Assembly (NCBI RefSeq): GCF_001263395.1
Contig: NZ_CP011786.1
Coordinates: forward strand, 1,116,001-1,180,000
Direction: 5' to 3'
DNA: 64,000 nucleotides
DNA from: Bifidobacterium actinocoloniiforme DSM 22766
GTDB lineage: Bacteria; Actinomycetota; Actinomycetes; Actinomycetales; Bifidobacteriaceae
Shown: piece by piece, positions 1-64,000 of the stretch
How positions within the stretch are numbered: the stretch's first letter is position 1
Layout: every line of letters begins with the position of its first letter
Made by a program: the position numbers and the translations under genes
Notes under the pieces: generated by a model
Databases searched by the model: none
Told to the model about the DNA's origin: nothing
What the model saw: the letters and a program-made list of their open reading frames with translations, nothing else

Positions 1-660
1 GAGGGCGACTCCCAGACGGCCCTGCGCATGCTCCACGCGGCCAAGAACCGCTTCGGCCCCACCGACGAGGTGGGCTGTTTCGACATGAGCGGCCAAGGCA
101 TCGAGGAGGTCAAGGACCCGGCCAGGCTCTTCCTGTCCGCCTCAGAGGCCCCAGTCGAAGGCACCTGCGTCACATTCACCCTTGACGGCCACCGCAGCCT
201 ACCCATCGAAATCCAGGCGCTGGTCACCGCGTCAGTCCTGCCCACCCCCCGCCGCAACGCCAATGGCATCGACGCTAACCGACTGGCCATGCTGGCCGCA
301 GTGCTCTACCGGCATGGCAAGGTGAACCTGCTCACCCGCGATTTGTATGTGTCCACAATCGCCGGTGGCCTGGCCAAGGAGCCCGGCTGCGACCTGGCCG
401 TAGCGGCCGCCCTGGCTTCGGCCAACTCGGCCAAGCCGATCGCCAAGACCACCTGCGCCATCGGTGAAATCTCCCTGACCGGCCAAGTGCGCCCGGTCCC
501 CCAGCTGGCCCACCGCTTGAGTGAGGCGGCCCGCCTGGGCTTCACCCGCGCCGTCGTCCCCGTCCACCGGGGCGGCCGCGCGACCAAGCCCTCCGCCGGT
601 TTAGAGGTCATCGAAGTCTCCACCTTGGCCGACGCCTTGGAAGCCCTAGGCGCGCGTTAA
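1..660 (+). CDS. radA: DNA repair protein RadA, C-terminal part (5' end outside window)
   Basis: The reading frame is open from base 1, so the gene begins upstream of the window. The visible 219 residues are the C-terminal Lon-protease-like domain of RadA/Sms, the branch-migration helicase that helps RecA during recombination repair. The family motif KNRFG is present near the start, followed by GCFDM and later IAGGL and GEISLTGQVR, all typical of RadA. The ATPase and zinc-finger parts must lie upstream. The frame ends in TAA at 658-660. The next gene on the same strand is an unrelated cupin after a 68-base gap. Confidence 0.93.
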   Translation, partial: EGDSQTALRMLHAAKNRFGPTDEVGCFDMSGQGIEEVKDPARLFLSASEAPVEGTCVTFTLDGHRSLPIEIQALVTASVLPTPRRNANGIDANRLAMLAAVLYRHGKVNLLTRDLYVSTIAGGLAKEPGCDLAVAAALASANSAKPIAKTTCAIGEISLTGQVRPVPQLAHRLSEAARLGFTRAVVPVHRGGRATKPSAGLEVIEVSTLADALEALGAR

Positions 661-728
661 GCAGTCCCAGGCGTAACGTCCAATGAAGGAACCCACCGCA
701 AGAACCCCACACGAAAGGAAACCCGCAC

Positions 729-1205
729 ATGAGCGTCGAACTGGAATCCATGAGCCCCTACGCCCAGTCCCTGGTCAAGCGCCTGGGCCTGGAACCCCAC
801 CCGGAAGGCGGATGGTACGTGGCTGATTGGCTGAGTCCACGCGAAGACGCACCCTCGGCCCGCCCCCTGAGCTCGCTGATTTACTTCCTGCTGGCCCAGG
901 GCGACGCTTCCGCCTGGCACAAGGTGGACGCGGACGAAATCTGGCTCTGGCACGGCCCCGCGACGGTCCAACTTGAGATCGGCGGCTACGGCGACGCCCC
1001 GGCCCAGGACCAGAACGACCACGAACTCATCACCCTGGGCTCCCAGATCGCCCACGGCGGCTCCACCGACGAGACCACCCCAGTGGGCCATTACGTCGTT
1101 CCCGAAGGTTGCTGGCAGCGAACCCTCCCAGGCTCCGGCGACGCCCTGGTCTCTTGCGTGGTCTCCCCCGGCTTCACTTTCGCAGGTTTTGAGTTGGAGC
1201 AGTAA
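729..1205 (+). CDS. Cupin-fold protein, DUF985 family
   Basis: This 158-residue protein matches the small DUF985 (Cupin_5) family. Visible hallmarks are the N-terminal HPEGGWY segment, SSLIYFLL, the WHKVDADEIW strand pair and a C-terminal VVSPGFTFAGFEL. Family members are single-domain beta-barrels of about 150-170 residues with a possible metal or sugar-nucleotide pocket; the reaction is not established. A ribosome site (AAGGAAA) precedes the ATG by about nine bases. The gene faces the end of cydC and is separated from it by a C11 tract. Confidence 0.8.
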   Translation: MSVELESMSPYAQSLVKRLGLEPHPEGGWYVADWLSPREDAPSARPLSSLIYFLLAQGDASAWHKVDADEIWLWHGPATVQLEIGGYGDAPAQDQNDHELITLGSQIAHGGSTDETTPVGHYVVPEGCWQRTLPGSGDALVSCVVSPGFTFAGFELEQ

Positions 1206-1218
1206 CCCCGTTCCCCTG

Positions 1219-1229
1219 CCCCCCCCCCC
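1219..1229. repeat. Homopolymer C tract (11 C)
   Basis: Eleven consecutive C residues lie between the converging ends of the DUF985 gene and cydC. The tract is downstream of both genes, so it is unlikely to affect their promoters. It is one of four G/C tracts of 11-13 bases in this window. Confidence 0.95.
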
Positions 1230-1341
1230 GACTTAGGCATAGGGGCCTGCCAAGGATTCAGCCCCGTGACCTTCCGCCTGCCGCCGTATGATCGGAGCCT
1301 TGGTAAGCGTCTGCCCAACTCCCCAGCTCCGCCGGCGACCC

Positions 1342-3207
1342 TCAGGCTGAGGTGAGGTCGCCCACGTCGAGCTGATAAAGCTGGCGGAAGCGCGGGTTGT
1401 CCCGGTAGAGCGCAGATGGGGTACCTTGCATGGCGATACGGCCGTCCTCAAGGAAGACCACCTGGTCAGCGCCCTCCAGGCCCTGCAGGTGGTGGGTCAC
1501 CCACAGGAGAGTGCGGCCCGCGGTAGCCTTCATGATCATGGTCATGAGTTCCTGCTCGGTGACAGGGTCCAGGCCTATGGTCGGCTCGTCCAACAGGACG
1601 ATCGGGGTGTCCTTCAGCACGATCCGAGCCAGGGCCAGGCGCTGTCGCTGGCCGCCGGAGAAGCGGGCGCCGCCCTCCTGCACCGGGGTGTCGAGCCCGA
1701 GCGGCAGGGAGTGGACATAGTCGGCCATCTGCACGGCCTCCAAGGCCTGCCAGATTTGCTCATCCGAAGCTTCCGGCTCGCCTAGACGGACGTTCGAGAC
1801 GATTGTGGTGTTGAAGAGGAAAGGCTGCTGGTTCAGGTAGCCGAAGAGACGGGCACGCTCGGATTGAAGGGCTGCGATTGGTTGCCCGTTCACGCTGATC
1901 CGCCCGCTCTGTGGGGCCAGATCGCCCAGCAGCAGTTGCAGGATCGTGGTCTTGCCCTCGCCGGAAGGCCCTAGGAGGGCGATTTTGCTGCCAGCCGGTA
2001 TGCGCAGGGACACGTCATCCAGCAGGGTGGGCTGGCCGGGGCCATAGGCGAAGGTCACGTGATCGAAGTCGATCGAAGCCACAGGCTCCTTGAGCATAAC
2101 CTGCTCGATGGGCGCGCTCTGGCGGGCCTCCACCCTCGCGGTCAAGCCGTTCAAGTGGCCCAGGGAGTCGGTGTAAAGCGGAACCTCCGCGACGGCTTGG
2201 GATACGACGATGAAGCAATCGATCAGTGGGAAAAGGCTCAACACCACGGCCGCAGCGTAGTCAGCGAGCGAATCGGAGGAGGTGAGCGTCAGTTGGCTGC
2301 CCGCCAGCAGGCCAACCACCATGATGCCGAATATCATCTGGATGGCGAAATTACGCCAGCGCTCGAAGCGTTTTTGCTGCAACTGGCTGTCCATCACACG
2401 GCTGAAATCCTCGGCCCCGGTGGCGGTGAACTCGCCGTGGCGGTGGGTGATGACCCAGTCGGACAAGCCAAGGTAGCTCTCGGTCACCTGCGTGTACTCG
2501 TCTTGCTGCCGGGCCTTCTCCAGCGCGTAGTGGCCGTCCGCGAAAGCCAGGGAGACCAGCGGGATCAGGATCAGAATCAGCGCGAAGAGGCTGAAGAGCA
2601 GGAGGGAGGCCTGCCAGGAGAACACACCGACGGCTATGGTGACCACCAACCACATGAGGTAGGCGACGACGGTAGGGAAGATGGTGCGCAGATAGAAGTT
2701 CTCCAGGTGGTCCAGGTCGTCGGCCAGCATCGAGAGGACGGTGCCGGTGCGCTCGTGCTCGGTCAAGAAGGAGGCGTCCTTGGACAGGGTGCGGTAGAGC
2801 TGCACGCGCAGCTTGGAGACCACGCGCAAGACCCAATCGTGGCTGCGGGTGCGCTCCAAGTACTTGAACGTGGGCCTGCCGATACCGAAGGCCCGGGTCA
2901 GGACGATCGGCACGTAGACCACGAAGATGTTGTAGGGATGGCGGGCCGAACGGCTAATCAGGAAACCGGAGGTGAACATGAGCCCGGCGGCGCACACGAA
3001 GGTGATGGTCCCCAGGAAGAAAATCAGGGCGAGCAGGCCCTTATTGAGCTTCAGATAAGGCCAGAACCAGTGATCCTTGCGCCAGGCGGCAAGATAGTCG
3101 GGGCGGGACCGGCGCTGCTCTTGCGGCTCGGACTGGGCCGGCCGGGTCTGCGCGGTCAGCTGGCTGGGCTCGGGGCCGTTGAAAGGCTTAGTCGAGGTAT
3201 CCGGCAA
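1342..3207 (-). CDS. cydC: Heterodimeric thiol-reductant ABC exporter subunit CydC
   Basis: CydC is half of the CydDC ABC transporter, which exports cysteine and glutathione (and handles haem) across the membrane and is needed to assemble cytochrome bd. The 621-residue protein has a membrane domain with helices from about residue 55 to 345 and a nucleotide-binding domain. Walker A (GPSGEGKT) is near residues 413-420, the signature SGGQR near 517-521 and Walker B (VLLDEP) near 537-542. Its start overlaps the end of cydD by 20 bases, so the two are translationally coupled. It is the last gene of the ndh-cydABDC run. The first 45 residues are a hydrophilic extension. Confidence 0.92.
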   Translation of the reverse strand: MPDTSTKPFNGPEPSQLTAQTRPAQSEPQEQRRSRPDYLAAWRKDHWFWPYLKLNKGLLALIFFLGTITFVCAAGLMFTSGFLISRSARHPYNIFVVYVPIVLTRAFGIGRPTFKYLERTRSHDWVLRVVSKLRVQLYRTLSKDASFLTEHERTGTVLSMLADDLDHLENFYLRTIFPTVVAYLMWLVVTIAVGVFSWQASLLLFSLFALILILIPLVSLAFADGHYALEKARQQDEYTQVTESYLGLSDWVITHRHGEFTATGAEDFSRVMDSQLQQKRFERWRNFAIQMIFGIMVVGLLAGSQLTLTSSDSLADYAAAVVLSLFPLIDCFIVVSQAVAEVPLYTDSLGHLNGLTARVEARQSAPIEQVMLKEPVASIDFDHVTFAYGPGQPTLLDDVSLRIPAGSKIALLGPSGEGKTTILQLLLGDLAPQSGRISVNGQPIAALQSERARLFGYLNQQPFLFNTTIVSNVRLGEPEASDEQIWQALEAVQMADYVHSLPLGLDTPVQEGGARFSGGQRQRLALARIVLKDTPIVLLDEPTIGLDPVTEQELMTMIMKATAGRTLLWVTHHLQGLEGADQVVFLEDGRIAMQGTPSALYRDNPRFRQLYQLDVGDLTSA

Positions 3208-5026
3208 TCTGATTGCCTCCCATCCGCTCGATCAACTGGTCCAGAGGCCCGCCTTGGCCGATCAAATCCTTTGGCGCGCCCTGGGCAGCTATCCGCCCCT
3301 GGTCCAGCATGATGACCTGGTCCGCGTCCGCAAGCCAGTGCAAGCGGTGGGTAGCGAAGATGACCAGGTGCCCCTCCATGATCGGCAAAAGGGTCTGCTT
3401 CAAGTCGTACTCGGTCTCGATGTCCAAATGGGCGGTCGGCTCATCGAAGAGCAGGATTTCACGGGTGGAGTCCAGCAGCACACGGGCCAAGGATATGCGC
3501 TGGGCCTGGCCGCCGGAGATGCCCCGGTGCCCCTCCCCTATCTGAGTGCCCAGACCCTCAGGCAGGACGCCCAGCCAGTCGTCCAAACCGGCTTGGGTAG
3601 CTGCTTGGGCGATGGCCGAATCGTCGGCCTCCTGGGCGTAGAAACGAATGTTGTCGGCTATGGAGCCGGAGAAAATATAAGGGTCCTGCGGAATGTAGGC
3701 GATATGCCGCTGCCAGGACGGTGCGTTGAAGTGGCCCATGCTTCGCCCGTCCAACTCGATCGAGCCGGAGGACGGGGCGTTGAAGCCAGCCAGCAGTTGC
3801 ACCAGGGTGGACTTGCCGGCGCCGGAACGGCCGATGACCGCCACCTTGCTGTAACCCTTGAGGGTAAAGCCCAAATCGGTCAGCGCGGGCTCTATCGGCT
3901 CGGAAGCCTCCTGCTCCCCTTCCTTCGAGGCGGCCGGGTTCTTACTGGAGGAAGCGGCCTTCCCCGCAGGCACCACGGCGTCCGCTTGGGGCTTGGTTGG
4001 ATAAGTGAAGTTCAGGCCGCGCACGGTCAGCTGGCTGTCCTCGCCCCAGCCGTCCCAGTCCAAACGGTCGTCTTGCTTGGGCTCGGGCTGGGACAGGAGG
4101 TCCTGCATGTCCGTCAAGGCGTTCTTGCCGTCCAGGGTGGCGTGGTAGTCGTCGCCGAACTGCCGGATGGGCAGGAAGTAATCAGGCGCCAGAATCAGGG
4201 CCAGCAGGGAAGGGAAGAGGTCAGCCGTGCCGTCAATCAGCCGGTTGCCTAAGAATACGGCCATCATCGCTATGGCCAAGGTGGTGAAGAAGTCAAGCGC
4301 GAACGTAGAGGTCAGCGCCACACGAATCACCGACATGGTGCGTTTACGGAACCGGTCGGATGTCGATTCGATCTCGCTCTCGTACTCCTCGCTGATGCCC
4401 AGCATTTTGAGCGTGGGCAGCCCCAGGATCGTGTCGACGAAGCGGGTGTTGAGCTTACGGAACTGAGCGTACTGCTTGTTGGAGCGATCACGGGCGGCCA
4501 GGCCCAGGATCGCCAGGAAGAAGAAGAGCAGGGGCAGCATGCATAGCAGGATGATCCCGCTCAAGGGGCTTTGGCTCCAGATAAGCACCAGGGTGATCAG
4601 CGGGATGAAGGTCATGTCCATCATCTTGGGCAGGACCGTCTGGATATAGGTCTTGACCTCGTCGAGCCCGTCGATCAGCATGGTGACCGCGGAGCCTGTG
4701 CCCCGTTGGGTCAGAGCCGCCGGACCCAAGCGAAAGACTTTCTCCTGCACTTGCGGGCGCAACTGCCGGACTGCGCCATCCGCGTAGGAGGTGGCCATGC
4801 GTTGCTTGGCCACCTCGATCAGTTGGCGGACCGTGAAAGCGACCAGGAAGGCAAGGGCGGGCAGCAACAGGGCGGACATGGGCCGCCTGTGCCAAATGCG
4901 CACCAGGGCCCAGGTCAACCCTGCCGCTTGCCCTGAAATGGCCGCCCCTTGAAGGATGGAGAGCAAGGCCAAAGCCAGCATCTCCCGCCTGATACCGGCG
5001 AACCGAAAAAGGCTCTTATCAATCAA
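3188..5026 (-). CDS. cydD: Heterodimeric thiol-reductant ABC exporter subunit CydD
   Basis: CydD pairs with CydC to form the exporter required for cytochrome bd maturation. The 612-residue protein carries an ABC membrane domain (about residues 15-295) and an ATPase domain with Walker A GRSGAGKS near 399-406, signature ISGGQAQR and Walker B LLFDEPTAHLD. A Ser/Ala/Glu-rich insert near residues 350-382 splits the first strands of the ATPase domain and is not usual in the family. The start codon is TTG at 5026, supported by GGAAGG eight bases upstream and no better in-frame start. It follows cydB by 53 bases. Confidence 0.9.
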   Translation of the reverse strand: MIDKSLFRFAGIRREMLALALLSILQGAAISGQAAGLTWALVRIWHRRPMSALLLPALAFLVAFTVRQLIEVAKQRMATSYADGAVRQLRPQVQEKVFRLGPAALTQRGTGSAVTMLIDGLDEVKTYIQTVLPKMMDMTFIPLITLVLIWSQSPLSGIILLCMLPLLFFFLAILGLAARDRSNKQYAQFRKLNTRFVDTILGLPTLKMLGISEEYESEIESTSDRFRKRTMSVIRVALTSTFALDFFTTLAIAMMAVFLGNRLIDGTADLFPSLLALILAPDYFLPIRQFGDDYHATLDGKNALTDMQDLLSQPEPKQDDRLDWDGWGEDSQLTVRGLNFTYPTKPQADAVVPAGKAASSSKNPAASKEGEQEASEPIEPALTDLGFTLKGYSKVAVIGRSGAGKSTLVQLLAGFNAPSSGSIELDGRSMGHFNAPSWQRHIAYIPQDPYIFSGSIADNIRFYAQEADDSAIAQAATQAGLDDWLGVLPEGLGTQIGEGHRGISGGQAQRISLARVLLDSTREILLFDEPTAHLDIETEYDLKQTLLPIMEGHLVIFATHRLHWLADADQVIMLDQGRIAAQGAPKDLIGQGGPLDQLIERMGGNQIAGYLD

Positions 5027-5079
5027 AGGGCATGCCTTCCCAGGTTGTAATCAACGTTCGCGCCAAGCTGCGACCTGCC

Positions 5080-6120
5080 TCAGCCAGCCACGACCGCCGG
5101 ACGCACGTCAGTCATGCTCACATCGTCGGAGACGAGGCGCTTGCGCTGGATGAAGTAGGACCAGATGAAGTAGGCCAGCATAATGGGCAGGAAGATGCAC
5201 AGCACGATGGTCATGATCTTCAAGGTGTAGGGCGAAGCGGCGGCGTCCTTGATCAGCAGGTCCTTCGACGGATCCGTCGCCACCATGACTCGGGGGAAGA
5301 TGCCGTTGAAAATCCAAGCGATCAGGGCCATCAGCGTCACGCCAGTCGCGGTGAAAGCGTAACCGCCCCGCTTCTTGAAGGTGCTGACATGACCGCAAAT
5401 CGTGGCCGCCAGAATCACAACGGTCAGCAACCAAGTGCTGACAGGACGCAAGCGGTAGAAGTCGGTCATGAACATGGCCAGGACCACGAAGATCACCAGG
5501 GCCGGGTAAGCGATCCAGTAGAGCTTCTCCGAGGTGTTGAGCATCCGGCGGGAGTCGCCAGGCCCCAGCTTCAGGCTCAGGAAGTGCAGGCCATGCAGGA
5601 AGCAGAAGAATACGACCGCTACCCCACCGACCACTGAGAGCCAGTTGAAGACGCCGAAGAAACCGACCCAGGCGTTGCCTTGGTCATCCATGGGAACGCC
5701 CTGGATGAAGGAGGTCAGCATCATGCCCAGGAAGAAGGGCGCGAAGAAGGAGCCAATGAAGTTGGCCCACTGCCATACGCCCCTCTCCCGGTCCGTAATC
5801 GCGTTGTTGGCGAACTCGAATGATACGCCGCGTAGGATCAGCGCCACCAAGACCAGGAAGAGCAGGAGGTAATAACCGGAGAAGAGGGAGGCGTACCACA
5901 GGGGGAAGGCCGCGAACATGGCGCCGCCAGCCGTGATCAGCCAAACCTCATTACCGTCCCAATGGGGGCCGATGGCCCGCATGAAGAGCGCTCGTTCGTC
6001 ACCGTCCCTCGCCAGGAAGCGGGTCGCCATGCCCACGCCGAAGTCAAAGCCCTCCAGCAAAAGGAACCCGGCGAAGAGCAGACCGATAACGAAGAACCAC
6101 ATACCTTGCAGGAAGCTCAT
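5080..6120 (-). CDS. cydB: Cytochrome d ubiquinol oxidase subunit II
   Basis: CydB is the second membrane subunit of cytochrome bd, which oxidises quinol and reduces oxygen to water. The 346-residue protein has the family N-terminus (LQGMWFFVIGLLFAGFLLLEGFDFGVG) with the GFDFGVG motif, the WDGNEVWL motif near residue 53, and about eight hydrophobic helices. Its ATG overlaps the TGA of cydA in an ATGA arrangement, so translation is coupled. The length is within the normal range for the family. Confidence 0.95.
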   Translation of the reverse strand: MSFLQGMWFFVIGLLFAGFLLLEGFDFGVGMATRFLARDGDERALFMRAIGPHWDGNEVWLITAGGAMFAAFPLWYASLFSGYYLLLFLVLVALILRGVSFEFANNAITDRERGVWQWANFIGSFFAPFFLGMMLTSFIQGVPMDDQGNAWVGFFGVFNWLSVVGGVAVVFFCFLHGLHFLSLKLGPGDSRRMLNTSEKLYWIAYPALVIFVVLAMFMTDFYRLRPVSTWLLTVVILAATICGHVSTFKKRGGYAFTATGVTLMALIAWIFNGIFPRVMVATDPSKDLLIKDAAASPYTLKIMTIVLCIFLPIMLAYFIWSYFIQRKRLVSDDVSMTDVRPAVVAG

Positions 6121-7604
6121 GCTAATGCCACCTTCCTTTCAGCGGCGCCGGACACATGGGCGGCAGACTCGTCACCCTGGTCCGTCTCATAATAAGGACC
6201 CTGATGGAGGACGCGGCGGGTGTAGAAGACCATCACCAAGCCCAGGACCAGGAAGAGCAGGAAGTAGACGATCACCGAAAAGAGGACCTCAGGCGCCGTG
6301 GTCGTCGGTGAGACAGCGTCCGCGATTGTCTGATAACCGTACACGATCCAGGGGTAGCGGCCCATCTCCGTAACCATCCAACCCGAAGTGCTGGCCAGGA
6401 AGGGAGCGAAGGTCAGGATGCCCATCACCCACAGCTTCCATCGGCTGGTCCACATGGTGTTCTTTTTCTTCCGTGTGAACCAAAGCACCAGAGCCGACAC
6501 CACCGCAAAGGCGAAGCCGATGCCCGCCATCATTCTGAAGACCCAGAAGAGCGTGGTGGTCGGCAGGTAGTAGTTCATATCCTTGCCGAACTTGGCGTCA
6601 TACTTGGAGTGCAGCTCCTGGTTGACCGCGTCCATGCCCTTGACCGAACCGGACTCCTTGCCGTAGTAGAGCATAGAGCCAAAGCCAGGCACCTCCACGG
6701 CCTTCTCGACCTTGTGGTCCTTCTCGTTAATCAAGGCCACGGCCTGCCAGGGGGCGGGGTCGCCGGTGTTGTCGTAGATGCCTTCGATGGCGGCCAGTTT
6801 CATCGGCTGATCATTGACGATGAACTTGCCTTGGAGGTCGCCGTAAAACACCACGCAGCAAGCGCCAATCAGACCGATGACGGCACCCACGCGCAGGGAG
6901 CGGGTGAACAGATCAACCTTGGCGGCCTTGACGCCGTCTACCTCGACAGCGGCGACATCCTTCTTGTTCTTGACGTGCATGCGCAGCAGGCTCCAGGCCG
7001 AGCAGCCCATGACGACGAAAGCGCCGGTGCAGACAGCGGCGAAGAAGACGTGCGGGAACTCAACCCACAGCTGCGGGTTGCGCAGCAGGTCGGCGAAGCT
7101 GGTCAAGCGCACGTGGCCGGTCTCCTTGTTGATCTCAAAGGCGACGGGGTGCTGCATGAAGGAGTTGGCGGTGAGAATCCAGATGGCGGAGATGATGGAG
7201 CCCGCATTGGTCAGCCACATGAAGACCATATGCCAGACGGGCTTGAACCGATCCCAAGTGAACATCCACACGCCGATGAAGGTCGATTCGAGGAAGAAAG
7301 CCACAAGCGCCTCGATGGCCAGAGGGGCTCCGAAAATATCGCCCATGAAGCGGGAGTAGTTCGACCAATTCATGCCGAACTGGAACTCCTGGATGATACC
7401 TGTGACAACCCCGACGGCGAAGGAGAGCAGGAAAACCTTGCCCCAGAACTTCGTCATCGTCTTATACACTTCCTTCTTGGTCACCACGTACATGGTTTCC
7501 ATGATGGCCACGGCCAGGCCTACACCGATGGTCATCGGCACGAAGAAGAAGTGGTATACGGTTGTCATCGCGAACTGAAGTCGCGATAACGTCAACACAC
7601 TCAT
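6117..7604 (-). CDS. cydA: Cytochrome bd ubiquinol oxidase subunit I
   Basis: CydA carries the quinol site and the haems of cytochrome bd oxidase. The 495-residue protein shows the conserved RLQFAMTTVYHFFFVP start (His 18 as the haem b595 ligand by family analogy), the GRYPW motif after GWMVTEM, and the acidic residues of EFQFGMNWSNYSRFMGDIFG. The region between helices VI and VII is short, as in the CIO-like, short Q-loop branch. A good ribosome site lies just upstream (AAGGAAGGAAATG). With ndh and cydB it forms an electron path from NADH through quinone to oxygen, which fits tolerance of or use of oxygen. Confidence 0.95.
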   Translation of the reverse strand: MSVLTLSRLQFAMTTVYHFFFVPMTIGVGLAVAIMETMYVVTKKEVYKTMTKFWGKVFLLSFAVGVVTGIIQEFQFGMNWSNYSRFMGDIFGAPLAIEALVAFFLESTFIGVWMFTWDRFKPVWHMVFMWLTNAGSIISAIWILTANSFMQHPVAFEINKETGHVRLTSFADLLRNPQLWVEFPHVFFAAVCTGAFVVMGCSAWSLLRMHVKNKKDVAAVEVDGVKAAKVDLFTRSLRVGAVIGLIGACCVVFYGDLQGKFIVNDQPMKLAAIEGIYDNTGDPAPWQAVALINEKDHKVEKAVEVPGFGSMLYYGKESGSVKGMDAVNQELHSKYDAKFGKDMNYYLPTTTLFWVFRMMAGIGFAFAVVSALVLWFTRKKKNTMWTSRWKLWVMGILTFAPFLASTSGWMVTEMGRYPWIVYGYQTIADAVSPTTTAPEVLFSVIVYFLLFLVLGLVMVFYTRRVLHQGPYYETDQGDESAAHVSGAAERKVALA

Positions 7605-7664
7605 TTCCTTCCTTCCCTTCTCTGTAATACTTCGGAAGAATTGTCAGGGGCAGCAAGTGGGCTG

Positions 7665-8840
7665 TCAGTTGTTTCCTAATACTGTTTTCACGTCGGCAAC
7701 CTCAAGCACTGAGCGGTCGTTGACCATCTTCTTAACGATGCCAACAATCCAACCCTTGAGCTTCCAGTGTCCCATGAAATCGATCTGGGCCACGCCGACC
7801 TTGGGGCCCAGGGAGCATACCGTGCCCACGCTCTTGAAGGAGAACTTGCCGGTAGGTCGCCCGGTCAGCTCGGCGACCACATTCGCGGCCGCGCAGTCGG
7901 CTTGGGCGATCGAGACCTGGGCGGTGGTCGGATAGGGCCGACCACTGGAGGGGTCCAACACCGCGCTGACATCACCGATCAGGAATTCCCTGGGATTGCC
8001 CTCCACGCTCAGGTCGTCTTGGACGACCACGCGATTGCGCTTGCTTGAGTAACCGGAAGCGGGAATCACGCTGCTGCCCTTGACGCCAGTAGCCCAAATG
8101 ATGGTATTGGCGGAGAAGGTGGCGTCATTGCTGACCACCTGTCCGGGGCGAATGGCGGTAATGGGCGTGGAAGTGTGGAAGACGACGCCGTGCCGGCGCA
8201 GATAGTCAGTGGCCCAGTCGGCCAGCTTGCGATCGAACATGGGCAGGATCTTGTCAGCGGCCTCGATGCAGCCGATCTTGACCTTCTCCATGGGGAAGTC
8301 GTAGCGCTTGGCCAACTCCGGCAGTCGGTAGACGAGCTCGCCCAAGTACTCGATGCTGGTGAATCCGGCCCCGCACACCAGGATGCTCAGGTCCAGGTCG
8401 TCACCGCTGGTGCGGTAACGGGCCAGGGTCTCCTCCAGGTGACGGCGGGCGGCCAAGGCCGTGTCCACGTCGACCAGAGGCAGGCTGTTCTCCTCAACGC
8501 CTTCGATGCCGAAGCTTTCGGACTCGAATCCGAGCGCATTGAGCAAGTAGTCATAGGCGATGGGCGGATGGGACTTGAGGAAGACCTGGTGGCCTTCCCT
8601 GTCCACGCGCTCCACTTCGTCAATCACCACGTTCACCTTCTTGGGGACCGCCGTCGCCATGGGGAAGCAGATGTCGGCCTCCTCCTTAGTGCCAGCGGCC
8701 AGCTGGTGCAGTTGGGTGGACTGGTAGTGGTAGGGATGCTTGTTCACCAGTACGATGCGCGCTGGGACTTTGGCATGAGCGAGTTTCCTCGCAGCGCGCA
8801 AACCTGCGTACCCGCCACCCAACACGGCAATCGTTGTCAT
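7665..8840 (-). CDS. ndh: Type II NADH:quinone oxidoreductase
   Basis: This 391-residue flavoprotein belongs to the NDH-2/FAD pyridine-nucleotide-disulphide family. The N-terminal FAD-binding fold starts with VLGGGYAGLRAARKL (GxGxxG type), a second dinucleotide fold lies near residues 150-180 (LVCGAGFTSIEYLGEL), and the FAD-contact block GDVSAVLDPSSGRPYPTTAQVSIAQA is near residue 300. NDH-2 oxidises NADH without pumping protons and passes electrons to quinone. It is the first gene of the run that continues into cydABDC after a 60-base gap, so it is the probable electron donor branch for the bd oxidase. Confidence 0.88.
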   Translation of the reverse strand: MTTIAVLGGGYAGLRAARKLAHAKVPARIVLVNKHPYHYQSTQLHQLAAGTKEEADICFPMATAVPKKVNVVIDEVERVDREGHQVFLKSHPPIAYDYLLNALGFESESFGIEGVEENSLPLVDVDTALAARRHLEETLARYRTSGDDLDLSILVCGAGFTSIEYLGELVYRLPELAKRYDFPMEKVKIGCIEAADKILPMFDRKLADWATDYLRRHGVVFHTSTPITAIRPGQVVSNDATFSANTIIWATGVKGSSVIPASGYSSKRNRVVVQDDLSVEGNPREFLIGDVSAVLDPSSGRPYPTTAQVSIAQADCAAANVVAELTGRPTGKFSFKSVGTVCSLGPKVGVAQIDFMGHWKLKGWIVGIVKKMVNDRSVLEVADVKTVLGNN

Positions 8841-8944
8841 AAGTTCCTACCTTTGCTTGCGCTTCGCTGTCGCAGCATTCGGGCGTACTCCTACCGGGAC
8901 CAACGCCTCGGCAGAGGCAGCCCGGCCGCTGTAGATATGACTCC

Positions 8945-8974
8945 AGTATATAAGAAAGTAAAGGTTTTGAACAA
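8945..8974 (-). promoter_or_regulatory. Probable promoter for ndh-cydABDC
   Basis: On the minus strand TTGTTC (8969-8974) and TATACT (8945-8950) are separated by 18 bases, a fair match to a sigma-A type -35/-10 pair. It lies about 105 bases upstream of the ndh start. The region is much richer in A and T than its surroundings. This is a sequence-pattern call only. Confidence 0.45.
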
Positions 8975-9143
8975 TGCTGAGGGCGCGAAACCCGCAAAAT
9001 GCGAGTATTTTGTAGTGAACACCACATTTCCCCTTGGGCCGCCAGCGCAGAAGCGCCCGCGCAGCCTGTGCCCCCAAGGAAGAACGGAGACGTTCCCGCT
9101 CCCTGCTGGGTGCACCAACGCCTGGGCGAAAGGGCTTAGTACA
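8975..9143. other. Intergenic region without a recognised gene
   Basis: The space between the ndh promoter and the tRNA-Gln terminator contains no frame with a credible ribosome site or family motif. No RNA family was recognised in it. Confidence 0.5.
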
Positions 9144-9175
9144 CAAAAAGCTGGCCCGTTTTCACGGAACCAGCT
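9144..9175 (-). terminator. Rho-independent terminator after tRNA-Gln
   Basis: Read on the minus strand, AGCTGG pairs with CCAGCT, with further pairing CCGT/ACGG inside, and is followed by a run of five T. It lies about 25 bases beyond the tRNA-Gln 3' end, so it should end the gltX/tRNA transcript or a separate tRNA transcript. Confidence 0.75.
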
Positions 9176-9198
9176 GCGTATCGCGCTTATGCGCTTCA

Positions 9199-9273
9199 TG
9201 GCTGGGGTACCTGGACTCGAACCAAGAATGGATGAACCAGAATCACCTGTGTTGCCAATTACACCATACCCCA
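9199..9273 (-). tRNA. tRNA-Gln (anticodon CTG)
   Basis: The minus strand folds into a complete cloverleaf: acceptor TGGGGTA/TACCCCA, a T-arm with a canonical GGTTCGAGTCC loop region, and a seven-base anticodon loop TTCTGGT with CTG in the middle. The 72-base body (9202-9273) is followed by an encoded CCA (9199-9201). It is the second of two tRNA genes downstream of gltX. Confidence 0.93.
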
Positions 9274-9318
9274 ATGGACTCGCGGCAACTGCTTGCAGCA
9301 ATCGCCACCAGACCGTCG

Positions 9319-9391
9319 TACCCCCGACCGGATTTGGACCGGTGTTGGCGCCGTGAGAGGGCGTAGTCCTAGACCGCTAGACGACGGGGGC
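9319..9391 (-). tRNA. tRNA-Glu (anticodon CTC), with unusual T-loop
   Basis: The minus strand gives an acceptor stem GCCCCCG/CGGGGGT with G1-T72 wobble and an anticodon loop CTCTCAC with CTC. The CCA is not encoded. Two positions are unusual: the T-loop reads TCCAAAT, with C where position 55 is almost always T (pseudouridine), and the first anticodon-stem pair (27-43) is A-C. The gene sits 64 bases downstream of gltX, the enzyme that charges this tRNA. Confidence 0.88.
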
Positions 9392-9455
9392 TTACCTATC
9401 CGCCGCGCCATGACCCGGTTCAATGGGCCACGAACACAACGAGTAGAAGTATATG

Positions 9456-10994
9456 TTACCCGAGATTCTGGCGCAAGTTATTCAGCCTTCGGAGTGTCGT
9501 ATCCTTACCGATAATCTCCAGAGACTCGAACAACGGCGGGGACACCCGGCGCCCGGAGACGGCTACGCGCACAGGACCAAAGGCCAAGCCCGGCTTATAG
9601 CCTGCCTCGTCCACCAGGGCCTTGGTCAGGAGCTCGTGCAGGTGCTCTGCCGACCAGTCAGCCTCAGCAACCGGTGTCAGCGCACGAACGGCCAGCTCCA
9701 GGACCTGTCCAGCCGAATCCTTGAGTTGCTTGCGGGCATCGGGGGCTGGCTCGATATAGCCCTCTTGACGCAGCAAGGAGCCGACCATGCCGGAAACCTC
9801 ACCCAGCAGCCGCACGCGCGGCTGGACCAGCGGCGCCGCAGCCGTCAGAACCGTGCGTTCCCGCTCGGTCAAAGCATCCCACGAATCGGCGGAAATCACG
9901 CCGTCACGCTTGAGATACGGAAGGGAGCGGTTCAGGAAGTCCTGTGAATCCAACATACGGATATGCTCCGCGTTGATCGCCGTGGCCTTATCGATGTCGA
10001 AATGGGCCGGATTCGCCTTGACGTCGCGGATGTCGAAGTGCTCGACCAGCTCGTCCATGGAGAAGACATCCCGGTCAGGAGCGATGGACCAACCCAGGAG
10101 AGCCAGGTAGTTAAGCAGGCCCTCGCGGATGAAGCCGTGCTCACGGTGGAGGAAGAGATTGGACTCGGGGTCCCGCTTGGACAGCTTCTTCTTCCCCTGG
10201 CCCATCACATACGGCATATGACCGAACAGGGGCGTGCCCTCGGCGATGCCCAGCTCGGTCAGGTAACGGTAGAGCACCAGCTGGCGTGGGGTGGACGACA
10301 GCAAGTCCTCTCCGCGCAGGACCACATTAATCCGCATCAACGCATCGTCCGTCGGGTTGGTCAGGGTGTAAAGAGGATCGCCATTGGGGCGCACAATCAC
10401 ATAGTCGGGCACCGAACCCGCCTTGAACTCGATCCGCCCGCGAATCAGATCGTCGAAGGCCAGGTCCTCGTCGGGCATCCTGATGCGCAAGGCGGGCTTG
10501 CGGCCCTCGGCCTTGAAGGCGGCCTTCTGCTCTTGCGTCAGATCACGGTCGAAACCATCGTAGCCGAATGCCTTGGGGCGGCCTGCGGCCAAGTTGCGGG
10601 CCTCGATCTCCTCAGCCGTGGAATATGACTCGTACGCATACCCAGCCTCAAGGAGTTTGCCGGCGACATCCCTGTAGATGTCGCCGCGCTCGGACTGGCG
10701 GTAGGGGGCGTACGGGCCGCCCACCTCCACGCCCTCGTCCCAATCCAGGCCCAGCCAACGCATGGCATCCAGGATCTGCTCATAGCTCTCCTCGGAATCA
10801 CGGGCGGCATCGGTGTCCTCGATGCGGAAGACCAGGGAACCGTGAGAGTGGCGGGCCTGCGCCCAGTTGAACAGCGCCGTGCGGACCATGCCAACGTGCG
10901 GGGTACCGGTAGGCGAAGGGCAGAACCTGACGCGCAGGTCCTTGGGCAATTCAGGCTTAACGTTCTTGTCGTGCTCTTGACTCATAGGAACCAT
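9456..10994 (-). CDS. gltX: Glutamyl-tRNA synthetase
   Basis: This class I synthetase attaches glutamate to tRNA-Glu, and in many Gram-positives also to tRNA-Gln before amidation by GatCAB. The HIGH-type motif appears in [20 protein letters not shown] near residue 25-40 and the KMSKS-type motif as [11 protein letters not shown] near residue 270. At 512 residues it is close to the family's usual length. The start at 10994 gives an N-terminal MVPMSQEH; an internal ATG three codons later is an alternative. The two tRNAs downstream are its likely substrates. Confidence 0.95.
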
Positions 10995-11051
10995 TGTGCC
11001 CCGGCAACCCGACGTTGGCCGGCCGCTGGCCGGGACCAGCCAAGCGCCCGC

Positions 11052-11783
11052 TCAGCCCCTGGCCTGCTCCTGCTGTCTGTCCTTGCTGTAGTGCTCGGGG
11101 ATGAAACGGGTCTGGTCATGAAGCTTGGGCCAGATGACGACCTCGCCGGCCCGAAGCGAGCGCGGCACGTCGATGATGCGCTGGTTCGAGGAGCCCCGGA
11201 ATTGCAGGAGGGAGTTCTTCTTCGTGTCGATATAACGGCCGTCGACCAACACGTCCACGTACGACAGGAGCTCCGCCTTGTCGGGGGTCTCCCCAGGGCG
11301 CATGAGCTCCTCCCAGGTGTATCCGGTCCAGCACCAGATGTCTTTGCCATGGCCGAACTCCTGCCGCACCCGCCGCGCCAGCCTGAGCAGCATAGGAGTG
11401 TTGAGCAGGGGCTCACCACCCAGGAACGTGACGCCTTGAACGTAGGAAGGGGCCAGGTCTCGGATGATGCGGTCCTCCAACTCATCCGTGTAAGGCCGCC
11501 CCGCCTGAAAGTCCCAGATGGAAGCGTTGTAGCAGTTCTCGCAGCGGAAGGGGCAGCCGGAGACATAGATGGAGCAGCGGATGCCCTCGCCATCGGTCAT
11601 GACGAGAGGCTTGTAATCAGCTACGATGCCCCTGCTGAGCTTGCGGCCATCCCACTGCCCCGCCTTGGGATTGTTGGTCAGTTCGCTGGGCACGCTTGGG
11701 CCACGATCGTTCTCGTCCGGGGCGAAATCCCGGTGAGAGTTCTTCGCCGGGTCCTTGGTGGCGGTGAAACCTTCGGACATCAT
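11052..11783 (-). CDS. nrdG: Anaerobic ribonucleotide reductase activating protein
   Basis: NrdG is a radical-SAM activase that uses S-adenosylmethionine and a 4Fe-4S cluster to put the glycyl radical on NrdD. The cluster motif CxxxCxxC is visible as CPFRCENC, followed by YNASIWDFQAG, and the later TFLGGEPLLN block is the SAM-binding GGE motif. The chosen ATG at 11783 gives 243 residues and has AGGAG six bases upstream; a longer in-frame opening to 11840 lacks a ribosome site. The gene lies 127 bases after nrdD in the same direction. Confidence 0.93.
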   Translation of the reverse strand: MMSEGFTATKDPAKNSHRDFAPDENDRGPSVPSELTNNPKAGQWDGRKLSRGIVADYKPLVMTDGEGIRCSIYVSGCPFRCENCYNASIWDFQAGRPYTDELEDRIIRDLAPSYVQGVTFLGGEPLLNTPMLLRLARRVRQEFGHGKDIWCWTGYTWEELMRPGETPDKAELLSYVDVLVDGRYIDTKKNSLLQFRGSSNQRIIDVPRSLRAGEVVIWPKLHDQTRFIPEHYSKDRQQEQARG

Positions 11784-11910
11784 CACATTCTCCTCTCCCC
11801 CGCCCGCCCCGCGCCAGCGGGCCCACACCAGGCAAGGCAATCGCGGGCCGCCGTCCCTGGCTGCACCCGCGATCCCTTACTGCCTTGATTATTCTTGAAG
11901 CGCCGACCAC

Positions 11911-14325
11911 TCACTCCTCGACGTTGTCGAACCACTCCTTGGTGGAACCGTCCTTGAGCACCACATGGCCGGTCTGCCCTTCCATGTGCTTGACCCTATG
12001 GGCGATCTCCTCGTGACGGCCGTGGACCATAGGCCTCTGGATCGGATTGCCCAGGTAGCCGCAGGTGCGCTTGGTCACGTTTGACTTCTCCGGGTCGTCA
12101 TTGCCGCATTCGGGGCATTTGAAACCCTCTTCGGTGGGTTCGAAGTCACCCTCGTAGCCGCAGGCGAAGCAGTGGTCGATGGGCGTATTGGTGCCCAAGT
12201 AGCCGATGCCGATGTCGTATGCGTAGTCCCAAACCGCCTCAAGGGCCTTCGGGTTGGGCTGGAGGGAGGGGAACTCGCAGTAGTTGATGAATCCGCCCGA
12301 AGCCAGGTAGGGGAAGTCGCGCTCGTAGGAGAGCTTCTCCATAGGGGTGGGACGCAACCAGACCGGGTAGTGGAAGGAGTTGGTGTAGAAGTCGTGGTCG
12401 GTGACGCCCTCAACCTTGCCGAACTTCTCCTGATCCAGCCGGCAGAAGCGGTCGGTCAGGGACTCGGCCGGCGTGGAGTAGACGGAGTAGTGGTAGCGCT
12501 CGGCCTTCTCCCACTGCTTGCACAGTTGGTTCATCCGCCGCACGATGGAAAGGGCGAACTCCTTGCCTTCCGGGTCCCAGGAGTGGTCCTGCATCCAATC
12601 CTTGCCATAGAAGACCGCCGTCGCCTCGTACAGGCCGATGTAGCCCAGCGAAATCGTGGCGCGTGAATCGCGGAAGAGGGTATCGACCGAGTCGGTGGGC
12701 TTCAAACGGCCGAAGGCACCGTACTGGTAGAGGGTGGGCGCGTTGATGGGAGTGGCTTGCTTGCAACGCATGATGCGGAACTGCAGGGCGTGGTGGGCCA
12801 CCTCCATACGCTGGTCGAAGAGCTTCCAGAAACGGTCCTTGTCGCCGCGCGATTCCAGGGCGATGCGCGGGATGTTGACGGTGACGACGCCCAGGTTCAT
12901 GCGACCGTCCTCCTCATCCTCGCCGGTCTCGGGGTTGACCCAGCCCTGGAGGAAGGAACGGCAGCCCATAGGGGCCTTGAAGGAACCGGTGATCTTGATC
13001 AGGTTCTCGTAGAAGACGACATCCGGGTACATGCGCTTGGTGGAGCATTCGAGCGCGAGCTGCTTCATGTCGTAGTTGGGATCGCCCTCATCCGCGTTCA
13101 GGCCGTGCTTGATCGTGAAGACCAGCTTCGGGAAGATGGCGGTATGGCGGTCCTTGCCCAGACCACGGATGCGGATAAGGAAGATGGCGCGCTGGATCTC
13201 CCTGGCGAACCAGGAAGTGCCCAAGCCGAAGCCTACCGTGACGAACGGGGTCTGACCGTTGGAGACGCGGTTGGAGTTGATCTGGTACTCCATGGTCTGC
13301 ATGGCGTCGTAGATGTTCTTGCGGGTCAGGATCTTCGCATAGACCTGGCGAGCGCGCACAATGGCCGGCGCATCCAGGTCGAAGGGGGCGTCCTCGCCGA
13401 TTGGGGGGCGGTCGTCCATGTGAATCCAGTCGGATTCGCGGGCCTTGAGGCCGCGGACCACCTCCCGGGCCAGTTCAATGGGCTCCTCGTCCGGCAGGAC
13501 GGCTTCGGCCATCTTGTAATTCTTCTCGTAGTCCAGCTTGGCGTACCGTTCCAGCATTTCATCGGCGCGGTTGACGGTCTGGCCGCCGTACTGGGAACCG
13601 GCGATGTCCTTGATGATCTGCGTGATCTGCGTGGCCGCCGTGCCGATGGACTTGGGGGAATCCATCATCGCGTTGCCCAGCTCGAAGCCGTTGGCCAGCA
13701 TGTCCCCGAAATTAGGCAGGGAGCAGTTGGTCTCGGCGGTGAACGGCGAGTAGTCGGCGTCATGGAAGTGGATGTCACCCTTCAGGTGGGCGTTGGCCAC
13801 GTCCTTGGGCAGCATCTTCAGGGCCGAGGCCTTGGAGACCGCGCCGGCCAGCAGGTCGCGCTGGGTGGCGTAGACGTTGGCGTCCTTGTTGGCGTTCTCC
13901 CGCACCAGCGACTCGTCCTTCGAGGTGAGCCTGTGGACGGCCTCATTCACATCGGTGGCCTTGGCCCGTTCGATGTCGCGGCTCAGGCGATAGGAGGTGT
14001 AGGCTCGGGCGATGTCGTAGTAGTGGGCGTTGACCAGGGCGTGCTCGACCAGAGTCTGGATATCCTCAATCTTGACCGGGTTGGTGTAGCGGTCGCGAAT
14101 CTCCGACTCGACCGACAGGGTCATGGAGCGGATCGCCTGCTTGACCTTGGGGTCGATTTGAGTGTTGACATCCTTGAATGCCGCCTCGACGGCGTGCATG
14201 ATGTTGATGGGGTCGAAATCGACGATGCGGCCGTCCCGCTTCTCCACCAGGATGCCATCAACGGCGTTGGACGTCCCCAGGACCTTGCTCCCCTGCGTCC
14301 GATCCGTCATCACCTGCGTATCCAT
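11911..14325 (-). CDS. nrdD: Anaerobic ribonucleoside-triphosphate reductase (class III)
   Basis: NrdD makes deoxynucleotides from ribonucleoside triphosphates without oxygen, using a glycyl radical. The 804-residue protein begins with an ATP-cone allosteric domain (VEKRDGRIVDFDPINI near residues 28-45). The glycyl-radical motif CGYLGNP is near residues 755-761, with Gly 756 as the predicted radical site, and two CxxC pairs just before it (CFACG and CPECG) form the zinc site. It is paired with nrdG downstream and is preceded by two NrdR-type boxes, so control by the NrdR repressor is likely. Confidence 0.96.
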   Translation of the reverse strand: MDTQVMTDRTQGSKVLGTSNAVDGILVEKRDGRIVDFDPINIMHAVEAAFKDVNTQIDPKVKQAIRSMTLSVESEIRDRYTNPVKIEDIQTLVEHALVNAHYYDIARAYTSYRLSRDIERAKATDVNEAVHRLTSKDESLVRENANKDANVYATQRDLLAGAVSKASALKMLPKDVANAHLKGDIHFHDADYSPFTAETNCSLPNFGDMLANGFELGNAMMDSPKSIGTAATQITQIIKDIAGSQYGGQTVNRADEMLERYAKLDYEKNYKMAEAVLPDEEPIELAREVVRGLKARESDWIHMDDRPPIGEDAPFDLDAPAIVRARQVYAKILTRKNIYDAMQTMEYQINSNRVSNGQTPFVTVGFGLGTSWFAREIQRAIFLIRIRGLGKDRHTAIFPKLVFTIKHGLNADEGDPNYDMKQLALECSTKRMYPDVVFYENLIKITGSFKAPMGCRSFLQGWVNPETGEDEEDGRMNLGVVTVNIPRIALESRGDKDRFWKLFDQRMEVAHHALQFRIMRCKQATPINAPTLYQYGAFGRLKPTDSVDTLFRDSRATISLGYIGLYEATAVFYGKDWMQDHSWDPEGKEFALSIVRRMNQLCKQWEKAERYHYSVYSTPAESLTDRFCRLDQEKFGKVEGVTDHDFYTNSFHYPVWLRPTPMEKLSYERDFPYLASGGFINYCEFPSLQPNPKALEAVWDYAYDIGIGYLGTNTPIDHCFACGYEGDFEPTEEGFKCPECGNDDPEKSNVTKRTCGYLGNPIQRPMVHGRHEEIAHRVKHMEGQTGHVVLKDGSTKEWFDNVEE

Positions 14326-14421
14326 AATCCTCGCCCTTCCAAGCCGCGCTGAGACACCCGCGCTTACTCACAAACCACATCTGCGTCATTTCCCGCAGCA
14401 TCCCCAGCCTAGCACGGAAAA

Positions 14422-14437
14422 GCACAATATCTAGTGA
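14422..14437 (-). promoter_or_regulatory. NrdR box 1 upstream of nrdD
   Basis: The sequence GCACAATATCTAGTGA closely fits the NrdR consensus (acaCwATATaTwGTgt-like). Its core starts 31 bases from the core of the second box, about three helical turns, which is the usual spacing for cooperative NrdR binding. It lies about 100 bases upstream of the nrdD start. Confidence 0.75.
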
Positions 14438-14452
14438 AAAACGAAAAAACCA

Positions 14453-14468
14453 TCACTATATCTAGTTT
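14453..14468 (-). promoter_or_regulatory. NrdR box 2 upstream of nrdD
   Basis: The sequence TCACTATATCTAGTTT is the partner of the box at 14422-14437, with the same ATATCTAGT core on the same face of the helix. Pairs like this repress ribonucleotide reductase operons when dATP is high. Confidence 0.72.
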
Positions 14469-14629
14469 CTCATGGAATTACGGGAGCAAGCTCACAGCTT
14501 ATGGCTACGCTCAGACAGAGCCCGGAAGCGCAAGATGGCGCACGTACCGAGCCGGCACCCCGACAGCCTCCGAACCCGACACGCGCACCCGACACCGCCC
14601 TCATCCTCGCACCCCCACCAAGACCAACC

Positions 14630-14640
14630 GGGGGGGGGGG
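14630..14640. repeat. Homopolymer G tract (11 G)
   Basis: Eleven G in a row lie in the spacer downstream of the MBL-fold gene and about 160 bases upstream of the nrdD boxes. No promoter element was recognised next to it. Confidence 0.95.
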
Positions 14641-14713
14641 CAACACACGCACCGAGCCGGAGCCCCACCCGAAAGAGCGGGACACCGGCTCGGCTATAGC
14701 AAATCGGACCTCA

Positions 14714-14733
14714 GGCGGCCGCGCGCGGCCGCC
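14714..14733 (-). repeat. Perfect GC palindrome after the MBL-fold gene
   Basis: Twenty bases read the same on both strands (GGCGGCCGCG and its complement). It lies 14 bases past the stop codon of the minus-strand MBL-fold gene. It could act as a transcript-end hairpin, but there is no T run after it, so this is uncertain. Confidence 0.4.
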
Positions 14734-14746
14734 GGCGGACCCGGAA

Positions 14747-15595
14747 TCAGAACTCAGTCACCATGCCATCGTAAGAGGAGATGAAGCCCTCCTTGACGGC
14801 GGCGGCTTGCATCTGCTCATAGGTAGCCAGACCGTTGTGGGAGAAGTGGTTGGCTACGAAAATCGTGCTATCGTCAGCCAGCCCCATTTCGACCATGCGG
14901 TCCCGGACCTTGAGATTGTCGGCGAAGTTCATATGCACATCGGACTTGATGGGTTCCAGGGCGTGCGTGCAGTCAAGCGAAACATAGTCGTACTTGAGGC
15001 CGGCGTCCTCCATGTCCTTCCATGCCGACTCATAGAAGGGGGCGGTGTCATGGGCGTAGAGCAGGGCCTTCTCGCCATCGGTGATGCCGTAGAAGAGGCA
15101 GTCCCCAAAGTGGTGGCCGTGCTTGGCCTCGAAAGCGTGGACCGTGTACTCCTTACCGTTGGACGCCGTCACCGTGACCGCATCGCCAGGGTGCAGGCTG
15201 TGATAGGTCAGCCTGGAGTAGTCGTAGTGCTCCTCCAGGAAGAAGGCGCGCTCATAGAAGCCCTTCACCGTCTCCGAGCCATACACATCCATATGGGTGG
15301 GGTTGTCATTGGCATACCAATCCATCCTGTAAGCCAAGTCCTCGCCGTAGAAGTGGTCGGAGTGCCAGTGGGTGATGAAGAGGGTGGTGATGCTAGGCAG
15401 ATCGAAGTGCTCATCCACGAAGTGGTGGTAAGTGTCCCCCGGGAAATCCAGAAGAAGGGAATCGTCCACCAAGGCCTGGGACTGGGTGCGAATCTCCTTG
15501 CCGCCCACCTCACTGGCGTGCTTGCACAGGTCGCACATGCAGAAGATACCGGGAATGCGTTCGGCCGCCGCGGTTCCAAGATGTTGCAATTTCAT
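14747..15595 (-). CDS. MBL-fold metallo-hydrolase, PhnP-like
   Basis: The 282-residue protein is a metallo-beta-lactamase fold hydrolase. The metal motif HxHxDH is visible as THWHSDHFYGEDL near residue 77-90, with a later His/Asp in YAHDTAPF. An N-terminal CDLCKHA segment resembles the zinc-finger-like CxxC of PhnP phosphoribosyl cyclic phosphodiesterases. A strong AAAGGAG precedes the ATG by seven bases. It is 78 bases downstream of an MFS gene in the same direction and they are probably co-transcribed. The substrate is unknown; a phosphodiester or phosphonate breakdown product is possible. Confidence 0.75.
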   Translation of the reverse strand: MKLQHLGTAAAERIPGIFCMCDLCKHASEVGGKEIRTQSQALVDDSLLLDFPGDTYHHFVDEHFDLPSITTLFITHWHSDHFYGEDLAYRMDWYANDNPTHMDVYGSETVKGFYERAFFLEEHYDYSRLTYHSLHPGDAVTVTASNGKEYTVHAFEAKHGHHFGDCLFYGITDGEKALLYAHDTAPFYESAWKDMEDAGLKYDYVSLDCTHALEPIKSDVHMNFADNLKVRDRMVEMGLADDSTIFVANHFSHNGLATYEQMQAAAVKEGFISSYDGMVTEF

Positions 15596-15673
15596 AATTG
15601 AACTCCTTTTCTCACTTTCAGGAAAACTGGCTGGGAAGGAAAGGGAGGGGCTTCCACACCCTCCCTTATGCCC

Positions 15674-16978
15674 TCAGACCTCGATGCCTGCGGCCTCTTC
15701 CAGGCGCCGTTGCTTCATGATCACCCTGTTGCCGAAGGTGCATGCCACGATTCCGACCAGGCTGAAAGCAGCCAGCATGATGAAGATGATCTTGTAAGCG
15801 GTGCGGGTGTCAAAAGCATCAATGATGGCACCGAACAGGGGGTAAGCGAAGAACGAGGGGCAGTAGCCGATGAAGGAAGCGATCGACATGGCCGTGGCGG
15901 AAATGTCGGAGTCCACGCCGCTTTCACCGATTGGCGCATAGTAGACAGCCCTGAGCGCCACGCAAATGAATGTGACAGCGCAGCAGAGCACCACGACTGG
16001 CAACATCCAGCTCGACGTACGTGGGGTCATGACGATGCACACGCAGATGACGGCAACGATGACGTAGAGCAGGGTCATCCACTGGGGGGTGGTCTTAAAG
16101 CGCTTGGTGGCCAGAACGCCAGACAGGGCCGCGGCGATTAGACCGACCAGACCCGAGTTGACGGTGCCGAACAGGCCGGCGGCCGCATCGGAAAGGTGGA
16201 AGGAGTTCTGGACGAAGGGCAGGAAGTAGGTGTTGGCCGCAACGTAGATCAGGTAGGTGGCCGCCGCGCCGAAACCGGTGGTCCAGACGATCGGCAGCTT
16301 CATGGCCTTAAGCACCATGGACACGCCGTTACGATCCTGCTTGTGGTCCTTCTCATCCTTCTGATCGTGCATGAAGTCCTTGGGAATGAACTTCAGCACC
16401 ACGAACGAGTACAGCATCATGAAAATCGGGTAGATGGTCATGGAGAGCCGGGCGCCGAAGAGGTTGGAACCGCCGACGGTGAAGAGGAAGAGGGTGAACC
16501 AGGTGATGATCAGCCCCATGCCGGAACGGATGGCTTCCTGGACGCTGAAGGCAGCGGCCTGCGTTTTCTCTGTGGCCAGGCCCTTGGTCGACTTCTGAAT
16601 GGTGGGCCAATAAATTGCGTCACCGAAGAAACCATAGGCGGCGAAGGCCACTACCAGGAACCAGTAGGGAAGATTGGGGACCAGGCCCAGGATGAGGGCG
16701 AAAATGCCGTAGCCCCACAGGTCGACGGCGATCAGCTTGCGGATGGGCAACAAGTCCTGGAGCCAGCCCAGGAGCGCGTATCCGAAGATCTGCACGAAAC
16801 CGATCAACCCGAGCAGGAAGCCTAGTTGCGCGTTCGAGACGCCCAAGGCGTGCCTGAAGGGTTCGTATATAACGCTTTTAATACTGGACCACCAGTAAAT
16901 GGAAGTGGAAAACGTAATGACCAAGAACAGACCGAATCGATGTTTATCCATCCCCAGGTAGTTCAACAGCACTCTCAT
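15674..16978 (-). CDS. MFS transporter, YihN-like
   Basis: The protein has about twelve hydrophobic helices and looks like the YihN-type branch of the major facilitator superfamily (N-terminal SIYWWSSIKSVIYEPFRHALG and LGLIGFVQIFGYALLGWLQD). A hydrophilic loop rich in Asp and Lys (DQKDEKDHKQD) divides the two halves. I chose the ATG at 16978 (434 residues), which begins directly before the first helix; a longer frame to 17098 lacks a start signal and has no membrane character. It probably imports an organic anion handled by the MBL-fold enzyme that follows; that link is inference. Confidence 0.75.
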   Translation of the reverse strand: MRVLLNYLGMDKHRFGLFLVITFSTSIYWWSSIKSVIYEPFRHALGVSNAQLGFLLGLIGFVQIFGYALLGWLQDLLPIRKLIAVDLWGYGIFALILGLVPNLPYWFLVVAFAAYGFFGDAIYWPTIQKSTKGLATEKTQAAAFSVQEAIRSGMGLIITWFTLFLFTVGGSNLFGARLSMTIYPIFMMLYSFVVLKFIPKDFMHDQKDEKDHKQDRNGVSMVLKAMKLPIVWTTGFGAAATYLIYVAANTYFLPFVQNSFHLSDAAAGLFGTVNSGLVGLIAAALSGVLATKRFKTTPQWMTLLYVIVAVICVCIVMTPRTSSWMLPVVVLCCAVTFICVALRAVYYAPIGESGVDSDISATAMSIASFIGYCPSFFAYPLFGAIIDAFDTRTAYKIIFIMLAAFSLVGIVACTFGNRVIMKQRRLEEAAGIEV

Positions 16979-17539
16979 GGCACCGCACCATCCTCTTCGA
17001 TAGGAACTCTTCTCCGCAACAGCGACATTGCTTCGCCACCACGAGTGAATATGACAATTCCGAGATAAATCATCGTAAGGCCAACGAAAACATCTCACTG
17101 AGGCATGAAATCAGTCTAACCTCCTCACGTTTGGTTTACAAACCGATAATTTCACATGATGCACCGGTTCGAGACCCAAGCCGCCGAAACAGCTAGGCCC
17201 AAACAAGCGCCCAGGCACTGGCGCACCTGGCTTGGAAGGTCCTGCCCAATCCCCTGTCCGATCCACACCCCTATGTCCCTGAACAGCCACGACTTCCCGG
17301 CGAGTCTCGCAGGGAGCGACCCTTGGACGCGCCTATCTCCTGCCTTGAACCTATACTGGATGCAGCTTCGCGCGGTTGGTGGCAGCAGCCGCGTGCCCCA
17401 AGGATTCAGGCAGGCGAGCGTCCCATCAGCGGGCCGCCCGCCGGCGATTCGGCAACTCGCGCGGGCTCCTCACCTTCCCGACCAGCGACCCGGAATCGCG
17501 TACACGCGCTGCAAGCGCGAAAGGCAAGGTGATGGGCCA
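16979..17539. other. Divergent intergenic region, no gene recognised
   Basis: This 561-base space separates the minus-strand MFS gene from the plus-strand ABC binding protein. Open frames here are in-frame extensions of the neighbours and show no signal peptide, helix or motif. I looked for a TPP riboswitch because the next gene resembles a thiamine-precursor binding protein and did not find its conserved blocks. It holds one short inverted repeat (17133-17144). Confidence 0.5.
17133..17144. promoter_or_regulatory. Short inverted repeat, possible operator
   Basis: GGTTT-AC-AAACC forms an inverted repeat in an A/T-rich part of the divergent region, about 155 bases upstream of the MFS start. 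It has the size of a LacI- or GntR-type half-site pair. No regulator gene is next to it. Confidence 0.3.
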
Positions 17540-18643
17540 ATGAGGATGAGCACACGCAAACGCACCGGGGCCAAGGCCGGAGGACGGACCGGCCTTCTGC
17601 AGTCGCGACGGCCAGGCAGGGCAGTGGCCGTGATCTGTTCCTTGGCCCTGGCCGTCGGCGCGCTGGCCGGTTGCGGCGCCGGCGCCAAGGCCCAAGACGG
17701 CGAAGACATCTCATTCATGCTGGACTGGACGCCCAATACCAACCATGTAGGCATCTACACGGCCCAGCGTCAGGGGTATTACAAGCAAGCCGGAGTCTCA
17801 GTCAAAATCCTCCCGACCGCCCAGGCCGGCGCCGAGACCTCGGTCGAAAACGGTGTGGCCGACGTGGGCTTCTCGAAGCTAAGCAATTTGGCCGCTTTCA
17901 ACGCCCAGGGCGCGGATCTCAGGCAGGTGTTCGACATCGGGCAAAAACCCATAGGCCGCTGGTGCTCCCTGGCCTCGCGCACCGACATCAAGACCCCTAA
18001 GGACTTCGACGGGAAGACCTTCGTCAGCTTCGGATCGGCCGAGCAGACCGCGGTCGTCAAGCAGATGATCAAGAACGCCGGTGGCCAAGGAGACTTCCAG
18101 CGGGCCACTTCCGGCACCTCCACCTTCGCCACCCTGACCTCCGGCAAAGGAGACTTCGCCGGTTTCTACGTGACCTGGGAGGGGGTGCAAGCCGACTTGA
18201 AAGGCCCCAAGCTCCACTGCTTCGTCCAGTCCGACTGGGGGGTGCCCGGCAATCCGGACCAGATCGGCTTCGTAGTCTCCTCCAACTGGCTGAAGCAGGA
18301 AAGCCACCGCCAGGCCCTGCGCCGGTTCGTTCAAGCCAGCAAGCGAGGCTACGACTGGGCCCTGGCCCACCCGGACCAGGCCGCCGACATCTTGGTCGAG
18401 CAAGCCCCCGCCGCCCGGATCGACCCCCAGCAGGCGCGCGCATCGATGGAGCGAATCGTCAAGGAAGGCTACTGGACAGGCCAGCCTGGAGCCACGACTC
18501 TTCCTGGAACGGTGGATATGGGGCAGGCCCAGACCTACCTGGACTTCCAGCAGACGGCCGGCTCCTACCAAGACGGCAAGGGCGGCAAGCTCAAGCGAGC
18601 GCCGCAGGCCAAGGACCTCTGGACCGACGAGTTCGTCAAGTGA
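17540..18643 (+). CDS. ABC substrate-binding lipoprotein, NMT1/THI5 (ThiY-like) family
   Basis: This is an extracellular binding protein of the NMT1/THI5 type, a family that captures pyrimidine precursors of thiamine, nitrate or alkanesulphonates. The start at 17540 has AAGGTG eight bases upstream and gives a basic N-terminus, a hydrophobic stretch and the lipobox ALAGC near residue 45, so the mature protein is lipid-anchored. The start of the mature domain (FMLDWTPNTNHVGIYTAQRQGYY) is typical of ThiY/THI5 proteins. The next gene, a permease, overlaps its stop by four bases. The ligand is inferred as a hydroxymethylpyrimidine-like compound. Confidence 0.75.
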   Translation: MRMSTRKRTGAKAGGRTGLLQSRRPGRAVAVICSLALAVGALAGCGAGAKAQDGEDISFMLDWTPNTNHVGIYTAQRQGYYKQAGVSVKILPTAQAGAETSVENGVADVGFSKLSNLAAFNAQGADLRQVFDIGQKPIGRWCSLASRTDIKTPKDFDGKTFVSFGSAEQTAVVKQMIKNAGGQGDFQRATSGTSTFATLTSGKGDFAGFYVTWEGVQADLKGPKLHCFVQSDWGVPGNPDQIGFVVSSNWLKQESHRQALRRFVQASKRGYDWALAHPDQAADILVEQAPAARIDPQQARASMERIVKEGYWTGQPGATTLPGTVDMGQAQTYLDFQQTAGSYQDGKGGKLKRAPQAKDLWTDEFVK

Positions 18644-19503
18644 AAACACAACCAACGCAACGACCTCGCGCCGCCCAGGCCGCTGGACTCCAATCCAGGC
18701 CCAGGCCGACGCGGACAGGCGGCAGCCCGCGCGGCGTCTGGCGTAGGCTCCTGCCCCCTATGCTGGTCTTCGCGGCCCTCATCGCAGCCTGGCAGGCCTG
18801 GACCGACCTCGGTTCCATCTCGGAGCACGCGCTGCCCTCCCCCAGCCGCATCATCCAGGCCAGCCTGGCCGCCTGGCCGGACCTGATGGAGGCGACCCAG
18901 CCCACTGCGACCGAAGGATTCATCGGCTTCCTACTGGCCACCGGGCTAGGGGTGCTGGCCGGCATCGGCCTCTACCGTTGGCGCAGCGTCCACGACGCCC
19001 TCTACCCGCTGATCGCCGCCGCCCAGATGGTGCCGTTGATCACCGTCGCCCCGCTGTTCATCATCTGGTTCGGCTTCGAGCCTCTGGGCAAAGTGGTCAT
19101 CGTCGCGCTCTTCGCCCTCTTCCCCATCGCCGTCCAGACGTATCGGGGCTTGCAAGAGGTCCCTCCCTTCTATCAGGACGTGGCCCTGACCTGCGGGGCC
19201 AGCCAGGCCTGGACCCTGTGGCACGTGAAGCTGCGCGTAGCCGCCCGGCAGATTTTCTCCGGCCTGCGCGTCTCCGCCGCCTACGTCTTCGCCACAGCGG
19301 CGACCGCTGAATACCTGGGCGCCAGGAACGGCTTGGGCATCTGGCTCCAGTCCGCTTTCAACTCCTTCCAAACGCCGCTGATCTTCTCCGCCACCCTGGT
19401 CATCATGGCCTTGACCGGAATCCTCCTCGGGCTGATCGCCTTGGCCGAGCGGGCGCTGATCGGCGGGGATGACCAGGCCGACTCCGCCAGGCCCGAGGAC
19501 TGA
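18640..19503 (+). CDS. ABC transporter permease, ThiX/SsuC-like
   Basis: The 287-residue protein has about six hydrophobic segments and the binding-protein-dependent permease signature (ALTCGASQAWTLWHVKLRVAARQ, the EAA-type loop that contacts the ATPase). It starts with GTG overlapping the TGA of the binding protein (GTGA), so the two are coupled. An ATPase gene would normally follow, but the next gene is a DUF805 protein behind its own promoter. The first 35 residues are Arg/Pro-rich and may precede the true domain start. Confidence 0.8.
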   Translation: MKTQPTQRPRAAQAAGLQSRPRPTRTGGSPRGVWRRLLPPMLVFAALIAAWQAWTDLGSISEHALPSPSRIIQASLAAWPDLMEATQPTATEGFIGFLLATGLGVLAGIGLYRWRSVHDALYPLIAAAQMVPLITVAPLFIIWFGFEPLGKVVIVALFALFPIAVQTYRGLQEVPPFYQDVALTCGASQAWTLWHVKLRVAARQIFSGLRVSAAYVFATAATAEYLGARNGLGIWLQSAFNSFQTPLIFSATLVIMALTGILLGLIALAERALIGGDDQADSARPED

Positions 19504-19546
19504 CCGGACCCGTCCGCGGGCCCTCCGGCATGCAAGCCGGGCGACG

Positions 19547-19575
19547 CTGACAACCGCGGTCGAATCTGCCATACT
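19547..19575 (+). promoter_or_regulatory. Promoter for the DUF805 gene
   Basis: CTGACA (19547-19552) and CATACT (19570-19575) are separated by exactly 17 bases, a good -35/-10 pair. It lies about 90 bases upstream of the start at 19664. Confidence 0.55.
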
Positions 19576-19663
19576 GGTAGGTGTGGAAACCGTCCGGCGC
19601 GAATGCTGGCGCAGAAGACTCGGGGGGACGGCTTGAACAGCCGCTTAGGCAAGGGAGTTACAG

Positions 19664-20707
19664 ATGACGCAGTGGAATGACCAGACCCAAGGAGCGAACG
19701 GGGACCCCCAGGCAGGGACCCCACAGCCAATCGCGGACCAACCGGGCGCTGGCCAGAGCCCGGACGGGCAAGCCCCCGGGACCAACCAAGCGGCCAACCA
19801 GCAGCCTTACGGGGGCGCGCAGGCCTACCCCTACCAACTGTATGGGACAGGTGAGGAGCAGCCATTCTACGTCCAGCAACCCGCGTACGTGCGACAGCAG
19901 CCATACAGCCAGCCCGAATACGGCCAACAGTCGGCTTACGGGGAGCAGGCCAGCCCGACAGGCCAGCCAAGTCAGCCCCCATACGGATACGGGCAGCAAA
20001 GCCAGCCCTCGTACGGGCAGCCCGCCGCCAGCCAGCCAGGAGCGCAAGGACCCTTCTACGGTCAGGCTCCAGACTATGGGCAAGGACCAGACTACGGACA
20101 GCCCTACGGCCAGCAACCCAGCGGGCCCTACATGGGGGACCAGCCCTCCCTGCCGCAGACCACGCCGATGTACACGGTCCCGCTGGGAACCGGCGGTGAG
20201 CCGCCCCTCAACCAGCCCTGGTACGGCATCAGCTTCGGAGCCGCCATTAAGCGCTTCTTCAGCAAGTACGCCGACTTCTCCGGCCGCGCCTCCCGGGGCG
20301 AGTTCTGGTGGTCCTTCCTCTTCCTGCTGCTTGTGGGCCTGGGCCTGGGCATCGTGACCGGGCAGATGGGCCGCTTCGGCAGCTATATAAGCTACATATG
20401 GGACTTGGCCGTCCTAGTGCCCAACATATCGATTGCCGTACGCAGGCTGCATGACAGCAATCTTTCCGGTTTGTGGATTCTCCTGCCCTTCGGCTTGACT
20501 TACGGCAGCATCATCGCCATGGCCGTCACCATCTCCCACATCGGCCTTGACGCCTTCCTCTCCGCGGACGCCACGGCGATCACCCCCGCCTCGGTCAAAG
20601 CGCTGAGCTGGGAATTCTTCATCATGATGGCCGGCTTCATCGTCTGGCTGGTCTTCACAGTCCGTCAGTCCGACCCACATGGCGCCCGCTTCGACAAGAC
20701 CGCGTGA
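19664..20707 (+). CDS. DUF805 membrane protein with Tyr/Gln/Pro-rich N-terminus
   Basis: Residues 1 to about 175 are low-complexity and rich in Gln, Pro, Gly and Tyr, with many imperfect copies of YGQ/QPSYGQ-type units. From about residue 185 the protein has the DUF805 pattern: an amphipathic FGAAIKRFFSKYADFSGRASRGEFWW segment, then three or four membrane helices with RRLHDSNLSG between them. DUF805 proteins are small inner-membrane proteins of unknown function. A ribosome site (AAGGGAG) precedes the ATG. The long tail probably lies on the cytoplasmic side, but this cannot be decided from sequence. Confidence 0.8.
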   Translation: MTQWNDQTQGANGDPQAGTPQPIADQPGAGQSPDGQAPGTNQAANQQPYGGAQAYPYQLYGTGEEQPFYVQQPAYVRQQPYSQPEYGQQSAYGEQASPTGQPSQPPYGYGQQSQPSYGQPAASQPGAQGPFYGQAPDYGQGPDYGQPYGQQPSGPYMGDQPSLPQTTPMYTVPLGTGGEPPLNQPWYGISFGAAIKRFFSKYADFSGRASRGEFWWSFLFLLLVGLGLGIVTGQMGRFGSYISYIWDLAVLVPNISIAVRRLHDSNLSGLWILLPFGLTYGSIIAMAVTISHIGLDAFLSADATAITPASVKALSWEFFIMMAGFIVWLVFTVRQSDPHGARFDKTA

Positions 20708-20751
20708 TTCCGCCCTAATCGAGGGAGTCGATGCCGCAGCCATGTAAACGC

Positions 20752-20790
20752 GAGCCCGGACCCTGCGCGCAGCAGGATCCGGGCTCATTT
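20752..20790. terminator. Bidirectional terminator between convergent genes
   Basis: GAGCCCGGA (20752-20760) pairs with TCCGGGCTC (20778-20786), with CCTGC/GCAGG inside, and is followed by ATTTT on the plus strand. It sits between the DUF805 gene and the converging gene at 20813. Confidence 0.75.
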
Positions 20791-20812
20791 TGCAGCAATC
20801 AGCGCCGAGCGC

Positions 20813-21679
20813 TCACAGCTCCACCGGCGGTTTGTGCGGGTCCTCCGGCACGTGCGCGAACTTGGCCTTCAGGGCTTCGCGGCTCTTGCGCTCATCCTCT
20901 TCCTTGGCCTGGCGCTTAGCCTCGTCCGGGTCCCAGAGCAGGTCGTCACGGTGGCCGTCCCACTCAGCCTGGACCAGGGGCGCGGCCTGTTCAGCCAGGC
21001 TCTGGAGCGAATCCTGACCCAGCAAGTGGACCAGCTGCTCGTCCGAGACGTAGAAGCGGGGAATCTCAAAACGCTCATTGAGCTCATTGGCGAACAGGAG
21101 GACCGGCAAGGCCCTGGCCGGTTCGTCCGAGCCCGCGCCCACCGCATGCGCCAGGTCCCACGCGGCCAGCATCGACGCAGCCAGGCGTTGGGCGATGACC
21201 TGCGGATCGGCGCTAGCCTCGACCGTCTGGCCTTCCGGGCTCATGGCCTGGAGTACGGCCTGGGCCACATCAGCCCCGGCCTGGGATTTTTGATCACTCC
21301 AACCGGCGGCCATGAGGTCGGCGGCCGCCCGCACCTGGCTGAAGTCGCCGGACTGGGCGTATCCCGCCATGCCATCGCAAGCGTCTTCCGCGGCCAAAAG
21401 CGCATCCACGATCGACTGCGGGCGGCCAGGGATCTGGTCCGCGCCCTCATAGACAAACTCGGCATCAGGAATCGTCACATCCTCGCCGGTCATGATGCGC
21501 GCGAAGGTCTGCGTCATCCTGACCTGCAGGTTCTCCCCATACTTGGCGTCATTGTCCAGCTGCGTCGCGTCGTTCAAAGGCCACAGCCCAATCAAGTGCG
21601 CGCCCGCGTCAGCCGCCTTCCCCAACTGCGGCAGCGCTGCCAGCCCGTCCACTCGATCACCGTCAAATGCGTATGTCAT
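20813..21679 (-). CDS. Protein of unknown function
   Basis: I do not recognise the family. The 288-residue protein is acidic, soluble and mostly helical by composition, without signal peptide or membrane segment. The C-terminal 40 residues are highly charged (AKRQAKEEDERKSREALKAKF) and probably coiled. The ATG at 21679 has GAGGAG five bases upstream and is preferred over a longer frame to 21706. The text includes LIGLWPLNDATQLD and LLFANELNERFEIPRFYV, which might help a search. It is followed by a shared terminator and preceded at some distance by a phosphatase gene in the same direction. Confidence 0.7.
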   Translation of the reverse strand: MTYAFDGDRVDGLAALPQLGKAADAGAHLIGLWPLNDATQLDNDAKYGENLQVRMTQTFARIMTGEDVTIPDAEFVYEGADQIPGRPQSIVDALLAAEDACDGMAGYAQSGDFSQVRAAADLMAAGWSDQKSQAGADVAQAVLQAMSPEGQTVEASADPQVIAQRLAASMLAAWDLAHAVGAGSDEPARALPVLLFANELNERFEIPRFYVSDEQLVHLLGQDSLQSLAEQAAPLVQAEWDGHRDDLLWDPDEAKRQAKEEDERKSREALKAKFAHVPEDPHKPPVEL

Positions 21680-21767
21680 CTGCCCTCCTCGGCTTATGCA
21701 ACCCACAGCCCACGCGGTTCCCCACCAGGGCGCGCGAGCCCACTGCCATCATATGCTATGGGCCGGT

Positions 21768-22427
21768 TCAAGCCAGCCGCGCAGCCGGGTCCGCATATGT
21801 GATGCCGAGCACGCTTCCACTGCCGGACTCGAAGGTGACCGAAGTGACAGAAGCCAGGGCCGTCCGGCGCAAAAGCATGTTGTGCTCGGGGCGCCCGGTC
21901 TCCAGCATGTGGCGGAAGCTCCAGATGGGTGATTCGTGGCTGACAACGATGATCTGCTCGCCGGGCCTGTGCTCCAACTGCTCGCGCACGAAGTCGCTGA
22001 CACGACCGGCGATTGACTGGTAGGACTCGCCCCAGGAGGGCCGCATCAGGTTGGTCAGGAGCCGCCAGTTGCCGTCCCGCCACAAGGCGCCGTCCCCACG
22101 GCCGATTCTCTTGCCCCTGAACTCGTTGCCCGCTTCAATCAAACGGCCGTCCTCGATGAGGTCCAAGGGGCGCTCCCCTCGCTCACGACGGCCCAGATTG
22201 ATCTGGTCGCGTATGATGCCAGCGGTCTCCTGAGCGCGTTCCAGGGGCGAGGTGTACAAGGCGGACACGCTCTGGGTGGCGGGGTTCAAGGCCAGGAAGC
22301 GAGCTGTCGCGGCGGCCATCCTCGCCCCGCGTTGGGACAAATGATAGCCTGGCAGACGCTCGTAGAGCACGTGATTAGGGTTGTAAACCTTTCCGTGGCG
22401 GACGAAATGAATGGTGGTCGCTGGCAA
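21768..22427 (-). CDS. Histidine phosphatase family protein (phosphoglycerate mutase-like)
   Basis: The protein starts with the histidine-phosphatase motif (IHFVRHGKVYNPNHVLYERLPGYHLSQRG) with RHG holding the phospho-acceptor His. The second catalytic His is in VVSHESPIWS. It has the size of the family (about 220 residues). No ATG lies close to the domain; a TTG at 22427 has GGAGG seven bases upstream and would place the motif directly at the N-terminus, so I use it. The alternative is an ATG at 22496 with no ribosome site. The substrate is unknown. Confidence 0.8.
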   Translation of the reverse strand: MPATTIHFVRHGKVYNPNHVLYERLPGYHLSQRGARMAAATARFLALNPATQSVSALYTSPLERAQETAGIIRDQINLGRRERGERPLDLIEDGRLIEAGNEFRGKRIGRGDGALWRDGNWRLLTNLMRPSWGESYQSIAGRVSDFVREQLEHRPGEQIIVVSHESPIWSFRHMLETGRPEHNMLLRRTALASVTSVTFESGSGSVLGITYADPAARLA

Positions 22428-22608
22428 AATTGTGCCTCCTGCCGCCGGAAGCCGCCCGATAGCAAGGCTGGCCCAGCGCGTCGTCATCAGTGTCAACTAA
22501 AGTTTGACATGGATCGTCTACGGCCACAAGTCACGCCGATTCGCGCCCGTCCCCCCCCTCCCCCCCTCCATGATTGCCCGCCCTGGCGCGGCGACGAAAG
22601 GATCCCCT

Positions 22609-23934
22609 ATGCCCAGCCAAGTCACCGCAGCCGTCAGAGAGGTGGGGCGCCGCATTCTAGGTGGCTACTCCGAGCTACTGAGGATGCCCGGCACCGCCCG
22701 GTTCGCCATCGGCGCCGTTGTCGCCTCCATGCCTTTCCCTATGGTGGGCATGACCATCACGATTTCGGTCCAGCGTTACTACGGCTCCTACACCTTGGCC
22801 GGCTCCCTGACCGCCATCCAAGCGATTTCTCTAGCGGTCATGAGCCCGTTGCTGGGTAAGCTGGTCGACAAGTTCGGCCAGAGGCAGGTCTCCATCCCGA
22901 CCATTGGGGTCTGGATGGTGGCGGCGGCCAGTCTGACGACGGCCATCAGCTCCCACGCCCCGATTTGGGCCCTATACTGCATCACCCCCTTCATGGCGGC
23001 CATCCCACCTTGGGGTGCCATGAGCCGGCAGCGCTGGACCCTCTTGCTCAAGGGCGACCATGTGCGCACCGAGCGGGCCCTATCCCTGTGCGGTGTCTTA
23101 GATGAAGCCATGTGGGTGGTCGGCAACCCCCTGGCCTCGATCCTGGCTGTCATCTCAGGTATCCTGGCCTTCTCCTTCACTGGCGTGTGCGTAGCCGTCG
23201 GCGCCCTGATGTTCCTGACCGAGCTGTCCACCGAACCGCCTTCCCAGACGGTCCTGGCCCGCCGCGATGGGGTCAGCCGCAAGGTCTACCGGGCCCGCCA
23301 GGCCAGAATCCAGGCCCAATTGCAAGGCGAAGAAGGCTCCAGCGCTTTCTGGAGCTCCGGACTGGTCGCCGTTTGCATCACCTGGTTCGGCTTAGGCGCC
23401 TTCCAGTCCGCCGCTTCGATCTCGATCATCTCCTTCGCCAGCGAGCAGGGAGCCAAGCAGATGACTGGCTTCATCTTCGCCTGCTTCTCCTTCTCCTCCC
23501 TGATCGGCGCCCTCATGTACGGGGCGAAGAGCTGGACGATTCCCCTGTGGAAGCGCTTTTACTTCTGCCTCCTCGTCGTGAACCTGGGCATAGCCTCGTT
23601 CATGTTCGCCCGCAACATATGGACGATCATGGCCATCTACCTGGTCATCGGAGTCTGCCAGGCCCCTACTTGGATCAACGGCAACCAGCTCATGCTCCAC
23701 CTGGTGCCGCCCTTCCGCTTCACCGAGGGCATGGCTTGGCTGAACGCCATGAACTCAATCGGATCGTCCGCAGGCTCGGCGATCGCCGGGGTCTTCATCG
23801 ACCGTTACGGGTCCCAGGGCGGATTCAGTGTGGTCACCTTCCTGGCCTTGACCAGCCTGGCCATCGCCTTCATCGGTTTCAAGCAGATCCGCGGCTCCAC
23901 CCAGCGCCCGGACCTAACCGTCATACCCGTCTGA
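22609..23934 (+). CDS. MFS transporter
   Basis: A 441-residue polytopic protein with about twelve helices. Motif A of the superfamily is visible in GKLVDKFGQRQVSI after the second helix. A charged cytoplasmic loop (about residues 210-245) divides the halves. The ATG at 22609 has AAAGGA upstream, and the upstream in-frame extension passes through a C-rich tract and has no membrane character. The substrate cannot be read from sequence; drug or sugar export are both possible. Confidence 0.8.
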   Translation: MPSQVTAAVREVGRRILGGYSELLRMPGTARFAIGAVVASMPFPMVGMTITISVQRYYGSYTLAGSLTAIQAISLAVMSPLLGKLVDKFGQRQVSIPTIGVWMVAAASLTTAISSHAPIWALYCITPFMAAIPPWGAMSRQRWTLLLKGDHVRTERALSLCGVLDEAMWVVGNPLASILAVISGILAFSFTGVCVAVGALMFLTELSTEPPSQTVLARRDGVSRKVYRARQARIQAQLQGEEGSSAFWSSGLVAVCITWFGLGAFQSAASISIISFASEQGAKQMTGFIFACFSFSSLIGALMYGAKSWTIPLWKRFYFCLLVVNLGIASFMFARNIWTIMAIYLVIGVCQAPTWINGNQLMLHLVPPFRFTEGMAWLNAMNSIGSSAGSAIAGVFIDRYGSQGGFSVVTFLALTSLAIAFIGFKQIRGSTQRPDLTVIPV

Positions 23935-24070
23935 ACGCGCGGCGCCGGGCCTCCCAACGGTTTCTCGCCCCCCGCCTTCCGCACGACCGTTCATGAGCCC
24001 TCGGATATAAGTACCGCACGGAAAAGCCGCCGATCCCACTTCGGACAGGGCCATGCTGTAGGATTTCACT

Positions 24071-24574
24071 GTGCGGAAATTAATTGAACAGGTGGCCAAG
24101 TTCGGCGTCGTAGGTATTATCGCTTTTCTGATTGACATCGGAGTGATGAACATCCTCCTCCACCTCCACCTGAACAACTTGCTGGCTTCCACGGCCTCCT
24201 TCCTGATTTCGCTGGCCTTCAACTACCTGGCGAGCATGAAGTACGTCTTCACCCACCGCGACGACATGGCCCGCTGGATGGAGATCGTGGTCTTCTTCGT
24301 CTCCGCTGCCATAGGCCTGGGGATTAACGAAGTCATCATCTGGGCGGGCACCTCCATGCTCCCAGCCGATGCCGCCGTCAGCATGCACGCCAAGTATGTG
24401 CTCTACACCAACGCCAGCAAGATCGTATCCACGGTTGTCGTCGCCATCTGGAATTTCATCATCCGCAAGTGGCTCCTGGACGCCCCTGCGCCGGGCAAGC
24501 CCAAGAACGAGCGCTCGTTCGCCCGTCGGCTGGGTGCATTCTCCCTAGCGCACCGCCCCTTCGGCTGGCAGTGA
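24071..24574 (+). CDS. GtrA family membrane protein
   Basis: The 167-residue protein has four hydrophobic helices and the GtrA start (LIEQVAKFGVVGIIAFLIDIGVMNIL, then NYLASMKYVF). GtrA-like proteins are small flippase-type proteins that move lipid-linked sugars for cell-surface glycosylation. The start is GTG at 24071 with AGGA seven bases upstream. The C-terminal 25 residues are basic and polar. It stands alone here and not in the surface-polymer region 3 kb further on. Confidence 0.85.
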   Translation: MRKLIEQVAKFGVVGIIAFLIDIGVMNILLHLHLNNLLASTASFLISLAFNYLASMKYVFTHRDDMARWMEIVVFFVSAAIGLGINEVIIWAGTSMLPADAAVSMHAKYVLYTNASKIVSTVVVAIWNFIIRKWLLDAPAPGKPKNERSFARRLGAFSLAHRPFGWQ

Positions 24575-24673
24575 TTCCGGACGCTGGTCTACTCTGGAGA
24601 TGGCGGTTCGGTTGGGGGCCAGCGCGCTTGAGCACCGCTGCCCAACCGGCACATCCACAGGAAGGATTCCACT

Positions 24674-25021
24674 ATGCCAGTCATCCATACCCATGTTTCC
24701 ACCCCTTTGAGCGCAGAACAGCGCGAACGGATCAAGACCGCTTACGGCCAGGCCATCACCGCGGTGCCCGGTAAGTCCGAAGGCTGGCTGATGTGCCCGT
24801 TCGAGTCGGACATGCCCATCTACTTCGCCGGCGATGATTCCAAGCCCGCCGCATACGTAGAGGTCAACGTCTTCGGCTCCGACGTGCCGCGCTCAGCCTG
24901 GGAGCAGCTCACCCAGTCGATCATGAAAGCCCTGAACGAGGAGCTGGGCATCCCCAACGACCGCACCTACATCCGCTACACGGCTACGACCGACTGGGGA
25001 TGGAACGGTTCCAACTTCTAA
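24674..25021 (+). CDS. MIF-like tautomerase
   Basis: This 115-residue protein resembles macrophage-migration-inhibitory-factor-type tautomerases, which form trimers and use the N-terminal proline as a base. The start MPVIHTHV places the expected catalytic Pro at position 2 after Met removal, and YFAGDDSKPAAYVEVNVFG followed by NDRTYIRYT matches the family pattern. The last residues (TDWGWNGSNF) fit the MIF C-terminus. A ribosome site (AAGGAT) is present. The physiological substrate in bacteria is unknown. Confidence 0.78.
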   Translation: MPVIHTHVSTPLSAEQRERIKTAYGQAITAVPGKSEGWLMCPFESDMPIYFAGDDSKPAAYVEVNVFGSDVPRSAWEQLTQSIMKALNEELGIPNDRTYIRYTATTDWGWNGSNF

Positions 25022-25040
25022 CCTTAGGAAGAACGCGAGA

Positions 25041-25083
25041 AAGGCTCCCGATCCCCTGCGCAGGGGTTCGGGAGCCTTTCTTC
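25041..25083. terminator. Strong terminator between convergent genes
   Basis: AAGGCTCCCGA pairs with TCGGGAGCCTT around an inner CCCCTGCGCAGGGG stem, followed by TTCTT. It serves the tautomerase gene on the plus strand and, read the other way, lies beyond the end of rplI. Confidence 0.88.
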
Positions 25084-25125
25084 TGCTTACCCTGCGCGCC
25101 CATCAGGGCCGGCGCGGGCTAGCGA

Positions 25126-25578
25126 TCACTTGTCGCCGGTCACCTTGACGGTGAAGGAGGCGCTGATCTCCGGGTGGAGGGCCACCTTGGCCGGGAATTC
25201 GCCCGGCGTCTTGATTGGTTCGACCGAGATGGAGCGAGGCTCGACCGGAGCCTTGTCGGCCAGGGCCTTGGCAATCGCGTCGGCCGAGATGGAGCCGAAA
25301 AGCTTACCGGACTCGGAGACCTTGGCGTGCATCTCAACGACAGTGCCTTCGATCGCGCTCTTCGCTGCGACGGCATCCTCGCGGGTGGCCAGGAGCTTGG
25401 CCTGGCGGGCGCGGCGCATGGACTCGATCTGTGTGGCGGCGCCCTTGGTCCAGGCGAAGGCCAGGCCCTTGGGGATCAGGAAGTTGCGGGCGTAACCGGG
25501 CTTCACGTCGACTACGTCGCCGGAGTTACCCAGGTCGCCAACGGTGCTGGTCAGGATGACCTTGCTTGTCTTTGCCAT
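25126..25578 (-). CDS. rplI: Ribosomal protein L9
   Basis: The 150-residue protein begins [17 protein letters not shown] and contains [18 protein letters not shown], the RNA-binding signature of L9, followed by the long central helix and the C-terminal domain. A longer frame runs upstream through rpsR sequence, but the ATG at 25578 with GGAGG upstream gives the normal length. It is the last gene of rpsF-ssb-rpsR-rplI. Confidence 0.97.
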
Positions 25579-25591
25579 TGTCGTTCCTCCC

Positions 25592-25840
25592 TCAGCGGCC
25601 GGTGGTCTGGTAAGGCAGGAGAGCCATCTCGCGGGCGTTCTTGATCGCCTTGGAGAGCTGGCGCTGCTGCTGGACGGTGACGCCCGTGATCCGACGGGAA
25701 CGAATCTTGCCCCGGTCAGAGATGAACTTGCGAAGCAGAGCGACATCCTTGTAATCGATCTCGTGAACCTTGGCTACGCTCAGCGGATTCGGCTTCTTCT
25801 TGATTGGCTTGACCGGCGCTTGCGGCCTTTTGCGTGACAT
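25592..25840 (-). CDS. rpsR: Ribosomal protein S18
   Basis: An 82-residue basic protein with the S18 core [24 protein letters not shown]. The ATG at 25840 has AAGGAG five bases upstream; an in-frame GTG six bases earlier overlaps that ribosome site and is not the start. It lies between ssb and rplI as in most Gram-positives. Confidence 0.97.
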
Positions 25841-25883
25841 ATGCACTCCTTAAACAACACACTACGAATAATTAACTGATGAA

Positions 25884-25908
25884 AGCTGGCCCTTGGGAAA
25901 GGCCAGCT
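25884..25908 (-). promoter_or_regulatory. Hairpin between ssb and rpsR
   Basis: On the minus strand AGCTGGCC and GGCCAGCT form an eight-pair stem with a nine-base loop, followed by TTCATC. It lies within the operon between the ssb stop and the rpsR ribosome site. It could be a weak terminator or a processing signal that sets the ratio of SSB to S18. The T run is poor, so full termination is unlikely. Confidence 0.5.
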
Positions 25909-25933
25909 GCATCCACACTGGGCCCAGGGCCGC

Positions 25934-26581
25934 TCAGAATTCCGGCTCATCCCCGGATCCGCCGAAATCGTCGGAGGAACCGAAGGACCCGTAAGAGCCG
26001 CCAGCCGCATCCGAACCGCCAGAGGACGGCGTGGACCAGGGATCCTGGGCCGGCGCCTGCTGTCGAGCTGAGGGGTTGCCGCCCTGGGGGGCCTGCCGAC
26101 CACCGGCCGGCGCCGAAGCACCACCCTGGTAGCCGCCTTGGTAGCCTCCGCCTTGCTGCGAGCCAGCGAAACCGCCGCGCCCGCCGCCGGCACCGCCGCC
26201 GCTACCCGAGTTTCGGGTCACCTGAGCGGTGTTGCGGGTCAGAGCGGGACCGATCTCGTCCACGCGCATCTCCACGACCGTGCGGTTGTTGCCTTCTCGG
26301 TCCTGGTAGGAACGCTGGACCAACCGGCCCTGGGCGATGACTCGCATGCCCTTGGCGAGGCTGGCCTGCACGTTGGAGGCCATCGGCGCATAGGTGGAAT
26401 CCCAGGCCGAGCAGCGCAGGAAGAGGGCGTCGCCGTCCTCCCACTGCCCCGAGTTGCGGTTGTACTGCCGCGGGGTGGAGGCGATCGTGAAATCAGCGAC
26501 CGTGCCGCCATTGGCGGTGGTGCGTACCTCCGGGTCGGCGGTGAGGTTACCCACCACCGTGATGATCGTGTCCCCTGCCAT
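25934..26581 (-). CDS. ssb: Single-stranded DNA-binding protein
   Basis: The N-terminal OB fold (residues 1 to about 115; [24 protein letters not shown]) binds single-stranded DNA. A long Gly/Gln/Ser-rich tail follows and ends in the acidic tip GSGDEPEF, which matches the DDxPF-like interaction tail that recruits repair proteins. The 215-residue length is at the upper end for the family because of the tail. It lies in the rpsF-ssb-rpsR-rplI operon. Confidence 0.96.
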
Positions 26582-26646
26582 GGTTCCTGCCTTTCCTAGC
26601 GGATCTGCGGCGGGGCTCTATGACCTCGCCCAGCCCTGCGCCTGGC

Positions 26647-26943
26647 TTACTTGGCGTCCTTGCGAAGGATCTTGGTGCGAATGATGGATTCGCTCAGGTT
26701 CAGCACACGGTCGAGCTCGTCGGAGACGGCCGGCTCGCACGTGTAGTTGATCACCGCGTAGTTGCCCTCGGTATTGCCGTCAATCTCGTAGGCCAGCTTA
26801 CGGCGACCCCAGAAATCGGTCTTATCGATGGAACCGCCCTCTTTAGTGACGATCTCGAGATACTGCTGAGCCATCTTCTCCAGGGCTCGCTCGTCGAGGG
26901 ACGGATCAGCGATGAACATCAGTTCATACTTGTGCGCAGACAT
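26647..26943 (-). CDS. rpsF: Ribosomal protein S6
   Basis: A 98-residue protein with the S6 start (HKYELMFIADPSLDE) and the strand AYEIDGNTEGNYAVINYTCEP. The ATG at 26943 follows AAGGAGGT with good spacing. It is the first gene of the operon; the 230 bases upstream hold its promoter region. Confidence 0.97.
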   Translation of the reverse strand: MSAHKYELMFIADPSLDERALEKMAQQYLEIVTKEGGSIDKTDFWGRRKLAYEIDGNTEGNYAVINYTCEPAVSDELDRVLNLSESIIRTKILRKDAK

Positions 26944-27177
26944 CACCCACCTCCTTTGGACATACTCGGTCGCGGACTCTCCGCGACAGGAGGGTGTAGC
27001 ACTGTTGCCCGCATGTCAGAGCCGGCATCGGGCCGCCTACTAAATGCGGAATCAAACCCTTACATTACACTGACAGGCAGACTTGGGAGAAGGCATTCCG
27101 CAAGTCAGCGGTTCCGAATGCGGTGTCCACACAGCCTGCTGGCAGCCCGCCATTCAGCACCCACCCTACTTTTTGCG

Positions 27178-28221
27178 TCAGTGCCCTTCCCGCTGGTATT
27201 TGTCCTCAGTCTCGGCCTTGCTGGGCATCCACCAATCGGCATGGTCCCTATACCAGGCGATTGTCTCGTCCAGGCCCACCGCGAAGTCCGCGCACCGGGG
27301 TCGCCAACCCAGCTGGTCGCGGATGCCGCTGGCGTTCAGGGCGTACCTGCGGTCAGCTCCGGGCCGGTCCCGCACCCAGTCGAACTCGTCTACGGGCCTG
27401 CCCATGCGCTCCAAAATCATGCGAAGCACCTGGATATTGCTCCGCTCGCCGTCCGCGCCTATCAGGTAGGTTCTCCCGATTTCGCCGCGGGTCAGGACCT
27501 CCCAAATCGCCGTGCAGTTATCCTCGACCGCGATCCAGTCACGGACCGCCCTCCCATCCCCATAGAGTTTGGGTCGTACACCGCACAGGATATTGGTGAT
27601 CTGCCGGGGGATGAACTTCTCCACGTGCTGTCGTGGGCCGTAGTTGTTGGAGCTGTTCGAGATGGTTACCCGGCTGCCATACGTCCTGTGCCAGGCGCGA
27701 ACCAGATGGTCGGCCGCCGCCTTGGAAGCTGCGTACGGCCCGGAAGGACGGTAGGGGCTGCGCTCGGTAAAGCGGGAGGAATCGTCCAGAGCCAGGTCTC
27801 CGTAGACCTCGTCGGTCGAAACCTGGTGGAAGCGCAGGTTGTGGCGCCGGGCCGCCTCAAGCAGGACGTACGTACCCACCACGTTAGTGCTGATGAAGGG
27901 GGCGGGATCGCAAATGGCGTTGTCGTTGTGGGACTCGGCGGCGAAGTTGACAATAGCATCCACACCATAATCCGTGATTACCTGCTCGACTTGCGCAACA
28001 TCGCAAATGTCGCCCTCGACGATATCGAGACGTTCGAGGTCAACCCCAGACAGGCTCTTCAAATTCGCCGCGTAGGTAAATTTGTCGAAAACCACAATGT
28101 GGGGTAAGCGATGCTCTCGTAATACGAATCTGACAAAGTTGGAGCCAATGAAGCCGGCACCGCCGGTAACCAGAAGACATGCGAAATCGCCCTGGCAAGG
28201 TTGTACGTCCGAATCTGGCAT
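27178..28221 (-). CDS. rmlB: dTDP-glucose 4,6-dehydratase
   Basis: RmlB converts dTDP-glucose to dTDP-4-keto-6-deoxyglucose, the second step to dTDP-rhamnose. The NAD-binding motif TGGAGFIGSNFVRF is near residues 18-32, the catalytic triad is visible as VSTDEVYG and YAASKAAADH, and the substrate block NNYGPRQHVEKFIPRQI is present. The ATG at 28221 gives 347 residues, the usual length. No rmlA, rmlC or rmlD is in this window, so the rest of the rhamnose pathway must lie elsewhere. The gene is the last of the minus-strand group that starts near 34.1 kb. Confidence 0.93.
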   Translation of the reverse strand: MPDSDVQPCQGDFACLLVTGGAGFIGSNFVRFVLREHRLPHIVVFDKFTYAANLKSLSGVDLERLDIVEGDICDVAQVEQVITDYGVDAIVNFAAESHNDNAICDPAPFISTNVVGTYVLLEAARRHNLRFHQVSTDEVYGDLALDDSSRFTERSPYRPSGPYAASKAAADHLVRAWHRTYGSRVTISNSSNNYGPRQHVEKFIPRQITNILCGVRPKLYGDGRAVRDWIAVEDNCTAIWEVLTRGEIGRTYLIGADGERSNIQVLRMILERMGRPVDEFDWVRDRPGADRRYALNASGIRDQLGWRPRCADFAVGLDETIAWYRDHADWWMPSKAETEDKYQREGH

Positions 28222-28234
28222 GCTTATCACCACG

Positions 28235-28783
28235 CTACTTACGAATAAACGAATCGGGATGCATAGACTGATCGCTACGCCTGTTTGGGGATGGACTGAA
28301 CTGCGCCGACAGAAGGCCCAGCACAATCGGGAACAGGAAGATGGTATAGAACATGTACCGCAGAGGCCCAGAGTACCCAGGTGTAGAAAGACTGACCGGA
28401 TACAACAGGACTATGTACGGAAGCCAGCAGCAGCAAATTCGGCCAGCGTCAGGCAATACACCCCGAAGATTTTGAGCATGCGAGAACGTCATCAGCTTGT
28501 GCGTCCTGCGCAACTTCGGGCTCAAGCGTAGGCTCGGAAACAGAGGTGGATGATTCAGCCTGACGAGAGCATCGGCCAGCATGAAAACGAGGGAGAACAA
28601 CAGGGCATAGCAGAGAATATCCAGGTAAAATGCGGCTTCCCTGACAGGGATGCGCCCTTTCACGGCCGCATTGCTGCTGCATGCAAAGAGAACCCCAAGC
28701 ACGACGGGAATCGCGACGGCATCAAACATACCCTTATCGCGGTCATCGCCGCTGTCAAGTACAACCACACTCTGAGCTTGCAT
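28235..28783 (-). pseudogene. Remnant of a DUF6020-type polytopic membrane protein
   Basis: The 182-residue frame has three or four hydrophobic stretches and the segment WLPYIVLLYPVSLSTPGYSG, which resembles the family-defining start of DUF6020 proteins (WLP...YPG). It stops just after one further helix, where full DUF6020 proteins have hundreds more residues, as in the 674-residue gene at 35387. I read it as the N-terminal piece of such a gene after a deletion. A genuine short membrane protein is a less likely alternative. It lies between licD and rmlB on the same strand. Confidence 0.55.
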
Positions 28784-28796
28784 TATTGCCCTTGGT

Positions 28797-29912
28797 CTAG
28801 AGCGCCATGAAGCGATTCATCGCATCAATCGACGCGGGCGACCCTATGTAATCAGCGGCCACATGCTCATGCGTGTGCATATCCGCAGGAAGCGACATAT
28901 AGTCTCCATATGCCCGACGCAAATATTCCCGATAATCCCGGGGAACCGGTACGTCTACTCCCCGGAAGGTAAGCTTCTCCGGTGGCATCCATTCTCCAAT
29001 CGGGTATGGCCCCGAAGACCTGACCTCGTCAATGTTCTCAATTCCTCGGATCAGGCCGGTGGCACCCTGGCTGGTCGGCAGAACAGATAGGCGCTCGCCT
29101 AAGGAGGCGAGCCTGCTCGCAAGCCTCTCCTCGAGGCCCGCCACACAGGGATTGCCTTGCACGATGTACTTTTCTTCGCTCCATTCGGAGTGGGCGTATG
29201 CCTCCCGCAACTCATCCACAAATGCCCGACGCTCGGCGGAGCACTGCTCCCAGGCAGTCTTAGGATCGCTCGCCACCCAATCCAGGGGGAAGAGGTCTAT
29301 AAAGCAGGGGTTGTCATCATCAGCGAGCCTGAAGCGTATCTGTTTACATGGCACATACCAGTCCCAGAGCACGGTAATCCGGAAGCGGTCATCGGCCTCG
29401 ACGAGCTCGGCCAACCTATCCAACTGGTCTCTGGGTATGTAAATATCCACATCGTCGTCCCAGGGAATGAAATCGCCGTGACGGAAGGCCCCTAGAACGG
29501 TGCCGCCGGTGCCCCAATACTGAATCTCGTGATCCTTGCACAAGTCGGAAAGAAGAGCGAACAATTTAGCCTCGGCATCCTGGAAAAGCTGGTGGATGCC
29601 AGATGCCTTCGGCAGAGCTCGGAAGAACCGGATCTGGGTGTCCTCCAAGGACTCTCCTTCGCGCCTCATCAACTGCCAGTACATAATCAGCTGACGCTCG
29701 CGATCAAGGTCTCGGGCGTTCTCCTCACGGTCCAGGCTTTCCTGGAGCCGGAGCATCTGCGCGCTCATATCATCCAACTGGCGCCGCAGGGAAGCATTGT
29801 CCTCCTTCAGCAGGGCGAACTGCCCGGCGATGTAGCGCTCGGCATCGTGAAATGATTGCGCGGATGCAGGCAGCAATTTCTCCCTTGCGTGTTGTATGAA
29901 ACCGCCTATCAT
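28797..29912 (-). CDS. LicD family phosphotransferase
   Basis: LicD enzymes move a phosphorylated alcohol (phosphocholine, or ribitol phosphate in related proteins) from a CDP carrier to a surface glycan. The defining block is here: YWGTGGTVLGAFRHGDFIP then WDDDVDIY near residues 135-165. Residues 35-90 form a predicted coiled coil (LLKEDNASLRRQLDDMSAQM), which is an addition to the core. The start ATG overlaps the stop of the epimerase gene by four bases, so the two are coupled. The broken cytidylyltransferase upstream would have supplied its CDP-linked donor. Confidence 0.88.
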   Translation of the reverse strand: MIGGFIQHAREKLLPASAQSFHDAERYIAGQFALLKEDNASLRRQLDDMSAQMLRLQESLDREENARDLDRERQLIMYWQLMRREGESLEDTQIRFFRALPKASGIHQLFQDAEAKLFALLSDLCKDHEIQYWGTGGTVLGAFRHGDFIPWDDDVDIYIPRDQLDRLAELVEADDRFRITVLWDWYVPCKQIRFRLADDDNPCFIDLFPLDWVASDPKTAWEQCSAERRAFVDELREAYAHSEWSEEKYIVQGNPCVAGLEERLASRLASLGERLSVLPTSQGATGLIRGIENIDEVRSSGPYPIGEWMPPEKLTFRGVDVPVPRDYREYLRRAYGDYMSLPADMHTHEHVAADYIGSPASIDAMNRFMAL

Positions 29913-31042
29913 TGGCCTCGCGTCCTTCCGCCTGTCTCTTTGCCGCCGTAACCCCGCGCGAGGCCAAAATACAAACCAGTTCTTTCAAACCCCGTTCGGA
30001 AATCCATGCTTGCCTTGAACCCCAGCCTTCTGATGCGCGTATTATCAAGTATATTATCCTGAATGGGCGAAAACCGGCTACCCACCCGCTCGCTGGGCTG
30101 TTCAAACCGGACCTTCTGAACGCCGTTCCCAAATAAATCGACGGCCGTTCTGGCGATATCGGCCACCGTAACGATGTCGGCCATGGAGGACACATTGTAA
30201 GTCCGGTTGTCACCACGAAGCAGAAGCAGCAGGATGGCGAACACCGCGTCCTCGATGTAACAATACGTCCGCCGCTGCCGCCCCGAACTTAGCATCATGA
30301 TGTCCCGCCCGGCTTTGAGGTCAGCGAGGAAAGCGGTCGTGACTTTGGGATCATCGATGCTATCTCCGGGGCCATACAAGTATGAGAGCCGGGCCACGCT
30401 AACAGGAAGGCCATACTGAGCCACAGCGCCGGCGCACAGATTCTCCGCGGCGATTTTGCCGACCGGATAGCAGTCACGCACATTACTAGGGTCCATGCTT
30501 CCATCAGATCCTTCAGTCAGCGGCAACTGATTATCATGTCTGCCATAAGCCTCGACGCTGGAAAGGTACACCATTCGGCGCAGCGTCGATGCTTGTCCGC
30601 GTAAAGCATCAATCACATGGTACGTGCCGCAGACGTTCGTCATCAATGTACCGACGGGATCACGCGAATACGCCACCGGATTCGCGTTGCTGGCCGCGTG
30701 GACGCAGAAGTCGATGCCGCTGATAGCTGCTTCCGTGAGAGAATCACGCACATCGCCAATCAGGAAACTGTCGCGCTCTGGGTCGATAAAAGCCCCAAGC
30801 CGATTCCTGGCCTTTTCCTCATTGCGGCCGCAAAGCACCAAGGCGACGTCAGCCACGCCCTGCTGGCGCAGCCCAGAGAAGAACCGAACCAAGAACGAAC
30901 CAACGAATCCAGTAACGCCGGTCAACAGGACGCGCGAGCTGTCGAATTGCCCCCAAAGCTGATGGTGTTGTCCAATAAGGTTTCCCACGTCTTCGAAAAG
31001 GATGCGCTCAGCGGATTCACCGGTCCCCGATAGGCCGTTCAC
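29909..31042 (-). CDS. NAD-dependent epimerase/dehydratase (extended SDR)
   Basis: The 377-residue protein is an extended short-chain dehydrogenase with the nucleotide motif TGVTGFVGS near residues 42-50 and the catalytic YxxxK as CYPVGK near residue 186-191; LSSVEAYG supplies the Ser. It acts on a nucleotide-linked sugar or polyol. It starts with GTG overlapping the stop of the decayed cytidylyltransferase (GTGA) and ends overlapping licD, so the three were one translation unit. A C-terminal Gly/Arg tail (GYGGKETGGRTRGQ) is additional. Confidence 0.82.
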   Translation of the reverse strand: MNGLSGTGESAERILFEDVGNLIGQHHQLWGQFDSSRVLLTGVTGFVGSFLVRFFSGLRQQGVADVALVLCGRNEEKARNRLGAFIDPERDSFLIGDVRDSLTEAAISGIDFCVHAASNANPVAYSRDPVGTLMTNVCGTYHVIDALRGQASTLRRMVYLSSVEAYGRHDNQLPLTEGSDGSMDPSNVRDCYPVGKIAAENLCAGAVAQYGLPVSVARLSYLYGPGDSIDDPKVTTAFLADLKAGRDIMMLSSGRQRRTYCYIEDAVFAILLLLLRGDNRTYNVSSMADIVTVADIARTAVDLFGNGVQKVRFEQPSERVGSRFSPIQDNILDNTRIRRLGFKASMDFRTGFERTGLYFGLARGYGGKETGGRTRGQ

Positions 31043-31736
31043 AGAACCTCACCCGCCTCCAGATAGGCTTCGAACAGGGCGATATCCTCGGAGCTGGTGA
31101 GTTTGATATTTAAATTGTCACCCAGGACCGTGTGGACTGCATGCCCTGTCTCAACCAGCAGAGTGCAGGTCGCGATTGAATCCGTGATGCCCATCTCGTC
31201 AGCCTGCTGGTGGATAAGCTTGAACTGCCCTAGCCTCAGACTTTGAGGGTCTGCGTACGCAGGATATGAGTCCTGCCGACCAGCTCGCGCGAGGACTCCC
31301 CGTTATCGGTGTACAGCAGGGTCTCCGTTGCAGGCACAGCCGTCACAGCATTCCCGTATTTCTTGACGACTGCGATATTGGCGTTGATGACTTCCTCGGA
31401 CAGGAGGGGACGCACCCCATCATGAATCAGCACGATATCCTGGTCATCGTAGTGCCCCTCCAAATATCGGAGCCCTCTTCTGATCGATTGAAACCCGCTG
31501 GAGCCGCCAGGCACAACCTCCACCACTTTGGACAAACGGCAATCGCGGACATACTCATTGACGATATCCACCCATTCAGGCAAGGCCACGATGACGACAT
31601 CGTCAACGGTTATGGCCCGTTAGAAGGCTTCAATAGTGTAGACAAGTACCGGCCTGTTCCTCACCATCAGAAACTGCTGAGGCACAGGCCCCTTCATCCG
31701 GGCGCCTACTCCGCCAGCGAGCACTAGAGCCACCAC
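31039..31736 (-). pseudogene. IspD/TarI-type cytidylyltransferase, interrupted by a stop and a frameshift
   Basis: Reading from the GTG at 31736 gives ALVLAGGVGARMKGPV, the nucleotide-binding start of IspD/TarI enzymes, which make CDP-methylerythritol or CDP-ribitol. An in-frame TAA at 31620-31622 ends it after 38 codons; the same frame then continues with DDVVIVALPEWVDIV. A second lesion near 31240 shifts the frame: ILRTQT is followed in the next frame by PQSLRLGQFKLIHQQADEMG, as in intact family members. One missing C in a run of four explains it. The conserved Lys of PKQF is also Gln. The 4-base overlap with the epimerase shows it was its upstream partner. Confidence 0.85.
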
Positions 31737-31833
31737 TTTACCTTGACGATCCGGCAAATCGACGGATGCCGATCCTGGGTGGCTCCGGCACTAGCATCAG
31801 CGCTGATTACTGTTCCACTGAATCCATGTCTAT

Positions 31834-31862
31834 ATAATAAAAGTGCAGGGGGGGGGGGGTGG
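31834..31862 (-). promoter_or_regulatory. Possible promoter containing a homopolymer tract
   Basis: On the minus strand TATTAT (31834-31839) is a good -10 candidate about 100 bases upstream of the cytidylyltransferase start. The position of the -35 element, 17 bases further up, falls at the edge of the C12 tract (G on the plus strand), so the tract would make up most of the spacer. The proposal is based on position and pattern alone. Confidence 0.35.
31848..31859. repeat. Homopolymer G tract (12 G)
   Basis: Twelve G in a row on the plus strand, between the ABC ATPase gene and the cytidylyltransferase pseudogene. Tracts of this length gain and lose bases readily by slippage. Unlike the other three tracts in the window it lies upstream of genes. 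Confidence 0.95.
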
Positions 31863-31894
31863 AGGTAGGCGAACATCCGCAATTTCCCCATCAA

Positions 31895-33160
31895 TCATAC
31901 TTGACTGACTCCGACCTGTCGGATACGCAATGCCCGGTCGCTCAGCAGGGCGTACTCACTATTGCGGGAATCCCGTATAGCAAATACGCATGAGTTCTCG
32001 TCATTGGTAAAGGCAATCATCTCCGTCGGCGCATCAGGACGTTCCCGACTTGCGGTCCTCAATGAAGCGACCAGCCTGAACTCTCCATTGTTGAAGAGGT
32101 TAAGAGGCATTTCGAAATGCGCGATTTGATGGCCCGACTGGCGGAGTTTGATCCTGTTTGACCCGGTATCGTATACAATGCCACCGCGGCGGGTGTCGTG
32201 CATGGCAATGGCCAAGTAGAATTCCCGGTCCTCGTCATACTGGTACTCCACATCGAATCGGAAAATATCGCTGCTGCTGCACACAGGCGAGGAAATCGGA
32301 TAAGCCCGCAGCTTGGGGACCCGTTCGTTCAGACCGGTGGGATACTTGTCGCTCTTGCTGTCGCGGGCATCCTTCTTTGCAGCCTTGAGATTCTCCAAAG
32401 TATAGCGGTTGGCGACATCGTCCTTGTCTCCTGAAACAACGATATGCCCGTCCTGGATCAGGATCGCCTTGTCGCAGTACTTTTTCACAGCGCTCATATC
32501 GTGGGTGACCAGGATGACGGTTTTGCTGGGGTCTTTCTTCACTTGGGCGAAGTAATCGTCACATTTGCGTTGGAAGGCTTCGTCTCCCACGGCCAACACC
32601 TCATCAAGCACCAGGATATCGCCCTGAGCCTTAATGGCCACCGAGAAAGCCAACCTGACCTGCATGCCGCTGGAATAGTTCTTCAGCTTCTGATCCATGA
32701 AATCGCCAAGCTCAGCGAACTCGACGATATCGTCGTACATGGCATCCACTTCTTCACTAGTGAATCCCAACAAAGCACCGTTCAGATAGACGTTCTCCCG
32801 GCCGGTGAGCTCAGGATTGAACCCCACGCCTAACTCGATGAAGGGGACCAGCTTGCCTGAGTAACTGATTTTGCCACGTTCGGGGCAGTATATGCCGGAA
32901 ATGAGCTTCAGCAGGGTGGACTTTCCACTGCCGTTGCGGCCCACTATACCGAAGAAGTCCCCACGGTGGACCTGAAAAGAGATGTCCTCCAGAACCTGTT
33001 GCTCTTTGTACCCCTTGATCCCGCGGGACCAATTGATGAAGGCCTGCTTAAGACCGGTCGCCTGCTCGGTGGGCAGACGGAAGACCTTGTCGACATGCTC
33101 GACGGAAAGCACCACTGGACTGGAATTCTCAGCTGGCGTGCTTGCGCTTACTTTACCCAT
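31895..33160 (-). CDS. Surface-polymer ABC exporter, ATP-binding protein (Wzt/TagH-like)
   Basis: The 421-residue protein is the ATPase of a two-gene polysaccharide or teichoic acid exporter. Walker A GRNGSGKST is near residues 74-82, the signature SSGMQVRLAFS near 155-165 and Walker B LVLDEVLAVGDEAFQRK after it, the long form typical of Wzt/TagH. A C-terminal beta-rich domain from about residue 270 resembles the Wzt glycan-recognition domain that checks the chain end. Its ATG overlaps the TAA of the permease gene by one base. Confidence 0.9.
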   Translation of the reverse strand: MGKVSASTPAENSSPVVLSVEHVDKVFRLPTEQATGLKQAFINWSRGIKGYKEQQVLEDISFQVHRGDFFGIVGRNGSGKSTLLKLISGIYCPERGKISYSGKLVPFIELGVGFNPELTGRENVYLNGALLGFTSEEVDAMYDDIVEFAELGDFMDQKLKNYSSGMQVRLAFSVAIKAQGDILVLDEVLAVGDEAFQRKCDDYFAQVKKDPSKTVILVTHDMSAVKKYCDKAILIQDGHIVVSGDKDDVANRYTLENLKAAKKDARDSKSDKYPTGLNERVPKLRAYPISSPVCSSSDIFRFDVEYQYDEDREFYLAIAMHDTRRGGIVYDTGSNRIKLRQSGHQIAHFEMPLNLFNNGEFRLVASLRTASRERPDAPTEMIAFTNDENSCVFAIRDSRNSEYALLSDRALRIRQVGVSQV

Positions 33161-34134
33161 TACATCACCTCGGCGAACCGACGATTGTACTTACGGAACA
33201 CAGCGATTCCCAGCACGACGACGAATATCGAAATGCACAGAGGAATGAGCCGAATCCATGGATTTCCTATCTGGTTCCAGACCGTAGGAGTCGACTCGGG
33301 AGCGATGAAGTTGTGACGAATATCCTGAATCGACTGAGCGATGGGGTTCAGCAGGAGCGCTTTGGCCACGACAGGGCCCCACCAATGCTGGATGTTAGAG
33401 ACGGCGGTAAGAGGATAAATCACAGGAATCGAATAGAAGATGGCCTGCTGCAGCACATCCCATATATGTGAGATGTCTCTGAAATACACGTACATGGTGG
33501 ACATCAACAAGGTAAAGCCAATAGCCAGCATATACAGCTCCAAAATGTTCAAAGGCAGCAGAATCACACGCCAGGTGAACTGCACCCTGTTGAACAGGGC
33601 GAAGATGAACACCACGATCAGGTTGATACCGAAACTAATCAAGGCGCCCATCGCGGCCGAAACCACCACGATATAATTCGGGAAATGGACCTTGCGCAGC
33701 AAATCCCCACGATCAACGATGGACCGCAGCCCTATCGAAGTGGCCTCACTAAAGAACTGCCAGGAACTGATGCCCAGCAGCAAAACGACAGGATAGGTGC
33801 GCGTTCCGTCGGTCATCCGAAGGAACTTCGCGAATACCAGGTACATCACGCAAAACAGCATCAACGGCTGAAGCACGGACCAGGCAACCCCAAGAAACGA
33901 ACCCTGGTAGCGCAGCTTGAAATCGGTCTTTACAAGCTCTTTCAGAACGACCCACGAGTAATGGTATCGCTTCCTGACTCTATTAGCTATATCTGACACA
34001 GAGATATAGTTTAGCAGGTGGTATATAGCTGTCCGCCACGCGCGTACTACCGATTCTACAATGCGCTCTTCCACTACAGCCACTGGCAACACATAAAAGC
34101 GAGCCGCCGCAGACCTAACACGGGCGTTGTGCAT
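33160..34134 (-). CDS. Surface-polymer ABC exporter, permease (Wzm/TagG-like)
   Basis: This 324-residue ABC-2 type permease has six hydrophobic helices and the family start ELVKTDFKLRYQGSFLGVAWSVLQPL near residue 66-90. It would move a lipid-linked glycan or teichoic acid across the membrane with the ATPase encoded next. The first 60 residues are a hydrophilic N-terminal extension, so a later start is possible. It is the first gene of the minus-strand group; the spacer to the divergent acyltransferase is 105 bases. Confidence 0.88.
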   Translation of the reverse strand: MHNARVRSAAARFYVLPVAVVEERIVESVVRAWRTAIYHLLNYISVSDIANRVRKRYHYSWVVLKELVKTDFKLRYQGSFLGVAWSVLQPLMLFCVMYLVFAKFLRMTDGTRTYPVVLLLGISSWQFFSEATSIGLRSIVDRGDLLRKVHFPNYIVVVSAAMGALISFGINLIVVFIFALFNRVQFTWRVILLPLNILELYMLAIGFTLLMSTMYVYFRDISHIWDVLQQAIFYSIPVIYPLTAVSNIQHWWGPVVAKALLLNPIAQSIQDIRHNFIAPESTPTVWNQIGNPWIRLIPLCISIFVVVLGIAVFRKYNRRFAEVM

Positions 34135-34239
34135 CGTTTAAACTGAAGACCGTGTTCCAACCAGTTCCATTCAAGCTAATTCCTTCATGACCACTATGCC
34201 AACTAGGGTGAGTAGAGCAAAGAACACGAAAGAGGTGAC

Positions 34240-35403
34240 ATGGCAAATTCGTCGCAACGGCACTCAGCCCAGAATCCCCGTAATATCAACATCGAGCTAT
34301 TACGCATTTTTGCGATGGTACTGGTCGTGCTTTGCCATGCCGTCATACATTTGGACGTTGGCAATTCACAGTTTCGAATGGAATTGGCCGTGGTACCAGG
34401 ATGGAAGAACGCGATACGCTTCACGGCCGTCCAGTACGGGCAAGTAGGCGTCTCGATTTTCTTTATGATTTCAGGCTTCTTCCTGAGCAGCAAGACGTTC
34501 TCCTGGCGAAGGGTGTTCCTCACCTGGTCCCAGGCGTTTCTGTACACGACACTCTGCTTCTTCTCCATCCTCATATACCAGCGTTTTTCTCCGCTCCCGG
34601 CTTTCCTGGCACCATTGATGCAAGGAAGTGAGCTTAAGAGAACCGCTTTGTGGAGCTTCTTCCCCTTCCTGTACGACAGCTACTGGTTCATTGATGCCTA
34701 CATCGTCATGCTCCTATTCGTGCCATTTATCAATTTGGTCATGCGGTACTCCACAAAACGACAGCTAATAGCTCTCATAGCATTGCTGGCTTTTTTGGGC
34801 ACGTGGCCCTTGTTCTTCAACCAAACAAACCACTGGAATAACGTGACCTATGCGATAATCTGCTACCTGATCGGCGGTTTCATACATCAAGAGCTGTCAA
34901 GGGTCAGGGAAACTCGCCCTCTGGTCCTCAGCGCGCTGATTGCGACGTCGACCATAGCCATGACTCTGTTCAATTACATCGCCGCTTCTCGGTCCTCAGT
35001 AATCACTGCGCTGGGCTGGCCTGCCCTAGTGAAACAGGGTCTTCAAGTTCTGCCAATCCTCATAGCCTCCTGCCTGCTGATTGCCGCTTTGAAGATGGCG
35101 CCCAGATCGAAAGAGACCACTGCGAACACAGTGATCCGTGCAGTGGCGAAGAGCACCTTCGGCGTATATCTCCTGCATGAGAACATCTTTGGTTTCAGAA
35201 TCCTGTGGACAGCAGTAGCCCGTTTCATGCCTCATCCGTCCGGATTGATTGAATCGGCGATTCTTCTCATCATCATCGTAATCGCAGTTTTCCTTCTTCT
35301 CGATGGAATGGCCTTCCTCTTAGATTCCCTCCTCATTCATCCCTGTCAGAAGTTGGCTTTTGCTGCAATCGACCGCCATAAAGCGCTTACTCATCAAGAG
35401 TAG
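34240..35403 (+). CDS. Membrane acyltransferase (acyltransferase 3 family)
   Basis: The 387-residue protein has about ten hydrophobic helices and the family signature NIELLRIFAMVLVVLCHAVIH near residue 15-35, with the catalytic His. Such enzymes O-acetylate or succinylate surface glycans. AAAGAGGTG precedes the ATG. Its 3' end overlaps the end of the converging DUF6020 gene by 17 bases. By position it should modify the polymer exported by the neighbouring ABC pair. Confidence 0.87.
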   Translation: MANSSQRHSAQNPRNINIELLRIFAMVLVVLCHAVIHLDVGNSQFRMELAVVPGWKNAIRFTAVQYGQVGVSIFFMISGFFLSSKTFSWRRVFLTWSQAFLYTTLCFFSILIYQRFSPLPAFLAPLMQGSELKRTALWSFFPFLYDSYWFIDAYIVMLLFVPFINLVMRYSTKRQLIALIALLAFLGTWPLFFNQTNHWNNVTYAIICYLIGGFIHQELSRVRETRPLVLSALIATSTIAMTLFNYIAASRSSVITALGWPALVKQGLQVLPILIASCLLIAALKMAPRSKETTANTVIRAVAKSTFGVYLLHENIFGFRILWTAVARFMPHPSGLIESAILLIIIVIAVFLLLDGMAFLLDSLLIHPCQKLAFAAIDRHKALTHQE

Positions 35404-37411
35404 CGGACACCACCTGGTCATCGGCGATACTTGTATTCCGACTCTCTTCTCGGATGAAGGGCACTGCTATCATCAAAGCAAAGCAGAACAAGAAACCGAG
35501 CGAGTACCGCACCTGATGCGCAGGCAGTGCCAACAAGTTCAGCCAAGTGAATACGAAGGGTAAAGTGAACAGCAGTTTGCCGTATTCTCTCCTAATGACG
35601 ACAAAACCCATCGCCACCAAAGGAATCCAAAGCACATATACAGCTTCGCTGCCAAGAAGAGAAAAAGGCGGAATCTTGTTCAGCAATGACACCAAGGGTA
35701 CAGCTATGGTCTTTTGCCCATGCGATAGCGCACACTCCTCATACCCTGGGAACAATGAACGACCACCAGCCTCCCACCAACCGCAACGCACAGCTGACGT
35801 GTAATAGTAAGTATCGTGTACCACGAACGGAATTGCCAAGTATAAGGCAGCCTTGAAATACTCTCCAGGATATCTAAAAAAGAGGCGCGCCCAAATCGCC
35901 ATGAACTTTGTACGATCCAATTTTGTGGCATCCTGCCGATAGGCATAGTGCTTAACATAATCGGAACTGTTGCGATTCCAATGTTGATGAGCTTCTTTTA
36001 CGTCTATTACCTTTTCAATTGCCTTTTTGTCCTTTGGTGACAATTCCGGCCATTTATCAATAGCTACCTTTGCGACCTGCTGCATAGGAACAGAGATGGC
36101 TTCTTGAGGACCTCCTGGAGCAATTCTTAATGGAGAAAATAGTGTAGCCGGTATCACAATGGCCACGAGTATCGGTGGAAGTAGAGCCATAAGAGCAACA
36201 CGCACTCTATTTTTATGAGCAAAGAGGGCAAGTGCCAACAGTGACAGACCTGTGACATATACTGATGTTTTCTTAGTCAAACCGCCCACGATACCAAAAA
36301 CTACCACTGCAGTAATAAGAGAAATGGTCAACCGTTCGTGCTTGCGCACCCGATAGACGCACTCATAAAACAGCACACACCAAAGTACAAAAAATGGCAG
36401 CCATGTCGTATCTTTGAGAACAATACTCATATACATTGGGAATGCGGGCAACAAAGCGCTGAAAAACAGGATGGCAACAACAGCTCCGTCCGGAAGACTG
36501 GTTCTCCTCCTAATCCAAGCAAGAGCCACGGCCAAAGAGAAAGCAGCGAATAAGGACTGGCAGATGATAAGCACCCGCATTCCTGCAATCTCATTACCAA
36601 GGAAAACGCCCAACTGGTCAAAGAGTCCGTACAACAAAGTGTCAAATACTGGATGATGATCCTGAGCCCTGTATCCCGGCAACTCATTCATCAGCATAGG
36701 ATCCCAGACATGGCCAGTTTTATACTGAATTAGTTGAACCATGGCGTCAACACCAATTATTGCCGGTCCATTAATGATAAGTACAGGCATCCAACATACG
36801 AAGATAATGATCGTAGTTATCAATATATGTTTTGGCGTGAAATCAATAAAGCTAGCCAATATGCGCCAAATCTTGTGAGATACAGACTTCGGGTCTGCGA
36901 CATTCTGCAGCTCCTGCTCGCTGACCTCCATTTTAGATCGATCCATATACTTAGCGGCGATGTCTTCCAACCAGCACAGTATCGCAAAGACAAACATGGA
37001 CAGAGCAAGAACCTGGAGAGCAAGGCAAAGTATGAAACTTGTAGAACTCCGCATAGCTTGCTCGTGGGTTTGCGCCTGAATCGAACCTCTTTCCAGGCTA
37101 GGGTCAGGGGCCATTCGCGGCAAAATGGTAGAGGAAGCGATAGCAGCGGATAGTATGCAGTTAACAACCTTGACCCGAATGGTCGCAACACTCAACAGCG
37201 GATAGATGCGATACACAATGTATCCGATACCGGTCATCATGGAAAAAGAACCTACAGCACCAAGCACGCCCACAGCGTCCATACTTTGGCTGAAGAAACT
37301 AGAGCTATTTGAAAAAGCGGCCGAGCTCGTACTCCTTAGGGTCAAAGCCATAGTTGACAGAATCCCGACTATAATTGAGCTGGTATAGCGTCTTATCGGC
37401 ACCCTTTTCAT
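35387..37411 (-). CDS. DUF6020 family polytopic membrane protein
   Basis: The protein has some fifteen hydrophobic helices and the DUF6020 landmarks: CWMPVLIINGPAIIGVDAMVQL near residue 208, a loop containing ELPGYRAQDHHPVFDTLLYGLF, and AISVPMQQVAKVA near residue 445. The family resembles GT-C glycosyltransferases in layout (many helices, large external loop) but its reaction is unknown. The start is uncertain: up to about residue 43 the frame overlaps another coding remnant (37305-37445), and ATG 37282 just before the first helix is an alternative. Its base composition is visibly AT-rich relative to the surrounding genes, suggesting transfer. Confidence 0.72.
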   Translation of the reverse strand: MKRVPIRRYTSSIIVGILSTMALTLRSTSSAAFSNSSSFFSQSMDAVGVLGAVGSFSMMTGIGYIVYRIYPLLSVATIRVKVVNCILSAAIASSTILPRMAPDPSLERGSIQAQTHEQAMRSSTSFILCLALQVLALSMFVFAILCWLEDIAAKYMDRSKMEVSEQELQNVADPKSVSHKIWRILASFIDFTPKHILITTIIIFVCWMPVLIINGPAIIGVDAMVQLIQYKTGHVWDPMLMNELPGYRAQDHHPVFDTLLYGLFDQLGVFLGNEIAGMRVLIICQSLFAAFSLAVALAWIRRRTSLPDGAVVAILFFSALLPAFPMYMSIVLKDTTWLPFFVLWCVLFYECVYRVRKHERLTISLITAVVVFGIVGGLTKKTSVYVTGLSLLALALFAHKNRVRVALMALLPPILVAIVIPATLFSPLRIAPGGPQEAISVPMQQVAKVAIDKWPELSPKDKKAIEKVIDVKEAHQHWNRNSSDYVKHYAYRQDATKLDRTKFMAIWARLFFRYPGEYFKAALYLAIPFVVHDTYYYTSAVRCGWWEAGGRSLFPGYEECALSHGQKTIAVPLVSLLNKIPPFSLLGSEAVYVLWIPLVAMGFVVIRREYGKLLFTLPFVFTWLNLLALPAHQVRYSLGFLFCFALMIAVPFIREESRNTSIADDQVVSATLDE

Positions 37412-37445
37412 CTTTCAACATCCATTCCGCATCACGCGCATAAGG
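37305..37445 (-). pseudogene. C-terminal coding remnant of an unidentified protein (46 codons)
   Basis: In a different frame from the DUF6020 gene, the minus strand encodes a 46-residue peptide ending at TAG 37305. It includes RDAEWMLKDEKGADK, LYQLNYSRDSVNYGFDPKEY and ELGRFFK. The hydrophilic, well-mixed composition looks like the end of a soluble enzyme or of a glycosyltransferase, not like a chance frame. There is no start at its upstream end, only an internal ATG that would give 38 residues without a ribosome site. I could not name its family. Confidence 0.4.
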
Positions 37446-37459
37446 TTAAAATGAGTTTG

Positions 37460-38401
37460 TCAGGAAGAAATCAGGCGCCCTGACTGTGGGTAGTCAATTT
37501 GGGGATTGAACCGGAAGGCCTCCAGCATCTTGCCGTACATCTGCCGGCGCAGTTTCTTCTCCACATGTCCGATGCGCATAGACTTGAACACCATGCCACA
37601 GAAGAGCAAGTAGCGCAAGAAACCCTCATGGTGCAGAGTATACGAGCCCTGATTACGGGTACCGTACGCGAACTTCCACGCGTTCTTCTGATTGATCATC
37701 GAGAAGTTCACGCCCTTGTTATCACCCATATCATGCACGACCACACTGTCAAGCACCTGAATGCCCGGGCAGTTCTTGGTGATGCGGGTGGTGTACTCGG
37801 CATCGTCGAACCAGATGAAGTACTCCTTGTAAGGCAGACCGTAGGCTTCCATGACCCAGCGCGGTATCAGGACTGACACGAACGACGCACGGTTAATCAG
37901 GACCACGTCCTTGAGCCCTTCCGCCCGCAGACGCCCCCAATCCCATGTGGGCACAGGGTTGTTCATCTCGGATATGTGCCCGTCGATGAACTTGACCAAG
38001 GAGCATGCGAATGGGATGTCCGGACTAAACACATCGACAGCCCGTTCGTATCCGTCGACCAGCTTCTCAAGTGCATCAGGTGCAGGGTAACCATCGTCAT
38101 CAAAAATCCAGACGTAGTCAGCACCAATTTGGTAGCCCTTTTCCATACCGGCCGAAAAACCACCGGCCCCGCCTACGTTCTCCGGCAGAGTGACGATCTG
38201 CAGATTCACCTGATCCGCAATCTTAAAATTGTCGGCATACTCCTGCAAGTAAGTGGCGGTGCCATCGGTGGAAGCGTTGTCCACAATCACCAGGTGAGAC
38301 GGCAGCATGGTCTGTGCCTCCAAGGAAGCCAGGACCTTCTTGAGCTTCTCCAGGCGGTTGAAGGTAACAACTACTGCCGCGACATTCTTACTGTGCTTCA
38401 C
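37460..38401 (-). CDS. Glycosyltransferase family 2
   Basis: A GT-A fold enzyme with VAAVVVTFNRLEKL at the start, IVDNASTDGT, the GGAGGFSAG motif and the metal-binding acidic motif WIFDDDGYP near residue 93. The later FIWFDDAEYTTRI block is typical of rhamnosyl- or galactofuranosyl-type GT2 enzymes. I prefer the GTG at 38401, which overlaps the TGA of the upstream GT4 gene and has AAAGGA nine bases before it; an ATG at 38410 lacks spacing. It is paired with that GT4 gene and resembles the GT2 at 54363-55352. Confidence 0.85.
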   Translation of the reverse strand: MKHSKNVAAVVVTFNRLEKLKKVLASLEAQTMLPSHLVIVDNASTDGTATYLQEYADNFKIADQVNLQIVTLPENVGGAGGFSAGMEKGYQIGADYVWIFDDDGYPAPDALEKLVDGYERAVDVFSPDIPFACSLVKFIDGHISEMNNPVPTWDWGRLRAEGLKDVVLINRASFVSVLIPRWVMEAYGLPYKEYFIWFDDAEYTTRITKNCPGIQVLDSVVVHDMGDNKGVNFSMINQKNAWKFAYGTRNQGSYTLHHEGFLRYLLFCGMVFKSMRIGHVEKKLRRQMYGKMLEAFRFNPQIDYPQSGRLISS

Positions 38402-40086
38402 TGTGCCCATTCCTTTAGCATATTTTGGAAATACCGGTTGGCGGACTGCTGGCCGAAGAAGCTGGTTAACCTTGCATTCTCCACCTGCCACAAGCGTTCC
38501 CGATCTTCCTCATGCTCTCTGATATGCTCCATACTCCGCACGGCTGCGGCAATCAAATCGGCAGTGCGCCGAGGCAGCAATCCCTGAACTGGAATGAGCG
38601 TTGATTGAGAACCTACGTCAGCACTCAGGACCGGCAAACCGGCACTGATGGCTTCGATAGTGGTCAGGGTGATACCTTCGTTCACCGAAGAGACCAGCAG
38701 CAAATCGGCTTCCTGATACGTATCCTCCACCGACTGATTAAGACCACGGCGTTCAATGACATCCGTCAGACCAGCATGCTCGATTATGTTGTTGACTTCG
38801 CCATCCAAATCACCATTGCCGTGCATGATGAAGTGGTAGGCCCCCGGATGCGCGTGTTCCAAAATCTGCACGATTCTAATGAACGCCTCCGGTCGCTTCT
38901 GCCTGGTGACCCTTCCCACGAACGCTACACACAGCTGGCCTGGTTGCTGACGAGCTTTAATCGTATCTCGTCCAGTGTCAGCGGTCAGACCAACAAGAGG
39001 TGCCATGACAATCTTGGACTGACTTATGCCGTGCCTTTCAACCAGCCAGTTCTCCAGTTGCGGAGAGATGACATGGTGCAAGTCGATATAGGCATCCCGG
39101 CTTACTGCCTGGTTGGGATAACCGCCGCGATAGCGGTACTCCAAAATGTGCAGGGAATCGACGATTCGGGTCTGTGGATAGTAGCGCTTAATCCACCAAA
39201 GACGGTCGTAAAGCCATTGGTTGTGGTGGATCAGGGTACCGCGCACGTCGAATTGTTCGAAAATCGAGCGCAGCAAAGGTTCATCCCCCGGACGTTCCTG
39301 CATGGGGAAGGTGAGGCAAATGACTAGCGCACCCTCCAGCTCAGGTTTGCTGATCCACGGCTGATGACTGTCCATGTTCGTAATAACGATCGGCGTCATA
39401 CCGGCCCGTTTGACTAAGTCGATGGTCTCAAGGCCCCACCGTTCGGCCCCACCAGCCTGAAGCCAGTGCATACCCACCAGCACAGCCTTAGGGGCACCCT
39501 CCCTAGGCTTGTTCGGCTTGATGTCGAAGTATGGATGATGAAGCCGTTGCGCGACTTCGGCTGAGCTAAGATCCTGCGGAACGAATGGGACAATCGGCTG
39601 ATAGCTCTGCTTCTCCCGGTGCGAGCGCTGTGCTTCACGAATGTAGTCAAAAGCCACGGGAGCATAGGTCTCGCAAGCACGATACACCTTGCTGGCAAGC
39701 TTGACGGTCTGCTTGGCTTCGATATCCTCGTCGGTCGCGCCATCCGGAGACAACAAGATATATCGAACATTCCGGTCGATTATCTGCTGTTGACCTTCGA
39801 AATAGTGGGGAGAAAACTCACTGGAAGGATCTGCGGCGGATTTCGCCCGAAACTCCAGAAACGGTGTGAGCCCTGCTCGCTCCGTCAGATCCCCACTCAA
39901 CGTAGAGGTATCAGTCAGTCGAGGATACTGCCAGCGTTCTCCCATATATAAACGGTAACTGAGCTCCCGGCCTGGTTGGATAAGACTGTGGTAGTTCAGA
40001 GCAGCCAGCACCAATGCTCGCAACCGTGGACTTAACTTCTCAATGGCTGCGGACACAGACTCGTCCACATCAAATAACTTAAGCAT
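38398..40086 (-). CDS. Glycosyltransferase family 4-like protein with novel N-terminal domain
   Basis: Residues from about 205 form a GT-B fold: GMHWLQAGGAERWGLETIDL, then VAFVGRVTRQKRPEAFIRIVQ and the donor-site ISAGLPVLSADVGSQ near the end. The first 190 residues (SPRLRALVLAALNYHSL, YPRLTDTSTLSG) match nothing I recognise but are shared with the paralogue at 49476. The ATG at 40086 is chosen because it aligns with the paralogue's start, although it has no clear ribosome site. It gives 562 residues against 561 in the paralogue. It is coupled to the GT2 gene by an overlapping stop and start. Confidence 0.82.
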   Translation of the reverse strand: MLKLFDVDESVSAAIEKLSPRLRALVLAALNYHSLIQPGRELSYRLYMGERWQYPRLTDTSTLSGDLTERAGLTPFLEFRAKSAADPSSEFSPHYFEGQQQIIDRNVRYILLSPDGATDEDIEAKQTVKLASKVYRACETYAPVAFDYIREAQRSHREKQSYQPIVPFVPQDLSSAEVAQRLHHPYFDIKPNKPREGAPKAVLVGMHWLQAGGAERWGLETIDLVKRAGMTPIVITNMDSHQPWISKPELEGALVICLTFPMQERPGDEPLLRSIFEQFDVRGTLIHHNQWLYDRLWWIKRYYPQTRIVDSLHILEYRYRGGYPNQAVSRDAYIDLHHVISPQLENWLVERHGISQSKIVMAPLVGLTADTGRDTIKARQQPGQLCVAFVGRVTRQKRPEAFIRIVQILEHAHPGAYHFIMHGNGDLDGEVNNIIEHAGLTDVIERRGLNQSVEDTYQEADLLLVSSVNEGITLTTIEAISAGLPVLSADVGSQSTLIPVQGLLPRRTADLIAAAVRSMEHIREHEEDRERLWQVENARLTSFFGQQSANRYFQNMLKEWAQ

Positions 40087-40299
40087 GCTATCTATGATAA
40101 ACGGCAATCGAGTAACAAGCTGCGAGCACAGCCAAGCGCACACTATTTAGACACTCCCTATAACGAATTCCTAGGACCCGCTTAAGTAAGTTTGAAATCC
40201 GCTGTCGCTATTCCTCAACCAGCAACACAAACACCTGAATCTCTGTAAGATTTGAAACGGATGCGAGAATAAGAGACTCCCCAGTATACAATCTCACTG

Positions 40300-40305
40300 T
40301 ATAAT
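40300..40305 (+). promoter_or_regulatory. Perfect -10 hexamer overlapping the annotated ATG
   Basis: TATAAT occurs at 40300-40305 and its last bases form part of the first possible ATG (40304) of the following gene. If this is the -10 element, that ATG cannot be translated and the start would be the in-frame TTG at 40331. No convincing -35 is visible. Confidence 0.35.
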
Positions 40306-41278
40306 GGGCAGAGTGAAAGGAATACAGCCTTTGAAGGCAACAACTGCGGTATTACTGCCCTGCTATAACGAAGAGCAGACTATCGGTAAAGTCATCAGCG
40401 ACTTCCATGCTGCTCTTCCTGAAGCAGACATCTATGTCTATGACAACAATTCAACCGACCGAACGGCTCAGAAAGCCAAAGAAGCAGGAGCCATTGTCCG
40501 TCAAGAACCACGCCAAGGCAAAGGTAATGTCATCCGCGCCATGTTTGAGGACATAGATGCCAATGTGTATGTGATGGCTGATGGTGATGATACATACCCG
40601 GCTGACGCAGCACCCGCTATGGTTCAAAAAGTTTTAGACGGTTATGACATGGTAATTGGCGATCGTTTAAGCTCCACCTACTTCCAAGAGAATAAACGCC
40701 CTTTCCACAACATAGGCAATCGTGTAGTACGAGGTTTCATCAACAGTCTCTTCAACGCGCATGTCACCGATATTATGACCGGATACCGGGCCTTTTCCTT
40801 CACCTACGTAAAGACATACCCAATCCTGTCCAAGGGTTTCGAAGTCGAAACTGAGATGACCATTCATAGTCTGGACAAGAACGTACGCCTGTATGAGATG
40901 CCTATCCAATACAGAGATAGACCAGAGGGATCAGTCAGCAAACTGGATACGGTAGGCGATGGCTTAAAAGTCCTATCCACTATCTTCCGCATGATTCGGG
41001 AGTATCGGCCCCTCCCCTTCTTCGGGGGTCTAGGTGCGGTAATTGACATAACCGGCATTGCCCTGGTCATTTCAGTGCTTATTGACTTCTGGAACACCGG
41101 AGCAGTGGCTCGTTTCCCTACCTTGATTGGTTCTGTTTTACTTATTCTAGTGGGTCTACTGAGCATCGTCACCGGCATCATCTTGGATGTGATAGCCAAG
41201 AACGATCGCAAGAGTTACATCACTAACAGCAATATTTTCTCTTACCTGAAAAGGGCAGAGCTTTCCGACAAAGAATAA
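40304..41278 (+). CDS. Glycosyltransferase family 2, dolichyl-phosphate-mannose-synthase type
   Basis: The 324-residue protein has a GT-A domain with VLLPCYNEEQTIGKVI, YDNNSTDRTAQKA and the DXD motif MADGDDTYP near residue 92, followed by two C-terminal membrane helices (about residues 250-305). This layout is that of polyprenyl-phosphate sugar synthases, which load a lipid carrier for GT-C type transferases. The DUF6020 and DUF6541 proteins nearby are candidate users of such a donor. The start may be TTG 40331, which has AAAGGA nine bases upstream. Confidence 0.87.
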   Translation: MGRVKGIQPLKATTAVLLPCYNEEQTIGKVISDFHAALPEADIYVYDNNSTDRTAQKAKEAGAIVRQEPRQGKGNVIRAMFEDIDANVYVMADGDDTYPADAAPAMVQKVLDGYDMVIGDRLSSTYFQENKRPFHNIGNRVVRGFINSLFNAHVTDIMTGYRAFSFTYVKTYPILSKGFEVETEMTIHSLDKNVRLYEMPIQYRDRPEGSVSKLDTVGDGLKVLSTIFRMIREYRPLPFFGGLGAVIDITGIALVISVLIDFWNTGAVARFPTLIGSVLLILVGLLSIVTGIILDVIAKNDRKSYITNSNIFSYLKRAELSDKE

Positions 41279-41343
41279 GTCCCTGTTTGAAAGCTCATAA
41301 AAGCGTATAGCTTCGGGACGGAGGCACATCTACAATGAATGCT

Positions 41344-41356
41344 CCCCCCCCCCCCC
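41344..41356. repeat. Homopolymer C tract (13 C)
   Basis: Thirteen C in a row lie between the converging ends of the GT2 and GH25 genes. Being downstream of both it is unlikely to act on transcription start. Confidence 0.95.
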
Positions 41357-41394
41357 ACCCCGAAACTATCCGGATGCTAACCTGCCCACCATAA

Positions 41395-44049
41395 TTATTC
41401 AAATCGCCAGTTCTGGGCTTGGGTACCATTAGCCATGTATAGCTGGAGACCATTATTGTTCGCTACCGCACCCCCTGGTAAGTCAAGAACTAAATCCGAG
41501 GACAAAGCAGAAATGAGCTTGCTGCTTCCATCGCTCTGTCGGACAGCCACCCACTTCTGAGCATAAGTCCCATTCGCCTGATATTGCTGGACACGGGCAC
41601 CGGAGGACATGTTCGCACCGGCGACGTCCATCAGTTTACCTGAACCAGCATTCATGATTGTTAAGTATCCTTGACTGTCATGCCGAACAACCCATTGCTG
41701 AGCCCGAGTACCGTTGCCTGCATAAAGCTGCACCTTCCCATTGTTGTCGGAAGTGCCGCCAGCTACGTCAACCTTGTATCTGTTGTTTTCCCCTGATGCG
41801 ATTACATAGCTACCGTCCTTAACATCATTACGATGTTGAGCAGCCAACTGGTCTAGACGCTGCCGGACTGTTGGCTCGTTGGACAGTACCCACTTTTGAG
41901 CTGCAGTACCGTTCTGGCTGTATATCTGCATCTGTTGGCCAGACACGGCTTGGGCTCCAGATATATCCATAGCTTTATTGGACAGGCTACCGACAAAACT
42001 GAATTCACCGCCACCGGAATTACGCACTTGCCAACGCTGGGACTGGGTCCCGTTCAGCTGATACTGCTGAACTGGAGCGGCGTTCTGAGTCTGACCACCA
42101 GCTATTTCAAGGTTATTTCCTGATCTAGCATTACTTATTTCATAAATACCATTACCCACTTGTTTAAAAGTATAAAGCTGAGCATCAGTACCATTCCAGG
42201 GGTAAATCTGAATGCGGGTGCCGCTTTCCATTGAACCACCTGGTACATCAAGCACTAGTCCTGTGTTGATAGACGACCGAATCCGATACCAAGTATTTGC
42301 CTCGATAGTAGTTACAGAAGCAAGGGTAAATCGTTGAGCCCCCGTTCCATTGGGTTGATAGAGAGCAACGCGAGCATTGTCGGCAGTTGAAGCCCCTTCG
42401 ATATCCAACACCCAGTTGCCCAAAGCCGATTGCAAGTAGTATGAATTGCCTGCATCACGGATAAACCATCGTTGAGCAGTGCTTCCATTGCAGTCATACT
42501 GCCAAACTGTTGCATTGTTGCCAGCCACCGCATTAGACACATCTAAAGCCTTGCCTGAGTTGACATTAGTAATCACATACGAGCCATCGCTTTGTTTGCT
42601 AAAGACGAAACGCTGAGCTCCTGAATTGTTGTAACTATATAGATGAAGAGGAACACCTGAAGCCGCGCTAGCACCAGCAATGTCAATGCCTGAGGAATCC
42701 TTAAGCCAAGAGTTGATATAGTATTCCCCATCCGGCAGATTTACCCGGGGCAAATCGTTTACATTAAGCTCGGCCGCGAAATCGTGCAGGCCGCAAGCAT
42801 TCAAATCCACAGAACCTTTGATGCCGTTGATGCGGCCTCCATCCGAGTACTGCCAGCAACGTTCGTTGGCCGGATAGTTGAAACCAGGCCGAGAACCATA
42901 ACTGGCCACCCAGTCTGTTCTAGAGCGGATATTGCCGGAATTCAGCGCTGTGTTCAGGTAATGCGTATAGGAATACACCGACAGCTTGTTGTAGCCGGCG
43001 CTCTGCAATTGCCACCACCAGGAGTTCACGATTCCGTCGTATACCGCGGGGTTGGTGGGTGGACGATGCCCCGACCAAGACCACAGCTCCAAGTCGTAGT
43101 ACACCGGGTACTTCAAATCCCCTGGTCCGACACCAGCGCGACGCAGAAGGTCGACGACATTCGCACCCTCGGAAGAGGCGGTACCACTGTCATATGCATA
43201 CGAGTATAAGTAGATGCCGAAAGGTATGCCCAAGCGTTTGCACTCACTGATGTTGCGCAATGCCTTGTTGTCGAATCCGTTGCCCCAGCCGTAACCGATA
43301 CGGATGATGGCACCTTCCACGCCAGAATTGCGAGCCGCCTCCCAGTTGATATCGCCCTGCCACTCGGAAACGTCAATAACACCTTTAGCTTGCTGTGCGA
43401 ATAGCCCGCCATCAGCCTGGAAGAAGGCCTGCGTGCCATTGTACATACCCCAATACGCACCATACTGGTTGTTCTGCAAAGCCACAGTTCGGGCGGGAGA
43501 CGGAGCGGCGTCCTGAAGAGTCTGACCGTATGACATGTAACGACCTGGTTCAGCATGACGACGAGGCTGACTGTGCATGTTTCCGCTAAAGACGGACTGA
43601 CGAACGGCCTCATCACCACCAACCTTGCTCGCCGAATCGGGTTCCTTACCATCCATCTGTTCCTTGACTAGCCCCATAGGAACGGGGATGAACGAGCGTC
43701 CATTCGTCTTCGCCAAAGGATCGGCGGGTTTGCTTTCCGTGCCAACCAATTTTGGGTCGGTGACTGTCTTCCCCGTCTTTACGTCCTTGGTCTCTCCCGA
43801 ATCCGCTACAGCGAGATTCTTGGATACCAAGGTCGCACCGTCGGGAATCGCATCAGAAACCGCATCCGGCAGCTTGTCAGCAGGCAACTGTTCTTCAGTC
43901 GATACCGTTGAAGCAAACGCCTGGTTATCTGGTTCAGCAGAAGCAACCGTGTCAACGAGAGCCTCAGCCCATGCAGGATTAGCCCCGGTCCCCAACAAGC
44001 ACATACCCGCAGCAGCGGTCAATGCAAAGAATTTCTGTACAAAGCTCAT
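41395..44049 (-). CDS. Secreted GH25 lysozyme with ricin-type lectin repeats
   Basis: The 884-residue protein has a signal peptide (residues 1-28, cut after AWA), a hydrophilic linker to about 220, and a GH25 muramidase domain at about 222-420. Its catalytic acids are predicted as Asp 226 (VIDVSEWQGDINW), Asp 319 and Glu 321 (VYYDLELW). From about 440 to the end there are three ricin B-type trefoil units with repeated QxW-type motifs (GAQRF, AQRWFI, AQKWV). GH25 enzymes cut the glycan chain of peptidoglycan; the lectin tail should bind a surface carbohydrate. There is no wall anchor, so it is probably released or held by lectin binding. Confidence 0.92.
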   Translation of the reverse strand: MSFVQKFFALTAAAGMCLLGTGANPAWAEALVDTVASAEPDNQAFASTVSTEEQLPADKLPDAVSDAIPDGATLVSKNLAVADSGETKDVKTGKTVTDPKLVGTESKPADPLAKTNGRSFIPVPMGLVKEQMDGKEPDSASKVGGDEAVRQSVFSGNMHSQPRRHAEPGRYMSYGQTLQDAAPSPARTVALQNNQYGAYWGMYNGTQAFFQADGGLFAQQAKGVIDVSEWQGDINWEAARNSGVEGAIIRIGYGWGNGFDNKALRNISECKRLGIPFGIYLYSYAYDSGTASSEGANVVDLLRRAGVGPGDLKYPVYYDLELWSWSGHRPPTNPAVYDGIVNSWWWQLQSAGYNKLSVYSYTHYLNTALNSGNIRSRTDWVASYGSRPGFNYPANERCWQYSDGGRINGIKGSVDLNACGLHDFAAELNVNDLPRVNLPDGEYYINSWLKDSSGIDIAGASAASGVPLHLYSYNNSGAQRFVFSKQSDGSYVITNVNSGKALDVSNAVAGNNATVWQYDCNGSTAQRWFIRDAGNSYYLQSALGNWVLDIEGASTADNARVALYQPNGTGAQRFTLASVTTIEANTWYRIRSSINTGLVLDVPGGSMESGTRIQIYPWNGTDAQLYTFKQVGNGIYEISNARSGNNLEIAGGQTQNAAPVQQYQLNGTQSQRWQVRNSGGGEFSFVGSLSNKAMDISGAQAVSGQQMQIYSQNGTAAQKWVLSNEPTVRQRLDQLAAQHRNDVKDGSYVIASGENNRYKVDVAGGTSDNNGKVQLYAGNGTRAQQWVVRHDSQGYLTIMNAGSGKLMDVAGANMSSGARVQQYQANGTYAQKWVAVRQSDGSSKLISALSSDLVLDLPGGAVANNNGLQLYMANGTQAQNWRFE

Positions 44050-44294
44050 GATTCTCGCACAATCCTAGGCCAAGACGATGGCCATTTTTATCTATTTGCC
44101 TGTTTGCAACACTGTAATCGCTGACCACCGTAAATTAGCCAACAATCTCCGAGATGCCACACTTCCACCATAAGTGCGCGTAGTGATCTCAAGAAGCACA
44201 GCCACAGCATGTTATCTATAGCCGACAGTGCATGCCTGGATCGGCCTGATCACAGACCAAGTGCGAAACGCCACGAATCGATAGCCCCACCCCC

Positions 44295-44993
44295 TCAGCC
44301 GACACGGCAGACTCTGACTCGCTCCGCCGCCGCAGGTCCAAAGACCAATTCCACTCCCGTGGATGTGCCGCTAGTCCCTTCCATCAATTCGACCACGATT
44401 GCATCAGAGTAAGGAGGCTGAGGGGCTATACGCAGGAGGGAACCAACTTGAATTTGCTTGCTTTTGAGGTAACGCAGCATCTCGGGATCCTCATCCGAGA
44501 CGCGATCCACACGTGCAAAGGCACCCTGGGGAGCCTGTGACAGAGGGATTGAGTCCTTGCGATCAGGCAATTCACCAGTAGCAGCGGGGATGGAGTCGCC
44601 ATGCGGGTCACGATCGGGATGGCCCAGCAGCGCATCTATTCGGTTCACCAACCGGTCCGAAACCGCATGCTCCAGACTTTCCGCCTCCTCGTGCACCTCG
44701 TCCCAGCTGTAGCCCAAAGTCTCCACCAAGAAAGTCTCCATGAGCCGATGGCGGCGCACCATTCGAATCGCATACTGGCGGCCAAGAGAGGTCAGATCCA
44801 CACCTCCATATGGCCGATGCTCCACCAGGCCTGCGGCCCCAAGACGGTTCATGGCACCGGAGACCGTGGATAGCTTGACACCTACACGCTTCGCCAGAGC
44901 CGAGGGCTGCACCGGACTCGGATCCCACTCCTGCAGGTCCCAGATAATCTTCAGATAGTCCTGCGAGTTCGCCGATAAATCGTCCAAATCCAT
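44295..44993 (-). CDS. DtxR family metal-dependent regulator (MntR/IdeR-like)
   Basis: The 232-residue protein has an N-terminal winged helix (NSQDYLKIIWDLQEW, SALAKRVGVKLSTVSGAMNRL), the metal-binding and dimer domain with RRHRLMETFLVETLGY and EVHEEAESLEHAVSDRL, and a C-terminal FeoA/SH3-like domain. His and Glu in these two blocks match the ligand positions of DtxR proteins. It is transcribed away from mntH, 232 bases apart, so it most likely represses mntH when manganese or iron is sufficient. No ribosome site precedes its ATG. Confidence 0.9.
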   Translation of the reverse strand: MDLDDLSANSQDYLKIIWDLQEWDPSPVQPSALAKRVGVKLSTVSGAMNRLGAAGLVEHRPYGGVDLTSLGRQYAIRMVRRHRLMETFLVETLGYSWDEVHEEAESLEHAVSDRLVNRIDALLGHPDRDPHGDSIPAATGELPDRKDSIPLSQAPQGAFARVDRVSDEDPEMLRYLKSKQIQVGSLLRIAPQPPYSDAIVVELMEGTSGTSTGVELVFGPAAAERVRVCRVG

Positions 44994-44999
44994 AAGGAA

Positions 45000-45029
45000 A
45001 GTCTAACAAGAGGCCAGAAGGCCACTCAA
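45000..45029 (-). promoter_or_regulatory. Probable promoter for the DtxR gene, leaderless layout
   Basis: On the minus strand TTGAGT (45024-45029) and TAGACT (45000-45005) are 18 bases apart. Only six bases separate the -10 from the ATG at 44993, so transcription would start at or next to the A of the start codon. This agrees with the absence of a ribosome site. Confidence 0.4.
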
Positions 45030-45225
45030 TGCGAGGCAGACATCATACAGCAGGCCGCCGGCGCACAGGCAAATAACCTTCACATGCGAACAGTGGAAAT
45101 AAAACACAGCATCCGCTAGACTTCGCGTAGTCAAAGATAGTTGTTTGCACATACGCAGAAATAACCATCTTCGCAGCACGACCCGGCACGAAGTCAGGCA
45201 CATAAGCTCAGAGTTGAAGGACAGC

Positions 45226-46755
45226 ATGGCGAGCAAACCAGCAGATGACTCGAACGCCCGACCGATTGCGCACACCAGGAAACAAACACCCAGCGCAGCG
45301 CACGAAAACAGGCGAACAGCAGACATGACCGTCGACAACAGCGCCGAGTCAACCGCTACAGTCAAGGGCGGCGCAAGAAATCCCTCATCCCATCAACACC
45401 GACCCATCCTCCTTGTGCAGACAGCCAACGGCCGCTCCCTCGAGGAGGTCAACTCCTCCATTCCTGTCCCCAGGAACAAGACTTCTTTCTGGCGCAACCT
45501 GGCCGCCTTTTCGGGCCCCGGAGCCCTGGTGGCCGTAGGATACATGGACCCGGGCAACTGGATCACCTCGATCGGGGGCGGCGCCCAATACGGTTACCTG
45601 CTGATGTCCGTGGTGCTCATCTCCAGTCTGATCGCGATGATGCTGCAATACATGTCCGCCAAGTTGGGCATCGTCACCGGCCTGGACTTGGCCCAGGCCA
45701 CGCGGGAGCACACCGGCCGCAAGCTCAGCTTCGTCCTCTGGATCTGCACCGAGCTGGCCGTCATGGCCACCGACATAGCCGAGGTAATCGGCGGCGCCAT
45801 CGCATTGAAGCTCCTGTTCGGCATCCCCCTGGTCGTGGGCGTGGCGCTGACCGTGCTCGACGTGCTGATCCTCCTGTTGCTCACCCATTTGGGTTTCCGT
45901 CGAATCGAGGCCATCGTTGCCGGGCTGATCATGGTCATCATGCTGATCTTCGTTTATGAGGTCATCCTCGCCCGCCCCGATGTGCCCGCCATGCTAGAGG
46001 GTTTCATCCCCAACAAGACGATCCTGGGCAGGGGCCAGCTGACCATGGCCCTCGGCATCGTCGGCGCCACGGTCATGCCCCACAACCTCTACTTGCACTC
46101 CTCCATTGTGCAGACACGCGACTTCGACCGCTCCGATGACAAGCAAGTGGCCAACGCGGTCCGTTTCGCCACCTGGGACTCCAACATACAGCTGACCGGC
46201 GCCTTCATCGTCAACTGCCTCCTACTCGCGCTAGGCGCGGCCATGTTCTTCGGCCACGGCGAAAGTCTGGACACCTTCACCGCCCTATACAACGCCTTGG
46301 GCGACCAGTCCATCGCCGGCCCTGTGGCCTCGGGCCTGCTGAGCACACTGTTCGCCGTGGCCCTCCTGGCCTCGGGGCAGAACTCCACCATCACCGGCAC
46401 CCTGACCGGGCAGATCGTGATGGAGGGCTTCATCCGCATGCGCATCCCCATCTGGCTGCGCCGCCTGGTCACCCGCGTCATCTCGATTATTCCGGTCCTG
46501 ATCTGCACGGTCATCTTCGGCGGCAAGGAATCGGCCCTGGACAGCCTTTTGGTCTATTCGCAGGTCTTCTTGTGCGTGGCCCTGCCCATCTCGATGGTCC
46601 CCCTGGTCTGGTTCACCTCGTCGCGCAAAATCATGGGCAAGTACGCCAATCCCAAGTGGCTGGCCGCACTGGCCTGGGTGGTGGTTGCGGTCCTGTCCGC
46701 GCTGAACGTCCAACTCGCCATCCAAGATGTAAGCGAGCTGATAGCCCTGCTATAA
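45226..46755 (+). CDS. mntH: NRAMP family Mn(II)/Fe(II) transporter
   Basis: A 509-residue proton-coupled divalent metal importer with about eleven helices. The metal-binding motif DPGNW is in [11 protein letters not shown] near residue 107 and the second conserved motif is in [10 protein letters not shown] near residue 285. The ATG at 45226 has AAGGA upstream; the first 80 residues are a long hydrophilic tail rich in Ser and Thr, which is unusual for the family. The gene is divergent from a DtxR-type regulator and followed by catalase, consistent with manganese supply for oxidative defence. Confidence 0.93.
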
Positions 46756-47098
46756 ACCCGTCTCAGGCTGGCTGGAGACTCATACAAGGCACGACCAGGC
46801 GGGCGCGCGCCACAAAGCGCATGTGCGCGCATTGCGATGCCCGCCTTCCGCCGTTTAGCGCCCGTGTTCAATTCCATGCTCGGTCCAACCTCAACCCGGC
46901 ACGCGAGTCATCTCACTTCACCGCGAGAACCACCCCTTCCTAATCGCAGGCTACGGTGTTACGGTCTAATTAGGGACACGCGGGAAAATCTCCCGTGCAA
47001 CCGACATGGGCCGGACACATTCCGACTCTGCGCGCATGGAACAAGCCATCCGATCGCAAACCCAGCCGGCGATGCTCCTCAAGAATCGAAAGGGCGTC
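46756..47098. other. Intergenic region upstream of katA
   Basis: This 343-base stretch has no credible gene. It contains a small hairpin near 46982-46996 (CGGGA/TCCCG) and an A/T-rich patch at about 46950-46975 that could hold the catalase promoter. A frame upstream of the catalase ATG is open but has no family similarity. Confidence 0.45.
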
Positions 47099-48547
47099 AT
47101 GAACGCAAAGCTCACCACTAACGAAGGCCAGCCCTGGGGCGACAACACCCACAGCCAAACCGCCGGCAAACGCGGACCCATCCTGATGCAGGACTACCAG
47201 CTGCTGGAAAAGCTAGCCCACTTCAACCGCGAGCGCACCCCCGAGCGTGTGGTCCACGCCAAAGGGGCGGGTGCCAAGGGCACATTCAAACTCACTCGCG
47301 ACATGAGTCAATACACCAAGGCCGACCTATTCAACGGTGAAGGCAAGGAGACGCCAGTGCTGATTCGCTTCTCCCAAGTGGCCGGAGAGGCAGGTTACCC
47401 CGACACCATGCGCGACGTGCGCGGCTTCGCCCTGCGTTTTTACACGGCCGAGGGCAACTACGACGTGGTGGGCAACAACACGCCCGTCTTCTTCGTGAAC
47501 GACCCGCTCAAGTTCCCCGACTTCATTCATTCGCAAAAGCGCGATCCGGCCACCCACCTGCGCTCCCAAGAGATGCAGTGGGACTTCTGGTCGCACTCCC
47601 CCGAGTCTCTCCACCAGGTGACCTACCTGATGGGCGACCGCGGCAATCCGGCCTCCTACCGGACCATGAACGGCTACGGCTCCCACACCTTCAAGTGGGT
47701 CAACGCGCAAGGTGAGCAGTTCTGGGTCAAGTACCATTTCATCAGCGCCCAAGGCGTTAAAGACATGACCAACGAGCAGGCCGCCAAGGCAGCCTCCGAA
47801 GACACGGACTATTTGCTGCACGACCTCTACAGCGCGATTGACCAGGGCGATTACCCGTCCTGGAAGGTGTGCGTGCAAATCCTACCCTACGAGGAAGGGT
47901 TGAATTACAAGACCGACATCTTCGATGTGACTAAGACCGTCTCCAAGAAGGACTATCCGCGCATCGAGATTGGCGAGTTCACGCTGAATCAGAATCCGGT
48001 CAATTATTTCGACGAAGTGGAGGAGGCGGCTTTCTCGCCCGCTAACTTCGTTCCTGGCATCGAGCCTTCACCCGACAAGCTCTTGCAGGGCCGCCTCTTC
48101 GGCTACAAGGACGCCGAACGCTACCGCCTTGGCGCCAACTACGAGCAGCTGCCCATCAACCGACCGGTCAACGAGGTGCATAATTACGAGCGCGACGGCT
48201 TCATGGCCCAGGGCCAGGACGGCTCGGTCAACTATGAGCCCAACTCCCACGACGGCCCCGTTGAGGACCATGACGCGCGTATGCACGCCGACAGCGAGGC
48301 GCTGACCAGCCAAGCCGAGTACTCACGCCCCTACGAGGTGGACCACTTCTCCCAGGCCGGCGACCTCTACCGTCTGATGAAGCCGGAAGAGAAGGACCGG
48401 ATGATTGAGACCATCAAGTCGACCCTAGGCACTGTGGACAGCGAAGAGATCAAGATCTTGGAGACCAAGCAGTTCCACCAGGCCGACCATGAGTACGGCG
48501 AGCGCGTAGCCCAGGCCCTGGGTCTGTCGATGGATTCCATCCGCTGA
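47099..48547 (+). CDS. katA: Monofunctional haem catalase
   Basis: Catalase splits hydrogen peroxide to water and oxygen. The 482-residue protein is a small-subunit (clade 3) catalase. The catalytic His is in ERVVHAKGAGAKG near residue 54, the catalytic Asn in VVGNNTPVFFVND near residue 127, and the proximal haem Tyr in RLFGYKDAERYRLG near residue 337. The ATG at 47099 has AAAGGG upstream and gives the standard length. Catalase is rare in Bifidobacterium and supports an oxygen-exposed species. It follows mntH in the same direction. Confidence 0.96.
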   Translation: MNAKLTTNEGQPWGDNTHSQTAGKRGPILMQDYQLLEKLAHFNRERTPERVVHAKGAGAKGTFKLTRDMSQYTKADLFNGEGKETPVLIRFSQVAGEAGYPDTMRDVRGFALRFYTAEGNYDVVGNNTPVFFVNDPLKFPDFIHSQKRDPATHLRSQEMQWDFWSHSPESLHQVTYLMGDRGNPASYRTMNGYGSHTFKWVNAQGEQFWVKYHFISAQGVKDMTNEQAAKAASEDTDYLLHDLYSAIDQGDYPSWKVCVQILPYEEGLNYKTDIFDVTKTVSKKDYPRIEIGEFTLNQNPVNYFDEVEEAAFSPANFVPGIEPSPDKLLQGRLFGYKDAERYRLGANYEQLPINRPVNEVHNYERDGFMAQGQDGSVNYEPNSHDGPVEDHDARMHADSEALTSQAEYSRPYEVDHFSQAGDLYRLMKPEEKDRMIETIKSTLGTVDSEEIKILETKQFHQADHEYGERVAQALGLSMDSIR

Positions 48548-48560
48548 CCCCGTCAAGCCA

Positions 48561-48608
48561 GTGAGGCCGGGCCTTGAGCGCTCAAACCGCTCCGCAACCC
48601 GGCCCCAC
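48561..48608 (+). terminator. Possible transcript-end hairpin after katA
   Basis: GTGAGGCCGGG (48561-48571) pairs with CCCGGCCCCAC (48598-48608) with one imperfect pair; the loop contains a TTGAGCGCTCAA palindrome. There is no T run, so this is a weak call. Confidence 0.4.
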
Positions 48609-48688
48609 TGCATGCTCCCGTGACACGCCCTGCCTGGCACACTCACCCGTCGGCCAAGGTGTGTGTTATTATGGAGCAGTTGTGACCT

Positions 48689-48776
48689 GGAGGATTCGCC
48701 TAGTGGTCTATGGCGCACGCTTGGAAAGCGTGTTGGGTTCACGCCCTCACGAGTTCGAATCTCGTATCCTCCGCCA
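48689..48776 (+). tRNA. tRNA-Ser (anticodon GGA)
   Basis: The 85-base body folds as a type II tRNA with acceptor GGAGGAT/ATCCTCC, anticodon loop TTGGAAA within stem CACGC/GCGTG, a long variable arm, and a canonical GAGTTCGAATCTC T-arm. CCA is encoded at 48774-48776. Confidence 0.95.
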
Positions 48777-48780
48777 TATG

Positions 48781-48810
48781 AAGCCCCTCATGCCGAGGGG
48801 CTTCTTTTTT
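48781..48810 (+). terminator. Terminator after tRNA-Ser
   Basis: AAGCCCCTC (48781-48789) pairs with GAGGGGCTT (48795-48803) and is followed by CTTTTTT. It begins four bases after the tRNA CCA end. Confidence 0.9.
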
Positions 48811-48954
48811 ACATGAATACGAAGTTATAGAAGTTTGTCTACACTGCCTTCTCTGAGACATGATGCTGCCTTGCCAAAGTCGCACACTACTCATAACGCC
48901 GATGTGCGGCATATGCTCTTGCCAGCAAAGGCCGACGACAGCAGGAGACTGGGA

Positions 48955-49299
48955 CTAACCTGCTACGTGGGTGATTATCATCCCCGCATAGGACAGTACC
49001 ACGAGGATATAGCACCAGCCTAAAGCCTTCTTCACAGATATTTTCTCGATACCCATATCAGGCAGCAGTAAAGCTACAACAGGAATAACAGGAATAAAGT
49101 ATCGACTCTGAATACCCCCGATCCAGGTTCCAGAAGGATTGGGGGAGAAGGAGATATACAGGCCCAGCTCTACCGCAATCAGAAAAAGGAAGGATACGAC
49201 ACCGGCCATGCCCCTCACCCACTTCATGCCAGGAAAACCGTTGACGGCGTGAGCGGACAACAGGCACAGCACCACAAAGGCGACCAGCAGAGGGATCAT
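48955..49299 (-). pseudogene. C-terminal remnant of a DUF2142-type membrane protein
   Basis: The 114-residue frame carries two or three hydrophobic stretches and the segment TWIGGIQSRYFIPVIPVVALLLP, which resembles the conserved GVQGRYFLP motif near the C-terminus of DUF2142 proteins. Just upstream the frame meets a TGA and no further family sequence is visible before the glycosyltransferase at 49476. Full proteins are about 400-500 residues. The remnant starts right after tRNA-Ser. Confidence 0.6.
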
Positions 49300-49475
49300 G
49301 CCACGTTGGGCAGATGAACGGTCTCACTTTGAATTTCTGTGATACGCCAAGGCCCGCAGGACTTTCGACAAACAGTCTCAGCCTCCCCCTCAAACAGCGG
49401 CAATTGTAGCACCTCATATGGCAATGACGGTCTAAGTCCCCACCTTCGGTAGCGTTCATCGACTATCATGGCCGC

Positions 49476-51161
49476 ATGCCTACATTCTTCTCTCTGAGCC
49501 GCTCCGCACAGGAGAGACTGAACGCCTTCAGTCCACGATTGCGTGCCCTGGCCGAATCCGCCATGAACTACCACAGCCTGCTCACGCCAGGCGCAGCCAT
49601 AGAATACCTCTTTTATATGGGCCAGGCCCGCCAGTACCCCCGACTGACAGACACCAGCACGGTCAGCGGGGAATTGACCAGCGACGCAGGGCTGCATCCT
49701 TTCCTGAAAGTCAGGGCCATCTCATCATCGACGGGCTCATTGGCGCAGACAGGCAAACTCCGCCAGCAATCAACCAGCCATGCCGTCCGCCACATCCTAC
49801 TTACGCCGGACCAGGCAACCGATGCGGACGCTCGCGCCATCGCTCGGGGCAGCCTGCCCAAACGCGTGTATCGCATATGCGAGGAGCACGCCCCCATCAG
49901 CTTTGACTACGTCCGGGAAGCACTTCGCCATGTCGCGGAGCACGACATGCGCAAGCGCATCGCCCGGATACATGAAGACAGTCATCCAGACTCTGCGCAT
50001 ATGCAGTCATCTCAGGTCGAAGCAAACTCCCACATCTCCGCGCATGACGCAAAACGCCAGGGCGCTGTTGTGATCGCCGCCCACTGGCTGCAACCAGGAG
50101 GAGCCGAACGCTGGGCCATGGAAACAGTTCGGCTCGTCTCTCAGACAGGCATGGTGCCCATCGTCATCACCGACAATGACAGCCACCAGCTGTGGATAAC
50201 CCGCCCAGAGCTACGCTCCGCCCTAGTCCTATGCCTCAGCCTTCCTCTGACGTCCGGAGCAGAGGGGATGTCGCTCATGGACTCCCTGTATGGGCAATTC
50301 GACATCCGCGCCATCCTAATCCACCACAACCAGTGGATGTATGACCAGCTGCCCAGAGTCAAACAACGCCACCCGAATACCATGGTGGTGGATTCCCTGC
50401 ACATTCTGGAATACCGACATCGGGGAGGGTATCCCTGCCAAGCGGTCCGGTATGATCCTTACATCGACATCCATCACGTCATCTCCCCCCAGCTCCGGGA
50501 TTGGCTGGTCCGTGCGCAAGGAATCGACGCAGGCAAGGTGGTACTGGCTCCGCTGATGGGCATGACGACGGGGGCGACCCGAAAGGAAGTCAAGCCAAAA
50601 GCCGAAGACAATAGGCTATGCGTCGCCTTCGTGGGCAGGGTGACCCGCCAGAAAAGACCTGAGGTCTTCATCAGGATCTCGGCCCTTCTGGAACATGCGC
50701 AACCAGGAGCTTTTCGTTTCCTCATGCACGGCAATGGAGATCTCGACGATAAGGTCGATCAGGAGATTACGCGTGCGGGATTGACCTCGGTGGTGGAACG
50801 GCGCGACATATCCATTCCAGCTTCACAGACCTACAAGGAAGCGGATGTCCTGCTAGTCACGTCAGACAATGAGGGCTTGACGCTCACCACAATGGAAGCC
50901 ATCAGTGCGGGAATACCAACACTGAGCGCGACCGTAGGAGCCCAATCCACTCTGATTCCCAAACAGGGGCTACTCCCCCGCCGCAGCGCTGACCTGGCGA
51001 GAGCCGCGACCCGAGTCTTGAAGCATCTGCTTGTCGACGAATCCGATCGGGCTAGCCTGTGGCAGGCTGAACGTGGACGTTTGGACGAGTTTGCCCGTCT
51101 GACCACCGCCAATGAATATTATGAAACTATGCTGAAACACGAGGCTTCTCACAGCTCATAA
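49476..51161 (+). CDS. Glycosyltransferase family 4-like protein, paralogue of 38398-40086
   Basis: The 561-residue protein has the same two-part design as the gene at 38398: an unrecognised N-terminal domain (SPRLRALAESAMNYHSL, YPRLTDTSTVSG) and a GT-B domain from about residue 200 (AAHWLQPGGAERWAMETVRL, VAFVGRVTRQKRPEVFIRI, ISAGIPTLSATVGAQS). By my count 45 of the first 83 aligned residues are identical. It is the first gene of a plus-strand group with a GT2 and a DUF6541 protein. The upstream spacer has a weak ribosome site. Confidence 0.85.
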   Translation: MPTFFSLSRSAQERLNAFSPRLRALAESAMNYHSLLTPGAAIEYLFYMGQARQYPRLTDTSTVSGELTSDAGLHPFLKVRAISSSTGSLAQTGKLRQQSTSHAVRHILLTPDQATDADARAIARGSLPKRVYRICEEHAPISFDYVREALRHVAEHDMRKRIARIHEDSHPDSAHMQSSQVEANSHISAHDAKRQGAVVIAAHWLQPGGAERWAMETVRLVSQTGMVPIVITDNDSHQLWITRPELRSALVLCLSLPLTSGAEGMSLMDSLYGQFDIRAILIHHNQWMYDQLPRVKQRHPNTMVVDSLHILEYRHRGGYPCQAVRYDPYIDIHHVISPQLRDWLVRAQGIDAGKVVLAPLMGMTTGATRKEVKPKAEDNRLCVAFVGRVTRQKRPEVFIRISALLEHAQPGAFRFLMHGNGDLDDKVDQEITRAGLTSVVERRDISIPASQTYKEADVLLVTSDNEGLTLTTMEAISAGIPTLSATVGAQSTLIPKQGLLPRRSADLARAATRVLKHLLVDESDRASLWQAERGRLDEFARLTTANEYYETMLKHEASHSS

Positions 51162-51264
51162 ACTAGGCTTCAACCGTCTGCGCCCCTATTCGCAAGCGCG
51201 AGCGCGCAAGGACCAAGAAAGTAGAAGCGAGCAGTCGCTACCACGGAAGGAGCGCGCGACGAAC

Positions 51265-52200
51265 ATGGACATACAAACCGGCAGCGCCACCGACGGCACG
51301 CAGGCTTCCCTTCCGTTCAGCCTATTGATGCCAGTGTACGCGGGTGACCGGGCTGACTATGTGCGAAAGGCGTTGCTGTCCAATACCGTGGAACAGAATC
51401 TCCCTCCCTCGCAAGTGGTGCTTGTCCAGGATGGACCAGTCGGCTCGGGCATAGCGCAACTCCTCGACTCCCTCCCGGCTATGTTGACCGAACAATTCAT
51501 AGCAGCAGGTAGAGCGGACAAGCAGCCCGAACTGGAAATCGTGCGCCTTCCGCATAATGCCGGTCTGGCTAAAGCTTTGAACCAAGGCCTGCGACATTGC
51601 GGATATGATCTTGTGGCACGGGCCGATAGTGACGACATCTCCATGCCTGAACGGTTTGAAGCCATCGTTCCCCTACTCACCGGTAGCGCGGGGAACAGGT
51701 TCGATGTGGTAGGCAGCTTTATCCAAGAATTCTCGGACGAGCAGGATGACCCGGGGCAAGTTCGAGAGCTTCCGACGGGAGGGGCCGAACTTGAGGCTTT
51801 CGCCAGGCTTCGTTCGCCGCTGCACCACCCGAGCGTGGCGTTCAGAAGATCCGTGGTTGCTTCCGTGGGAGGATACCCTGAAGGGCAAGGAAGGTTCGAG
51901 GATTACCTCCTATGGGAGCGTATGATACTGGCAGGCGCCCGCCTATGCAATGTCCCCCTTCCTTTAGTCCTGTACCGTGTCGATGCCGGAGCCTACGAGC
52001 GAAGGGGAGGATTACCCATGTTCATTGATGAACTGCGCATGCAGAATCGCTTCCGGTCCGACGGCTTCACCACCGCCCCGCAATTTGTGCGAAATGTATG
52101 CATACGAGCCCTGTACAGGCTACTGCCCACTCCAGTGCGTACAGTCGGTTATCGCTGCCTCACTGGCCTGCGACATGCGCTTCGTCCTGTCAGGGAGTAG
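51265..52200 (+). CDS. Glycosyltransferase family 2
   Basis: A 311-residue GT-A enzyme. The N-terminal block PFSLLMPVYAGDRADYVRKAL, VVLVQDGPVG and LPHNAGLAKALNQGL, then the metal motif VARADSDDISMPERFE near residue 115, match bacterial GT2 enzymes such as rhamnosyl- or galactosyltransferases. The C-terminal third has FEDYLLWERM, a common acceptor-site block. It lies between the GT4 paralogue and the DUF6541 gene in the same direction. Confidence 0.87.
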   Translation: MDIQTGSATDGTQASLPFSLLMPVYAGDRADYVRKALLSNTVEQNLPPSQVVLVQDGPVGSGIAQLLDSLPAMLTEQFIAAGRADKQPELEIVRLPHNAGLAKALNQGLRHCGYDLVARADSDDISMPERFEAIVPLLTGSAGNRFDVVGSFIQEFSDEQDDPGQVRELPTGGAELEAFARLRSPLHHPSVAFRRSVVASVGGYPEGQGRFEDYLLWERMILAGARLCNVPLPLVLYRVDAGAYERRGGLPMFIDELRMQNRFRSDGFTTAPQFVRNVCIRALYRLLPTPVRTVGYRCLTGLRHALRPVRE

Positions 52201-52261
52201 GGTCCCGTCAGCACTTTCTTCCTCCCAGCTCACAGCGCCGCCTATATAAGGAGAATGGTAG

Positions 52262-54382
52262 ATGCAACTGTCATCATGGTTCCAGGCCATGCCTTTGACG
52301 CTCACAGTCGCTGGCCTGCTCTACCTACCCGGAATCATGATTGTCCTAGCAGCTGGGCGACGCAAGTGCAACGAGGTCCTGGCCCTTGCTCCCGTATCCG
52401 CCGTAGCCTTAGCTGGGGTGGACGGTATAGTGCTCTACCCCATGCATATCCGCTGGAACTGGGCGTCCTATCTCGCCTCAGCAATCGTCCTTGCCGCCTT
52501 GTGCGGGCTGGCACGTACGTGGATGGCGAAGAGGGGAACAAAGGACAAGTCCGGCAACCGAGCCCAATCTCGCAGCGCATTCGCTATTCAGAAACCTGAG
52601 TCCGACGACAAGGGCTTCCTGCGCTCGGCTTGTAAGTCCCTGCCCGCCGCGAGTGGAATCATTCTTGCGGCGGGAACCATAGCCGGCAGGCTCATTGAAG
52701 CCGTTCCTTCCCCCGAGCAAGTCACGCAGAACTACGATTCGGTCTTCCACGAGAATATCGTGGCTCGCATCGCGATGACGGGACAGGCGTCCTCCCTCCA
52801 TGCGCTCCCCCCAGTGCGCGACGTGTACCCCATCGCCTTTCAGCAGTTCGCCGCTTTAGGCAACGAAATCTTCTCCCAAACCAGCACCAGCAGTAGCGTC
52901 ACCTGTACTTGGCTGATATTCGCCGCCCTCGTCTGGCCCATTTCGATGCTGTATATGGTTCGGTCGTTAGTCGGCCCCCTCCCGGCAACGGATTTTCTAG
53001 CACCCGCCTTATCCGCCGCAACCGCGGGATTCCCCTTCCTTCTTCTGGATTGGGGCACGCTGTATTCCATGTTTGCCAGCCAAGTCCTCCTACCTGTTTT
53101 TCTTGGCCTGGTTTGGCGCTACTGCCGCGGCAGCATGAGGGGCGAACGCGAGAGCTGGACGCGATTAGCGTGGATGGCCGTATCGGTTCTGGCAATATCG
53201 GTATGTCATTTCCGCGTCATGATGACGGCTCTTCTGCTCGCTTTTCCCGAGATTCTAGTCTGGTTCATCGGCACCTGCTCCCGGCTGCGGCAGCACAACC
53301 GCGCGGCTTTCCGCGCAACGGCCGCAGGGTTCGTGGCGGCAATTGCGGCGGTGGCCATAGCAGGGGTCGCAATCTTCCGGAAGATGTATCTCAGCGGTGC
53401 CTCACGCCCTATTGCGGACCATCTCAACGGAGGCCCAGCCCAGCCCACTGAATCCATCGGATCCGCGACCCTGCGCTACTTCCTTGGTCAACCCATCAAT
53501 TCCTCCAACCAGAGGCTTCCCGTCTTCTGGCCAATAGCGATTGCGCTTATCGCAGCGGTTGCGATCATCGTCATCGAGCATAAGCCACAAGGTCTGACGC
53601 TGCTCTCCTCTTTCCTCCTGCTCGGATTCGTCTTCGTCTCCTGCGCGGGCAGCCATGCCGATTGGGCGAAAGTGGTGACCGCGCTATGGTACAAGGACCA
53701 GCGCAGACTGTTCGCTGCTTGGCCAATCGCAGGCATCGCGCTGATTTCCTGGGCAATCAGCGCGGCAACGCGATGGCTCCGTCTTCGTAATTCCCTGGCG
53801 GTGCCCCAGGGCGGAAGAGGATTGGAACGGGCCGGGACCGTCGGCGCTCGCTCGCAGAGGCGCACTGCCGTAACAGTTGCCGCAGTGACGCTTATCGGCT
53901 TGCTCTCCTGCTTAGTCAATCCCCAGATGCGAGCCATGCAATCGGCGGTAAGCCGCACTTATGCCTTTGCGGACAACTACGCAGATTCCCCCATGCTCTC
54001 CTCTGACGAATATCTGCTGCTCAAGCGCTTGGACCGCCATGTGGGCCCCAGTGAGGAAGTGGTCTCCGACCCTTGGAACGGCAGCGGATTCATGCTGGCC
54101 GTCGGTCACCGCACTCCGTACTACGCCCATCTGAGCTCCATGTGGGATTACGACCATGAGTATCTGGCGAGGCACTTCGACAGAGTGGATTCAGATCCGC
54201 AGGTATGCCGCATTCTGAAGAACAACGACCTTAAGTGGTACGTCGACATGGGCGGCCCTTATGTGAAGAACGATCCTCAACACCAGGTCTTCGAGGGGCT
54301 TCGGCCCGTCCTTGGCGCCATGCATCCCGTAGACCGCCAGGGCAGGGCCATGCTGTACCGCATTACCGCTTGTGGCCTGTAA
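52262..54382 (+). CDS. DUF6541 family polytopic membrane protein
   Basis: The 706-residue protein opens with hydrophobic helices (LTVAGLLYLPGIMIVLAAG; LALAPVSAVALAGVDG) as in DUF6541, has roughly twelve more helices up to about residue 550, and a soluble C-terminal domain of about 150 residues with DPWNGSGFMLAVGHRTPYY. The overall plan is that of a GT-C glycosyltransferase using a polyprenyl-phosphate sugar, but the reaction is not known. AAGGAG eight bases upstream supports the ATG. Its end overlaps the converging GT2 gene by 20 bases. Confidence 0.8.
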   Translation: MQLSSWFQAMPLTLTVAGLLYLPGIMIVLAAGRRKCNEVLALAPVSAVALAGVDGIVLYPMHIRWNWASYLASAIVLAALCGLARTWMAKRGTKDKSGNRAQSRSAFAIQKPESDDKGFLRSACKSLPAASGIILAAGTIAGRLIEAVPSPEQVTQNYDSVFHENIVARIAMTGQASSLHALPPVRDVYPIAFQQFAALGNEIFSQTSTSSSVTCTWLIFAALVWPISMLYMVRSLVGPLPATDFLAPALSAATAGFPFLLLDWGTLYSMFASQVLLPVFLGLVWRYCRGSMRGERESWTRLAWMAVSVLAISVCHFRVMMTALLLAFPEILVWFIGTCSRLRQHNRAAFRATAAGFVAAIAAVAIAGVAIFRKMYLSGASRPIADHLNGGPAQPTESIGSATLRYFLGQPINSSNQRLPVFWPIAIALIAAVAIIVIEHKPQGLTLLSSFLLLGFVFVSCAGSHADWAKVVTALWYKDQRRLFAAWPIAGIALISWAISAATRWLRLRNSLAVPQGGRGLERAGTVGARSQRRTAVTVAAVTLIGLLSCLVNPQMRAMQSAVSRTYAFADNYADSPMLSSDEYLLLKRLDRHVGPSEEVVSDPWNGSGFMLAVGHRTPYYAHLSSMWDYDHEYLARHFDRVDSDPQVCRILKNNDLKWYVDMGGPYVKNDPQHQVFEGLRPVLGAMHPVDRQGRAMLYRITACGL

Positions 54383-55352
54383 ATCCGTCACCTTCCACGG
54401 CTTGTATGGCCTGAGCGACTTCGGGCTCAGCGCAGAAGATGGAAGCATTGTCTAAGGGGCGCGTTCCGAAACCGGCGCGCAGCCCTCTGCCCAGGCATTT
54501 CAGTATCAGCCCGCGGTCTTTGGAACGCAGGAGCGTCAGCACCCAGCGACGGACGGTCTTTGCCAGCAACTCTCCGAACTCCATTACGGTGAAATTGCTG
54601 GACGAATACCGCATCAGCCAAATTTTGTTGCGCACCTCGTAGAAGAATCGATTTCCGGGATCCGCATCGCTGGAGCCGAAGACCTTTGTTTTATGGACCA
54701 CTTCGCTGGCTGGGACGAAGTAGCCGATGCCGTCTTTGAGCAGACGGGTCGTGAACTCGAAATCATCATTCCACAGGAAGTAGGCGCTCCTGGGCAAAGC
54801 GCGCGCCTTTCGAATCGCTTGCGCGCTAATCAGACAGGACACGAATGACAAGGAACGAACCTGGTATGCCCCTGCTGATGCCTTGAGGGTCCTATGCCCT
54901 GCTTTCACCCATGTGCGCGGCCTGGGCTTGCTCATGCCGTGAATCTCGCCATTAATCCACAAAGCCTGAGATCCCATGACCGTCGGTTGCCGACCATTAA
55001 GGCGGCTGGCCTCCTCAGCTGCGTCAAGCAGCTTCTCCAATGCCGTCGAAGTAGGGATTACATCATCATCCATGATCCAGATACTGGAATTGTCCCAGTC
55101 GGAACCCTCCTCCAAGGCCAGCGCAATGCCGGCGGAGAACCCCCCCGCTCCTCCCATATTGCGCGACAGCTGCACGAGCTTCGCTCCGCAAGGATGCTGC
55201 TGCACCACGGAGGCTGAATCGTCGCTGCTGGCATTGTCCACGACAATAATACTGTCGGGCTTTCGGGTCTGAGCTTGCAAACCGTCCAGGCACTGCCGCA
55301 GCAGCTGTGACCGGTTATAGGATACGACCAGGGCAGTGACGCGAGAAATCAT
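54363..55352 (-). CDS. Glycosyltransferase family 2
   Basis: This GT-A enzyme has RVTALVVSYNRSQLLRQCL, IIVVDNASSDDSA, GGAGGFSAG and the acidic motif WIMDDDVIP, and resembles the GT2 gene at 37460 in the same order of motifs (including YFLWNDDFEFTTRLL). I chose the ATG at 55352, directly before the fold, giving 329 residues; the frame extends to 55430 without a ribosome site. It converges on and overlaps the DUF6541 gene. Confidence 0.85.
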   Translation of the reverse strand: MISRVTALVVSYNRSQLLRQCLDGLQAQTRKPDSIIVVDNASSDDSASVVQQHPCGAKLVQLSRNMGGAGGFSAGIALALEEGSDWDNSSIWIMDDDVIPTSTALEKLLDAAEEASRLNGRQPTVMGSQALWINGEIHGMSKPRPRTWVKAGHRTLKASAGAYQVRSLSFVSCLISAQAIRKARALPRSAYFLWNDDFEFTTRLLKDGIGYFVPASEVVHKTKVFGSSDADPGNRFFYEVRNKIWLMRYSSSNFTVMEFGELLAKTVRRWVLTLLRSKDRGLILKCLGRGLRAGFGTRPLDNASIFCAEPEVAQAIQAVEGDGFTGHKR

Positions 55353-55560
55353 AGCCACAAGTATATGCGCCACCTCAATAGACGTGGAAACGCCCGAAGA
55401 CCTATACTCACATTCCTCCAACTCCTGCACTAAGCCGAGTCACCGTGGCCGGCGTGCATCTGATCCGTTCGCGTTTGGGCAGTCAAGAGAACAGCCCCAT
55501 TGGGGGAGGCCGACCGTATCCTAAATCCAAATCAGCGAATCGAGGAGGTGGAGGAGCATC

Positions 55561-56525
55561 ATGGAAGGCGCTCACCGGAACGGAAAGGGAAGGGTTCAGG
55601 TTGTGGGCGCCGCGATCGTGCGCGAGGGCAAGGTATTGTGCGCGCGGCGGGGATGAGGGTAGGTCTTCCACTGAATTTGGCTGGATTGCGCGAGTTTCCT
55701 GCGCGCAACCGCAGCAACACCTGCAAGAGCATCGGCAGGAAGGCCCGCCATGCCTGGGGGAAAGGACTCCCCCGCCTTCACCCATCGCGGCGGACGGCCC
55801 GGACAAGCAACCGCCGCCTTCCATGTTTGAGGACATACTGTCCGGCCTTGTTCAAGCTCGGATCAGCCCGCCGGGCGCATACGCGCCACAGCTAATTTTC
55901 GACCAGCCGGGCAGCGCCATGCATGACGCCATCAGCGAGGAGACAGCGCGAGCGACCAATTCGGCATCCCCGCCGCCTTCGTCACCGCCGAAGCCGCCTA
56001 GGCGCTCTTCCAGGACTTCAAAAAACCGCCCGAGAGCACGAAGCGCCAAAACGTCCTGCCAGAGGGTACTGGGCTGCGATGGTGGGAGACCTGGGCTTCT
56101 CTCGGGCGAAAACAAGGAACCCACTTGTCCTACGTCTTCGCCACAGTCCAGGCCACGTACCGCCCGGAAGCGCTCACGAAATTCACGCCGAACGAATTTG
56201 GCTGCATCCGCGTCGACGAGGCAAGCCGTGCAGAAGCGGGAGGACGCCGGAATCACCTGAATTCGTGTGGATGCGGGAGGGCGCAGGGGGACCGGAATGG
56301 GACGAGACGCGCTTCATCCCGCTGTTCGTGATGCGCAAGGAGGAGGCTTCCGAAAGGAAGTACTATTACCTCGGCCATGTCAACGCTATAGGGGACCCGT
56401 CCGCGGAAACGACTCCTCAAAGCGGCGACCAGGCAGCCCGGAAAGTGACTGTCACGAACCTGCATCTGGCGCAGGCCCTGGATAGACAGCTCTACCGGCA
56501 CCTGACAGGGGCGGAAAGCGCATAG
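55561..56525 (+). pseudogene. Ruined NUDIX hydrolase / DUF3427 gene
   Basis: An ATG at 55561 with GAGGAG upstream begins GRVQVVGAAIVREGKVLCARRG, the first strand pair of a MutT-type NUDIX hydrolase, but TGA follows at 55654. Traces of the NUDIX box (LAGLREFP) appear in another frame. Near the end, RFIPLFVMRKEE, KYYYLG and KVTVTNLHLAQ resemble the DUF3427 domain, which occurs fused to NUDIX domains. At least two frame changes separate these parts. The gene is therefore non-functional unless the sequence contains errors. Confidence 0.6.
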
Positions 56526-56573
56526 CCGCGCGAGCGCCTAGACTAGGGGTAAAGATTGAAGGAGGCGGTTGCG

Positions 56574-57431
56574 ATGGCTGCACACGGTAATAGGTCCAGG
56601 AACAACGGAAGCGGGCGGGGACGCGCGGACTCGGAGAATCAGGCCGAGAGCGGCAAGCTCGCTGGCAGCGGAGCGGATACGATCGAGCAGCGGGATGGAG
56701 CGAGCCAAAGCAAGCCGGACGCAAGCGCTTCCTCGTCCCCATCCGCAGCCTCACCCGCTCCGGCAGACATGTCCGCGACCACCGGTGACGGGGGCGAGCG
56801 TAAGGGCGATGGCGAAAGCGAACCCACCGATACGGGTCAGCCAAGTTCCGAAGCCGCTGAACAACAGCCCGGCCACGAACAGGAACAAGGCAACCGAACA
56901 GCTCACGATGCCAAGAGCCAGCGGCAGGATGCGACCGGGACTCAAAAACCGCAGGGAAACCCCTTGCAATCCGGGCAGGGTCCGTCAATGGCGGAGCAGG
57001 CCGGGCACCTGGCGGGGTCAGCCATGCGCAATGTGCATGAGAACAGCCGTCATAATCCGCTGTATTTGGGTATGGCGATCGCTTTTGGGGTGGCCTCGTT
57101 GGGGGCCGCGTTCAGCACCTTCCCCATCTTCATCTCGCTGCCAGTGGCGGGTGTGCTGCTGGGCATCTCGGTTTGGCTGATGGGGCATGTAGGCGTCATC
57201 AGCCTCAAGAGCGACCAGACGCCCCGCCGCCACGGCCGTCTATTGCGCACCGCCACGATCGGCAACCTAGTGGGCGCCCAGATCGTCGTCACTGACGTGT
57301 TCCTGTTCACGCGACTGGGCAGCGTGGCGCCAGGGCAGTCCAGCATGGTCGTGGCCTGGCTGATCGCCACCGCCTTGGAGTCCTTGGGCGCGGCCATCAT
57401 CGTCGCCGCCGATCTTTTCCACCGGCACTGA
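56574..57431 (+). CDS. Membrane protein of unknown function with disordered N-terminus
   Basis: The first 155 residues are hydrophilic and low in complexity (rich in Gly, Ser, Glu, Gln, Ala), followed by about 130 residues with four hydrophobic helices (LYLGMAIAFGVASLGAAFSTF to VVAWLIATALESLGAAIIVA). I do not recognise the family. The ATG at 56574 follows AAGGAGG by eight bases and is better placed than an upstream ATG at 56556. It is followed by a perfect hairpin. Confidence 0.72.
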   Translation: MAAHGNRSRNNGSGRGRADSENQAESGKLAGSGADTIEQRDGASQSKPDASASSSPSAASPAPADMSATTGDGGERKGDGESEPTDTGQPSSEAAEQQPGHEQEQGNRTAHDAKSQRQDATGTQKPQGNPLQSGQGPSMAEQAGHLAGSAMRNVHENSRHNPLYLGMAIAFGVASLGAAFSTFPIFISLPVAGVLLGISVWLMGHVGVISLKSDQTPRRHGRLLRTATIGNLVGAQIVVTDVFLFTRLGSVAPGQSSMVVAWLIATALESLGAAIIVAADLFHRH

Positions 57432-57445
57432 GTCGAGCACGCTGT

Positions 57446-57479
57446 GTGGGCTGTCCCATGAGATCATGGGACAGCCCAC
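57446..57479. terminator. Long perfect inverted repeat, probable terminator
   Basis: GTGGGCTGTCCCATGA (57446-57461) and TCATGGGACAGCCCAC (57464-57479) are exact complements. It lies 14 bases after the stop of the preceding gene. No T run follows on either strand. Confidence 0.6.
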
Positions 57480-57546
57480 GCATATGCCCTATCCCCTGCC
57501 CAGGCCCGTCAGCGGTTCCGGTGCGGATGTCGGTGTCAGGAATATA

Positions 57547-57570
57547 TTATTTAGTTGGCTAACTAAATAA
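57547..57570. promoter_or_regulatory. Palindromic MarR-type operator
   Basis: TTATTTAGTT-GGCT-AACTAAATAA is a 24-base inverted repeat with ten-base arms in an otherwise GC-rich area. It lies 46 bases upstream of the marR start. The TTAGTT...AACTAA core resembles operators of MarR-family repressors, and autoregulation is the likely role. Confidence 0.75.
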
Positions 57571-57615
57571 CAGCTTACGGACGGTTTCGGCACCCATGGA
57601 GGAGGCGCGGCACGT

Positions 57616-58143
57616 ATGGCCCAACAGACCAAGCCAGCAGATAGGGACCTGGCCCGGGCCCAAGCCGGGCAGCGGCCGCAACCACGCCCAGAGAACTACT
57701 ACCGACTGGTCAAACAGGCCATCAACAAGCAGAACCGGAAGCTAGACCGCTTCGTCGCCCGCTACGACCTGACCGCCAGCCAAGCCTCCATCATCGACCA
57801 CCTGTCCACCTGCCCTGGCCACGCCGCCAGCCAGAGCGCCATCGAGGCCGAGTTCGACATCCAAGGCTCCACGCTGACCGTCATGCTTCAGAGGATGGAA
57901 GCCAAGGGACTGCTGGAACGCGCCGCCTCCACAGCCGACGCTCGACGCAAAACCGTGCACCTGACGCCCAAGAGCGAGCGCCTGATTCCCGCCATCAGCG
58001 CCTACATCGACCGCCAGCAGCTCCGTTTCGAGCGCGAGTTCGGCCGCGCCCGTCTGGCTGACTTCAAGAGGATGATCGCCTACATGGCCGCCAGCATCGG
58101 GCTCGACGACGACCAACCCGTCGACAAGCGCCCTCCCCTATAG
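57616..58143 (+). CDS. MarR family transcriptional regulator
   Basis: The 175-residue protein has a winged helix with ASIIDHLSTCPGHAASQSAIEAEFDIQGSTLTVMLQRMEAKGLLER and the wing DARRKTVHLTPKSERL near residues 95-115. GGAGGAGG lies upstream of the ATG. It is followed after 211 bases by a DHA2-type efflux gene, the usual target of such repressors, and preceded by a palindromic operator. The first 30 residues are a polar extension. Confidence 0.88.
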   Translation: MAQQTKPADRDLARAQAGQRPQPRPENYYRLVKQAINKQNRKLDRFVARYDLTASQASIIDHLSTCPGHAASQSAIEAEFDIQGSTLTVMLQRMEAKGLLERAASTADARRKTVHLTPKSERLIPAISAYIDRQQLRFEREFGRARLADFKRMIAYMAASIGLDDDQPVDKRPPL

Positions 58144-58354
58144 GCCTCACCAGACCCTCCCCCCAGGCCCGCCTTGAGCCCAGCCCGTCAAGGCAACCCA
58201 ACAAAAACAGCGGCAGCGTGCCAGCGCGAAGCGTTGGCCCGGCCGAGCCGCTCGCGCGCCCCGGCCGAAACCGGTCCTCAGCCCGCGCCCAGGTCCGCCC
58301 GCGCCGCAACCAGGACAGTATCCACTTGCATAGAAATGTAGGAAAACACCACAT

Positions 58355-59805
58355 ATGAAGACCCAACCATCCGCCCAACCCAGCCCGTCCAAGGCAACCC
58401 ACCCGGCCGCCACCGACCGCATACCAGGCAAAGTCATCTGCGCCTTCACCTCCGCAGGCCTGCTCTCCTTCTCCGGCGTAATCGTGGAAACCGCCACCAA
58501 CATCACCTTCCCCACCCTCATGCGCGAGTTCGGCGTATCGACCGACCAAGTGCAGTGGATGACCACCGCTTACCTGCTCGTGGTATCGATCATGGTCCCG
58601 CTCTCCGCCAGTCTCAAGGCACGATTCCGCAGCCGCTCCCTCTTTGTGACAGCCAACCTGCTCTTCATCGCCGGCCTGTGCCTGGACATCGCCGCCCAGA
58701 ACTTCCCCATGCTGCTCGCCGGTCGCGTGGTCCAAGGCCTGGGCACCGGCATAGCCTTGCCGCTCATGTACAACATCATCCTGGAGCAAGTGCCCGCCCG
58801 AAAATCGGCACGATGATGGGCATGGGCACCCTGATCACCGCCATAGCCCCAGCCATCGGCCCCACGTTCGGCGGAGTGGTCATCTCCCAGCTCGGCTGGC
58901 GCTGGATCTTCATCTTCATCCTGCCTGTCCTCCTCGTCTCCCTAGTCATGGGCACCTTGAGCATCAGGCAAAAAAGCGAGCTACGGCGGGTCCGGTTCGA
59001 CCTGCTTAGCCTGCTCCTGATCGCGCTCACCTTCTGCGGGCTCATTTACGGCTTCAGCTCGATGACCACCCGCCCTTTCCTGAGCCTCCAGGTAGCCGGC
59101 GCGATGGCGGCCGGCGTGGTCGCCTGCGCCGGCTTCGCCTTCCGCACGCTCAAGTCGAGCAGCCCCATCCTTGATTTGCGCATCCTCGCCAACCTCAATT
59201 TCGCCGGCTACGTTTTGGCTTTCCTCCTCTTCCAAATCGCCTCGCTCGGCCTGGCGTTCATCCTGCCCAACTACATGCAGCTGGTCAATGGCTCCTCCGC
59301 GCTTATCTCCGGCCTGGTCGTCCTGCCCGGCGCCCTGCTCGGCGCCGCCTTCGCCCCGCTGGGCGGCCGCATTCTGGACACGCTCGGCGCCAAATCCCCG
59401 CTGATGACCGGCCCTGCGCTGGCCCTGTCCTCGCTGGCGCTCTTCCTGGCTTTCGGCCGCCACCTGAGCGACGCTGGCATCTGCGGCATCTACGTGCTTT
59501 ACATGGCCGGCATGGGCATGAGCTCAGGCAACATCATGACCACCGGCCTGGGCCGGCTGGACCAGCGCATGCAATCGCACGGCAACGCCCTGTTCAACAC
59601 GGTCCAGCAGTTCGCGGGCGCCGTCGGCACCTCGGTATCCGCCGCACTGGTGGCTGCGGGGCAATCCGGCGCCGCCACCCAGGCCGAGGGCACCGCCGCC
59701 GGATCCACCCTCGCGTTCGGCATGTTGCTGGTCCTGCTTGCCATCCAATATCTCACGGTAATCAAAGTCACGCTCAAGCCCTTCCCCACCCCCGGCGGGC
59801 GCTGA
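58355..59805 (+). pseudogene. DHA2-type multidrug MFS transporter, frameshifted
   Basis: The first frame (58355-58816) encodes the start of an EmrB/QacA-type carrier: ETATNITFPTLMREFGVS, QWMTTAYLLVVSIMVPLSA and the motif GTGIALPLMYNIILEQVPARK. The rest, MGMGTLITAIAPAIGPTFGG and about ten further helices, is in the -1 frame up to 59805. The switch falls at CGAAAATCGG near 58800; one more A would restore VPARKIGTMMG. The break may be a true mutation, a sequencing error in an A run, or bypassed by -1 slippage of Lys-tRNA on A-AAA. It follows marR and was probably its target. Confidence 0.85.
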
Positions 59806-60128
59806 GCCCCGAGTCCGACTTCGAAGCGATGGAGCCCTCTTCTGTGAGCTGAATCACAGTTACGGGGATCTGTTCGTTTCTGTGAGCTTTTGAATGCGAC
59901 CACACCTCAAGCGCACAGCCGCTTTCGCCCTGCAGAAGCCTGGAAAATAGAGGAAAAGCGCACAAAATCGGAAGCGACAGCACATCGCATTCGATGATAG
60001 ATTAAAAGCACGGGCGCGCCGTGATAGCACGTGGGCGGCCACAGTAAGGGGCACCAAGGACGGTCAACGACCAGGGCGCCAAGGGCGATGTCGCCGGCAG
60101 CCGGGGGCTCGCAGGAAGGAATACTCAT
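59806..60128. other. Intergenic region, no gene recognised
   Basis: This 323-base stretch has lower GC in its middle part (59870-60010) and no frame with a ribosome site. It probably contains the promoter of the next gene; I could not fix a convincing -35/-10 pair. Confidence 0.45.
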
Positions 60129-60554
60129 ATGGCAGACCAGAAGGATGACGACCTGATTGTCGTCGATGGCTCGCTCTTCGAGGAAGACGCTGAGACCAAG
60201 ACCCGTGCGGCCAACAAGGTCGCCAAACACTTCGGCATCAGCGACGAAGCCCTTGAGGGTGTTGAGGAATTCAAGAAACAGCTGACCGACCACAAGGCCT
60301 GGGACTTGCCCTTCATGGGCTATGTGAACGAGGACGGCTATGGTTACGCCTACGTGACCGACCAGGCTGTCGCCCCTGGCGGCTGGGATGCGCACAAGGC
60401 GTTCGAGTCGCTTTCGCCGGACGTGCAGACCGCGTTCGCCATCCGCATGCTCTTCACCCACCGCGACGTGGACCGCTACGGTGCGAACATGTTCCTCCAC
60501 TACGAGCGCGGGCTGAACGTGCGCTTCGAGATCCCAACCTCGCACTCCTACTGA
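60129..60554 (+). CDS. Small acidic protein of unknown function
   Basis: The 141-residue soluble protein has an acidic start (ADQKDDDLIVVDG) and no signal peptide or membrane segment. I do not recognise its family. GGAAGGA lies eight bases upstream of the ATG. It has the balanced composition of a folded single domain, with AFAIRMLFTHRDVDRYG and the aromatic stretch NEDGYGYAYV. It is a single-gene unit ending at a strong hairpin. Confidence 0.75.
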   Translation: MADQKDDDLIVVDGSLFEEDAETKTRAANKVAKHFGISDEALEGVEEFKKQLTDHKAWDLPFMGYVNEDGYGYAYVTDQAVAPGGWDAHKAFESLSPDVQTAFAIRMLFTHRDVDRYGANMFLHYERGLNVRFEIPTSHSY

Positions 60555-60597
60555 CGCAACGCGAGTAGCCAAGACCACCTGAACGGGGCTTGGACCA

Positions 60598-60633
60598 GGG
60601 CCCCCGCCGGTTTCCCATCACCGGCGGGGGCCC
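60598..60633. terminator. GC-rich terminator hairpin
   Basis: GGGCCCCCGCCGG (60598-60610) pairs exactly with CCGGCGGGGGCCC (60621-60633) around a ten-base loop. It stands between converging genes (60554 and 60698). No T run follows. Confidence 0.65.
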
Positions 60634-60697
60634 GCGCGTATCCGGCCGCATCCTCGAGCACGCCCGGTTATCCGGGGCGTCAGTCCCCGTAGTCGGT

Positions 60698-61498
60698 TCA
60701 GCGGCCCAGGCGCGAAATCAGGCCATCCAAGTCCAGTGGCTTCAGGCCGTGGGCGGCCGCCAATCCTTCAGCTCGGCTGAAACCAGCGCGCCAGTCACTG
60801 GCCCGGTGGCAATCCGAGCCCAGGCAGACGGCGATTGGCGCGCCCTGGCCGGACTTGGCGGCGACCATCCCCAGCAGGAGGGCGTAGAAGGATTCGTCGC
60901 CGTACTTGTACATGCTCTTCGTGTTGAGCTCGACGACCAGCCCTCGCTCGGCGCAGGCATCGATAATCAGTCCAATCGGCCCCGCGAACTCGTCGAAGAC
61001 CGCCTGGCCTCGCAGGCTGGGACGGTAGCGGAAGGGGTAGTCCAAGTGGGTCAGGACATCCACCTGTCCGCCCAGGGTCTGCAGACCCTCCAGGACCAAA
61101 TCGAAGTAGGCGGCCGCGTAATCATGGTCGCTTATGTTTTGGTGGGCCTCGACCTCAATCCAGTCGTGGCCACGGTAGGAGTGGAAACTCAGCAGGCGCA
61201 GATCGATGGCCTCCCCGCCCAGCAGGTCCTCCAACTGGTTGGGATGCTCCCGGCTGTAGCCCACCTCAGCGCCGACCACGCTCTTGAGGCCCGGATCGGC
61301 CTCCTCCTGGCGGATACGGTCCATTTGGCGCGCAATCCGCGCGAAGTCAGGGACGTCGTCACGGCCGCCATTGACCGAATTAGCCAGTTCCAGGTGCTCT
61401 GTGGTCAGCAACAAACCGGCGCTCCGGTCCACGTATGAAGCCAGCGGCTCTTCGCAGTCGAAGGAGAAGGAGGAGTGCACGTGGCAGTCAGGAAACAT
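60698..61498 (-). CDS. hisJ: Histidinol-phosphatase, PHP family
   Basis: The 266-residue protein is a PHP-domain phosphatase of the HisK/HisJ type, which converts histidinol phosphate to histidinol. The four metal motifs are visible: DCHVHSSFSFD at the start, TTEHLE near residue 33, GAEVGYS near 75, and GSDCHRASD near 229. Between them lie LLSFHSYRG and DVLTHLDYPF. Length is normal. No other his gene is adjacent, so the assignment rests on the family. Confidence 0.82.
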   Translation of the reverse strand: MFPDCHVHSSFSFDCEEPLASYVDRSAGLLLTTEHLELANSVNGGRDDVPDFARIARQMDRIRQEEADPGLKSVVGAEVGYSREHPNQLEDLLGGEAIDLRLLSFHSYRGHDWIEVEAHQNISDHDYAAAYFDLVLEGLQTLGGQVDVLTHLDYPFRYRPSLRGQAVFDEFAGPIGLIIDACAERGLVVELNTKSMYKYGDESFYALLLGMVAAKSGQGAPIAVCLGSDCHRASDWRAGFSRAEGLAAAHGLKPLDLDGLISRLGR

Positions 61499-61521
61499 GG
61501 TTGCCCCCTAAGGTCGAGAGG

Positions 61522-62166
61522 TCAGTTGATCAGGCCACCGTACAAGACGATGAGAATGGCCGCCAGTTCGATCACGAAGAACATGGAGAGGGCCGACCAG
61601 GAGTGGGTCAGGACGTTCAGGGGCGAGTCCTTCTTGATACCGATCAGGATGGCCACGAAGACCACGGCGAAGACCGCCACGGCTAGCCCACCGGCCAGGA
61701 TGCCCAAGTTGGCGGCGTTGGCTAGGACCGCCGACTGCTGGTAGACCACGTAAGTGCCATACCAAAAGTTGAATTTCAACAGGCACAGGCCGGCGATCAA
61801 CTGTTCGGCAGCCAGCCCCAGCAAGAAGACGATTCGCCAGAACCAGGAGGAGGACTCGATGATCGACATCCCCAGGGCGGCGAAAGCCACCAAGGTGACC
61901 GTCCACGAGATCAGCGCGATGCCCTTCGGGTCCATCGACGACACTATGCGCAGGACCCCGGCCGTGTGGTGAATCGCCATAGTGCGGCCCACGCCATAAG
62001 GCAGGAGGATGGATAGGAGAGCCGCCAGGATGAAAGCCACCCAACGACCGGGACGGGCCCGCTTGCGCTCGATGTCCGCCAGGGAGTACTCGGAGTCGGC
62101 GATTGTGGCCTCCGGATGGGCCGATACCTTTCGCTCACTCAACCGCTGTCTCCCTTCCGCTGGCAT
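61522..62166 (-). CDS. Polytopic membrane protein of unknown function
   Basis: The 214-residue protein has a polar N-terminus of about 40 residues and five hydrophobic helices (WVAFILAALLSILLPYGVG to MFFVIELAAILIVLYGG). A short loop RTMAIHHTAGVLRIVSS follows the first helix. I do not recognise the family. It lies 23 bases upstream of the PHP phosphatase gene in the same direction, and they may share a transcript. Confidence 0.68.
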   Translation of the reverse strand: MPAEGRQRLSERKVSAHPEATIADSEYSLADIERKRARPGRWVAFILAALLSILLPYGVGRTMAIHHTAGVLRIVSSMDPKGIALISWTVTLVAFAALGMSIIESSSWFWRIVFLLGLAAEQLIAGLCLLKFNFWYGTYVVYQQSAVLANAANLGILAGGLAVAVFAVVFVAILIGIKKDSPLNVLTHSWSALSMFFVIELAAILIVLYGGLIN

Positions 62167-62551
62167 GGTTACCCAGCTTTACCGCTCACATGAACTCCCG
62201 GTCGTCGGCGTCCCGCCACCGGAGGAGCCGACGCGCGAACACAGAATCAGGATACCCTCAACCAGGGCCCAACTGCCAGCCGCGCGAGGACCGTTGCCGA
62301 CAAATCCAGCCGGCCCAGTCAATGGATCGCGCCGGACGCCCAAGCGGATTAGGACCTTGGCGGGCGAAGCGCCCTTGGACGGCTGCCGCTGGTCCTACCC
62401 CATCGTAACCCCTCACCGGGTTGGACAACTGTGCGCAGCGATGTTTGGCACCGTGCTCCACGGCCAGCGCAACCATCAAGCCATCCAGGCCCCCGCCCCG
62501 CACCCTCCCTAGGCCGGGCGCTGGCCGGCAGTCGGGATAGAATCGGTACCG
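62167..62551. other. Divergent intergenic region, no gene recognised
   Basis: This 385-base stretch separates two divergent membrane-protein genes. Open frames in it are Pro/Arg-rich and lack start signals. The promoters of both neighbours should lie here. Confidence 0.45.
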
Positions 62552-64000
62552 ATGATCACCGGATTACGAGCTTCTTGGACCACCCACGAACCAGACGCGC
62601 CCGCGTCCCGCCCGGCAGGGTCGGTCGCGGAGCGCCGGCGCACGCGCACCCAAGTCCCCTGCTGGATCGGGTGGACGCTGGCGGCGCTGGCTTGCGCCTG
62701 GATTGCCCTCTGCACGGCGGTCGGTCCCATTTACCGGGCTGACGGCTCGATAGCCGACTTCGGCCCGCCCAACTGGCTCATCCTCCTGGGCGTTTTCGCC
62801 GCATCCCTAGGCCTGGTGGCCAAGCTGGCCGCAATCGGCAGACGGCGTGGGAAAGCCAGGCAGTCGGCGCAGGCGGCCGGCGGGGCTGGCCTCTCCGGCC
62901 CGATTCCTGCGATAGGCGCGGGCCGCCAGGGTTGGCTCCACGGCCGCGCCCGCTTGGAAGCTTGGTCCGCGACATCCCCCCTCATGCGGTTGCTTGGAAG
63001 GGCCGTGACCCGCGCCACCCGAAGCTGGCGAACGATCATGCTGGTCCTGCTGCTCGGATGGGCCTGGGCGTGGATCACTTTAGTGGCGGCCTATGGCGCC
63101 GATCTGATCTCCCAATCCAGGGAGGTGACCTCCTGGCTGGCCCAGCTGAACGGGGAGAGCCTGCCCTACCGCCAAGGGTCCACGATTATGGACGTCTACC
63201 CCACGGCCCACTACCTATGGCCGACGCACCCCACCTACTTGACCGACCAGCACAACCTGCCGCTGACCCTCCTTTACGGCGGCTCGCTCGCCCTTTCCCG
63301 GCGGCTGACCGGCGCCAGCGATTTGGCCATCATCATCCTGGCTGGTCTGCAAGTGGTCTTCGCCACCTTCTGCGCCGCCGCCAGCGCCAACCGCTTCCTT
63401 CAGCCGGCCCAGGCCTGCCGACTGCCCCAGAGCAGCGGCCAGCCGGACATGAAGCCTGCTGGACCCCTGGCTCGGGTGGCAATCCTCCTGGTCCTCCTGG
63501 TTTGCCCGCTGATTGTGTTCAGCACCATCAGCTTGACCAAGTCCCCCCTGTTCGCCTGGGCCTTCCTTTGGTGGATGGGCATTGGCTATGAGCTGCGCCT
63601 GACGAGGGCCGCCGGCCAGGGACTGCGCGCCCGTTCCAAGCTGGCTCTCCTGATTGCCACCCTGGTCATGCTGGCCTCGGCCAAGTACGCGGTCTATATC
63701 GTGGCGGTCCAGCTCCTGCTCGCCCTCCTGACCGACCGCCGGCGGTGGATGACCTACCTGCTCACGCTCCTGGCCCCGCTTTTGGTCTTTGAAGCCTGCA
63801 TGGGGGGCTTGTTCGCCACGGGCGCGGTGATCAAGGGGGACTCCATCGAGGGCAAGGGCATACAGCTCCAGCAGATCGCCCGTGTGGCCCAACGCGACCC
63901 CTCCGCCATCCCCGCTGCCGCGCGGGTGAATCTGGCGCCGATCATGGACCTGGACGCGGCCGGTTTCGCTTACTACCCCAACGACGCGGACCGGGTCAAG
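62552..64000 (+). CDS. DUF6020 family membrane protein, N-terminal part (runs off the window)
   Basis: The frame is open from the ATG at 62552 to the last base, so 483 residues are visible and the end lies outside. It has hydrophobic helices from about residue 45 onward and the family blocks MDVYPTAHYLWPTHPTYLTDQHN, FSTISLTKSPLFAWAFLWW and GIQLQQIARVAQRDPS, which match the gene at 35387 (QDHHPVFDTLLYG; VPMQQVAKVA). It is GC-rich like the local chromosome, unlike that relative. The ATG has no strong ribosome site, so the start is tentative. Confidence 0.8.
   Translation, partial: MITGLRASWTTHEPDAPASRPAGSVAERRRTRTQVPCWIGWTLAALACAWIALCTAVGPIYRADGSIADFGPPNWLILLGVFAASLGLVAKLAAIGRRRGKARQSAQAAGGAGLSGPIPAIGAGRQGWLHGRARLEAWSATSPLMRLLGRAVTRATRSWRTIMLVLLLGWAWAWITLVAAYGADLISQSREVTSWLAQLNGESLPYRQGSTIMDVYPTAHYLWPTHPTYLTDQHNLPLTLLYGGSLALSRRLTGASDLAIIILAGLQVVFATFCAAASANRFLQPAQACRLPQSSGQPDMKPAGPLARVAILLVLLVCPLIVFSTISLTKSPLFAWAFLWWMGIGYELRLTRAAGQGLRARSKLALLIATLVMLASAKYAVYIVAVQLLLALLTDRRRWMTYLLTLLAPLLVFEACMGGLFATGAVIKGDSIEGKGIQLQQIARVAQRDPSAIPAAARVNLAPIMDLDAAGFAYYPNDADRVK

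Follow-up and report, generated by a model that had tools for sequence, protein, structure and literature searches.

A predicted GT4 glycosyltransferase with an orphan N-terminal domain, its GlfT1-like GT2 partner and a partnerless paralogue in a bifidobacterial genome

Two genes for putative GT4 glycosyltransferases, named copy A and copy B here, lie in a stretch of 64,000 nucleotides (the window) from a 1.83 Mb, single-contig genome of the Bifidobacteriaceae. A search of the whole genome found these two copies and no third. The genes and features around them are as follows, in window coordinates.

28797..29912, minus strand: LicD family protein
29909..31042, minus strand: NAD-dependent epimerase/dehydratase
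31895..33160, minus strand: Wzt-like ATPase of 421 aa, with a C-terminal extension
33160..34134, minus strand: Wzm-like ABC-2 permease
34240..35403, plus strand: acyltransferase-3 family membrane protein
35387..37411, minus strand: DUF6020 multi-span membrane protein
37460..38410, minus strand: GlfT1-like GT2, partner of copy A (NF050113, 77 bits, cut-off 330)
38398..40086, minus strand: copy A, predicted GT4 with the N-terminal orphan domain (562 codons including the stop region)
39592..40086, minus strand: N-terminal orphan domain of copy A, residues 1–165 (from a model; no fold or Pfam match)
40304..41278, plus strand: GT2 (DPM-like) adjoining copy A, in relatives too
41395..44049, minus strand: GH25 lysozyme with ricin-type lectin repeats
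44295..44993, minus strand: DtxR-type metal regulator, in the ancestral gene order
45145..46755, plus strand: MntH-like transporter, in the ancestral gene order (name read from the sequence; 85% identical in relatives)
47006..48547, plus strand: catalase, in the ancestral gene order (name read from the sequence; 84–85% identical in relatives)
48689..48776, plus strand: tRNA-Ser(GGA), a landmark common to relatives, between catalase and copy B
48955..49299, minus strand: DUF2142 membrane protein, reduced to a C-terminal remnant; immediately upstream of copy B
49476..51161, plus strand: copy B, paralogous predicted GT4 with no adjacent partner (W298R and W560E in copy A numbering)
51265..52200, plus strand: GT2_B, of an older independent module
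52262..54382, plus strand: DUF6541 membrane protein of the GT2_B module
54363..55430, minus strand: GlfT1-like GT2 of the GT2_B module (GlfT1like_B), sharing 36% identity with copy A's partner

Copy A is taken to start at ATG 40086 (stop at 38398), a codon that aligns with the start of copy B; the mechanical open reading frame reaches GTG 40143. The 3′ end of copy A overlaps the start of its GT2 partner by 4 nt (GTGA) or by 13 nt (ATG 38410). The DUF2142 remnant matches the end of the profile (positions 326–395 of 395, E 1.2e-5, under the curated cut-off). The Wzt-like ATPase has 421 aa here versus 244 aa in locus L067, and a Pfam search with its C-terminal extension found nothing at E ≤ 0.001. 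A homologue of the GH25 lysozyme is located near the GT4 gene in several further loci, and in locus L036 an acyltransferase gene (14680–15867) is seemingly split into two frames.

Copies A and B are full-length paralogues, with 296 of 568 aligned positions identical in BLASTP (52%, 582 bits, E 0.0). The preliminary description had proposed that both genes join a common N-terminal domain to a GT-B domain, and the full-length alignment bears this out. Its count of 45 identities over the first 83 residues was obtained again, in an alignment without gaps, and the motifs that it named, SPRLRAL (residue 19), NYHSL (31) and QYPRLTDTST (53), are at identical positions in both copies. The N-terminal domain was thought to span roughly 190 residues; the domain is present, but it covers closer to 165 residues, with a variable linker after it. 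By region, the identity between the copies is 47.5% in the N-terminal domain (77/162), 56.7% in the GT4 N-lobe and 59.9% in the C-lobe, and none of the 29 linker positions is identical.

The GT-B domain begins near residue 198 and takes up residues 198–562 of copy A. PF13692 was matched at 2.1e-15 and 9.7e-14, and PF00534 scored above its cut-off. In the structural comparison, residues 198–562 matched GT4 structures with Z up to 21.8. TarM (4x7r; Z 21.8, rmsd 5.0 over 339 aligned residues), SdgB (7vfl; Z 21.4, rmsd 5.3 over 347) and GtfA (4pqg; Z 19.5, rmsd 4.9 over 341) are among the best matches of the GT-B domain, and BshA was also among the matches. Both glutamates of the GT4 E-x7-E motif (E470 and E478) are kept in all rows examined, copy B included, and so are R392 and K397. 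By predicted fold, Pfam domain and E-x7-E motif, both copies are thus assigned to GT4, a family of the GT-B fold and the retaining class.

The model of copy A, made from a 16-row alignment, has a pLDDT of 85.6 and a pTM of 0.84. When the N-terminal domain was modelled alone with AlphaFold (to residue 170; pLDDT 82.0, pTM 0.65), it formed a separate alpha/beta domain with several strands. Searched alone, this domain matched nothing. No Pfam match was found in the 15 of 15 members scanned (best chance E 0.13), and no PDB sequence was found at E ≤ 10. Among PDB folds the best hits were at E 0.48 and probability 0.05 with Foldseek, and at Z 3.0 over 43 residues with VIA; the best in a viral fold library was at E 0.14. 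The earlier statement that the domain can be assigned to no known one therefore held in every one of these searches. P55, R56, P143, D147 and R150 do not vary in any of the rows, which come from Bifidobacteriaceae, Microbacterium and a third genus. The domain was not found outside the GT4 architecture: of 396 genomes sampled evenly across the order, 8 matched, all in frames of 544–598 aa. In the phylum sample, only the window's own genome (1/396) carried the domain at E ≤ 1e-40.

An absent fold match neither proves a new fold nor excludes a known one. The domain could be a divergent member of a known fold, such as a carbohydrate-binding or DUF1975-like beta module. TarM, SdgB and GtfA carry an add-on beta domain, which sits within the first Rossmann lobe. 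These three proteins are the best structural matches of the whole chain, and the several strands of the model would also agree with such an origin. In contrast to them, however, the extra domain here precedes the GT-B domain, and the empty searches speak against kinship with any catalogued fold. We regard a known fold as a real possibility, though an unlikely one.

Strong matches to the GT4 were found in 23 of 189 Bifidobacteriaceae genomes (E ≤ 1e-92, the next match being at 1.5e-11), in 17 of 149 genomes of the genus of G889, judged to be Microbacterium, and in 4 of 61 genomes of the third genus, to which G743 belongs. Any match at all was given by 93 of the 189 Bifidobacteriaceae; 70 of these had generic GT4s only (best 1.5e-11) and were not counted. 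This patchy presence resembles that of variable polysaccharide loci. Homologues of the GlfT1-like partner of copy A (E ≤ 1e-60) occur in 23 of 189 Bifidobacteriaceae, and these are the same 23 genomes that have the GT4. On the same strand, the partner is the next gene after the GT4 in all 22 of the other loci from bifidobacteria, in all four loci of the third genus and in 16 of 17 from Microbacterium, where the remaining locus, L125, is cut off by its contig end. Contig end aside, copy B is the only member found without a partner. On gene order and co-occurrence, the GT4 thus appears to be one half of an obligate pair with the GlfT1-like GT2. L037 covers the same contig region as L110/L134, and L037 and L110 are one gene. 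In genome G099 (L024/L065) the GT4 coding sequence is split between two overlapping frames, either because it is a pseudogene or through a sequencing error; this broken frame (L024) was left out of the trees and the conservation counts.

An exporter beside the transferases is the arrangement of ABC-exported glycans, and it was found here, with Wzm/Wzt at 31895–34134 in the window. Wzm/Wzt genes lie within 7 kb of the pair in 20 of 22 bifidobacterial loci, in 16 of the 16 Microbacterium loci examined and in 4 of 4 third-genus loci; they were not found within the 20 kb examined of G069 and G009. UDP-galactopyranose mutase (UGM, glf) joins them to give five contiguous genes in 4 of the 22 loci from bifidobacteria (L060, L062, L063 and L064) and in all 4 third-genus loci; in the latter, the genes glf-wzm-wzt-GT4-GT2 all share a strand. 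The order is wzm-wzt-GT4-GT2-glf or glf-wzm-wzt-GT4-GT2 in these 8 loci from two families. The two UGMs checked, from L067 and L062, both score above the curated cut-off. UGM also adjoins the pair in L059 and is some 6 kb off in L057. In 15 of 17 Microbacterium cases it shares the contig of the pair, at a distance of 14.6–22.4 kb, and in the genome of the window it is about 68 kb from copy A. The presence of UGM was tried as a discriminator and failed: it is near-universal in all three groups (181/189 Bifidobacteriaceae, 132/149 Microbacterium, 60/61 of the third genus), so that presence alone says nothing, and among the 149 Microbacterium genomes it is not enriched in GT4-positive genomes (Fisher p 0.69).

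GlfT1 is the best equivalog match of the partner GT2 in all three copies scanned. The scores against NF050113 are 77.2 bits in the window, 87.9 in L067 and 70.2 in L062, under the cut-off of 330, and the enzyme is therefore called GlfT1-like rather than GlfT1. With 70–88 bits against 330, it may add another sugar, for example rhamnose.

We incline, with modest confidence, to the reading that copy A and the GlfT1-like GT2 form a two-enzyme polymerase of an alternating Galf/hexose glycan for ABC export, with copy B as a lone diverging duplicate. From the observed sequences, pairing, linkage, phylogeny and motif retention, we infer the sugars, the linkages, complex formation, the role of the N-terminal domain and the function of copy B. 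Copy A and the overlapping GT2 would each contribute one catalytic subunit to a cytoplasmic polymerase that makes a polysaccharide of the cell surface. The retaining GT4 would add an alpha-hexose, most likely Galp, and the inverting GT2 would add beta-Galf, supplied by UGM. Acting alternately on a lipid-linked primer, the two would build a chain that Wzm/Wzt export and that the LicD, acyltransferase and DUF6020 proteins may decorate. The N-terminal domain would dock the partner or hold the growing acceptor. The alternating beta-Galf/alpha-hexose reading is drawn by analogy with mycobacterial galactan and Klebsiella O4, as described in the available parts of the two sources (PMC10951656, PMC11231755).

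The pair might instead build a wall glycan that is not a galactan, for instance one containing rhamnose or glucose. The GT2 would then transfer rhamnose or some other sugar, the GT4 would be an alpha-glucosyl-, GlcNAc- or rhamnosyltransferase, and UGM would serve another enzyme of the locus. Consistent with this, the GT2 also matches the TIGR01556 rhamnosyltransferase model (41 bits) while missing the GlfT1 cut-off, the GT4 matches many specificities weakly, and a near-universal UGM need not belong to the pair. Against it, GlfT1 remains the best equivalog match in every copy scanned, and UGM and the pair are contiguous in 8 loci that represent two families. A non-galactan product seems doubtful, at about the level of a known fold for the N-terminal domain.

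Copies A and B are sisters with support of 95/91 in trees of 24 and 35 rows, which upholds the paralogy proposed in the preliminary description. The 35-row tree was made without L037 and L125 and without eight further rows (L113, L114, L116, L118, L119, L120, L124 and L126), which are from Microbacterium. The branch of B is about three times as long as that of A (1.1 versus 0.35). Copy B changes 12 of the 127 columns that are invariant in A and 21 others, and the count of changes at otherwise invariant columns is 12 in B versus 2 in A. Three of the 12 changes fall on tryptophans, out of eight (p 0.028, post hoc). W298 is tryptophan in 42 of 43 other rows (phenylalanine in one), distant genera included, and arginine in B; W560 is tryptophan in all rows with letters at this column, distant genera included, and glutamate in B. 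W52 is also changed in B, but it is not kept in Microbacterium. The loss from B of two tryptophans that the partnered copies keep suggests that W298 and W560 may serve the paired function. Selective relaxation of the N-terminal domain of B was not seen, identity being lost in all domains.

Judged from these substitutions, copy B is probably a re-aimed or decaying duplicate. Decay of a redundant gene, rather than neofunctionalisation, would fit the threefold longer branch, the lost partner, the excess of changes at otherwise invariant columns and the neighbouring DUF2142 remnant, a sign of local decay. In contrast, the frame of 561 codons is intact, the catalytic residues are kept, and identity to the genus relative L005 is still 41% in the N-terminal domain and 53–58% in the GT4 lobes. 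On balance we consider plain decay unlikely.

The order catalase-MntH-DtxR-(GH25 or GT2)-GT4 is common to the relatives, and so is tRNA-Ser(GGA) beyond the catalase; the tRNA therefore borders a variable zone. In 7 of the 7 other GT4-bearing genomes of the genus, GT2_B-DUF6541-GlfT1like_B occurs without a second GT4, likewise beyond the catalase/tRNA-Ser landmark, with one GT4 per genome. Because the relatives hold this module without a second GT4, the sequence comparison indicates that only the GT4 gene, and not the whole module, was duplicated within this lineage. A topology that unites A with the seven relatives from the genus and leaves B outside was not rejected (p-AU 0.077), and the duplication may therefore predate the split from these relatives, with B later lost there. 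In genome G025, GT2_B, DUF6541 and GlfT1like_B lie beside its only GT4. A lateral origin of B from a G025-like locus was considered and rejected, the grouping of B with G025 failing the AU test (p-AU 0.00025).

The preliminary description had linked each copy to a GT2 and a large membrane protein, which stands, but the linked genes are not copies of each other. That a whole glycosyltransferase module was duplicated and inverted, as it proposed from this linkage in opposite orientation, is extremely improbable, because the membrane partners are unlike (no significant similarity between DUF6020 and DUF6541), the two GlfT1-like GT2s of the window are only 36% identical, and 7 of 7 relatives carry the B-side module by itself. 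In the two-enzyme polymerase reading, B would be a GT4-only duplicate that landed past tRNA-Ser, in front of the older GT2_B-DUF6541-GlfT1like_B set, and, after losing its partner, would be diverging towards another acceptor or partner.

Known systems offer parallels in part. According to the available parts of the source, mycobacterial galactan uses Glf for UDP-Galf, GlfT1 and GlfT2 for the Galf chain, and Wzm-Wzt (PMC10951656). The system proposed here would resemble it in using Glf, a GlfT1-type GT2 for a lipid-linked chain and an ABC exporter. Unlike that system, with its two galactofuranosyltransferases, the second enzyme here is a predicted GT4 with an orphan N-terminal domain, and the GT2 scores under the GlfT1 cut-off. 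The Klebsiella O4 chain alternates alpha-Galp, which a GT4 adds, with a furanose (PMC11231755), and ABC-transporter-dependent synthesis is common to O4, to O2a/O1 (PMC10629545) and to the present proposal. The Klebsiella systems differ in their other accompanying enzymes and in making lipopolysaccharide rather than a Gram-positive surface glycan, and no such N-terminal domain is reported in the available parts of these papers. No paper on the GT4/GlfT1-like GT2 gene pair was found, which is not proof of absence. What is new here is the apparently strict pairing of a predicted GT4 with a GlfT1-like GT2.

Surface glycans of bifidobacteria are known to contain Galf (PMC12413058, PMC6920858), and in their available parts these papers name no gene of this type for its polymerisation. 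The pair with its exporter and mutase is thus a testable candidate for bifidobacterial Galf polymerisation, of genes not named in the literature found. Copy B is a natural partnerless variant and gives an internal comparison for a pair with an orphan domain. A stronger reading, which we consider rather improbable, is that a new-fold N-terminal domain ties a retaining GT4 and an inverting Galf transferase together into an obligate two-enzyme polymerase, with W298 and W560 in the coupling surface and copy B as a freed, re-aimed subunit. If true, this locked pair would be a Gram-positive route to alternating galactans.
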